Positions 1 to 32,748 of a DNA stretch of 32,748 nt are shown in pieces. The notes below the pieces were generated by a model, which was not told where the DNA came from, searched no databases, and saw only the letters and a list, made by a program, of their open reading frames with translations. The translations under genes were made by a program, and so were the position numbers. Source of the stretch: Stenomitos frigidus ULC18 (GTDB taxonomy: Bacteria > Cyanobacteriota > Cyanobacteriia > Leptolyngbyales > Leptolyngbyaceae); the NCBI RefSeq assembly GCF_003003795.1, contig NZ_PVWK01000016.1:1-32748 (forward strand), written 5' to 3'. Every line of letters starts with the position of its first letter. Within the stretch, counting starts at the first letter, position 1.

Positions 1-20
1 ACCCATGTAAACGGTGGATC

Positions 21-431
21 TTAGCGCCTTTCCTCGCAGGGGCATGTCGCTTTACGTACCTTTGCGTCAAGGAACCCAGCATTGGGCGTCTCACGGGTGC
101 GGGTACAGTGTCCTTGCGACGCTTTGATTTGACCCGCTGACTTCAGTTTGCCAAAGCGGAGAATGGAGTAAGCCATGTCGTTAGGATGCCCAAAGGCTGC
201 CAGGGCAAACCGACCCGACCACAGCACATTGCACCCATCGCTCGGCTGCCCCCGTTTGACCAGCCCCTGGTACGACTCAAACACGAGCACGGCGGCACCC
301 GAAGCCTGGAGGGTCTGAGGCGAGCACGAGCACGACCCGTGGCTGAGTGGTAGAGCGGTGCCACTAACGAGACCAGTTGCCACCGTCAGGAGAGGCGGAC
401 AAGCTGGGGCGGAGAGCTTGCGGAACTGCAT
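21..431 (-). CDS. Hypothetical protein with signal-peptide-like N-terminus
   Basis: An unrecognised protein of 136 residues follows the relaxase on the same strand after a gap of about 60 bases. I start it at ATG 431; a GTG 12 bases upstream is also possible. The first 30 residues hold a basic stretch and a mildly hydrophobic segment (LLTVATGLVSGTALPL), so export is possible but the signal is weak. The middle (VFESYQGLVKRGQPSDGC, then LWSGRF) faintly resembles small secreted actinobacterial and cyanobacterial domains of the DUF2690 type; I cannot confirm this. No Shine-Dalgarno sequence precedes the start. The last codons run into the left copy of the inverted repeat near the window ends, so the C-terminus may have been reshaped by that element. 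Confidence 0.4.
   Translation of the reverse strand: MQFRKLSAPACPPLLTVATGLVSGTALPLSHGSCSCSPQTLQASGAAVLVFESYQGLVKRGQPSDGCNVLWSGRFALAAFGHPNDMAYSILRFGKLKSAGQIKASQGHCTRTRETPNAGFLDAKVRKATCPCEERR
42..78. repeat. Left copy of inverted repeat near window ends
   Basis: This 37-nt stretch is the reverse complement of 32671-32707 with 33 of 37 positions identical by hand alignment. The core GTCGCTTTACGTAC is perfectly shared. If the molecule is circular, the two copies would flank about 80 bases around the join and could form a large cruciform. If it is linear or a contig, they would look like terminal inverted repeats of an element. Confidence 0.6.
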
Positions 432-492
432 GGCTGGCTGCACCCGGTACAGACTTTAACGGCCGACGGCAGCGGGACGGCTCACGTTGGGA

Positions 493-2298
493 TCAACGAC
501 CCTCCTGTCCCTTTTTGCGCTTGTCCACTGTGGGCTTGACTCGTGTTGGTCCTTGCTTCTGCAACGCGGCTAACGGTGCCCGCTGTGCTTGGAAATACTG
601 GTGGTCCGCAGCGGTGAGCTGTGGACTCACCCACAACCGCTCACCTTGTAATTGCACCAGGAGACCGCGCCCATCCATTGCCTCTAGTCTCAACGTCTGA
701 CCGTCGTCAGCAAACCGATAGCGCGTACCCTCATGTTTGGTTTGCTGAGCCACGAACAAGGCTAACTTGATCACGGCCACGATGTCTCGTCCCCAAGCCG
801 CTCGTTCTAAGGGCGCTGGCTCCGCTGCGACGGGCACGCTTGGGTCTGGGTTGTCTGTGGGCGTGAGTGTCATCTGGGGCTGATGGTGGGGTGGCGGTGG
901 CACACTTGCCAAGCGTCTTGCTGCTGGGGGGAGGGGTATGTCTGGCTGCGATGCGTGGGCTGGTGGCACAGTCGGCGTTGGGGGAGCCGGAGGCAAGCCA
1001 GGGGGCAAGGGCTGACTGAGCACTGGTGGTGCTTGGGTCGCCGTTGCGGCGGTCTCCAGCACGACTGTAGTGGGTAGTGACAGGGGCGGCTGAAGAGCCT
1101 CTGCAACGACTGGCAACGGCTCCAGTGCGGAGTCGGATCGCCCCACCCAGGGAGGTGAGATCGGTGCTGGCTCAGTCGGGGCGATCGGACTGCTTTCAAG
1201 CTGACTTGCTAGTGGTACAAAGGAGTCCGTTTTGGCTTGCCGTTCGTCTTCGTCTGCTGCCGCTTCTGCTTGCTGTTGCAAGGCCAGCGCGCGTAGTCTT
1301 TGGTGCTCCATCGCTAGCCTTTGAGTCGAGTCCGGTGAGTCAATTTGAGGTGGTGTTGCACTCGCCACTGGACGCCGACACAGGGTCTGGATCAACACCC
1401 GATCACGCTCTGGTGCATAGCTCAAACCCAGATGTCTCACCAGTCCTGGATCACCTTCTTTGAAGCTATAACGAGTCCCTAAGGCATGACCGCTAAACGC
1501 AACACCATCCAGACTATAGGAGATGCCTTTGCTCTTGCCGGTGCGGGTAAATTGCATCTGTACCTCAACCCCACGCGCCTGGGCTTGCTCTATAAAAGCG
1601 GGCACCGTTTGGCTACGAGCCGCCGCCGCATCGAGGACGGCTTGAAGCCGTTTATGGACACTGGGCTGTCCCGTCTTGATCTCGGCTTGGGCTTGCTGCG
1701 TGGACTCGGCTTTGCGATCCACCTCCCAACTATTCGCTTGCACGCTCAACCCATGCTGACGTTCCAACGAGCGCAACACAATTTGGGAACGGTAGCGATC
1801 GAAGGATGTGGGAATCGCTTTCGTGGTTTCCAGGTTGATTTTAGCGACCACCAGATGCACATGTGGGTGCGGCGCATCGGTATGGCGGACGATCACATAA
1901 AAGTACTTGGGCAACTCTTCCTGGCGAAAACACTCGATCGCCGCCGCCAGTTGGATGTCATTTGATTGCTTGAGTAAAGCAGGCTGCACGGCACTCAGAA
2001 TCAAGCCCGCTAAATACTGATCAGACAGCTCGCTGAACGCCTCATCGTCCAGGGTTTCGTGGGGGGGTAGGGAGAGGGCAATGTGGTAGACCGGCTGCTT
2101 GATTGGATTCAGTGCAGCCGCCAGGTCAAAGAGGGCGATAGTGTCTTCCAGGAGTGCGTCTCGCTGCGCCTCTGTCAGAGCATCACGCTCAACCCAATCA
2201 GCCGCATTACCACCAATGACGCTGGCACCTGGCTTCGTCAGCACATAACCCAGCGTGGCTCTCGCCGAACTGTTTTGGTGAATTTTGGCGATGGTCAT
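493..2298 (-). CDS. Mobilisation relaxase, MobA/VirD2-type
   Basis: This 601-residue protein is the likely relaxase that nicks the plasmid transfer origin and stays bound to the 5' end through a tyrosine. The nuclease domain covers roughly residues 1-190. A tyrosine at about position 18 (ATLGYVL) is the probable nucleophile, and the metal-binding histidine motif is RHTDAPHPHVHLVV at about 138-151 (H139, H144, H146, H148), typical of the PF03432/MOBP-like families. A second domain (about 210-300, FIEQAQARGVEVQ and GTRYSFKEGDPG) recurs in MobA-like proteins. A proline-rich linker (about 330-500) leads to a small C-terminal domain. The gene starts four bases after the MobC-like gene, so the two are probably translated together. 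Typical mobilisable plasmids borrow the mating channel of another element; no VirB4-like gene is visible here. Confidence 0.85.
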   Translation of the reverse strand: MTIAKIHQNSSARATLGYVLTKPGASVIGGNAADWVERDALTEAQRDALLEDTIALFDLAAALNPIKQPVYHIALSLPPHETLDDEAFSELSDQYLAGLILSAVQPALLKQSNDIQLAAAIECFRQEELPKYFYVIVRHTDAPHPHVHLVVAKINLETTKAIPTSFDRYRSQIVLRSLERQHGLSVQANSWEVDRKAESTQQAQAEIKTGQPSVHKRLQAVLDAAAARSQTVPAFIEQAQARGVEVQMQFTRTGKSKGISYSLDGVAFSGHALGTRYSFKEGDPGLVRHLGLSYAPERDRVLIQTLCRRPVASATPPQIDSPDSTQRLAMEHQRLRALALQQQAEAAADEDERQAKTDSFVPLASQLESSPIAPTEPAPISPPWVGRSDSALEPLPVVAEALQPPLSLPTTVVLETAATATQAPPVLSQPLPPGLPPAPPTPTVPPAHASQPDIPLPPAARRLASVPPPPHHQPQMTLTPTDNPDPSVPVAAEPAPLERAAWGRDIVAVIKLALFVAQQTKHEGTRYRFADDGQTLRLEAMDGRGLLVQLQGERLWVSPQLTAADHQYFQAQRAPLAALQKQGPTRVKPTVDKRKKGQEGR

Positions 2299-2302
2299 GG
2301 GC

Positions 2303-2716
2303 TTACTCTGTCCGTAGTTGGCGCTGGATGTCTTTGAGTTGGGCTTGGATTGTTTGGAGGAGTTCTCGGTCTACTTCGTTGAGGCTAGGGTGCTCCTGTC
2401 GGTACAGTCGTCGCACCGTTTGATTGAGGTTGTTGCCAAGGCGATTGAGTGCCACAAGCACATGCTGCTCTAGTGGTGAGACGCGCTCTTTGTGTGGGCG
2501 TTTGGGCAGTGGTTGATCATAGAGTCGGGCACGCACATAGTCAGAGAGTGGGAGACCCTGCGCCTTGCACCAAACCTTCAAGGCTTGATGTTCTTTTGAG
2601 GGCACCCGACAGCTCAACCTTTCGGTGGCCAGCAGCGGTGGCAGCACGGGAGCCATAAGTTGCTCGAGTGCGGTCAGGTATGCTTCGTGATCTAGCTTAC
2701 TTTCAGGGTCTAGCAT
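2303..2716 (-). CDS. MobC-like relaxosome accessory protein
   Basis: This 137-residue protein has the MobC signature NRLGNNLNQTVRRL at about residues 91-104 (family PF05713), preceded by a ribbon-helix-helix-like segment (SCRVPSKEHQALKVWCKAQG, then LPLSDYVRARLY). MobC proteins bind at oriT and help the relaxase open the DNA strands. It is directly upstream of the relaxase gene on the same strand. The start at 2716 places a candidate oriT hairpin about 30 bases upstream, the usual arrangement of oriT, mobC and mobA. Length and organisation match the family. Confidence 0.75.
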   Translation of the reverse strand: MLDPESKLDHEAYLTALEQLMAPVLPPLLATERLSCRVPSKEHQALKVWCKAQGLPLSDYVRARLYDQPLPKRPHKERVSPLEQHVLVALNRLGNNLNQTVRRLYRQEHPSLNEVDRELLQTIQAQLKDIQRQLRTE

Positions 2717-2747
2717 GGGGGGTCGGAGGACGAGGGACGGGGGTTCT

Positions 2748-2769
2748 CCAAGGGGGTTGCACCCCTTGG
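2748..2769. other. Candidate origin of transfer hairpin
   Basis: A perfect 8-bp inverted repeat, CCAAGGGG and CCCCTTGG, encloses the six bases GTTGCA. It lies just upstream of the MobC-like and relaxase genes and next to a purine-rich run (GGACGAGGGACGGGGG). Many oriT regions have this arrangement: a short perfect hairpin beside the nick site and close to mobC. The nick site itself cannot be identified by eye. A transcription terminator is an alternative, but there is no T-run on either strand. The rest of 2770-3000 holds no gene that I can see. Confidence 0.4.
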
Positions 2770-3011
2770 GCGAGCCGTGATGTCATACGCCACATAGCTC
2801 GCCAACACGGCAAACACCCTTAGTGTGCCCAAACACGGCGGTACGATCACAGCCCTGTTTCAGTTGCTTAGTCTGCCATTGCCAGAGCCGCAATATTGGC
2901 TGCACACAGGGCGAACACGATCGGTCTCATCGCCTCTACTGCTCTGCTTCCTGTTAGTTGCCGTGCTGCTTTGGGCACGTTAAAAACACACTGACGCAGA
3001 GAGCACTACCC

Positions 3012-3428
3012 ATGACCAAACCTAAAGGGCAGACCCCACTCCCACTAGAGACATCTGAGGAGGAGGATTTAGCAGGAGCCATTACCGATCTCAAGCTGAT
3101 GAACCAAAAGCCCAAAAGGACATCACCCGAACAGATTGTGCTCCAGAGTTACACGGAACTGAAAACAGCCGTAGACCTGGGCTATAGTTTTACCGATATT
3201 GCCACTGTTTTCACGAAACGACGCGTGAAGATCTCAGCCCGCCAACTGAAGGAACTCTACGATCAGATGCAGGCTACCAGAACACAGGAAGCAGAAACGC
3301 TGCCCACTTATAAGACTCCAGACAACCCCAATCCAGCGGTCGTTGGTGAGACCAAAAGTGCCCCTGTGCAGACCACTACGACAGCCGCCGCTAGCAGTAA
3401 GCCGATGCTGAAAACAGACGGGAATTAG
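3012..3428 (+). CDS. Small plasmid protein with helix-turn-helix-like segment
   Basis: This 138-residue protein is divergent from the mobilisation genes. I start it at ATG 3012 (MTKPKGQ), preceded by the purine-rich CAGAGAGC; a longer frame from 2958 adds residues that look non-coding. The central part (LQSYTELKTAVDLGYSFTDI, followed by FTKRRVKISARQLKELYDQM, about residues 41-83) has the pattern of a winged helix that recurs in TraK- and KfrA-like plasmid proteins, where a helix follows GYSFTDIA and a recognition helix follows ISARQL. The tail is low-complexity (TTTTAAASS). A role as DNA-binding accessory of mobilisation or as a regulator of the divergent promoter region is plausible but inferred. 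Confidence 0.6.
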   Translation: MTKPKGQTPLPLETSEEEDLAGAITDLKLMNQKPKRTSPEQIVLQSYTELKTAVDLGYSFTDIATVFTKRRVKISARQLKELYDQMQATRTQEAETLPTYKTPDNPNPAVVGETKSAPVQTTTTAAASSKPMLKTDGN

Positions 3429-3883
3429 AGTCTCTCTGGCTTCACAGCGACGCTCCATATGGCTTATTCTTGGTCGTTGGGGGGCATCATAGTAGTGCTT
3501 GAGTCGCGCTTCATCACCGTGAGCAGGCTGGAGTATGTGACCTTTCATGGACGCAAGTACATGACTTGATCACCAAGCTTATGGGTGTGCCGTTGGGTGT
3601 AAAAAGAGGGGTGATTGTGAGGAGTACAGGGGCAACGCACGGGATTGAGAAAGCGAGGCGTGTGGGACGGCAAAAGGATAGAGGAAGTTCTGCCTGTGGG
3701 CAAGGGTTTGCGGCTTCTTGTCTTAGCGCTCTGGCTCTCTCGTTTTCTGCAAACGTTTGTATTTTTTTACTTGCCACACCTAAGAACTCACCCGCCATCT
3801 CTGTGGCAAAAGCGGGTTGAGAATCAACTTGTTCCATGCGGCGTAAACGTTGTGCAAGGCTTCAAAAGAGCGGTGCAATTCGA
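3429..3883. other. Intergenic stretch without a convincing gene
   Basis: About 450 bases separate the convergent small gene and the third FGE gene. The only candidate I see is a 36-codon frame on the plus strand at 3459-3569 (MAYSWSLGG to GRKYMT) with no clear ribosome binding site. The rest has short overlapping frames on both strands with no family resemblance. A poly-T run near 3763-3770 could help stop plus-strand transcription. Confidence 0.4.
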
Positions 3884-3896
3884 CGCGCTACGCGCG
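3884..3896 (-). repeat. Hairpin downstream of VR1
   Basis: A 5-bp stem (CGCGC and GCGCG) encloses the three-base loop TAC. It lies 41 bases beyond the 3' end of VR1 in the coding direction. Equivalent hairpins at the same distance follow VR2 and VR3, within a conserved flank of about 55 nt. In characterised DGRs a hairpin downstream of the variable region raises homing efficiency, so this is a probable cis element of target recognition. Confidence 0.6.
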
Positions 3897-3926
3897 AAGA
3901 GGGCAAGAGGGCAAAAGAATAGAGTG

Positions 3927-4739
3927 CTACAGAGTCCTCGGGGCAGAACAAACCACCCGAAAACCGAAAGCGTCGTCGCGGTCGTCGGGCGCATCGAGGT
4001 TGCGAGAGGCAGAACGGCAATGCCCCGGATCGTAGAACCAGGAACCGCCGCGTAGTACACGATTTGCACTTTCATCTTCGGTTAACCAGGCACTGCCGTC
4101 AGTCGGAGCATCTTCATAGTGATCATGCCAATGATCCCGACACCACTCCCACACATTGCCATGCATATCACTTAGTCCAAAGGCATTCGCGATTTCAAAC
4201 TGGTCTATAGTCGTAGTCTCTTCTCGATACTCGCCTTCGGGACCGTCATTGTAGGTGTAGTTGCCGTTGTAGTTTGCTAGTTCGGTAGTCAGGGTTTTGC
4301 CAAAGTAGAAGGGTGTGGTGGTACCAGCTCGACAGGCGTATTCCCACTCGGCTTCAGAGGCTAAGCGATACGGTCTACCCGTGTGCTTCGCCAGCCGATC
4401 GCAAAACTCCACCGCGTTGTACCAGGACACATTTTCAACCGGGCGCGTATCCCCCTTAAAGCTGGAGGGGTCGAGCTCTACTTCCTGACTCGCTGGAGCC
4501 AATGCTGCCACAAAGCTCCACTGTGCCTGAGTGATGGGGTAACGTCCCATAAAAAAGCTGGAGATACTCACTTCATGGGGCGGTCCTTCAGCTTCGCGGC
4601 GTTCTGGTTCATCGTCTGGCGAACCCATCACAAAGGTGCCAGACGGCACCAGAATCATCTCTAACCCGATCGCGTCTCCCAGCGGTTCGGTAAAATAGCG
4701 AGCTTGTTTGCGTTCTTTACGGAGGATGAGTTCTGCCAT
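3927..4739 (-). CDS. FGE-sulfatase/C-type-lectin-fold protein, DGR target 1
   Basis: This 270-residue protein belongs to the FGE-sulfatase family (PF03781), whose fold is a C-type-lectin variant common in DGR targets. Typical family blocks are visible in order: [95 protein letters not shown] and [10 protein letters not shown] start it at ATG 4739 (MAELILRKE), which matches the start of its paralogue; a TTG 45 bases upstream is possible. Residues 230-268 are the variable region VR1, which differs from the template repeat at 14 adenine positions and nowhere else in the core. It lies downstream of the RT and TR, separated from the other two targets. It has no fused domain, so it is probably a stand-alone ligand-binding partner of the conflict system. 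Enzymatic formylglycine generation is unlikely, because the catalytic cysteine arrangement of true FGEs is not apparent. Confidence 0.85.
3937..4052 (-). repeat. DGR variable region VR1
   Basis: This 116-bp copy of the template repeat has the same length with no gaps. By hand alignment it has 14 substitutions, all at positions where the TR has adenine: A to G nine times, A to T three or four times, A to C the remainder. Outside the adenines it is identical up to the CCCCGAG block, where TR continues with T and all intact VRs with G. It encodes the last 39 residues or so of the FGE-fold protein. Confidence 0.92.
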
Positions 4740-4891
4740 GCAAGACTGCCCTACATTGGGGTGAGTCAGGCAACACTTCAGCAACGCTTACCAAGCTACC
4801 TGACTCAGTTTGATTTTCGGATGCCACTATGAGAGCTAAAAGCCAAAATAAGCGCATCACTGGAACCAGTCTGGACTCTTCTCGCACTCCC

Positions 4892-4910
4892 GGCAGATAT
4901 CCCATCTGCC
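4892..4910 (-). other. Stem-loop beyond the template repeat
   Basis: A perfect 7-bp stem (GGCAGAT and ATCTGCC) encloses five bases, 15 nt past the 3' end of TR in the transcribed direction. It may structure the 3' part of the template RNA or mark its end. The conserved flank and GC hairpin found behind the variable regions are absent here, as expected if those define the recipient rather than the donor. Confidence 0.4.
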
Positions 4911-4924
4911 AGTTCTGGCACTGA

Positions 4925-5046
4925 AGAGTACTCGGGGCAGAACAAACCACTCGAAAACCGATATTGTTGTTGCGGTTGTCGGGCGCATTGTTGTTGCGAG
5001 AGGCAGAACGGCAATGCCTCGGATTGTTGATCCAGGAACCGCCGCG
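4925..5046 (-). repeat. DGR template repeat (TR)
   Basis: Non-coding donor sequence for mutagenic homing, beginning 31 bases after the RT stop. On the minus strand it carries AAC/AAT runs (AACAACAAT followed later by AACAACAATATC) that would translate as Asn-rich NNN. This is the classic TR design, because mutating the first two adenines of AAY codons reaches many amino acids and no stop codons. The 116-nt core 4931-5046 contains about 25 adenines. It matches VR1, VR2 and VR3 except at adenines (14, 13 and 10 changes) and one T-to-G near the 5' edge of VR2. At the 3' end it has GAGTACTCT where VR1 and VR2 have GAGGACTCT, the expected TR-versus-VR difference at the initiation of homing. An open frame through it is incidental. 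Confidence 0.93.
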
Positions 5047-5077
5047 TTTGCCGACCAATCCCGTTTGTAGGATACCG

Positions 5078-6190
5078 CTAGACTTCCCAATCAGGCTCTA
5101 GCGGTGCCAGAATCTTTACGGAGAGTGGTTCTGGCGGCGGAGTGAAGCGCCAGCGATCGCCGATTTGACGACGCAGCCGATGGGTATCGCCGTGCAGCAG
5201 ATGGGCTTCCCAGCTTTGGAGACGCTGAATGAGGTGCTCCAGGGAAACCTGCCCGGTGGTGTAGTCTTGCTGGAGTTGTCGGAGTCGCTGCCGTGCCCGT
5301 CTCAGGTTGTCGCTGCGGACACGAATGCGGTCTGGCAGGATGCGAAACCCCACAAAGTTTGCGCCGTAGCGCGTTTCAAATAGTTGGCTTTTGATGGGAT
5401 GCAGCTTCAGGCGTAGAGTGGTCAGATAGTCTGCGATCGCGCTCCATGCATTTTCCAGAAAGGGGCGATCGTTTGAGAACAACGAAAAGTCATCGACGTA
5501 GCGCAAATACTGCTTGGCTTGAAGCTGCTCTTTCACGAAGTGGTCAAAGCCATTCAGGTAAACATTGGCAAAGAACTGGCTGGTCAGGTTACCGATGGGT
5601 AAGCCCTTACGACGCTCAAGCGGTGTCAGCAAGTCATCGCCTGGAAAGTATTCGGTATCTTCACCCTGAGGATTGCTGCCGTCAATGATGCGATCGATCA
5701 GCCAGAGGGTTTCTGGACATTTGATTTTCTGTCTCAAAGCAGCTTTCAAGAGATCATGATCCAGATTGGGAAAGTATTTACGGATATCGCCTTGCAAGAT
5801 GTAACGACTCTTACGGGCAAAGTGGGTAAAGCGCTTCAGGGCACGGTGGGTGCCATAGCCCAATCGATTGGCGTAGGTGTCTGCGATGAAGGTGCGATCG
5901 ATCAAAGGCACAATGACATTGCAGAGGGCGTGATGCACCACTCTATCGCGATACGGCGCTGCCGAAATCAAGCGCGATTTGGGGTCGCGAATCCTGAAGG
6001 TGCGATAACCGCCGGGTGTATAGGTCTGTGCCGTCAGTTCTGACTGGAGTTGCAGCAGTTCTTGAGCCAGGTTGTCGTTAAATGCCAGCACGTTGGGGCG
6101 GTAGCGCTTGCCTTGCTGAGCCTGCCGAGATGCTTGCAGCAAGTCCTCGAATGCCACAATTTTTGACCAGAGCTGACCGTAGCGCTTCAT
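5078..6190 (-). CDS. DGR reverse transcriptase
   Basis: This 370-residue reverse transcriptase copies the TR RNA with adenine-specific errors. Visible motifs are [12 protein letters not shown] at about 132-143 (first catalytic Asp, D135), [10 protein letters not shown] at 196-205, and RYVDDFSLF at 230-238 (catalytic D233 and D234). The I/L-G-x-x-x-S-Q form of the motif with SQ instead of the QG common in group II intron and retroviral enzymes is diagnostic of DGR RTs. NFVGFRIL near 278-285 is the usual thumb-proximal motif. There is no maturase or endonuclease domain, and the length is normal for the family. Its ATG overlaps the Avd stop by four bases (ATGA), so the two are coupled. The TR follows its stop after 31 bases. 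Confidence 0.95.
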
Positions 6191-6534
6191 GCGGGTTGCT
6201 GCTGCCGTTGTTGCTTGATCCAGCCGCCTAAGTCTGTGCCGATCGTATTCACCAGCTGACTCACATAGGCATAACGTTGATCCGAAAGGAGCTGAAAGTC
6301 GAGCAGGAGGCGGGTCTGATGGCGCAAGAGGTCGAGTTGGGTATTGAGGTCTGCCAGACGGGAGAGCTTTTCTTTGGCATAGCGGACGCGAATGAGACCT
6401 TCCAGCAAATCGTACAGACCGGCGATAATACGGTCGCCCAGCATGAACTTATGATCCCTCGGCAGCCGATTGAGGATTGGCACGTACCATTTGATCAGGT
6501 CGTGGGTCTTTTGAATAATGGGAAGCTCGTTCAC
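6187..6534 (-). CDS. avd: Avd-like DGR accessory protein (four-helix bundle)
   Basis: This 115-residue, nearly all-helical, basic protein opens with [20 protein letters not shown], the recognisable start of bacterial Avd proteins (the 23S-rRNA-intervening-sequence-like four-helix bundle family). [16 protein letters not shown] follows. Avd forms a pentameric ring that binds the RT and the template RNA and is needed for retrohoming in the model phage system. The start is GTG 6534 with no clear Shine-Dalgarno sequence. The gene overlaps the RT gene by four bases and lies about 170 bases after the second target gene. The order target, avd, RT, TR fits known DGRs. Confidence 0.9.
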
Positions 6535-6666
6535 GGTGTTTCGGATGGCTTGAATCCGCTACTTGTAACAGCCTCCCAGGATGACCGGCTGAACTTTCAG
6601 CAAATATTAATGTTTTTCAATCATGGCAGAGCCTGCCTCCATAAAAAGGCGGTCAAAAATCGATCA

Positions 6667-6677
6667 GCGCTTCGCGC
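6667..6677 (-). repeat. Hairpin downstream of VR2
   Basis: A 4-bp stem (GCGC and GCGC) encloses TTC, 41 bases beyond VR2. It is the counterpart of the hairpins behind VR1 and VR3. The loop differs from that of VR1 (TAC) while the stem is kept, which points to selection on structure. Confidence 0.6.
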
Positions 6678-6708
6678 GAAAAGGGCAAGAGAGCAAAAGA
6701 ATAGAGTG

Positions 6709-7566
6709 CTACAGAGTCCTCGGGGCAGAACAAACCACTCGAAAACCGACAGAGTCGTCGCGGTAGCCGGGCGCATTGAAGAAGCGAGAGGCAGAACGGC
6801 AATGCCCCGGACTGTTGATCCAGGCACCGCCGCGTACTACCCGTCTGGTTTCATCTCCCTCTGCAAGCCACGCATTGCCATTACTGGGAGCACCCTTATA
6901 GCTCTCATGCCATTGGTCAAAACACCATTCCCAGACATTGCCGTGCAGGTCGCACAAGCCAAAGGCATTGGCAATCCCAAAATGGTCTACCGGAGTAGTT
7001 TCCTCTCGATACTCACCCTTGGGTCCCTGTCCATAAGAGCCTGACCACTTCAGTTGCTCGTTATCCGTGCCTCGGTAGTTTGCCAATTCAGTGGTAATCG
7101 TCTCCCCAAAGTGAAAGGGAGTGGTCGTTCCGGCTCGACAAGCATACTCCCACTCGGCTTCAGTCGGAAGGCGATACTCTCGTCCTGTATGGGCAGAGAG
7201 GCGATCGCAGAACTCCACCGCTTCTTCCCACGACACATACTCTACCGGGCGCTGATCGCCTTTGAAACCAGAGGGATCTGACTCCAGTACGCGGCTGACT
7301 TGTGGCAGTGTTGCCACCGCTCTCCACTGCACCTGGGTGATGGGATACTTCCCCATAAAGAACGTGGCAAGAGTAACCTCATGCTGCGGACTTTCTGAGC
7401 TAAATCGCTCCAATTCAGCCTCTGGCGAACCCATCAAGAAGGTGCCTGCGGGAATTTGCATCATCTCGATCGCAACCGCATCATTGAGCCTCTCCATAAA
7501 GAACTGCACCGACAGGCGACGGCGCTGGAGCGTGAGTTTGGGGTTTTGGTCTTGAGCGATCGCCAT
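6709..7566 (-). CDS. FGE-sulfatase/C-type-lectin-fold protein, DGR target 2
   Basis: This 285-residue protein is paralogous to target 1. Blocks in order are [108 protein letters not shown] and GFRVVCSAP. Residues 245-283 correspond to VR2. The start at ATG 7566 is the only sensible one. It sits about 110 bases after the fused target-3 gene and before avd, all on one strand. No membrane segment or signal peptide is visible, so it should be cytoplasmic, unlike many surface-displayed DGR targets. That suits an intracellular sensor or adaptor of the MoxR/CHAT system. Confidence 0.87.
   Translation of the reverse strand: MAIAQDQNPKLTLQRRRLSVQFFMERLNDAVAIEMMQIPAGTFLMGSPEAELERFSSESPQHEVTLATFFMGKYPITQVQWRAVATLPQVSRVLESDPSGFKGDQRPVEYVSWEEAVEFCDRLSAHTGREYRLPTEAEWEYACRAGTTTPFHFGETITTELANYRGTDNEQLKWSGSYGQGPKGEYREETTPVDHFGIANAFGLCDLHGNVWEWCFDQWHESYKGAPSNGNAWLAEGDETRRVVRGGAWINSPGHCRSASRFFNAPGYRDDSVGFRVVCSAPRTL
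6719..6834 (-). repeat. DGR variable region VR2
   Basis: The same 116-bp length as TR. By hand alignment it has 13 changes at TR adenines and one non-adenine change, T to G nine to ten bases inside the 5' edge (Ser to Ala in GGAW). That exception probably lies outside the converted tract. One codon pair changed from AACAAC to TTCTTC (two Phe), showing multiple substitutions per codon. Confidence 0.92.
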
Positions 7567-7603
7567 AGTCTTGAAATGACCTTAAAGTAAAAGTACAATG
7601 CGA

Positions 7604-7616
7604 CGCGCTTCGCGCG
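7604..7616 (-). repeat. Hairpin downstream of VR3
   Basis: A 5-bp stem (CGCGC and GCGCG) encloses TTC, in the conserved flank after VR3. Discounting the 20-nt insertion next to VR3, its distance from the VR matches the other two hairpins. Confidence 0.6.
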
Positions 7617-7657
7617 AAAAGAGCAAGAGGGCAAAAGGAAAGAGTGCTACAGAGTCC

Positions 7658-7677
7658 ACCCTTCGGGAAGCAAGCTA
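7658..7677 (-). repeat. 20-nt hairpin insertion at the VR3 boundary
   Basis: Here 20 nt containing the palindrome CTTCGGGAAG replace a single base present behind VR1 and VR2, exactly between the VR body and its conserved 3' flank. On the coding strand it creates TAG right after GCCCCG. The target-3 protein therefore ends in SAP rather than SAPRTL. The sequence resembles small dispersed hairpin repeats found in many cyanobacterial genomes; that identification is an inference. Confidence 0.55.
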
Positions 7678-10428
7678 CGGGGCAGAACAAACCACTCGAA
7701 AACCGACAGCGTCGTCGCGGCTGTCGGGCGCATTGAAGCTGCGAGAGGCAGAACGGCAATGCCTCGGATTGTTGAGCCAGGAACCGCCGCGTGGTACACG
7801 ATTTGCCCTTTTATCATCCGTTAACCAGGCACTGCCGTCAGTCGGTGCACCCTTATAGTTTTCATGCCAGTGATCCTGACACCACTCCCACACGTTGCCA
7901 TGCATGTCGCACAACCCAAACGCATTCGCGATACCGAAGGCATCCACAGCGGTGGTTTCCTTACGAGCTTTACCTTTAGGACTATTCGCGTAAGTGTAGT
8001 CACCGTTGTAGTTTACTAAGTCAGTGGTAATCGTCTCCCCAAAGTGAAAGGGTGTTGTGGTGCCAGCACGACAGGCATATTCCCATTCAGCTTCGGTGGG
8101 TAAGCGATAGGCTCGTCCTGTGTGAGCAGAGACTCGATCGCAAAACTCAACCGCCTCTTCCCACGACACCCGCTCCACCGGGCGCTTATTGCCTTTGAAG
8201 AGAGACGGATCAGGCTCCAAGCGTCGGTTAATCTGTGGCATTGCTGCCACCGCTCTCCATTGCGCCTGTGTGACCGGATAGCGACCCATCAGAAAGCTTT
8301 CAAGACTGACCGTGTGTTGTGGACCTTCAGCAGCGCTACGCTCCGGCTCCGCTTCCGGTGATCCCATCACAAAGGTGCCGACTGGTAGCAGCACCATCTC
8401 CAGTTCCACCCTGGCAGTCAGCGGCTCGATTAGCAGCCCTACCCGCTGTTGTCGCTGTTTGCGGATGACCCATTCACTGCGCTGTTCGCCACGCTGGAAG
8501 AGATTGCGGAAGAAGCCAGTTTGCGGCTGGTCTGTCTGCCGTTCCAGCGTTGCCACCTCAAACTCCAGTAGTTGCCAATCGGAGATTGGTTGAGTGTCTG
8601 CTATGTCCTCTTCAAGGACGATCGTCACTACTTCCACTGATTGAGTCTGCAAGGGCGGAAATGGGGATGCTGGAGCAGTCTCGAACAGTTGGGCGGTCGT
8701 AAAAGTAAGGATGGCTAAGTCTGGGAAGACAGGATCAGTCTCTAAGGGTTGAATCCAGTCGGAACGCCCTTGGGCATCATCTTCGACTAATTGCGCTAGT
8801 TCAGCATAATCACCACCGAGCCGATGGAGCACTTCTGTCGCAATTTGGGCAAAGGGCAGGATGGCAGCCTTTGCTTCCTGAGTCCAATCAGCCTTGGGGG
8901 AGAGGAGAGCCGTAAAGCTCCTGATTTCAAAGCCCAGAGTTCTAGCAATGCGCTTAGATAAGGCTTCAAGCACCCCCAGGGTTTCATCTAGCGGCGTGAT
9001 CTCATTCAATAACCCCCGCACATCTTGAACAAAGTCGTAGCGCACAGAGGCATCTGGCTTTGCTTGAGCTGGCTTAACTGGGTTTGGGTAAATTTCTTCT
9101 AGCAGTCCGCTAGAATACACCTCGGCAATATGCACGGGCTGCACAGCCTCCAGCAATTCTTGCTGAATCAGATGCACTACGGGCAGCTCAACGGGAACGG
9201 CTGCCATGAGGCTCGCTAAACGTTGAGCCAGGGGAGAGGCTGTTGCCATAAACAGCTCTACCCGTTCCCTAGCAGATTTTGGTCGGATGACTGCTCTGGA
9301 GCGATCGCGTTCTGGATCGGTTACCCAGGAGCGGTCAAACAAGCGCGCTGGCGATCGCTGGCGACCCGCCGCTGCAACCACTAAAGCCCATTGCTTGAGG
9401 GCACTCGCAGTCAGCGTCACAATAGGGACTGTTAACGTCTCCACGGGCGCAATTTCGGTACGAACAGGCAGTTCTTTGACTTGCAGCTTTGGGTTTGGGG
9501 CACCCGGTAACAATGAACTCACCTGCACAGAAAAGCCTACATCCAGTTCACTTTGACTCCATAAGCGTTCGGGCAAGAGCTGCACGATCGCTGTCGGTCC
9601 ATGCTGTCCCCAGAGGGCTAACCAATCATGGATCTGTCCTTGCTGCCAAAGTTGAGAACGGCAATCACTGACAAACAGCACCAACCGACGTCCAGAGGTA
9701 TCAACCAGTTCTTTGTGGCTTCGTAAAGGCAGATCTTGTTCAATGCCTGCACGTCGCTGCGGCTTGGCTACTAGCTGGGGTTGACCCGTAGCGGATTCTT
9801 TGACAGACCAGGTACGCACATTGCGAAAGGCTCCCTGGCATTCCAGCAGTTGTTGAAATTCATCCAGAGTGTCTTGCCAAATAAAGCTAAATTTAGACGC
9901 TTCGATCACCAGTTCCAGATCAAACCAGCGCTCAGGCGAAGGCTTGAGAATAGGCAACCAAAGATCCCGTTCCGCAATACGATTCACGGTAGCCAATTCA
10001 TCAAGTTCTGATCGTGTCAAAGAAGGCACTTTCCGCATCAAAGGGCGCAGCGATCGAGCAATGTCACGGGGATGAGCCAGCGCCGGAGCCGCTTGCACCT
10101 GAATGGGTAAACCCTGTTCTGGCGTTTCGGCTAATGTGGTATCCGGCTTAGCCGTCCGGGGCATATAGGCAGAGACAAACGATTGAGGTTCGGCTGCAAC
10201 GGTGGTATCGTCAATGACCGGAATGGCTGCCCCTGCACCAGAGTCTGCTGCATCTGCCTTGTCTACCTCATTGACCGCGTAAGCGCCACCAAGCTTAGAG
10301 GCTAACCAGAGCGCATCGGCAATGTCTTCGTCATGCAATAAAGATTGAGCCTCGCTGAAGGCAGCAATCTCCTGATCGCTCAGAAGCAGACCATTTTGCT
10401 GCAACATCACGATGAGCTGACTGATCAT
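7675..10428 (-). CDS. vWA-like / FGE-sulfatase fusion, DGR target 3
   Basis: This 917-residue protein carries the diversified domain of the ternary system. Residues 1-48 (ending IADALWLASKLGG) resemble the N-terminus of SAV_2336-type proteins. About 168-300 shows a vWA-like alternation: FDLELVIEASKF, GAFRNVRTWSV, RRLVLFVSDCRSQLW, and IVQLLPERLW after a small Gly-rich turn. The metal site appears degenerate (EAS in place of DxSxS). A helical middle part follows (about 385-640). The FGE fold runs from [20 protein letters not shown] at about 676 through [18 protein letters not shown] to the end, with VR3 from residue 880. Its ATG overlaps the MoxR stop by four bases, so it is coupled to the ATPase as in vWA-MoxR pairs. 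The likely role is a sensor whose variable lectin-like face is read out through MoxR. The C-terminus is three residues short because of the hairpin insertion. Confidence 0.85.
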   Translation of the reverse strand: MISQLIVMLQQNGLLLSDQEIAAFSEAQSLLHDEDIADALWLASKLGGAYAVNEVDKADAADSGAGAAIPVIDDTTVAAEPQSFVSAYMPRTAKPDTTLAETPEQGLPIQVQAAPALAHPRDIARSLRPLMRKVPSLTRSELDELATVNRIAERDLWLPILKPSPERWFDLELVIEASKFSFIWQDTLDEFQQLLECQGAFRNVRTWSVKESATGQPQLVAKPQRRAGIEQDLPLRSHKELVDTSGRRLVLFVSDCRSQLWQQGQIHDWLALWGQHGPTAIVQLLPERLWSQSELDVGFSVQVSSLLPGAPNPKLQVKELPVRTEIAPVETLTVPIVTLTASALKQWALVVAAAGRQRSPARLFDRSWVTDPERDRSRAVIRPKSARERVELFMATASPLAQRLASLMAAVPVELPVVHLIQQELLEAVQPVHIAEVYSSGLLEEIYPNPVKPAQAKPDASVRYDFVQDVRGLLNEITPLDETLGVLEALSKRIARTLGFEIRSFTALLSPKADWTQEAKAAILPFAQIATEVLHRLGGDYAELAQLVEDDAQGRSDWIQPLETDPVFPDLAILTFTTAQLFETAPASPFPPLQTQSVEVVTIVLEEDIADTQPISDWQLLEFEVATLERQTDQPQTGFFRNLFQRGEQRSEWVIRKQRQQRVGLLIEPLTARVELEMVLLPVGTFVMGSPEAEPERSAAEGPQHTVSLESFLMGRYPVTQAQWRAVAAMPQINRRLEPDPSLFKGNKRPVERVSWEEAVEFCDRVSAHTGRAYRLPTEAEWEYACRAGTTTPFHFGETITTDLVNYNGDYTYANSPKGKARKETTAVDAFGIANAFGLCDMHGNVWEWCQDHWHENYKGAPTDGSAWLTDDKRANRVPRGGSWLNNPRHCRSASRSFNAPDSRDDAVGFRVVCSAP
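7678..7791 (-). repeat. DGR variable region VR3
   Basis: This 114-bp core matches TR except at 10 adenine positions and no others. It is the least diverged of the three copies, compatible with fewer or older homing events. The adjacent homing-initiation block is split from the VR body by a 20-nt insertion, which could weaken or abolish further homing at this target. Confidence 0.92.
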
Positions 10429-11522
10429 TTGCTTTTAGGCTCTGATGCACGCTCTTTGGGTTTGACCTCTAAGAGACGATCCAACGGCGCTAGCAAGTGG
10501 TCAAGCAAGCTCTCTTTTTCATCGCCCACCCAATCTCGCTGGCGGATAATCATAAAGAGGGCGTTCAGCAGTTGATCGGTCGAAAGTTGTTCTCTCCCTT
10601 TATCCCGGCGTTTGAGAAAGCTGTCAATCAGATCGCTCACTTGACTGTCTGAGAGATTGCAATGCTCGAGATGAGCGTTGATAATGCGCTCCAACTGGAC
10701 GCGATCGGGGTCGCGCATATTCAAACGCAAACAGCGGCGCAGAAAGGCAGGCGGAAAATCGCGCTCACCGTTGCTGGTCAAGATGACCAGAGGAAACTCC
10801 TGACAGGTGATGCGTCCCCCCCTAAGTTTGACTTTCTTTTCTACGTAGGTGGTTTCGGCTTCATCGATGTAAGCCGTACGAACCTTTACTTCGATCTGGT
10901 CTGGTTTTTGGTTGGGGTCATCACTATCTTTTTCCAGTCGCGCCAACTCTGGAATTTCAAACCGACCTTCCTCAAAAATGGTCAGCAGGTCATTGGGTAG
11001 ATCAATATCGCTCTTATCAATCTCATCAATGATCAGCACACGGGGGGAGGGTGACTCCAGCAGGGCAGTCCCCAAAGGACCCAAGGTAATATAGTCGGCT
11101 ATTTTTTGTGGATCTTCGGTATAGTCGCCCCTGGCTTCTGATTGCTTCACCTCTTGCAAACGACCAATGGCATCGTAAGTATAAAGACCATCTTTCAGTG
11201 TGGTGCGGGTCGTAATCGGCCAGTAGAGCACTTCACCCAGCTTTAACTCCTGAGCCACCGCATAAGCCAAAGAGGATTTGCCCGTTCCTGGCTTGCCTGT
11301 GATCAACAGCGGTCGCCGTAAGTACAGCGCCGCATTGACCATTTCAACTTCTTCTGGCTGCGATTGAAACGTTTCACCCCGACGTTTGCGGCGACTGACA
11401 CCCGGGTTCGGGTCTTTCCCAAAGGGTCGCCAGGGTGGAGCATCGGGTAAGGCCGCGATCGCGTCGTGGGGTGCTCGGTTATCCCCTTGAAACAACTTCC
11501 AATCTTCAGGTGGGTGACTCAT
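10425..11522 (-). CDS. MoxR-family AAA+ ATPase
   Basis: This 365-residue AAA+ ATPase has Walker A GKPGTGKS at 76-83, Walker B VLIIDEIDK at about 162-170, sensor 1 ILTSNGERDFPPAF at about 247-260 and an arginine-finger-like RRC at 262-264. MoxR proteins form hexamers that remodel a client and normally work with a vWA-domain partner; here the partner is the following gene, overlapped by four bases. The preceding VMAP-C gene ends 12 bases upstream. This order is the core of vWA-MoxR-VMAP conflict systems, where ATP hydrolysis sets a threshold before the effector is released. Length is normal and all key residues are present. Confidence 0.9.
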   Translation of the reverse strand: MSHPPEDWKLFQGDNRAPHDAIAALPDAPPWRPFGKDPNPGVSRRKRRGETFQSQPEEVEMVNAALYLRRPLLITGKPGTGKSSLAYAVAQELKLGEVLYWPITTRTTLKDGLYTYDAIGRLQEVKQSEARGDYTEDPQKIADYITLGPLGTALLESPSPRVLIIDEIDKSDIDLPNDLLTIFEEGRFEIPELARLEKDSDDPNQKPDQIEVKVRTAYIDEAETTYVEKKVKLRGGRITCQEFPLVILTSNGERDFPPAFLRRCLRLNMRDPDRVQLERIINAHLEHCNLSDSQVSDLIDSFLKRRDKGREQLSTDQLLNALFMIIRQRDWVGDEKESLLDHLLAPLDRLLEVKPKERASEPKSK

Positions 11523-11534
11523 AGCATTCTTCGC

Positions 11535-12905
11535 TCAGGCAGATTTCGGGGGCACCAAATATGGGTCATCCCACAGCAGGGATAGGTGATGACCAATGTG
11601 ATCATCAAAGGCTGCTTTACGAGCCTTTTGACGCTCTTCTTTGACGGTGTGAAGTAGGCTTCTTAAGGGGCATAGACTCAGTATCCGCGCTAACTCGACA
11701 TCGTTAGTCGTGCTTGTGAGATTTGAACGACCCCAGATCGCGATCGGTATACCTGCTTGTAAAAGCACTCCAAAGAGGCTATTTGCTCCAACACAAGTGG
11801 GAGCTTGCTTGACCTTCAAACCAACCACCTCATCTTCAAGCAGATTGTAGTAAAGAGTTTCTAAATCATCATCATCTCCTTCAATGAAAGCATCACGGGC
11901 GCTCTTCTCTAATAAAGACTGATGCTGTTTCCACTTTTGCTTCCACATCTTCTCTTGCTTATAGCTACGGCTCCAACGCTCAGTACAACGCAGAACGACC
12001 TTATAACGACGACCCAGAAACGGTTTAATCGGTCCGCCATCCTCTAATTGCCAGAGATCAACGTCATGATTCATGAGTTCTACAGGCAAACAGACATGTA
12101 ACTCTGGGTCACTATCAAACAAATGGCTGCTTTCAACTAGAAACCCAGAAATAAGTTTCGGCAGTTCATGCGGCAAATTCGACTGGGCATACGTTTCATC
12201 GCCAGTCATCTCAGCCATCATGATGGGGATAATACCTTGCTGATGAGCCTGATAGTCTTGGGTATCACGAACGAACCAAGCCTTAATTTGGTAGTAGGTC
12301 TCAGATTCTGCTTGGGTAGAAGCTTGGTCACTGCGGTTGATTACAACCAGTAAAGCAGGCTGCGTCTGTTGAGACTGCTGAGTCTGTTGTTGCTCTACGT
12401 GCTGTAAGAGGTCAGCCCACCGCTTGTCTAGTTGTTCCTCACCCCACCGTTGCAACGCTGCTATCACATCCACTTCCTGAAGTTTAAGCACTAGATGAGC
12501 AACGAACTCTTCTAGCGCCCCGTAGTCAAAATGACCTTTGGGCAGTCGTAATAACTGAGTGATCATCTCATCTGGCAGGGTGGGATTGTGCTGAATCTTC
12601 CCTGCTCGATGCTTCAAAACGTTTAGATAAGCAGCCCGCATCGTGTCCAACTGCCGTTGGCTGCTACTGGATTGCAGAATCTCAATCAGATGATCGATTT
12701 TCCTTTGATGGAGAGATCCTTGCAAGCTCTCAATCGCTTGGTCAACCTGCCCAATCTCTGTGAACAAGAGGTTCAGACGGTTTTCATATTGGTCTTTGAT
12801 CGTTACATCAGTCAGGGCTGTAAGCTCAGCTTGAGCGATGTCGAGTTTTTTCTTAAGCTCAGCACGTTTTGATTGCAAGTACGCCAATTTAGGGTGACTA
12901 CTCAT
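11535..12905 (-). CDS. VMAP-C protein with N-terminal adaptor module
   Basis: This 456-residue protein has three parts. Residues 7-61 are a helical, coiled-coil-like module shared with the C-terminus of the CHAT protein upstream (34 of 55 identical). About 70-145 (HLIEIL, then GHFDYGALEEFVAHL) looks like a small helical effector-associated domain. About 185-456 matches the VMAP C-terminal domain: LLVVINRSD, ELHVCLPVELMNHDVDLW, LGRRYKVVLRCTERW, GIPIAIWGR, and HHLSLLWDDP near the end. VMAP proteins link NTPase modules to effectors in ternary conflict systems. The start ATG overlaps the CHAT stop by one base (TGATG), so translation is coupled. The repeated module suggests homotypic docking of CHAT to this protein. 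Confidence 0.8.
   Translation of the reverse strand: MSSHPKLAYLQSKRAELKKKLDIAQAELTALTDVTIKDQYENRLNLLFTEIGQVDQAIESLQGSLHQRKIDHLIEILQSSSSQRQLDTMRAAYLNVLKHRAGKIQHNPTLPDEMITQLLRLPKGHFDYGALEEFVAHLVLKLQEVDVIAALQRWGEEQLDKRWADLLQHVEQQQTQQSQQTQPALLVVINRSDQASTQAESETYYQIKAWFVRDTQDYQAHQQGIIPIMMAEMTGDETYAQSNLPHELPKLISGFLVESSHLFDSDPELHVCLPVELMNHDVDLWQLEDGGPIKPFLGRRYKVVLRCTERWSRSYKQEKMWKQKWKQHQSLLEKSARDAFIEGDDDDLETLYYNLLEDEVVGLKVKQAPTCVGANSLFGVLLQAGIPIAIWGRSNLTSTTNDVELARILSLCPLRSLLHTVKEERQKARKAAFDDHIGHHLSLLWDDPYLVPPKSA
12723..12887 (-). repeat. Shared adaptor module, VMAP copy
   Basis: These 165 bases encode residues 7-61 of the VMAP-C protein and align without gaps to 12920-13084 in the CHAT gene. Conserved cores include YLQSKR, ALTDVT, QYENRLNLLF and QVDQ. 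The similarity is obvious at DNA level too, so the duplication is fairly recent or maintained by conversion. Confidence 0.8.
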
Positions 12906-14461
12906 CAGTTCCCTTGCCTAATCTTCTGAATCTCTTGGTCAACCTGCTCAATCTGCTTGAATAGAAGATTCAAACGGTTTTCGTACTGTCCTTTGAGTGT
13001 TACATCAGTCAGCGCTTCAATTTCTGATTGAACCATGTCAAGCTGTTGCTCAAAATTGGTACGTTTGCTTTGCAAATATTTCAGCCGAAGTGTCTGAACT
13101 GGCTTAACAGAATTTTCTGCCTCAATCAATGGCTCGGGCACTTTAGTCTCACCTTCTAAGGTTGGAGTGACAGACTCCGACGGCATCAATGTCTCCACAA
13201 ACAACTGCCCCCCTTCATTATCCTGCCAACGCAAGTAAAGCACCGGACGATACCATTGATTCCCCTCCACATCCATTTCCCGGATACCTTGATTCAGAGC
13301 CATCAAGAGAGTCTTCTTGCTACCTAGCACTCGATAAAACTGCTCGGCGAACTCACAGGCAGCAGCAGCCTGCACCGAGTACTGCATCGCCACTACCGCT
13401 GGGAGCCGCTGGTCAATCAGGTTTTGCGCCATACCATTAAAGACCGAATCACCTGCGACTGTCATCCCCGATTGACAGGCACTCAGCACCACCAGGGCGA
13501 TTGGGTAGGGCTGCAACAAAGCCGCCACCTGATTAGCGCTCTGATAGTCTGCTTGCCCTTGCTCTGTCTCAAAAGCCAAATAACCTTGTGGGGCTGGCAA
13601 GGTTTGTCCACAGGCACGACAGGACTCGACCTTAATCCCGGCGTGAAGGGTCAGACACCCCGCGTTGGTACAGCGTTTACCAAACACGCCATGGCCATCA
13701 AAGTGCAACACCTGTGGCAGTTGCTCAGGCGAGCAATCCGTTAGATAGCGATTGAGGACTTTGCGGGTGGCTGACGGTAGGATATGTAACTGCACTAAGC
13801 CAGTCTCCTGTGCTCGTTGCAACCCAAGCTGGATCGACTGCTGTTCCTCTAGAGTCAATTGGGGCAGCCCTTGTGGTCGGGCTGAGAGCAACAGCACCCG
13901 AAGGGTCTGCTGGGTCGGGAGGCGCGGTGGGGAAGCATCGTAGGCAATGTAGCGAGACAGTCGGACTTTCTGGTGCAGTAGAAACCGCTGCCCGTCGTGA
14001 AGCAGTTCCCAGGGATAGTCAGCCAAGCGCGAGCGCTTAACAGAAGTGGCTGCAAACTTCAATCGCAGATGCAAGTCGGCATCGCGCTGCTCGGCTAACC
14101 GTAAGGAATGCAGGAATACTTGTTTGAGGTCGCGATCGGGAGGAAATAAAGAGCGGTAAAGGGACTGCCCAACCTGTTCAAGATAAGCAGGATGAAAGCG
14201 CTGGCGATCGGGAAGTAGCAGCCCTGACTGCTCCAGCCAGTCTTGTTCTCCCGGTTCAGGATAGTGCTCAGCACGAAAGCCTTGGCTACTCTCTAGCACC
14301 TTGATGACAGTTCTTCTCCAGTCCTGCCCATCCACCCAGAAGGGTAAGAGGCACTCGGTTGAGGCATCGCCAATGCCATTGGGCACACGGGTAGCGATCG
14401 CCCAAAACCTTTGTTCATCCAGCGGGGTAAGCGTCAGCTCTAACAGTTCCATTCCACTCAT
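12905..14461 (-). CDS. CHAT-domain caspase-like protease
   Basis: This 518-residue protein has a CHAT protease domain of the caspase/separase clan at about residues 185-425. The catalytic histidine is H257 in HFDGHG, and the catalytic cysteine is C329 in VVLSACQSG. Between them is an insertion with four cysteines (C264, C269, C281, C284; CX4C and CX2C) that could bind zinc. The N-terminal 150 residues (DYPWELLHDGQRFLLH) are the domain that often precedes CHAT. The C-terminus (460-514) is the helical module repeated in the next gene. CHAT proteases are frequent effectors of bacterial death-like immune systems, and here it is the only obvious toxic effector. The start ATG 14461 lies 18 bases after the Trypco2 gene; ATG 14452 is an alternative. 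Confidence 0.9.
   Translation of the reverse strand: MSGMELLELTLTPLDEQRFWAIATRVPNGIGDASTECLLPFWVDGQDWRRTVIKVLESSQGFRAEHYPEPGEQDWLEQSGLLLPDRQRFHPAYLEQVGQSLYRSLFPPDRDLKQVFLHSLRLAEQRDADLHLRLKFAATSVKRSRLADYPWELLHDGQRFLLHQKVRLSRYIAYDASPPRLPTQQTLRVLLLSARPQGLPQLTLEEQQSIQLGLQRAQETGLVQLHILPSATRKVLNRYLTDCSPEQLPQVLHFDGHGVFGKRCTNAGCLTLHAGIKVESCRACGQTLPAPQGYLAFETEQGQADYQSANQVAALLQPYPIALVVLSACQSGMTVAGDSVFNGMAQNLIDQRLPAVVAMQYSVQAAAACEFAEQFYRVLGSKKTLLMALNQGIREMDVEGNQWYRPVLYLRWQDNEGGQLFVETLMPSESVTPTLEGETKVPEPLIEAENSVKPVQTLRLKYLQSKRTNFEQQLDMVQSEIEALTDVTLKGQYENRLNLLFKQIEQVDQEIQKIRQGN
12920..13084 (-). repeat. Shared adaptor module, CHAT copy
   Basis: These 165 bases encode residues 460-514 of the CHAT protein, the counterpart of 12723-12887. 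The module is C-terminal here and N-terminal in the VMAP-C protein, and the two copies are only about 30 bases apart across the gene junction. A tandem duplication followed by gene separation, or a split of one ancestral protein, would explain this. Confidence 0.8.
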
Positions 14462-14479
14462 CTCAACCTACTGAACGCT

Positions 14480-14869
14480 TCAAAACTGGTCTGCCGGATT
14501 ACCGTCTTCACCTTTGAAGAGGGCTTCCATACTTTGCTTCACAGCCGCAGGCACCTGATCCGCTTGCAACGTCTGGTAAAACTCTAGCAAGCGTTCTCGA
14601 TCAAACAGTGGGGACAAGGTGATTTTGACCTTATGCACCTCGTCGCGACTGAGTCCACCGCCTAACTCGCCGCCGCCCACAGCCACAACATCGATTTTGA
14701 TACCCGCTTTACCCTCTCGCTTGACCGTCACCTGAACCTCGACTTCTACCGAGCTCACAAGGAGAATGGGAGCCTCTTTCGTTTTGCCAGGGACAGTGGC
14801 AAGAAGTTCTTGCTTGACCTGTTGAATTAACTCGGCGAGACCAATGGGGTGCTGGGGCTGGTCAGACAT
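14480..14869 (-). CDS. Trypco2-domain protein
   Basis: This 129-residue protein is a single Trypco2 (trypsin-co-occurring) domain. IGLAELIQQVKQELLAT at about 8-24 is the typical opening helix; VEVEVQVTVKREGKAGIKID, then VVAVGGG, then VHKVKITLSPL complete the beta-rich core. The family is found beside trypsin-like or CHAT proteases and NTPases in conflict systems, where it is thought to act as an adaptor; its biochemistry is not settled. It is the first gene of the cluster, 18 bases before the CHAT gene. The last 30 residues are an acidic tail. Confidence 0.8.
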   Translation of the reverse strand: MSDQPQHPIGLAELIQQVKQELLATVPGKTKEAPILLVSSVEVEVQVTVKREGKAGIKIDVVAVGGGELGGGLSRDEVHKVKITLSPLFDRERLLEFYQTLQADQVPAAVKQSMEALFKGEDGNPADQF

Positions 14870-15155
14870 AGTATGGCTTACTCAAGGAAAGGCTAAAGTC
14901 TTTCCCACCCTACATCGACAAATTCTCTAGTTTCAGAAACTTAGCCTTTTTATCCCGATTGGGGGGGGCTGCGGTCAGTGCAGAACAGTGCCACGAAAGC
15001 TTAAAAAGCTCTTTCAACCAGGACTGAAGCGCTGGCTCGCGCGGCTTTGAACTAATTGAGATAGCTCAGGCCACAAGCTTTTAAGCCTTACAGTCCTGTA
15101 GCACTATTGCGTACGTAACTCGACTCAATCCTAAAACGGAGCTGACTACCATACT
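14870..15155. promoter_or_regulatory. Upstream region of the conflict/DGR operon
   Basis: About 285 bases precede the first operon gene and hold no gene. Any operon promoter should be here. AT-rich stretches near 14920-14955 are the best place for it, but I cannot define -35 and -10 boxes with confidence. AGGACTG near 15020 and CAGTCCT near 15090 form a long-range inverted pair with AAGCTT-like repeats between, suggesting secondary structure. No strong Shine-Dalgarno sequence precedes the ATG at 14869. Confidence 0.35.
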
Positions 15156-15506
15156 TCACTGCCAAGGCAAGCGCAACCGAGTTTGTGTTTCGGGCAGTGT
15201 GTCTGCTGACGGCAACGTGGGGTTCACTGTCTGCGTCAGGGCTGTCTTTAAGGTCGGGCTCAAACCGGTTGCGAGACTGAGCTTCAACAAGTCATTTGTC
15301 GCCAACTCATCAACCGTTTGATAGCTCAGTTGATCTTCCAGAATGGTGATAGGGTAGCCGTGCCAGGGCGAGGGGGCTGGGGGGTTGGTCTTCCTTAGTG
15401 CTGGAGCGATAGGGCGTATGGCTGGGTGCTGTGCCCGGCTGTCAAGGGATGGGTGGGTGACAAGTGTATTGGGCTCTAGGGTATGGGATGGCTCTGCAAG
15501 GCTCAC
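15156..15506 (-). pseudogene. Truncated copy of the 92-aa orphan gene
   Basis: The last 62 or so codons closely match the C-terminus of the intact gene at 17713-17991 (QLSYQTVDEL, TNDLLKL, TLKTALTQTVNPT and the terminal RLRLPWQ), and the DNA is similar over about 195 bases. Upstream of this the two diverge abruptly. This frame continues into low-complexity, Pro-rich residues and into the first unit of the inverted-pair array, which is unlikely to be native coding sequence. I therefore read it as a 3' fragment that has lost its own start. A hybrid expressed gene cannot be excluded. Confidence 0.6.
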
Positions 15507-16202
15507 GTAGCGGTCAGCACTTTACCCTAAGCTGACGATCGCACTCTGGTTGTGGGTTTGAGTTGAGGGTCTGTCTGTGGGCTGTAACACTCACGCAGCG
15601 GTCAGCACTGTGACCCTAAGCTGTCAGAGGAAGGGCTGCACATGCCACTAGTCCTCTAAGAGAAGGCTGCTCTGTGGGTGAGTTGCACTTTAGGGTACGG
15701 GGAATAGTTGCAACAGCAGCAGCACGTCTGCACTGTGACCCTAAACTGCCCGATCCTCTCGCTGCTTGCTTGGTGTGGCTGGTCGTTTAGGGTACGTCTG
15801 AGTGGCTAGAAGGCTGTCCATGTGGGCGCTACTTTTACCCTAAACTGGGGCTTCATACCCCTCTGGTTATGTGGTTTGGGCTTGTGGGGTGCTCTGTTAG
15901 GGTACGGCGATCGCGCTGGAAGGCTAGATCAATAGGCATCACCCTTACCCTAAGCTGACGATCGCACTCTGGTTGTGGGTTGGGGCTTGGGGGTGGGCTG
16001 TGGACAAGCCTGCTCTTAGGGTACGCCAAGCGCCTGCAACACCGTCAGAGCATGAAGCACCGTTACCCTAACCTGAGTCCCACTGCTTGCACGTCCCCTG
16101 GGTAAGGGGCTGAGCTTGTGAGTGGTCTTGCCTGATCATTTAGGGTACGTCTGAGTGGCTACAATACCGTCAGAGTCGTAGTGACTTTACCCTAAAGCAG
16201 GG
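15476..16202. repeat. Seven-unit array of TTAGGGTA/TACCCTAA inverted pairs
   Basis: Seven pairs of TAGGGTA and TACCCTAA (some one base off) lie in inverted orientation. The forward motif starts near 15477, 15566, 15691, 15788, 15898, 16017 and 16141, and the reverse motif near 15523, 15613, 15738, 15836, 15946, 16064 and 16188. The distance within a pair is almost constant (46-48 bases), while pairs repeat every 90-125 bases. Between pairs are related G/T-rich spacers (CTCTGGTTGTGGGTT occurs twice exactly). No gene is seen inside. Constant internal spacing argues for paired binding of a protein or a conserved RNA/DNA stem. Candidate roles are replication or partition iterons, a regulatory array, or repeated small RNAs. 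Confidence 0.8.
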
Positions 16203-16355
16203 CTGAAGCGCTGAAAGTCCTGCTGACTGTATGGTTAGGGATTGGGTTGCTTGCTGGTTGGGTGGTGGGTTAGTCATGGTTGCTGCTCTCCTCCTGGTTG
16301 TGGTCTTCCACTGCAATGGAGTCTTGTCTATACGGCACAATAGGGTCTGACGGCA

Positions 16356-16784
16356 GTGAAGCAAGGCAAGCAAAGGCAAAATCTCGCTGGCAATGACGTG
16401 TCTCTTTTTTTGTTCCGCTTTGAGTTACACGGTGCTGGCATTGACTTCGTTTTGAATGAGGTGATTGCTGCCGACATGTACGAAGACTTAGACGAGCAAC
16501 TCAAACCACTGGTCCACGCGTGCTGCGCCACACTGTTACGTTACAGACATTGGAGCCTCAGCAAGACGATAATGGATGGCAATATTCTGCTTTCAGGCGA
16601 GTTCGAGGTGATGCTGAGCCAGGGCTTAGGGCGATACTTGATACCTCACGAAAAAGCACGGCTGTTTCAGGATGCCAAGCAGATTGCGGTTTTATTGGAC
16701 ATGGTCATGCACAGAAGCACTCAAGCAGAACAAGCAGGCAGACCACAACCGCCAGCCGCTATAGATCATGCACCAAGGGGTTGA
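16356..16784 (+). CDS. Hypothetical protein
   Basis: This unrecognised 142-residue protein starts at GTG 16356, without a clear ribosome binding site. An ATG in frame near 16476 (MYEDLDEQ) is the alternative. The centre (ADMYEDLDEQLKPLVHACC to LLSGEFEVMLSQGLG and DAKQIAVLLDMVMH) reads like a soluble mixed helical protein, whereas the final 20 residues are low-complexity. It lies directly after the inverted-pair array on the plus strand, so it could encode the array-binding protein, but nothing in the sequence shows DNA binding. Confidence 0.45.
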   Translation: MKQGKQRQNLAGNDVSLFLFRFELHGAGIDFVLNEVIAADMYEDLDEQLKPLVHACCATLLRYRHWSLSKTIMDGNILLSGEFEVMLSQGLGRYLIPHEKARLFQDAKQIAVLLDMVMHRSTQAEQAGRPQPPAAIDHAPRG

Positions 16785-17144
16785 GCCGCCAGAAGGTAGA
16801 AAGGTGCCACAGAGCCTCAAACCCCACGATCGACCCAAAGAGAAAGAAGCCCTCAACCGGATTGAAGGCTCCCATACGCGGGGGTATACAACCCATTAGC
16901 CGTGCTCACTCTACCTTGAAACAATGAATAGGACAAATGTACCAAAGCACTTTGCAGAGGTTAGTCTCGCGCTGCTGGAGCAAGAAAGTTTTTGCGAAGC
17001 TTTGCAATTTATTCTCCCTAGTCCCGCGACGTTGCGATCGCTCTGAGCCACAGCCGTCTCCATAGAGGGACTGAAGCCTTCAGTGAATCAGACCGCGAGT
17101 TGGGAAAGCTAGAGCTAACTTCAAGCACCCTTCAGACCTCACTT
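16785..17144. other. Intergenic region with a dyad and a 40-codon frame
   Basis: A short plus-strand frame at 16924-17046 (MNRTNVPKHF to ATLRSL, 40 residues) has no clear ribosome binding site and is only a weak candidate. A near-perfect dyad, ACTGAAG, one base, CTTCAGT, lies at 17070-17084, 60 bases before the next start, and may be an operator or weak stem. Nothing else stands out. Confidence 0.35.
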
Positions 17145-17615
17145 ATGCGTCAACTGACTGCTGGCTTCCTCTCTCTCACGGCTTTGCTGGGACTGACGAT
17201 TCAAGTACAGGCACAAGAGATGGTCTCTCCACCCGTAACTCCCAGTTGTAAGGCTGCTCTAGCCAATGCTCAAAAGCGCCTTGAGTCAGGACGGCAGCTC
17301 AAAGTCGGGGTAACTAGCAATGATGTCACCCAAAGTTATGCAGATTACCCCCGAACTCGACCAACCGGCTACACTTTTGCATTTCAGGGAACAGCAGCAC
17401 TCACAATCATAAATTCGCCTAAGTTTATGACAGCACTTGCAACTGACGTTATTCATGCTTGTGACACCGTGAGTATGGTGACCTTTGCTGTTGACCGCTC
17501 AGACAATCTGGTCTTTCTAGGTTTGCTACCTGACGGACAGGTAAAGACATTTGAATGTCTTGAACCCACAAGAACGGGAAAGCGCCCAACCTGGGGACAA
17601 ACGTTTTGCCCTTAA
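17145..17615 (+). CDS. Exported hypothetical protein
   Basis: This 156-residue protein, counted from ATG 17145 (MRQLTAGFLS), has a convincing signal peptide: charged start, hydrophobic core LSLTALLGLTI and a cleavage site after VQAQA or nearby. The mature part has four cysteines (SCKAAL, HACDTV, FECLEP, TFCP) that could pair in the periplasm. FVDRS-like and LVFLGLLPDG segments suggest a small beta-rich domain. A TTG start 45 bases upstream would hide the signal peptide and is rejected. The family is not recognised. Presumably it is periplasmic or secreted. Confidence 0.65.
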   Translation: MRQLTAGFLSLTALLGLTIQVQAQEMVSPPVTPSCKAALANAQKRLESGRQLKVGVTSNDVTQSYADYPRTRPTGYTFAFQGTAALTIINSPKFMTALATDVIHACDTVSMVTFAVDRSDNLVFLGLLPDGQVKTFECLEPTRTGKRPTWGQTFCP

Positions 17616-17712
17616 AGTTTGTGGCTGTGGCTTGACTTGCAGGCTAACCAAACGCAAAAAAAAACCCGACAGTGAGTACGAGGTTGAGGTGTATGAGAAG
17701 TGCAAGCCGATT

Positions 17713-17991
17713 TTACTGCCAAGGCAGCCGTAACCGAACCTGAGTAGCGGGTGGCAGAGTCTCTGCTTGCACTGTGGGGTTCACTGTCTGCGTCAGCGCG
17801 GTCTTTAAGGTCGCACTAAACCCAGCTCCAAGCCTTAGTTTCAACAAATCATTGGTAGGCAGTTCGTCAACCGTTTGGTAGCTCAATTGGTACTCCAGAA
17901 TGGAGACTACTTCCTCCAGCCATTCGTCTGGTAGCTTGCCTCTCAACTCTCGACGAATTTGCACGATCACAGGATTGGATGGCTGAAACAT
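17713..17991 (-). CDS. Orphan 92-aa protein, intact copy
   Basis: This unrecognised 92-residue protein starts MFQPSNPVIVQIRRELRGKL and ends RLRLPWQ. The helix-rich N-terminus (LPDEWLEEVVSILEYQLSYQ) is followed by a segment repeated in the broken copy at 15156-15506. It looks like a small cytoplasmic protein, perhaps a regulator. Three direct TGACGGGT repeats lie 27-57 bases upstream of its start and could be its operator. The existence of a second, truncated copy flanking the array suggests that the 15.1-18.0 kb segment arose through duplication or recombination. Confidence 0.55.
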   Translation of the reverse strand: MFQPSNPVIVQIRRELRGKLPDEWLEEVVSILEYQLSYQTVDELPTNDLLKLRLGAGFSATLKTALTQTVNPTVQAETLPPATQVRLRLPWQ

Positions 17992-18017
17992 AGTGTTAGC
18001 GAAAGCCTCTACAAAAG

Positions 18018-18048
18018 TGACGGGTAACGTGACGGGTGAATGACGGGT
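18018..18048. promoter_or_regulatory. Three direct TGACGGGT repeats
   Basis: TGACGGGT occurs at 18018, 18030 and 18041, about one helical turn apart, in the gap before the 92-aa gene. Related TGACG motifs follow at 18064 and 18076, and another GTGACGGGT lies inside the end of the neighbouring ATPase gene. Such phasing suggests cooperative binding of a repressor or initiator. Confidence 0.5.
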
Positions 18049-18116
18049 GCAGTGTTGTTTAACTGACGTGCAAAGTGACGCCTTTCACTTTTGGGGTGTA
18101 GGGAAGCCTACTGCGC

Positions 18117-19664
18117 CTAGGTTTCCACCCACCGCACCCACTCCGCGCGTGAAGTGACGGGTGAGTAAGTTTCAATCAGGTTGAGCTTCATGAGCTCCAA
18201 CAAAAGCTCGTCCACTTGCTCAGAGTTCAAGGACTTGCTTTGACCCCAGTTTTGCTTGACTGTTCTGACAGCAAGCTCCTTCTTTTTACGCAGGTAGAGT
18301 GCTAAGTCTTTCAGGTCGCTAGCCGGTAAAGCATCGAGGCGGCTGCGGGTAGAAGTTGACTCGTCTGCCGGTGTTTCTGCGTGCCAGCAATCCTGCAAGA
18401 AACCCACTACTTGAGTGCGAAAATCAGGCACTTGGTTTCGCTGTACTGTTGGCGTTTTGGGTGACGTTGGTGGCACAGGTTGCGTTTGTGGCTGGGTCCA
18501 CTGCGTGAAATCTGTGAGCTTGCGTTCAATCTGGGGCAGTTCCACTGCCAGCCATTCAGCGTGACCCGGCAGTTTCAACTTGCCCTTCCCACTGGAGACC
18601 GGCTTACGAGTGGTGGGGTGGATGGTCGGAATCAGCTCCAATTCGAGCAGGGCGGCATCCCGTAACCGGGCAATGCCTTTCGCGTCACCCAAGGCTGACA
18701 AGGTGCGATCGTGCGCGACAAACAACGGTGGCATCAGCACTTTGCGACTGTCACTCATCGCGGACTTGAAGAACTTACTACCGATGTCACCCGGCAGGCG
18801 ATCGGCCCAGTTGGTCATTTCTTCCGACACCACGCTGGTAATGCGCTGCTGCTGCCGTAACGACTCCTGCCAGTCTTCCTCGGTTAAGCCAGAGCGATTG
18901 AACTCCTGATACCGACGCTCGATTTCGTCGAGATACCACCGCAAGAACTCCGCGATCGCCCGGTAATCCATCCCGGCACCGATATGCCGGATGCCTTGCC
19001 ATTCGTGGTTAGCAGCATGAGGGTCTAGCACGACGACTTGGTGCCCCGCACGGACTTTCTGCATCACCAGGTAACGTGCCGTCCAACTCTTCCCGGCACC
19101 CATGCCGCCAAACAGTAGCCCTGGATATTCCAGGAAGTTTTGCAGGTAAGCCGTCGGGTCAGCCGTTGGATCAGACGCGGGAGTGACAGGCACACCTGGT
19201 TGCCCAGGCGCAGCGGTTGATGCCACAGGCTGCGGGATAGCCTGCGGCTGTGATGGCGCTGTCACGTCCTGATAGTCGGCGTCTTGGACCTCTGACAGAT
19301 AGGGAGCCATCTGGGGGTAGAGTCGTTCGGCCGCCTGTAATTGAGCCACCTGTTGATAGCCCTCCAGTTCCGCGTGATGGGCGATCGCCTGCAGCTGCCC
19401 TTGCTTCAGGAGCGTTTGGCGCTCCCACTCTTCATACTGGCGACGGTAATCGCGTCGCGTCTGGGTGAGCAGCCAAGCGGACACGCACAGCCCAGTCCCC
19501 ATCAGCGACAGCGGAATCTTGCGATAAGCCGCCTGGTAAGTCAGTTGAGTACCCAGAAAACGAAACGTCTCTGGTTGATGCAGGTAGCCACTGACGGCGA
19601 GAGCCGTGCTGGTCATGCCAGCCGCCAGTAGCCCGACAATCTGAGGCAGATAGAGGTCTTTCAC
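18117..19664 (-). CDS. FtsK/TraD-like membrane ATPase
   Basis: This 515-residue protein has two N-terminal membrane segments (about 6-27 and 50-67), a linker rich in Q, A and P, then a P-loop ATPase. Walker A is LLFGGMGAGKSWTARYLV with the P-loop at 186-193. VVVLDPHAANHEW at about 210-222 follows as in HerA/FtsK-type DNA pumps, and VVSEEMTNWADRL near 278-290 carries the Walker B acidic pair. A winged-helix-like C-terminus (SEQVDELLLELMKLNLIETY) could bind DNA. It is a plausible coupling protein or DNA translocase for the mobilisation system. The start is GTG 19664, preceded by a strong AGGAGG seven bases away, and overlaps the previous stop by four bases. It is the last gene of the block. Confidence 0.75.
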   Translation of the reverse strand: MKDLYLPQIVGLLAAGMTSTALAVSGYLHQPETFRFLGTQLTYQAAYRKIPLSLMGTGLCVSAWLLTQTRRDYRRQYEEWERQTLLKQGQLQAIAHHAELEGYQQVAQLQAAERLYPQMAPYLSEVQDADYQDVTAPSQPQAIPQPVASTAAPGQPGVPVTPASDPTADPTAYLQNFLEYPGLLFGGMGAGKSWTARYLVMQKVRAGHQVVVLDPHAANHEWQGIRHIGAGMDYRAIAEFLRWYLDEIERRYQEFNRSGLTEEDWQESLRQQQRITSVVSEEMTNWADRLPGDIGSKFFKSAMSDSRKVLMPPLFVAHDRTLSALGDAKGIARLRDAALLELELIPTIHPTTRKPVSSGKGKLKLPGHAEWLAVELPQIERKLTDFTQWTQPQTQPVPPTSPKTPTVQRNQVPDFRTQVVGFLQDCWHAETPADESTSTRSRLDALPASDLKDLALYLRKKKELAVRTVKQNWGQSKSLNSEQVDELLLELMKLNLIETYSPVTSRAEWVRWVET

Positions 19665-20038
19665 CGTAAAACCTCCTGCACCTGTTGCTGCACTTGCTGT
19701 TGCACCTGTTGACTGGTGTGGGCGAGCTGGTCAAACCAGCCTGTGAAGAGGGCGACGGCGAGAGCGATCGCGATGGCTAACAAACGGGCACTGCGCGAAA
19801 GGTAAGCAGGTAATGCCAGGGAAAGGATGCAGGCGATCGCCCCAAGCCAGTAAAAGGGCAGCAGCGCCGTTATCCAGCGAGCGATCAAGGTGACAGTGAT
19901 GCCTAGCGCAAACAGTCCCATAAAGCGGCTGACGCCTTCCAGGGCATAATCGATGCGATCCGGTTCGGGTGCTGCTTCTGGTTCGTAGTAGCCATCGGAT
20001 GGTGGGAGCAGCAGGGGTGAATCGTAGGGGTCAAACAT
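19661..20038 (-). CDS. Small integral membrane protein
   Basis: A 125-residue protein with three to four hydrophobic stretches (FMGLFALGITVTLIAR, LLPFYWLGAIACILSLALP, LLAIAIALAVALFTGWF) and a Gln-rich end (QQVQQQVQQQVQ). The acidic N-terminus (MFDPYDSPLLL) suggests a cytoplasmic tail. It is coupled to the ATPase gene by a four-base overlap, so it may be a membrane partner of that ATPase. The family is not recognised. A weak Shine-Dalgarno sequence (GAGGT) precedes the ATG. Confidence 0.65.
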   Translation of the reverse strand: MFDPYDSPLLLPPSDGYYEPEAAPEPDRIDYALEGVSRFMGLFALGITVTLIARWITALLPFYWLGAIACILSLALPAYLSRSARLLAIAIALAVALFTGWFDQLAHTSQQVQQQVQQQVQEVLR

Positions 20039-20046
20039 GGTTTACC

Positions 20047-20700
20047 TCACACCCGAAAGAAGTCTTTGACACCATGCCAGAAGCCTTTCCCAGGCTTGCC
20101 AGCGGTGCCATAGGTCAGCAGTTCTTTGCGGGTTTCGGCCTGCCGCCGCAAGCCCTCCTGCACCTGCATCTGACGCTGCGCCTGAGGGACTTTCTCGCCG
20201 ATCGCTTTGGCACGGTTCTGATGCCGCAGGTGGATGAGTTTGATCGCGCTTTGGAAGTCGAGACGATTCAAGTCGTATTCAGAGCGGTATTCCGCCTCTA
20301 GCTTCTGCATCCCATGCCCTGCTTTCTGGTTTAGCAGTTGCAGGTGCTTGTCGTAGCCTTTGGAGAGCAGCCATGCATCGAGCAAGCTCTTATCAATCTG
20401 TTTGGAGCCTTTTTCGACTTGCTTTAAGACCCGTTGGACAAACTGTTCGTACTCGACTTGCCCTTCAATGAGCGTGGTGAAGTGCTTCTCTAAAATCGGC
20501 AGAATCTCCTTCAGGCGAGTCATGGCAGTGGCGCGATCGGCGAACAGAGCGAGTTCGTTGTCACCCATTTGAGGCAAGCGCGCCAGGTCGATGCCGAAGT
20601 AGCGGGTCGCGCGTTCCGTTAAGGCACCGGCATGGGGCAGAATGTGGGACTGGATGCCCTTGGGGCTGCTGTTGTAGCCTTTGGCTCTTGGTGCGGACAT
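20047..20700 (-). CDS. Coiled-coil protein of the transfer-like block
   Basis: This 217-residue, almost entirely helical protein starts at ATG 20700 (MSAPRAKGYN). AAGGAG lies eight bases upstream, and the ATG overlaps the preceding stop (TAATG); a GTG nine bases upstream is less likely. Helices around EILPILEKHFTTLIEGQVEY, EQFVQRVLKQVEKGSKQID and RLDFQSAIKLIHLRHQNRAK resemble cytoplasmic coiled-coil components of plasmid transfer or partition loci. The function is unknown. It is eight bases upstream of the membrane protein gene, clearly in one operon. Confidence 0.65.
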   Translation of the reverse strand: MSAPRAKGYNSSPKGIQSHILPHAGALTERATRYFGIDLARLPQMGDNELALFADRATAMTRLKEILPILEKHFTTLIEGQVEYEQFVQRVLKQVEKGSKQIDKSLLDAWLLSKGYDKHLQLLNQKAGHGMQKLEAEYRSEYDLNRLDFQSAIKLIHLRHQNRAKAIGEKVPQAQRQMQVQEGLRRQAETRKELLTYGTAGKPGKGFWHGVKDFFRV

Positions 20701-21083
20701 TAGTTGCACTCCTTATTTTCAGAAGACCAGAACAGAAAACTGCTGCGATGGATGTCGCAGACAGGTGAACGGGGGACGACAACGACACGCTGACCCGCTG
20801 CCCCCGCCAGAAAGCCAAGGCAGTAGCCACCCAGTACGAACCCCAGCACCACCACAAGGCCCAGCAGGAAGACGTTTAGCGGGTCACGGTCAGTCGTCAC
20901 GCGCTCTGTCGGGGTAGTGCTTTGTCGTTGCGCCTGAGCCAGTGCCGTTTCCAGTGGCGTGAAAGTCGTACTGCCGTCTGGTTGATATTTGACCAGGTAC
21001 GGGGCACCGCTCTGATCCGCCCACACAGCCAGTTTCGAGGGCTCAGTCTGCGTTGGTGGTGGTAAAAGCTTAGGGTTGAGCAT
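20700..21083 (-). CDS. Single-pass membrane protein
   Basis: This protein has 127 residues from ATG 21083 (MLNPKLLPPP); a longer frame would overlap the SH3 gene by 90 bases. One strong membrane span (VFLLGLVVVLGFVLGGYCLG) follows a soluble N-terminal half with YLVKYQPDGSTTFTPLE, a short beta hairpin. The C-terminus has a few cysteines. The gene overlaps its upstream neighbour by 14 bases and its downstream neighbour by a few, so the whole block is translated as a unit. The family is not recognised. Confidence 0.6.
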   Translation of the reverse strand: MLNPKLLPPPTQTEPSKLAVWADQSGAPYLVKYQPDGSTTFTPLETALAQAQRQSTTPTERVTTDRDPLNVFLLGLVVVLGFVLGGYCLGFLAGAAGQRVVVVPRSPVCDIHRSSFLFWSSENKECN

Positions 21084-21618
21084 GGGTTTGACCGCCAATA
21101 AAGTTGTTCGCAAGCCAACCGGCTTGACCGCGAAAGCGCACGGGCACCCAGATAACACCGTCCTGGAGCACTCGTCGCTCAGTGGTTAGTTCGACTAAAT
21201 CACCGTTTTGTAGGATGCCGTTAATCTGGCTGTGCAGGCTCGGTGCCGCTCGAAAGTTAGCCGCTCTGCCAGGACAGTGCACACGCGCAATCGGTAACGT
21301 CGCACCGTCGCGTTGAGGTGTAAACGAGAGTGCTGCCTCCGTAGACTCAAAAGGCTCTGTCGCAGTGGTTTGCACAGTCATAGCGGTCTGCTGTGGTGTT
21401 GCGTCTGGTGTCGGTGACGGCTCCATTGAAGCTGTAGCTGCAGGCTTGGGCGTCGGTTGCTGCTGTTGTGCAAAACCAAAACCGAACATGAGCAGTGGGA
21501 TTGTCAGCAGTCCTAGTGCCAACGGCAAACCCCAGTGGGTCTTGGCTTGCGGCTGGGGTGGTGGGACGGGTTGAAGGGTGAAGAACTGCCCTTCTGTGGG
21601 GCTTTGTGGCGTAGTCAT
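21070..21618 (-). CDS. Membrane-anchored bacterial SH3 protein
   Basis: This protein has 182 residues from ATG 21618 (MTTPQSPTEGQ). A membrane span (LPLALGLLTIPLLMFGFGFA, about 31-50) is followed by a Pro/Thr/Gln-rich linker. A bacterial SH3 domain (SH3_3 type) occupies about 110-175: NFRAAPSLHSQINGIL, GDLVELTTERRVLQDGVIWV, and FRGQAGWLANNFI. Such domains bind peptidoglycan or cell-wall peptides, so this may help a transfer complex pass or hold the wall. The longer frame starting at 21801 overlaps the neighbour and looks non-coding before this methionine. Confidence 0.7.
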   Translation of the reverse strand: MTTPQSPTEGQFFTLQPVPPPQPQAKTHWGLPLALGLLTIPLLMFGFGFAQQQQPTPKPAATASMEPSPTPDATPQQTAMTVQTTATEPFESTEAALSFTPQRDGATLPIARVHCPGRAANFRAAPSLHSQINGILQNGDLVELTTERRVLQDGVIWVPVRFRGQAGWLANNFIGGQTHAQP

Positions 21619-21622
21619 AGCC

Positions 21623-22078
21623 TTAGTGGGTTGAAGGGTGAGTACCGGGTTTTGCCGGTGTGGGCCTGGTGGTGGTTGGTTTGACCGATTGCGGGGAGGG
21701 GCTTTCGTGGTCAGAAGGGAGGGAGAAATCCACGGTGTCACCGGGACGGTGCGGTACCGGTTGCAGGTAAATCGTCGGGCACCCCACCCGACCCAAAGCA
21801 CGACTCAACCAAGAGCCCAGCAGCACCAACAGCGTCGCCAGTAAGACCAAGCGGCTGGTAGGCAGGCGTCTAGCCCTCGTTGTGGCTGTCGTCGCCGTAC
21901 CCGCTGGAGCAGGCAACGTGTGGCGACGCACCGTGAAGTAACGCCACCGGGCACGCGGGTGAGTGTCCTCCCAGATGATGCGTTCCCGTTGCTGCAGCAG
22001 GTTAAACGAGACGGCGTTAACAGCCTCCAGGAAGCCGTTGGAGCAGCGTTGGAAGAGGATAGTGAGAAAAGTATCCAT
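21623..22078 (-). CDS. Hypothetical membrane protein
   Basis: A 151-residue protein with a short helical N-terminus (MDTFLTILFQRCSNGFLEAV), a Thr/Ala/Arg-rich region, one membrane span (RLVLLATLLVLLGSWLSRAL, about 75-94) and a Pro/Thr/Ser-rich outer tail. It ends four bases before the SH3 protein start. The family is not recognised. Membrane position and operon context point to the same apparatus as its neighbours. Confidence 0.55.
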   Translation of the reverse strand: MDTFLTILFQRCSNGFLEAVNAVSFNLLQQRERIIWEDTHPRARWRYFTVRRHTLPAPAGTATTATTRARRLPTSRLVLLATLLVLLGSWLSRALGRVGCPTIYLQPVPHRPGDTVDFSLPSDHESPSPQSVKPTTTRPTPAKPGTHPSTH

Positions 22079-22134
22079 AAGGGGTAAGGCTGTGGCCCTG
22101 TTACATGGGCACCCGGTGCAAGTAGGGGGTGGGT

Positions 22135-22245
22135 TTAAGGAGTGTGGGTGGTCTTGGGGTGGGGCCGTTGGTCGGTGCGACCGGGACTGAACGCCAGGGC
22201 GATCGCTACAACCGTCAGCAGGGTGATCAGTGCCGGGATAATCAG
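22135..22245 (-). CDS. Possible 36-aa membrane peptide with CTG start
   Basis: The gap between the two neighbouring genes contains a frame reading LIIPALITLLTVVAIALAFS and then a Pro/Thr/Arg tail, like the single-span proteins beside it. No ATG, GTG or TTG precedes the span in frame; CTG 22245, which overlaps the stop of the upstream gene, is the only plausible start. The alternative is a decayed gene or chance hydrophobicity. Confidence 0.3.
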   Translation of the reverse strand: MIIPALITLLTVVAIALAFSPGRTDQRPHPKTTHTP

Positions 22246-23093
22246 TCGCCAGTGGTGAAAGGATTCGGCTCTGGGGGCTTTCCCAAGGCTTGTAAGGTGC
22301 TCAAGGTCTCTTGCAGGCTCTGGGTTTCGTGCGTCTGTGCCGTGTCAATGAAATGGGCGCGCGCTTTGTAGAAGCGTTGCTCTAGTTTCAACTCCTGTGC
22401 TTTCGCCGCAACCGCATCCTTTGCCTGCCGAGTTTCGACGAGTTTTTGTTCGCGTTGATCAATGTCTGACTCCATCGCTGCTTGCACCTGATCGGCAATG
22501 ACCAGAAACTGTGCGGCGATCGCCAAGGGGTCTTCAAACTGGAGCGATTCGCCTTTGCGTAAGCCTTCCAAGGTATAAGTTTGAGCCAGTACTGGAGCAG
22601 CCAATACGATCTGGTGGTTACCAGATTCAACGCTCACCTTCAGAGACTGCTTGGGCTGCTGTTCTGATGTTGAGTGAGTGGGCTCCTCCACAGCCGGATA
22701 GCTTGCTTTTGCCTCTGCCAAGAAGCGTTCAGCCGTTCTATCGTTAGTGCCTTTGGCGGTTTTGTAGGCTTGCAGCACTTGAAGCCCAAACGCGGTGAAC
22801 TCTTCCAGCTGGCGTCCTGACTTCTTGACCGTGCGCGCTACGACTCGCAAGGATATAGGGCAGTGGCGAAAGGCAGGTTCTAAAGCGTCTTCCCACCAAA
22901 CCTTGCGTAACGTGCTTTCGTTAATGCCAATAGCGGTTGCAGCCTCGCCCCAATTCCAGGTACGGAAGTCATCCGTTTCGTTCCGTTTGTTGTCTTGATC
23001 GGCATCCGGAAGTGTGGTTTCGGAATCATCCGGGAGTACTGCGGACATAGCAAAGCTAGGGGCTTCACCCCCCTGAAAATCGGTGTGCTGCAT
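22242..23093 (-). CDS. HTH and coiled-coil protein, first gene of the transfer-like block
   Basis: This 283-residue protein has an HTH-like segment near 46-70 (WNWGEAATAIGINESTLRKV), followed by a helical middle and a long coiled coil (about 205-262, ESDIDQREQKLVETRQAK and onward). The AAGGTC upstream of ATG 23093 is an acceptable ribosome binding site. It heads the minus-strand block and is divergent from the ribbon-helix-helix gene, so it could be regulator, partition adaptor or structural component. Cyanobacterial plasmids often carry similar HTH plus coiled-coil proteins of unknown function. Confidence 0.6.
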   Translation of the reverse strand: MQHTDFQGGEAPSFAMSAVLPDDSETTLPDADQDNKRNETDDFRTWNWGEAATAIGINESTLRKVWWEDALEPAFRHCPISLRVVARTVKKSGRQLEEFTAFGLQVLQAYKTAKGTNDRTAERFLAEAKASYPAVEEPTHSTSEQQPKQSLKVSVESGNHQIVLAAPVLAQTYTLEGLRKGESLQFEDPLAIAAQFLVIADQVQAAMESDIDQREQKLVETRQAKDAVAAKAQELKLEQRFYKARAHFIDTAQTHETQSLQETLSTLQALGKPPEPNPFTTGD

Positions 23094-23173
23094 AGGTTTT
23101 GACCTTGAAAAGAAAGACTGCGGTTTCGAGCGAAATTGGAATCTTTTGATCCGTTTCCTTAAGACTCAAGGTA

Positions 23174-23193
23174 GCATATAGCAGAATATATGC
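23174..23193. promoter_or_regulatory. Operator-like dyad in divergent promoter region
   Basis: A perfect 7-bp dyad, GCATATA and TATATGC, separated by six bases, lies between the divergent HTH/coiled-coil gene and the ribbon-helix-helix gene. Its size and symmetry suit a dimeric regulator such as the ribbon-helix-helix protein encoded 67 bases downstream. A related GTATATGC occurs upstream of the replication genes near 24868. Confidence 0.55.
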
Positions 23194-23259
23194 AACCATG
23201 AACTGGAGTTTGCTTCAATTGAGCAGATTACAGCTACTATCAAAGGAGATAAAAGCTGA

Positions 23260-23442
23260 ATGGAAAAAGTGGCGAAGAAGGTTTTTGCAAGCGTCAGTGA
23301 TCAACTCGCAGAAAAGTTGAACAAAAGAGCAGAGGGCGAAGGACGGTCTCTGTCAAATCTCATTGGCTATCTCTTGGAAAGAGAAATGGATGATTGGCAA
23401 CCAGAACAGCAAAAACCTTCTGTAACGCAGCAAAACAAGTAA
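23260..23442 (+). CDS. Ribbon-helix-helix DNA-binding protein
   Basis: This 60-residue protein reads as a minimal ribbon-helix-helix domain: strand KKVFASVSDQL, helix AEKLNKRAEGEGR, then SLSNLIGYLLEREMDDW. CopG/Arc-type proteins bind palindromic operators as dimers and often set plasmid copy number or control neighbouring operons. AAGGAG lies 14 bases before ATG 23260. The GCATATA dyad upstream is the obvious binding site. It probably regulates itself and the divergent block, and perhaps the rep gene; copy-number control is inferred from context only. Confidence 0.8.
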   Translation: MEKVAKKVFASVSDQLAEKLNKRAEGEGRSLSNLIGYLLEREMDDWQPEQQKPSVTQQNK

Positions 23443-23457
23443 AGGGCTATCACGCCA

Positions 23458-23691
23458 ATGCTGCATGACCCTGAGCATTTTGAGGAGTGGGAACTTGAAG
23501 TTAGGGCAACTGACCAAAAAGCCGCAGAGCGGAAATGTGAGGAGATTGCGGTAAATAACCCCTTAACACAGGTCTTGCTAGTAACTCAAGCAACCAAGAC
23601 CCCTTATAGCAACACCTACCGATTTATCTGTTGGTTTAGAAGCGAGACAACGCCAAATGACAGCGACAGCGACATTAGTAAAGGGAATTAG
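23458..23691 (+). CDS. Hypothetical 77-aa protein
   Basis: A small protein 15 bases after the ribbon-helix-helix gene. The pattern FEEWELEVRATDQKAAERKC, then EEIAVNNPLTQVLLVTQATK suggests a ferredoxin-like alpha/beta fold. The next gene overlaps its 3' end by about 35 bases in another frame, so the two are probably translationally coupled. The family is not recognised. Confidence 0.5.
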   Translation: MLHDPEHFEEWELEVRATDQKAAERKCEEIAVNNPLTQVLLVTQATKTPYSNTYRFICWFRSETTPNDSDSDISKGN

Positions 23692-23974
23692 AACAGTTAA
23701 GTATATTCCCAGTCTAGGTGAGCACCAGCTATCGATTAACCTGGGGTTAGCTGACCACGCTACAGTTTTTGAGTTTGCCAGAACACAGGGATTCGTCCCA
23801 GAAATTGTGCAAATTTCAACCGTTCAAGGTCTTGAAATTCACGCCCTTCTCTTGTCGGAGCGAGTTGATCAATCGCCTCTAAACGGTTCTAATCTGTCAG
23901 AAGCGTTGGATTACTTAGCAGACAAGATCAACGCAGATGCCATTCGGCATGTTTATGGCCGCTTCACAACCTAA
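23657..23974 (+). CDS. Hypothetical 105-aa protein
   Basis: This protein begins MTATATLVKGIRTVKYIPSL inside the end of the previous gene. It has alternating strands and helices (HQLSINLGLADHATVFEFAR, QISTVQGLEIHALLLSERV) and a helical C-terminus (NLSEALDYLADKI). There are no membrane segments. It belongs to the small plus-strand gene group leading to the replication protein. The family is not recognised. The 35-base overlap is unusual but the reading frame is convincing. Confidence 0.5.
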   Translation: MTATATLVKGIRTVKYIPSLGEHQLSINLGLADHATVFEFARTQGFVPEIVQISTVQGLEIHALLLSERVDQSPLNGSNLSEALDYLADKINADAIRHVYGRFTT

Positions 23975-24014
23975 GAAGAGTTATTAAAGCAGGCTTACAG
24001 CAAGTAGGTAGACA

Positions 24015-24767
24015 ATGTACGCATTACAGAATTCATCTTCAAACTATGCCGATCTGCCTGTTTTGCTCCATAACAGAGAGGCATGGAAACAACTGGAACA
24101 AGAACGAGAGCGCTTGACCAACGGTTGTAGGGGCGCTGGTATTTCGTTCCTTGCAGGGCTTACTCTTGCCAATCCGATTCTCCTTCTGGGTTCTCTGCCT
24201 CTACTGGGAATTACAGGCACTCAGCTTCAAAAGACCAGCCAGATCTACCTCAATATGGGCCGTCTTTTAGATGCGTTTGAGCGTCAAGAGATTATTATTA
24301 CCCCCCGCTTGGAGGTACCTGATAACGGCTCTCTTGATCTATTTGTGCGGTTTCCCAACCCTCCCAAAGCCGTGTTTACGATCGGTTTACGATCCAACGG
24401 GGAATCGACGATCTTTTTCAATGAGCAGAAGGAGGGGTTGTGCTTACGCCGTAAGCGCGGTGGGTTTAAGACCTGGCAGGTAGACCTGTTCCGGCGCTTT
24501 GCCTTGCAGGAGTTTTGGCTGCGGAAGAATCGACAAGACTTGTTTGGTCAGTCGTCCAGAGACAAAAACAGACCAGCGGTAAAATTGCTGGTACTGACTG
24601 GGAAAACCAAACTTGGCAAGCATTCAGAACATTTGTATGCCATGATCGGCGATCAGAAAGTTCTGTCTGTCCGCAACAGAGTTTCCCTTTTCATCATGGA
24701 GGAAGAACAACTAATACCGTTTATCAAAGCCTGGTTAGCTAAAGCAGATAACCCTAATAACGGCTAA
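24015..24767 (+). CDS. Membrane-hairpin protein of unknown function
   Basis: A 250-residue protein. About 38-72 (GAGISFLAGLTLANPILLLG, then SLPLLGITGTQL) form a hydrophobic hairpin or two membrane spans. The rest is soluble and basic, with a beta-rich part (LDLFVRFPNPPKAVFTIGLR, STIFFNEQKEGLCLRRKRGG) followed by a helical part and a final strand/helix unit. The FTIGLRS and FFNEQ pattern followed by WQVDLFRRFALQEF is reminiscent of nuclease-like folds on plasmids, but no catalytic set is clear to me. A terminator-like hairpin begins at its stop codon. Confidence 0.55.
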   Translation: MYALQNSSSNYADLPVLLHNREAWKQLEQERERLTNGCRGAGISFLAGLTLANPILLLGSLPLLGITGTQLQKTSQIYLNMGRLLDAFERQEIIITPRLEVPDNGSLDLFVRFPNPPKAVFTIGLRSNGESTIFFNEQKEGLCLRRKRGGFKTWQVDLFRRFALQEFWLRKNRQDLFGQSSRDKNRPAVKLLVLTGKTKLGKHSEHLYAMIGDQKVLSVRNRVSLFIMEEEQLIPFIKAWLAKADNPNNG

Positions 24768-24802
24768 AACCCCCTGTCACGAGCTGCGACACGAGGGTTT
24801 TG
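24767..24802 (+). terminator. Terminator-like hairpin
   Basis: AAAACCC at 24767-24773 pairs with GGGTTTT at 24796-24802, and inner TGTC with GACA extends the stem. The run TTTT closes it. Placed right at the stop of the preceding gene, it would separate that operon from the replication genes and, with As on the 5' side, might work in both directions. Confidence 0.6.
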
Positions 24803-24954
24803 GAAAAACTTTAGCCGGGGTGTAACCCCAACAAGATGATTTGGTTTTGCCGACCGATTCATTTACAGTATATGCTGCTTTTTTGCAGTATTGCATCAGG
24901 ATGAAGCAAAATCGCTGCCAACACTGGTTTTCAGCGATTTTTGAGGAGACATTT

Positions 24955-25080
24955 ATGTCCCTCTGCTTCAACTTGATGACAGCGGGTTCATCCCGGTTCC
25001 TACACTCTTCGGAAGGAACCGCAAATGACCACACCTCAGAAATTTCAGATGTTAGCGCCCACACTCGAAGCGCGATTTGA
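24955..25080 (+). CDS. Possible 41-aa leader peptide upstream of rep
   Basis: A short frame beginning MSLCFNLMTAGSS at ATG 24955 is preceded by the strong ribosome binding site GAGGAG six bases away. It overlaps the start of the next small gene in another frame. Leader peptides whose translation couples to that of a replication protein are a common way to set plasmid copy number. The composition is unremarkable, so the evidence is the ribosome binding site and position only. Confidence 0.35.
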   Translation: MSLCFNLMTAGSSRFLHSSEGTANDHTSEISDVSAHTRSAI

Positions 25081-25249
25081 CCACATCAAACCACCACTCT
25101 TAGAGTTGTTGCAAGCTCCAGATCAGGCAGCGCTGTTGCAATCACAGGAGCAGGCTCCAGCACTCGCTGCGCTCCAATCAGAACCTGCCACCGTAAAAAT
25201 TTCGAGCCTTCAGTGCAGCGCCTTACAACCTCTGGAAGGTGCTGTATGA
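25025..25249 (+). CDS. Small protein coupled to rep
   Basis: A 74-residue protein (MTTPQKFQML to LQPLEGAV) with GGAAGGA about 10 bases upstream. Its stop overlaps the ATG of the replication gene (ATGA), so translation of rep probably depends on it. It is helical and Leu/Gln/Ala-rich, with LLELLQAPDQAALLQSQEQA. The family is not recognised. A copy-control or accessory replication role is inferred from coupling. Confidence 0.55.
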   Translation: MTTPQKFQMLAPTLEARFDHIKPPLLELLQAPDQAALLQSQEQAPALAALQSEPATVKISSLQCSALQPLEGAV

Positions 25250-28200
25250 AGGCACTGTCTCAGTCCTTTGGTTTTGCTCATACTGTTAGCAGCCATCACC
25301 TGCGCTCTGGAGAAACTCCTAACCATCAATCCTTTCGAACCTTCAGCCAGACGATTCACTCCGAATTTATTGACGGCAGTGCAATCGCCCTAGCCCTGTT
25401 TGAGGCAGCGATCGCACTGGTCAGCGACACCGAAACCTTTGACGGTGGGGACGTTGCCTACCCGATCCATGAGGCACTCCACTGGCACCTCACTCGCTTT
25501 GGCAACCAAGCACGGGAGACGCTGTACGCGGCCCTAATGCTCCACGAAGATGATTTCACCTGGCAAGCCAAACTCAGCACCCCACGCACGGATGACAAAG
25601 GGAAGGCACAGAAATACGAAACGCCCGTCGGCAATGGTGCCAGAGCCTACTTACCGCCCGTCCCTGCTGCCATTCGCCAACGGATTGCCGATCGCTATAA
25701 GATCCCTGTCCCCCTAGACGGCTCTTTCTGGAACTGGCTGGAGCAACACCCAGAAATCCCCCTCATCATCACCGAAGGCGGCAAAAAGGGGCTGGCTGGC
25801 TTCAGTCAAGGGTTTGTGACCTTGGCACTCTACGGCTGTCACGGCGGGTATCGCACCAAAGATCCGCTAGGCAACCCGATGCCACCCACGCTCATTCCCG
25901 ACTTGGCTCGGTTTACGTTCTCGGGTCGCTCCATCACCTTGGCTTTTGATGCGGATGCCAGTGAAAAGACACGGCGGCGAGTCAACATCGCACAGTCCCG
26001 CTTAGGTGGGCTGTTGGTAGCACAAGGCTGCGTGGTGACGATCGCCAGTTGGGGCAATCAACAAGGGAAAGGGCTGGATGACCTGATTGTGCAGTCGGGT
26101 GTTGCCGCCTGGGAGACTGCCTACGCTAACGCGCTACCCCTGAGCCAATGGCAAATTTGGCAGCGACTGGAACAGAAACTTACCTATCCGGTCAATCTGC
26201 AGGTGCATATAGGCGATCTGTCTAAGCTCGACGTCACCCAACTCCCCGCCGAGGGCCTGATCGCTATCTGTTCGGCGAAGGGTACTGGGAAAACCAAGTT
26301 GATTGCGACTTTGGTAGCGGGACAGGAACGGGTACTGTTGATCACCCATCGCATTGCCTTAGCGAATAACCTCTGTAAGCGCACCGAACTGCACTATCGG
26401 AGCGACCTGGATAAAGTCAAAGGGCAATATATCCATGAGTCGGGCTACACGCGGCGGATCGGCTCGTGCGTGGATGGCTTGCTCAGCCTCGACCCCGACC
26501 ACTTTGTTGGGTGCGACCTAGTGCTGGATGAAGCGGTGCAGCTCGTCCGCCATTTACTCACCAGCTCAACCTGTGCCCGTGACGGCAAACGTCCAGCCTT
26601 GCTGGCACGCTTCCGCGCACTGGTGAAAAATGCGAAACGAGTCATCATTGCCGATGCTGACTTAGACAATGCCACGCTGCACTATCTCCAGTCCTTACGG
26701 GGGGATGGTCAGCCTGTTTTCCTGGTCAAGAACGACTTTGAGCCAGAGGCTTACGCCTGCCGTTTCTTAGCCGCACCCGATCGGACTGCAATTACGAGTG
26801 AGCTGCTGACTGCGATCGCCCAACAAACACCGGGTCAAGTTTTGTTTGTCGCCACCGACAGCAAAGCCACCAGCAAAGCGCTGCATCGTTTGATCACCCA
26901 ACAGTACTCAGAGCAACGGGTGTTGCTGCTAAATAGCGAAACGACCGGGGGTGAATGTGAGCGGGAGTTCATGCAAACGCCGGACGTGGTGCTGACACGC
27001 GGCGACTACGATATCATTCTCTGTTCGCCGTCTGTGGCGACAGGCGTTTCGATTGAGTGTCGGGGCGTTGTGTCTCAGGTCTACGGCATCTTTACTGGGG
27101 TGAGCGCCACGGATGCCGATATGAGTCAAGCCTTGAGTCGGGTCCGTGAGCCAGTCGAGCGGGTAGTCTGGTGTGCCAAAGCAGGCTCTAACTTTGCTAA
27201 AGTCAGCCGCTCGGTACACCCTCTCGAAGTGCAATCGCACTTGCAGTCTCAGACCACGGCCACGGTACAACTCCTCCGGTCCAGCTTGAAAGAAGATATC
27301 GTAGACGGTATCAATGCACTGGATTGGCGCTCCGATCCGCATATCAGGCTGTACTGCCAGTTGGCTGCCGAGCAGAACCGCTCGATGCGGTGCTTACGAG
27401 AAGCGCTCCTGGTGCGCCTCCGGTTTGAGGGTAACACGCTGACAATCGAAGACCGCGCGAGTGATCCGGCACTGAAGACATTGCTGGCGCAGACCAGAGC
27501 CGACCTGCAACTGTTAGACGCCGAAGCCTTGGTCGCTATAGCGACGCTTACCTATACCGAAGTGCTGGCACTGGAGCAAAAGGAAGGTCTGAGTCCTGAA
27601 GAGCATACCGCCATTCAGAAGTGGTACCTACTGGACTTCTACGACCTGGAAACGCTGACGGTTGACGATTGCCTCTGGGACAAGGAGGGACGCAGACGGG
27701 GTGAAATCCTGTCCCTTGAAGCGCTGCTGTTCCCTGATGTGGCGCTCGACCGTACCGCCAGAGCACTCGAAAAACAAGCCAACTGGAAGCAAGGCTATTG
27801 CCCATGGGACATTGCCAACACGCCCCTCCGACGCTGGTTGCTGGTGTCGATCGGCATCGACCAGTTAATCGCCAAACTGCGGGAGGGGTGGCAGTGGTGC
27901 TGCTATGACTTGCAGCCGTATGCCGCTGCCGCCAGAGCGTTAGCCGCTCAAATTAAAGTCGCGCTCCATTTCACGATTAACGAGGCGATGAGCGATACCC
28001 AGGTAGTGCATCAACTCCTCGCGCAGTTAGGCATCAAATTGACACGACGGTGGTCGCGGTCGTTACCGGGCTATGAAGGGGAGAAACTCCGCACCTACAC
28101 CTTAGACCAGGAGCATTGGGGACAGCTTGTCGCGGTACTGGAGTGCCGGGAAGCCAGGCGTCACCGCCTGCAAGCGCAGCGTCTGGACTTGGAAGAGGCT

Positions 28201-28398
28201 GGATCACCCAGCCTAGAGAGAGTAGATAAACCCGTGGGTGATCCAGAACCCCAAGGCGATGACTGGCTGACTCCAGAGGCATTAGCGGACGTGCAAGCGC
28301 TGCTGGCGACAGCGGCTGGCGATTCAGAGGTGCTGGCACAGGTGAAGCTGGCGATTCCAGCCTACGTTCTACGGCGTTTGGGTCTCAAGGCAGCCTGA
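25246..28398 (+). CDS. Plasmid replication protein, CyRepA1-type primase-helicase
   Basis: This 1050-residue protein, counted from ATG 25246 (MKALSQSFGF), has GGAAGG seven bases upstream; a GTG 33 bases upstream is the alternative. A TOPRIM/DUF3854-like domain lies near 170-300: IPLIITEGGKKGLAGFSQGF, then TLAFDADASEKTRRR and QGKGLDDLIV. A helicase part follows: Walker A ICSAKGTGKTKLIATLVAG at about 340-358, DLVLDEAVQLVRHLL near 423 as Walker B, ILCSPSVATGVSIECR near 592 and QALSRVREPVERVVW near 628 in the second RecA-like lobe. This combination matches large replication initiators of cyanobacterial plasmids (CyRepA1 family). It would open the origin and prime replication. The origin itself is not located; the AT-rich stretch before the small coupled gene and the inverted-pair array are candidates. 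Confidence 0.85.
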   Translation: MKALSQSFGFAHTVSSHHLRSGETPNHQSFRTFSQTIHSEFIDGSAIALALFEAAIALVSDTETFDGGDVAYPIHEALHWHLTRFGNQARETLYAALMLHEDDFTWQAKLSTPRTDDKGKAQKYETPVGNGARAYLPPVPAAIRQRIADRYKIPVPLDGSFWNWLEQHPEIPLIITEGGKKGLAGFSQGFVTLALYGCHGGYRTKDPLGNPMPPTLIPDLARFTFSGRSITLAFDADASEKTRRRVNIAQSRLGGLLVAQGCVVTIASWGNQQGKGLDDLIVQSGVAAWETAYANALPLSQWQIWQRLEQKLTYPVNLQVHIGDLSKLDVTQLPAEGLIAICSAKGTGKTKLIATLVAGQERVLLITHRIALANNLCKRTELHYRSDLDKVKGQYIHESGYTRRIGSCVDGLLSLDPDHFVGCDLVLDEAVQLVRHLLTSSTCARDGKRPALLARFRALVKNAKRVIIADADLDNATLHYLQSLRGDGQPVFLVKNDFEPEAYACRFLAAPDRTAITSELLTAIAQQTPGQVLFVATDSKATSKALHRLITQQYSEQRVLLLNSETTGGECEREFMQTPDVVLTRGDYDIILCSPSVATGVSIECRGVVSQVYGIFTGVSATDADMSQALSRVREPVERVVWCAKAGSNFAKVSRSVHPLEVQSHLQSQTTATVQLLRSSLKEDIVDGINALDWRSDPHIRLYCQLAAEQNRSMRCLREALLVRLRFEGNTLTIEDRASDPALKTLLAQTRADLQLLDAEALVAIATLTYTEVLALEQKEGLSPEEHTAIQKWYLLDFYDLETLTVDDCLWDKEGRRRGEILSLEALLFPDVALDRTARALEKQANWKQGYCPWDIANTPLRRWLLVSIGIDQLIAKLREGWQWCCYDLQPYAAAARALAAQIKVALHFTINEAMSDTQVVHQLLAQLGIKLTRRWSRSLPGYEGEKLRTYTLDQEHWGQLVAVLECREARRHRLQAQRLDLEEAGSPSLERVDKPVGDPEPQGDDWLTPEALADVQALLATAAGDSEVLAQVKLAIPAYVLRRLGLKAA

Positions 28399-28472
28399 GT
28401 TGACGCTCTAATGCCGCTGTTTGCAACCGGTTTGGTGCCAACCTACTGCCGCCGCGCTCTGTTTGCTTAGGG

Positions 28473-28604
28473 GTGCCGTGTCAGTGTGGGGATCGTTGTT
28501 TGTGTCCATACTGCGGTCACTGCTCTAGACGCCAGCACAGGCCCTTGTCTTGTACAGAACGATCGGTGGTGCTCAGTCGAGTCTGCACGCCTGCTTTTAG
28601 CTAG
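28473..28604 (+). CDS. Possible Cys-rich 43-aa mini-protein
   Basis: A short frame after rep, from GTG 28473, reads PCQCGDRCLCPYCGHC near its start: six cysteines in 15 residues in zinc-ribbon-like spacing, with CPYCG typical of metal-binding knuckles. The frame is open upstream to 28404 but without a better start, and AGGGG sits directly before the GTG. Basic residues follow (SRRQHR). It could be a nucleic-acid-binding zinc knuckle, or a chance product of TGT/TGC-rich DNA. Confidence 0.35.
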   Translation: MPCQCGDRCLCPYCGHCSRRQHRPLSCTERSVVLSRVCTPAFS

Positions 28605-28833
28605 GTGTTTGGCACTTGATCACTGGCCGTTTCACTGGCAGGGTCTCCATTGGCGGCTGCGCTGTGAGAGGCAATGCCTGCGCTTGCTCCGCCCGTCGCT
28701 TCGCTACAAGCTCACGTTTCAACTCCGAGAGCAGTCGCGTGTGCTGCTCTTTTTCAGCGTGTTCCCAAGTGTCGACAAATTGATGCATCAGTCTCCAACT
28801 CCAATATCTTTGAAATAGTGTACTTGTGGTCAA
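28597..28833 (-). CDS. Hypothetical small protein
   Basis: A frame on the minus strand that may begin at TTG 28833 or ATG 28788 (MHQFVDTWEHAEKEQHTRLL). It has one long charged helix followed by a Pro-rich tail. No recognised family, and no clear ribosome binding site. The helix is well formed and the neighbouring frames are poorer, so a gene is possible. Confidence 0.35.
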   Translation of the reverse strand: MTTSTLFQRYWSWRLMHQFVDTWEHAEKEQHTRLLSELKRELVAKRRAEQAQALPLTAQPPMETLPVKRPVIKCQTPS

Positions 28834-29160
28834 GCAAAGTGGCAGCCTCTATAGACAGATTTGGATGTGCTGGTGTTCTGACTCTCTAGCGATCTCTAGC
28901 TCGTTGTGTTGTTGCCACACTCGATGTTTAACTCCGTTTTGATGCTGAACCTGTTAGTTGTAGAAGAGAGAGAAAGGGCAACTGATCCGGTTCTCTGCTA
29001 GCAAGTGCTCTGCTTCGCTACGATGTGACCCCAACTTCTCTTATCATCAGACTGTTGATTTGCTGCTGTAGCTACTTGTGAAAACGGAGTACCCTTTTAT
29101 CTGCAAATAAGCATTCATGAGTACGGTATGCTTCAGGCAGGGTAAATGGCGTTGGAGTAA
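28834..29160. other. Upstream region of parAB
   Basis: No gene is seen. A GGAG motif lies a few bases before the ParA start. CTCTAGCGATCTCTAGC is a short direct repeat near 28884-28901, a possible weak binding site. A promoter for parAB is expected here, and AT-rich bases at 29090-29110 are the best candidate, but boxes are not distinct. No clear parS-like palindrome was found by eye. Confidence 0.35.
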
Positions 29161-29925
29161 ATGGGAAAGGTCATTGCGCTGTTTAATCAAGCTGGGGGTG
29201 TTGGAAAAACATCTCTGGTTCTAAATTTGGGTTATTCCTTATCTACTTTTAAGAAGGATGGTCGTGTCCTTCTTGTGGATATGGACCCACAAGCTTCGCT
29301 TACAACCTTTATGGGATTGGAGTCTGAAGAGCTAGAGTCGTCTATCTATGAGTCCGTTGTGGGCGATTCTCCAGCACCTGTCATTGACAACATTCATGGA
29401 ATGAGTCTCATTCCAGCGAACCTGAATTTGAGTGCGGCAGAACTTGAATTACCAGGAATGCCTAACCGAGAAATACGACTCAAGCGGGCTCTGGAACCAC
29501 TTATAGGTCAGTATGATTTTGTTCTAATTGATTGTCCGCCAAGCTTAGGTCTGCTTAGTTTTATTAGCTTAGTGGCGGCAACTCACGTACTCGTCCCCAT
29601 CCAAACGCAGTTCAAGGCTTTTGTGGGAACCGAAAAACTGCTGGGAACAATCTCACGGATTCGTTCATCTGGGCATAACCCAAAACTGCAAATTGCTGGC
29701 TTTATTCCAACCATGTTTGACAAAAGGAATGCTCAAGATGAGCGTACCCTTGGAGCGATTCAAGAGCAATTAGCTAGTCTTGCTAAGATCTACCCTCCGA
29801 TTCCGCGCTCGACTGCATTCGCTGATGCCTCAGAGAAGCTGATGCCTCTAGAACTTTATAGCCCCCGGCACTCTATTCTTCCAACACTCCGAACAATCTC
29901 AAAAGGCTTGAGAGCACTGAAATGA
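29161..29925 (+). CDS. parA: ParA-family partition ATPase
   Basis: This 254-residue deviant Walker ATPase has NQAGGVGKTSLVLNLGYSL at about 9-27 (deviant P-loop with the signature lysine position occupied by Gln/Ala), LLVDMDPQASLT at about 38-49, and FVLIDCPPSLGLL near 120-132. ParA forms dynamic dimers on the nucleoid that move ParB-bound plasmids to daughter cells. It overlaps parB by four bases. Short, without an N-terminal HTH, it fits type Ib or MinD-like ParA rather than the autorepressing P1 type. The KGG of the usual KGGxGKT is replaced by QAGG. Confidence 0.9.
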   Translation: MGKVIALFNQAGGVGKTSLVLNLGYSLSTFKKDGRVLLVDMDPQASLTTFMGLESEELESSIYESVVGDSPAPVIDNIHGMSLIPANLNLSAAELELPGMPNREIRLKRALEPLIGQYDFVLIDCPPSLGLLSFISLVAATHVLVPIQTQFKAFVGTEKLLGTISRIRSSGHNPKLQIAGFIPTMFDKRNAQDERTLGAIQEQLASLAKIYPPIPRSTAFADASEKLMPLELYSPRHSILPTLRTISKGLRALK

Positions 29926-30869
29926 CCCCTAAGCGAAGTGAACCCTACGGCAGACAAATTAAAGGATTAGATTTGCTGTTTGGGAACCCGGAGCAAGCGG
30001 CTGCAACGGGAACAACTGCCTTACCAACCGCGATTCCTCTAGCGAAGCTCGCGCTACCAAGTCAGCAACCCAGGCGCTACTTTGATCCTCAAAAGATGGA
30101 ACAGCTGACATTATCGGTCGTGGAACACGGTATTTTAGAACCTTTGTTAGTTCGTCCTCTGCCTAGCGGACTGTATGAATTGGTTGCCGGGGAGCGGCGA
30201 TTTAGAGCTGCTCAGAGTGCAAAGCTGGCAGAAGTCCCGGTTGTAATTCGGGAGTTGGCAGATACGGAAGCGCTGCAAATCGCGCTGATTGAAAACCTTC
30301 AACGGGAAGATCTAAATCCTGTAGAGGAGGCTGAGGGGATTTTACAACTTCTAGAGCTAGAGATGGGTAAGTCCAGAGAGTCTGTGGTCTCCTTGCTTTA
30401 CAGAATGCGGAATGAGGCACAAGGAAGACCTGCTCGTGACGCTGAACATAACGTTATGTTCAATGAGACTGTCGAAAAAGTTTTTGCTCAAGTTGGCATA
30501 AACTGGGAGTCTTTTGTCACTAATCGGCTCTCATTGTTGAATCTACCCACAGAGATTTTGGAGGCTTTACGTCATGGTCACATTGCCTATACGAAGGCTC
30601 AAGCCATTGCCCGTGTTAAAGACGAAGGTCAACGTCAGGAGATACTGAAAGAGGCAATCATTCAAGACCTTTCTCTAACGCAAATCAGAGAACGCATTGC
30701 TAGTCTTAAGATAGAGCCTGTGATCGCTGAAGCTTTACCGCTTAAACATCAGGTAGACGATGTTTTTCGTCTTGTTAAGAAAACGAAGGTTTGGGATGAT
30801 CCAAAAAAACAAAAGAAGTTAGAGCGCTTACTGGCAGATCTGCGTGCGTTAACCTCCGACGCGTTTTAG
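29922..30869 (+). CDS. parB: ParB-family partition protein
   Basis: A 315-residue centromere-binding protein. The N-terminal ParB/Srx box GLYELVAGERRFRAAQSAK lies at about 84-102, followed by LIENLQREDLNPVEEAEG at about 125-142, the hallmark motifs. A helix-turn-helix region lies between about 190 and 260 (ILEALRHGHIAYTKAQAIA). The N-terminus (MTPKRSEPYGRQIKGLDLLF) would contact ParA. An unusual loop (RMRNEAQGRPARDAEHNVMF) splits the central domain. It is coupled to parA by ATGA. Confidence 0.9.
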   Translation: MTPKRSEPYGRQIKGLDLLFGNPEQAAATGTTALPTAIPLAKLALPSQQPRRYFDPQKMEQLTLSVVEHGILEPLLVRPLPSGLYELVAGERRFRAAQSAKLAEVPVVIRELADTEALQIALIENLQREDLNPVEEAEGILQLLELEMGKSRESVVSLLYRMRNEAQGRPARDAEHNVMFNETVEKVFAQVGINWESFVTNRLSLLNLPTEILEALRHGHIAYTKAQAIARVKDEGQRQEILKEAIIQDLSLTQIRERIASLKIEPVIAEALPLKHQVDDVFRLVKKTKVWDDPKKQKKLERLLADLRALTSDAF

Positions 30870-30910
30870 CTTTGATTATAGGGAAAGGTGGAAGAACTTG
30901 AGGGTCGATT

Positions 30911-31276
30911 TTGAATGAGCTAGAGGAGCAGGCTAATGCTTTACTGCAAACACTTGTAGAGTTACCGTTTGAATCGTGTGCATCAATTACCCGTGAGTTT
31001 CGCTCTCTACCATTAGCACCCGGGTTGTATGCAGTCAGGCATCGAGAGCATGGCTTACTCTATTTGGGCAAAGCCAAAAAGCTGCGTGAGCGGTTTAGAG
31101 GGGGACACAAAGCTTGCACCTGGGCATGGCTAGACAATTACGATCATCGGGACATTGCCATTTCGTTTATACCGCTGATGATGGCAGATGTTCTAAAATT
31201 AGGAGATGAGCTAGAAGGCATCCTTATCCATGCCACAAAACCCCCGTATAATGCACAGTATCCTAGTAGAAACTAG
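30911..31276 (+). CDS. GIY-YIG nuclease-domain protein
   Basis: A 121-residue protein starting at TTG 30911, with GAGGG seven bases upstream. The GIY-YIG core is visible: GLYAVRHREHGLLYLGKAKK (GLY for GIY and YLG for YIG), the conserved Arg in LRERFRGGH, Glu in DELEGILIHATKPPYNA, and the final Asn. The catalytic set is therefore present. Single-domain GIY-YIG proteins on plasmids may be nucleases in exclusion, repair or homing; which one is not shown. It follows parB by 40 bases in the same direction and overlaps nothing. Confidence 0.75.
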   Translation: MNELEEQANALLQTLVELPFESCASITREFRSLPLAPGLYAVRHREHGLLYLGKAKKLRERFRGGHKACTWAWLDNYDHRDIAISFIPLMMADVLKLGDELEGILIHATKPPYNAQYPSRN

Positions 31277-31287
31277 AGGACGTGATC

Positions 31288-31527
31288 ATGCAGGCGCTCC
31301 AACAAACGAATAAAAAGCATTTAAGTCGTGATGCCGCGTTAATGCTGCTGGCCGTATTGCCAGATCACATCCGTGATGCCTACTTAAATCATGCGAAGCA
31401 AATTGATTACAGCATTGAACTAGTGCTGGAAATGGCATTGGCAGATTTTCTCGATCCTGACTCACTGACTTTTACGGATTGTCAGCCGCAGCTTGGTTCG
31501 CCGCTGGAATCAGACAAAGCCGCGTAG
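31288..31527 (+). CDS. Hypothetical 79-aa helical protein
   Basis: This protein starts at ATG 31288 with AGAGGA seven bases upstream; a GTG six bases before is less likely. LSRDAALMLLAVLPDHIRDA and YSIELVLEMALADFLDPDSL make a compact helical protein with some resemblance to small plasmid regulators. It is the last gene of the parAB, GIY-YIG group, 11 bases after the nuclease gene. The family is not recognised. Confidence 0.6.
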   Translation: MQALQQTNKKHLSRDAALMLLAVLPDHIRDAYLNHAKQIDYSIELVLEMALADFLDPDSLTFTDCQPQLGSPLESDKAA

Positions 31528-31785
31528 GCTTGCTGTTCAGTTTGCTCCTGGTACTGGTATCGCTAGCACTGCCTACGCTACTCAGTTTTTATAGCCACTA
31601 GTTTTGTTTGACTCCAGTCTAGAGACGTGACTGGTGAGGTAAGCTGCGGCAGTGGTTCCTTAAACTGAGTCATAGGGTTTTACCTGATCGCGATCGCCTC
31701 GTGCTTTTGCTGCTCTGAACCTTAAAGGTTTCCGGTGTTTGCTGAAGCCACGGTAAAGCCCGCTTGCCGAGTACAACTCCAACAT

Positions 31786-32079
31786 TTAGAGTGCGTCATC
31801 TGCTTGTTGTGAGCCAGGGTTTGTCTTACCTTCCCGGAGCACCAGTAAGTACCCTGCCAAGAGTCGTCCATCCAGGTGGTCAGTCCAATGCTGGAGCAGC
31901 AAAACGACCAGACTTTTCAGCTCTGACTCGTCCAAAATCACAAAGGCTGTATCAAAGTGGTCATCCGAGAAGCTGCTAATCCGCGCCAGCAAGTTTATGA
32001 TTGCCCGATCAATGAATGGTGAGGGCTGGTTTGTCTGTAAGGACGTGAACGTGTCTGTGGTCTCTGCTTGGGTAGACAT
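31786..32079 (-). CDS. Hypothetical 97-aa protein
   Basis: An unrecognised protein starting MSTQAETTDTFTSLQTNQPS, with two amphipathic helices (IDRAIINLLARISSFSD and SELKSLVVLLLQHWTDHLDG). No Shine-Dalgarno sequence is visible before ATG 32079. It is convergent with the parAB group. A longer start-less frame runs through the same DNA in another phase, which lowers confidence. Confidence 0.45.
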   Translation of the reverse strand: MSTQAETTDTFTSLQTNQPSPFIDRAIINLLARISSFSDDHFDTAFVILDESELKSLVVLLLQHWTDHLDGRLLAGYLLVLREGKTNPGSQQADDAL

Positions 32080-32320
32080 CAGGGTCGGTGGGTAAAGGGC
32101 ACCCTGAACAGTCAGTCGGGGTGGGGTGTGTGGGAGTGGGAGCCATGGCGAGTTCTGTAAGCACTCTGACTAGCTCTACGACGGGCACGAAGCCCCGCTG
32201 CTGCGCTAAGGCGAGGGCAGCCCGATAAACCGCGCTCCTGTCACACTTACAGAAGAGATGAAACCGCCCGTCTCTAGATGCACACTCAGCGAGGTACAGC
32301 TTTGGGGGTAAGGATGGGCG
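32009..32320 (-). pseudogene. Start-less reading frame, possible gene remnant
   Basis: 104 codons without a stop or an early start codon. Its first part reads LYLAECASRDGRFHLFCKCD and then RSAVYRAALALAQQRGFVPV, quite protein-like, and it ends near TDKPALTIH. The first possible start is a GTG in the middle. It may be the 3' part of a gene broken by a frameshift upstream. The adjacent frames at 32206-32469 and 32399-32748 could be further parts of the same remnant. Confidence 0.35.
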
Positions 32321-32398
32321 CTAGTCCCAGGACAGCGGGCAGAACCCCAGACACTACCTTCGCGATACCGGTCCAAGAAGGGAGCCAACTGCCGCAGG

Positions 32399-32748
32399 TC
32401 AGGACACTGGTTGCCCCTGAATCGAGAGTGGGGACGCTTGGAGCGGTCTGGGACTCGATGAGCGGGCAAAGCGTGTGGGTGTGAAGGCTAACTGTCCGGT
32501 GAGTTGACCACAGGTGAAGGTGTTGCCGGTTTGAGTGACGGGAAAGACGTTGCCACCGACTTGCAGCACCAGGCGACCCCCATCCTGACAGAGCACGGGT
32601 CCCCAGACCTTCGCCAGGACACCGTGTTTAGCACTCACTAGCAAGATGGAGTTGAGGTTAAGTGCGGGAATGGGTTCTTTTACGCAAAAGTACGTAAAGC
32701 GACATGGCGTCAGGCCAACATTCAGTCCCGCTTTCGCAGTTCCCGAAT
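32399..32748 (-). CDS. Partial hypothetical protein running off the window
   Basis: The frame is open from the window edge to a stop at 32399. Its centre, GPVLCQDGGRLVLQVGGNVF followed by PVTQTGNTFTCGQLTGQLAF, looks like a small beta-strand-rich domain with two cysteines, whereas the C-terminal 30 residues are low-complexity. A TTG at 32644 is the only internal start near the conserved part. The right inverted-repeat copy lies inside the frame. If the molecule is circular, the frame would continue on the minus strand past position 1 to an ATG near 82. Confidence 0.4.
   Translation of the reverse strand, partial: SGTAKAGLNVGLTPCRFTYFCVKEPIPALNLNSILLVSAKHGVLAKVWGPVLCQDGGRLVLQVGGNVFPVTQTGNTFTCGQLTGQLAFTPTRFARSSSPRPLQASPLSIQGQPVS
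32671..32707. repeat. Right copy of inverted repeat near window ends
   Basis: Reverse-complement partner of 42-78, identical at 33 of 37 positions. It contains the palindromic GTACGTAAAGCGACATG core. The four mismatches are scattered, so the copies are old or under weak constraint. Confidence 0.6.

Follow-up and report, generated by a model that had tools for sequence, protein, structure and literature searches.

REP repeats are small palindromes with a GTAG tag, whose families are far larger in copy number than the repeats described below, while autoregulators use paired inverted operators that stand at helical-turn distances by the start codon of their own gene. REPINs are inverted doublets of such repeats, extragenic and found in tandem clusters, and REP clusters lie beside each RAYT gene of one genome, according to the parts of Bertels and Rainey 2011 used here (PMC3116915). 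REPs tagged with GTAG or CGTC include the cyanobacterial groups GTAG-15 and GTAG-16, and strain 7424 (Cyanothece) is among their hosts, according to the sections of PMC3733652 that we cite.

The DNA under study, hereafter the window, is the whole of contig C59, 32,748 bp out of a genome of 6.98 Mb, and is plasmid-like. It carries seven inverted pairs of the TTAGGGTA/TACCCTAA type between positions 15476 and 16195, and none elsewhere:

15476-15530, + strand: unit 1, left arm CTAGGGTA, right arm TACCCTAA, spacing 47; also a model match
15564-15619, + strand: unit 2, left arm TGAGGGTC, right arm GACCCTAA, spacing 48
15690-15744, + strand: unit 3, left arm exact, right arm GACCCTAA, spacing 47
15787-15843, + strand: unit 4, both arms exact, spacing 49
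15897-15953, + strand: unit 5, both arms exact, spacing 49
16016-16071, + strand: unit 6, both arms exact, spacing 48
16140-16195, + strand: unit 7, both arms exact, spacing 48

The array is real, as confirmed by its statistics. On both strands of the window, exact TTAGGGTA occurs 10 times, always within the array, for 0.27 copies expected, and none of 100 shuffles of the window reached 10 copies. Four of the 14 arms deviate (the left one of pair 1, both of pair 2, the right one of pair 3); in unit 2 the final arm position is altered on both sides and pairing is retained. The initial annotation described seven inverted pairs with G/T-rich spacers, an observation that pairs scattered over the window at random spacing would have refuted. 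A scan of the window for F..R pairs at a spacing of 30-65 does not refute it: six were returned, all inside the array, with one mismatch allowed per arm, so that pair 2 and its two-mismatch left arm are not counted. G and T exceed C and A on the + strand over 15470-16202. The count of seven pairs holds as well, while the internal distance of 46-48 that accompanied it has to be corrected, since the measured values are 47, 48, 47, 49, 49, 48 and 48. From one pair to the next, start to start, the distances are 88, 126, 97, 110, 119 and 124, with spacers of 33-70 bp, and the longest stop-free run in any frame over 15451-16250 is 63 codons.

By the layout of its unit, the nearest known kind is the REPIN/REPtron: both consist of two inverted short repeats and a spacer, are extragenic, and occur as singles and as tandem clusters. 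The clusters of REPtrons lie beside the gene of a partner protein, and units related to ours likewise adjoin a gene for a small protein of about 85-140 aa, which we call GPY, after its motif. The two also differ. The arm TTAGGGTA is not self-complementary and has no GTAG, contrary to the GTAG-tagged small palindromes of REPINs; the recurrent neighbour gives no transposase match, whereas that of the REPtron is a RAYT transposase; spacing classes that follow the helical turn are a feature of the present elements, unlike REPIN/REPtron; and copy number is low, from 1 to 11 in the genomes examined. The genome of the window contains 7 units, all in the array, and 3 copies of a miniature element discussed below, as counted with filters that lose weak copies. 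No adjacent Y1 transposase (RAYT) gene was seen among the 30 window ORFs scanned against Pfam (127 ORFs of at least 60 aa are listed). The GTAG/CGTC repeats are, like ours, extragenic palindromic repeats of cyanobacteria, but their tag and self-palindromic stem are both missing here, and TTAGGG does not appear in the parts of PMC3733652 that we cite.

The arms and the interiors of the units have not evolved in the same way. Over the 21 unit pairs, arm identity is 0.917 and interior identity 0.586, to be compared with 0.516 +- 0.088 for shuffled interiors. Units share mosaic blocks (15522-15580 with 15945-16003, 85%; 15776-15849 with 16129-16202, 72%), and since they do, the array has probably grown by local duplication, as judged from sequence. 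What is conserved is the unit and not the array: arms were kept while interiors drifted. A recurrent interior block, CTG.AA, begins about 17 bp past the left arm. On the + strand, the spacer of units 5/6 has four G-runs at 15977-15997, which could form a putative G-quadruplex.

The genes around the array are as follows:

493-2298: MobP-type relaxase
2303-2716: NikA-like protein
near 4960-5049: DGR template repeat
5078-6190: DGR reverse transcriptase
10425-14869: conflict operon (Trypco2, CHAT, VMAP, MoxR-like AAA)
15158-15349, - strand: truncated copy of ORF 17713-17991, 5' part missing (blastn core 15217-15349, 80%)
16356-16784, + strand: ORF of 142 aa to the right of the array, no Pfam match
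25213-28398: CyRepA1 replication protein
29161-30869: ParA and ParB

On the left side of the array, the gene break coincides with an abutting arm-like sequence: the homology of the truncated copy stops at 15349/15350, and TAGGGTA starts there (15350-15356).

The initial annotation considered that the array may be a replication origin. This finds no support: the CyRepA1 gene is 9 kb from the array, and related elements are also seen where no rep gene is near, as on a 7.3-Mb contig that has one. An iteron origin of CyRepA1 was considered in its own right and rejected, the array being made of inverted pairs, not direct repeats, 9 kb off rep. The region before rep, 23000-25300, contains only one repeat family, of two copies. 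For pSYSA, a CyRepA1 plasmid, the parts of PMC10899382 used here report a regulatory region directly before rep.

It is hardly probable that the array consists of operators of the conflict operon (Trypco2, CHAT, VMAP, MoxR, DGR targets) or of ORF 16356, acted upon by an unknown regulator. The array does lie between divergent genes, and related arrays are found just upstream of a gene (in genome G041 and in Planktothrix). However, that upstream gene is the small-protein gene, in the related loci that were read the elements come without this conflict operon, and 0.6-1.3 kb and a broken gene copy separate the array from the start of the operon.

Related elements, single or clustered, are present in other cyanobacterial genera. 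The element occurs in genomes G035, G039, G015, G031 and G041, and also in G113 and G124, which are of another family. G035, of the same genus as the window genome, has two members, one of them 12 bp past the stop codon of a pentapeptide-repeat gene; G039 has one, near a contig end; G041 has an array of four units; G015 has eleven members spread over three contigs, of 1.2 Mb (nine members), 58 kb (one) and 7.3 Mb (one). G031 has two, one of them on a mirror-image contig and counted once; this contig (G031:C54, L252) reads as a head-to-head mirror image of a small relaxase plasmid, which may be due to a plasmid that is itself palindromic or to faulty assembly. Model R3 has a match at E <= 0.001 in 15 of 388 genomes, in a search with strict filters, 14 scored candidates per genome and rough E-values, in which weak members are missed; the genome searches cover a sample of the class. 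The weaker R3 matches in G291, G253, G323 and G048 look like chance by eye. The array as a query found no match in the plasmid collection. Among the matches listed by an exact pattern scan of genome contigs, most of which are estimated to be chance, that in Stenomitos rutilans alone was used, and the matched sequence is common to the Stenomitos rutilans contig and to G035:C23. In viral contigs, three stretches from one sample were set aside, since they carry a different iteron-like repeat and not this element.

The sole blastn match between G113:C12 (4.0 kb) and G124:C80 (4.4 kb) is a 71-bp element, at 79%, and two more copies share the left or the right flank with the loci of this element. 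An element shared in flanks that are otherwise unmatched or half-shared suggests that it changes surroundings. Several units are located 12-130 bp past the stop codon of a gene. Integron attC sites, whose core boxes are RYYYAAC ... GTTRRRY, were considered and discarded: the invariant AAC/GTT is missing from the arms TTAGGGTA/TACCCTAA, the units do not keep one orientation relative to the gene, and the window spacers are without a long ORF, contrary to integron cassettes.

The surroundings of some members evoke a plasmid centromere (a parS-like cluster) or an incompatibility locus, and we keep this reading because members in G015 and Gloeothece are near par genes, at 0.6-1.3 kb: two clusters of G015 are 0.6-1.2 kb from ParA-type genes, and the array of the Gloeothece plasmid is about 0.8 kb from an annotated parB. 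G031:C54 also carries a relaxase. We nevertheless consider it very unlikely, since parA-parB of the window is 13 kb from the array and other members adjoin unrelated genes; a one-protein partition role for GPY would be hypothetical. As for the organization of the G015 loci, contig C2 (L200, L201) has two clusters in which small ORFs separate long-spaced units, each cluster being followed by a ParA-type gene; the two clusters are partly a segmental duplication.

In many cyanobacteria, related elements adjoin GPY genes, whether ahead of the start codon, past the stop codon or in both places. In G021, a gene of 105 aa lies between units (longer-arm members) and encodes the C-terminal motif INGCGPYAYLRF..G..HHSFYL; the gene that immediately follows the four units of the G041 array encodes this motif too (67% over 33 residues), and G020 has a frame-broken GPY copy between units. 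A plasmid search with the G021 protein returned twelve records, and six loci were opened. On the plasmid of Gloeothece citriformis PCC 7424, presumably the same strain as Cyanothece 7424, the GPY gene (protein WP_012599568.1) is followed by four exact units and by partial ones; that of Calothrix NIES-4105 has six units behind the GPY gene (protein BAZ64947.1), with a period of 119-120 bp; in Planktothrix pseudagardhii two units precede the gene. Four to six exact units stand beside the gene in the G041, Gloeothece PCC 7424 and Calothrix NIES-4105 plasmids or loci. No pair was seen in the three GPY loci opened on Synechococcus elongatus plasmids (L281-L283); TTAGGG..CCCTAA is found there 17 bp apart at the GPY stop codon, and these GPY genes adjoin an annotated thermonuclease-family gene.

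With an alignment of eight proteins (A8), a GPY relative is found at E <= 1e-4 in 45 of 388 genomes. The association was quantified on 36 GPY loci, 30 from among the listed genome matches and the six plasmid loci: in 29, an inverted TTAGGG pair lies no more than about 900 bp from the middle of the gene, for 0.1 of 36 in shuffles, and the seven loci without one include the three of Synechococcus elongatus. When the loci met via their units first (G021, G041, G020, G027) are taken away, 25 of 32 have a pair. Of the 582 6-mers that pair in any GPY locus, TTAGGG has the top rank, and those ranked second to fifth overlap these arms as well. In a narrower stretch the count is 28 of 36: 25 loci have a pair before the gene, 5 of them with another behind it, and the remaining 3 have pairs solely behind it. 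GPY start codons were set mechanically, as the first ATG, GTG or TTG of the frame, and in three loci the pair is just inside the start so defined.

The flavour of the arm tracks the rank of the GPY proteins by score: TTAGGGT(A/G)C goes with higher-scoring proteins and mostly TTAGGGAA(T) with lower-scoring ones. In the lower-scoring group the arm is mostly CTTAGGGAATA and the pair is typically at -50 to -8 relative to the start codon, often with a second one at -121. The loci of the TTAGGGAATA clade have their position in common by descent and do not count as independent. The arms of the window array have the TTAGGGTAC flavour, which is also found beside GPY genes in G124 and G245. Comparisons of GPY with Pfam and NCBIfam gave nothing above cut-off (weak matches to the IS66 C-terminal element, E 0.0097, and to DUF1127, E 0.013); the best PHROG match (E 0.032) and the best PDB match (E 0.0099, to a helical protein) are unconvincing.

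The spacing of the arms falls mainly into classes about 11 bp apart, that is, near one DNA turn. In aligned members the distance from arm start to arm start is 47-49 or 57-60. Counted from TTAGGG to CCCTAA with 25-75 bp allowed, all 48 distinct TTAGGGT..ACCCTAA pairs of 25 chosen family loci are at 40 (6 pairs), 47-52 (27) or 59-62 (15), some of these loci coming from gap-limited searches and the loci of the IS630-like miniature element (53, 55) being left out. Around GPY genes, with 30-66 bp allowed and many loci related by descent, all 58 TTAGGG..CCCTAA pairs are at 35-41 (34), 47-52 (21) or 59-60 (3). The five window pairs with exact cores (49, 51, 51, 50 and 50) are within the classes. A loose arm pattern matches 42 of 388 genomes, and its backwards control matches many too (18 in one). 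Among the places listed for this pattern, the least biased of these lists, 44 of 75 are at 47-52 or 59-62 bp, two classes which make up 10 of the 31 distances allowed, and 31 of 75 are outside; without genus g92, whose places are mainly low-complexity TTTAGGG repeats, the two upper classes hold 38 of the 50 listed places, and when the model-training genomes are taken away as well, 25 of 37 fit. The initial annotation had contrasted a defined two-site unit with simple iterons, and the recurrence of the pair with spacing classes in other genera bears this out.

The spacing classes point to protein-bound DNA, not RNA, since steps of one helical turn place proteins on one face of the helix, and a folded RNA or a single strand has no reason for such steps. 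That the array would encode small RNAs or leader elements, as hairpins whose stem of 8-13 bp is made by the arms, is quite unlikely for this reason, even if the arms are complementary and, in the lower-scoring GPY group, about 7 nt often separate the end of the pair from the start codon. The folding of units 4 and 7 is matched by 1 of 200 shuffles, but the other six of the eight folded units have z values from -0.68 to -1.76, even with arms selected for their pairing. Of the 8 non-consensus pairs at the eighth arm position, 5 remain complementary; the covariation score at one arm position is reached by 17 of 500 shuffles, and what is conserved in the arms is the sequence itself, beyond mere pairing. 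The small RNA that had been suggested as one identity of the array is disfavoured by this scant covariation and by Rfam, which gave no match above the gathering score and only matches far below it.

It may be that the unit is a parasitic miniature element instead, whose arms are the ends recognised by a DDE or Y1 transposase, with GPY as a passenger or a neighbour and the array as junk amplified by recombination. Sharp borders in unrelated flanks, flank homology that breaks near the element and seven copies on one plasmid all agree with this, and in G113:C12 and G015:C2 a unit has a Y1_Tnp (IS200-like) gene about 1.2 kb and 0.6 kb away, respectively. These genes (L257:6741-7124 and L201:331-774, both on the - strand), not told apart as RAYT or IS200, are in two genomes of different families, and could be there by chance.

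There is also a miniature element (MITE) of 109-112 bp that contains TTAGGGT..CTCTGAAA..ACCCTAA, with one copy in G039 and three nearly identical ones in the genome of the window (contigs C92, C143 and C28; L206, L207 and L208). Its parents, of about 1.2 kb, have HTH_32 and DDE_3 domains, which we take to be an IS630-type set; they occur in G036:C304 and, by sequence, also in G000:C19, and their ends carry the core, at both ends in G036, one end of the own-genome parent reading TTAGGAT. This MITE is thus like the array in having TTAGGGT near both ends and CTCTGAAA inside. It differs by an outer repeat, CTAGTGCAGCGTCA.. (CTAGTGC..), which is not in the array, and by an arm distance of 53 or 55, outside the classes. 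We rejected an origin of the array from it on these two grounds, the outer repeat being missing from the flanks of units: those of 23 units show no consistent match to it (46 tests, lowest p 0.006). More generally, the position before GPY genes recurs, and a dead element needs no arms that are 92% identical in a locally duplicated array with drifted interiors. For these reasons we regard the parasitic reading as unlikely.

We argue, with slightly better than even confidence and from sequence comparison, that the array is a tandem cluster of seven GPY-type, REPtron-like paired binding-site elements. The GPY protein, or a partner, would bind the arms as two half-sites on phased DNA; sites before the GPY gene would autoregulate it; and units would spread, either together with the gene or on their own, in the manner of REPINs and RAYT genes. 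Unlike known autoregulators, the elements form arrays of up to seven, also stand behind the gene and have orphan copies. The window array would be one of the orphans, since no GPY gene was found in the window or in its genome (at E<=1e-4, with 12 of 27 first-look candidates scored in the latter); an orphan cluster would be kept for a protein encoded elsewhere, or be a young relic. No GPY relative was confirmed in viral contigs.

Several observations weigh against binding-site elements of the GPY type. The partner gene is missing exactly at this array, in the window and in its own genome as searched. In the loose-pattern list, 31 of all 75 places, and 12 of 50 without g92, are outside the two classes that it covers. 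Seven of the 36 GPY loci have no pair, and GPY has no match above cut-off in Pfam or NCBIfam and no convincing one in PDB. No target-site duplication or insertion event was caught. One arm position has paired changes, which a hairpin would explain too. Last, Y1 transposase genes occur close to units in two genomes, so that such a transposase, instead of GPY, may be what mobilises the units, if anything does.

A broader proposal, to which we give a little less than even chances, is that of an undescribed two-part system in which GPY recognises pairs of TTAGGG arms about 38, 49 and 60 bp apart, and arrays of sites are travelling miniature elements, with or without the gene, that gather on plasmids. 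These arrays may, as far as sequence can tell, have a role in autoregulation, in plasmid maintenance or in their own spread. If this is true, a protein family without function and a repeat family explain each other, and the repeat is a ready-made assay (binding, then a half-turn shift of the spacing). It would also provide a second small protein with its own inverted-repeat clusters, beside RAYT/REPIN, and plasmid biologists would have a recognisable cis-element in cyanobacterial plasmids. In searches of an open-access library we recognised no paper on these elements.

Some features of the window are of interest apart from the array. No sign was seen that ORF 16356-16784 is the partner of the array; its tblastn relatives have an unusual distribution, one Nostoc plasmid (68%) and five Vibrio plasmids (51-56%). 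An ORF that resembles 17713-17991 (- strand) by eye is on G035:C23 (L260:1602-1979), which hints that the window plasmid and G035:C23 are related. Each of the three variable repeats of the DGR (3927-7794, - strand) is located at the end of an FGE-domain gene, and every mismatch in the best 70-base stretches is at a template A. It sits within the Trypco2-CHAT-VMAP-MoxR conflict operon, on a contig that also carries a relaxase. The array was considered as a part of the DGR and this was rejected, the template and variable repeats being at 4-8 kb with no tie to the array. In G015:C2, a unit is about 30 bp past an FGE-domain gene (L158:8002-9204, L128:1501-1557), whose end resembles a DGR variable region by eye.
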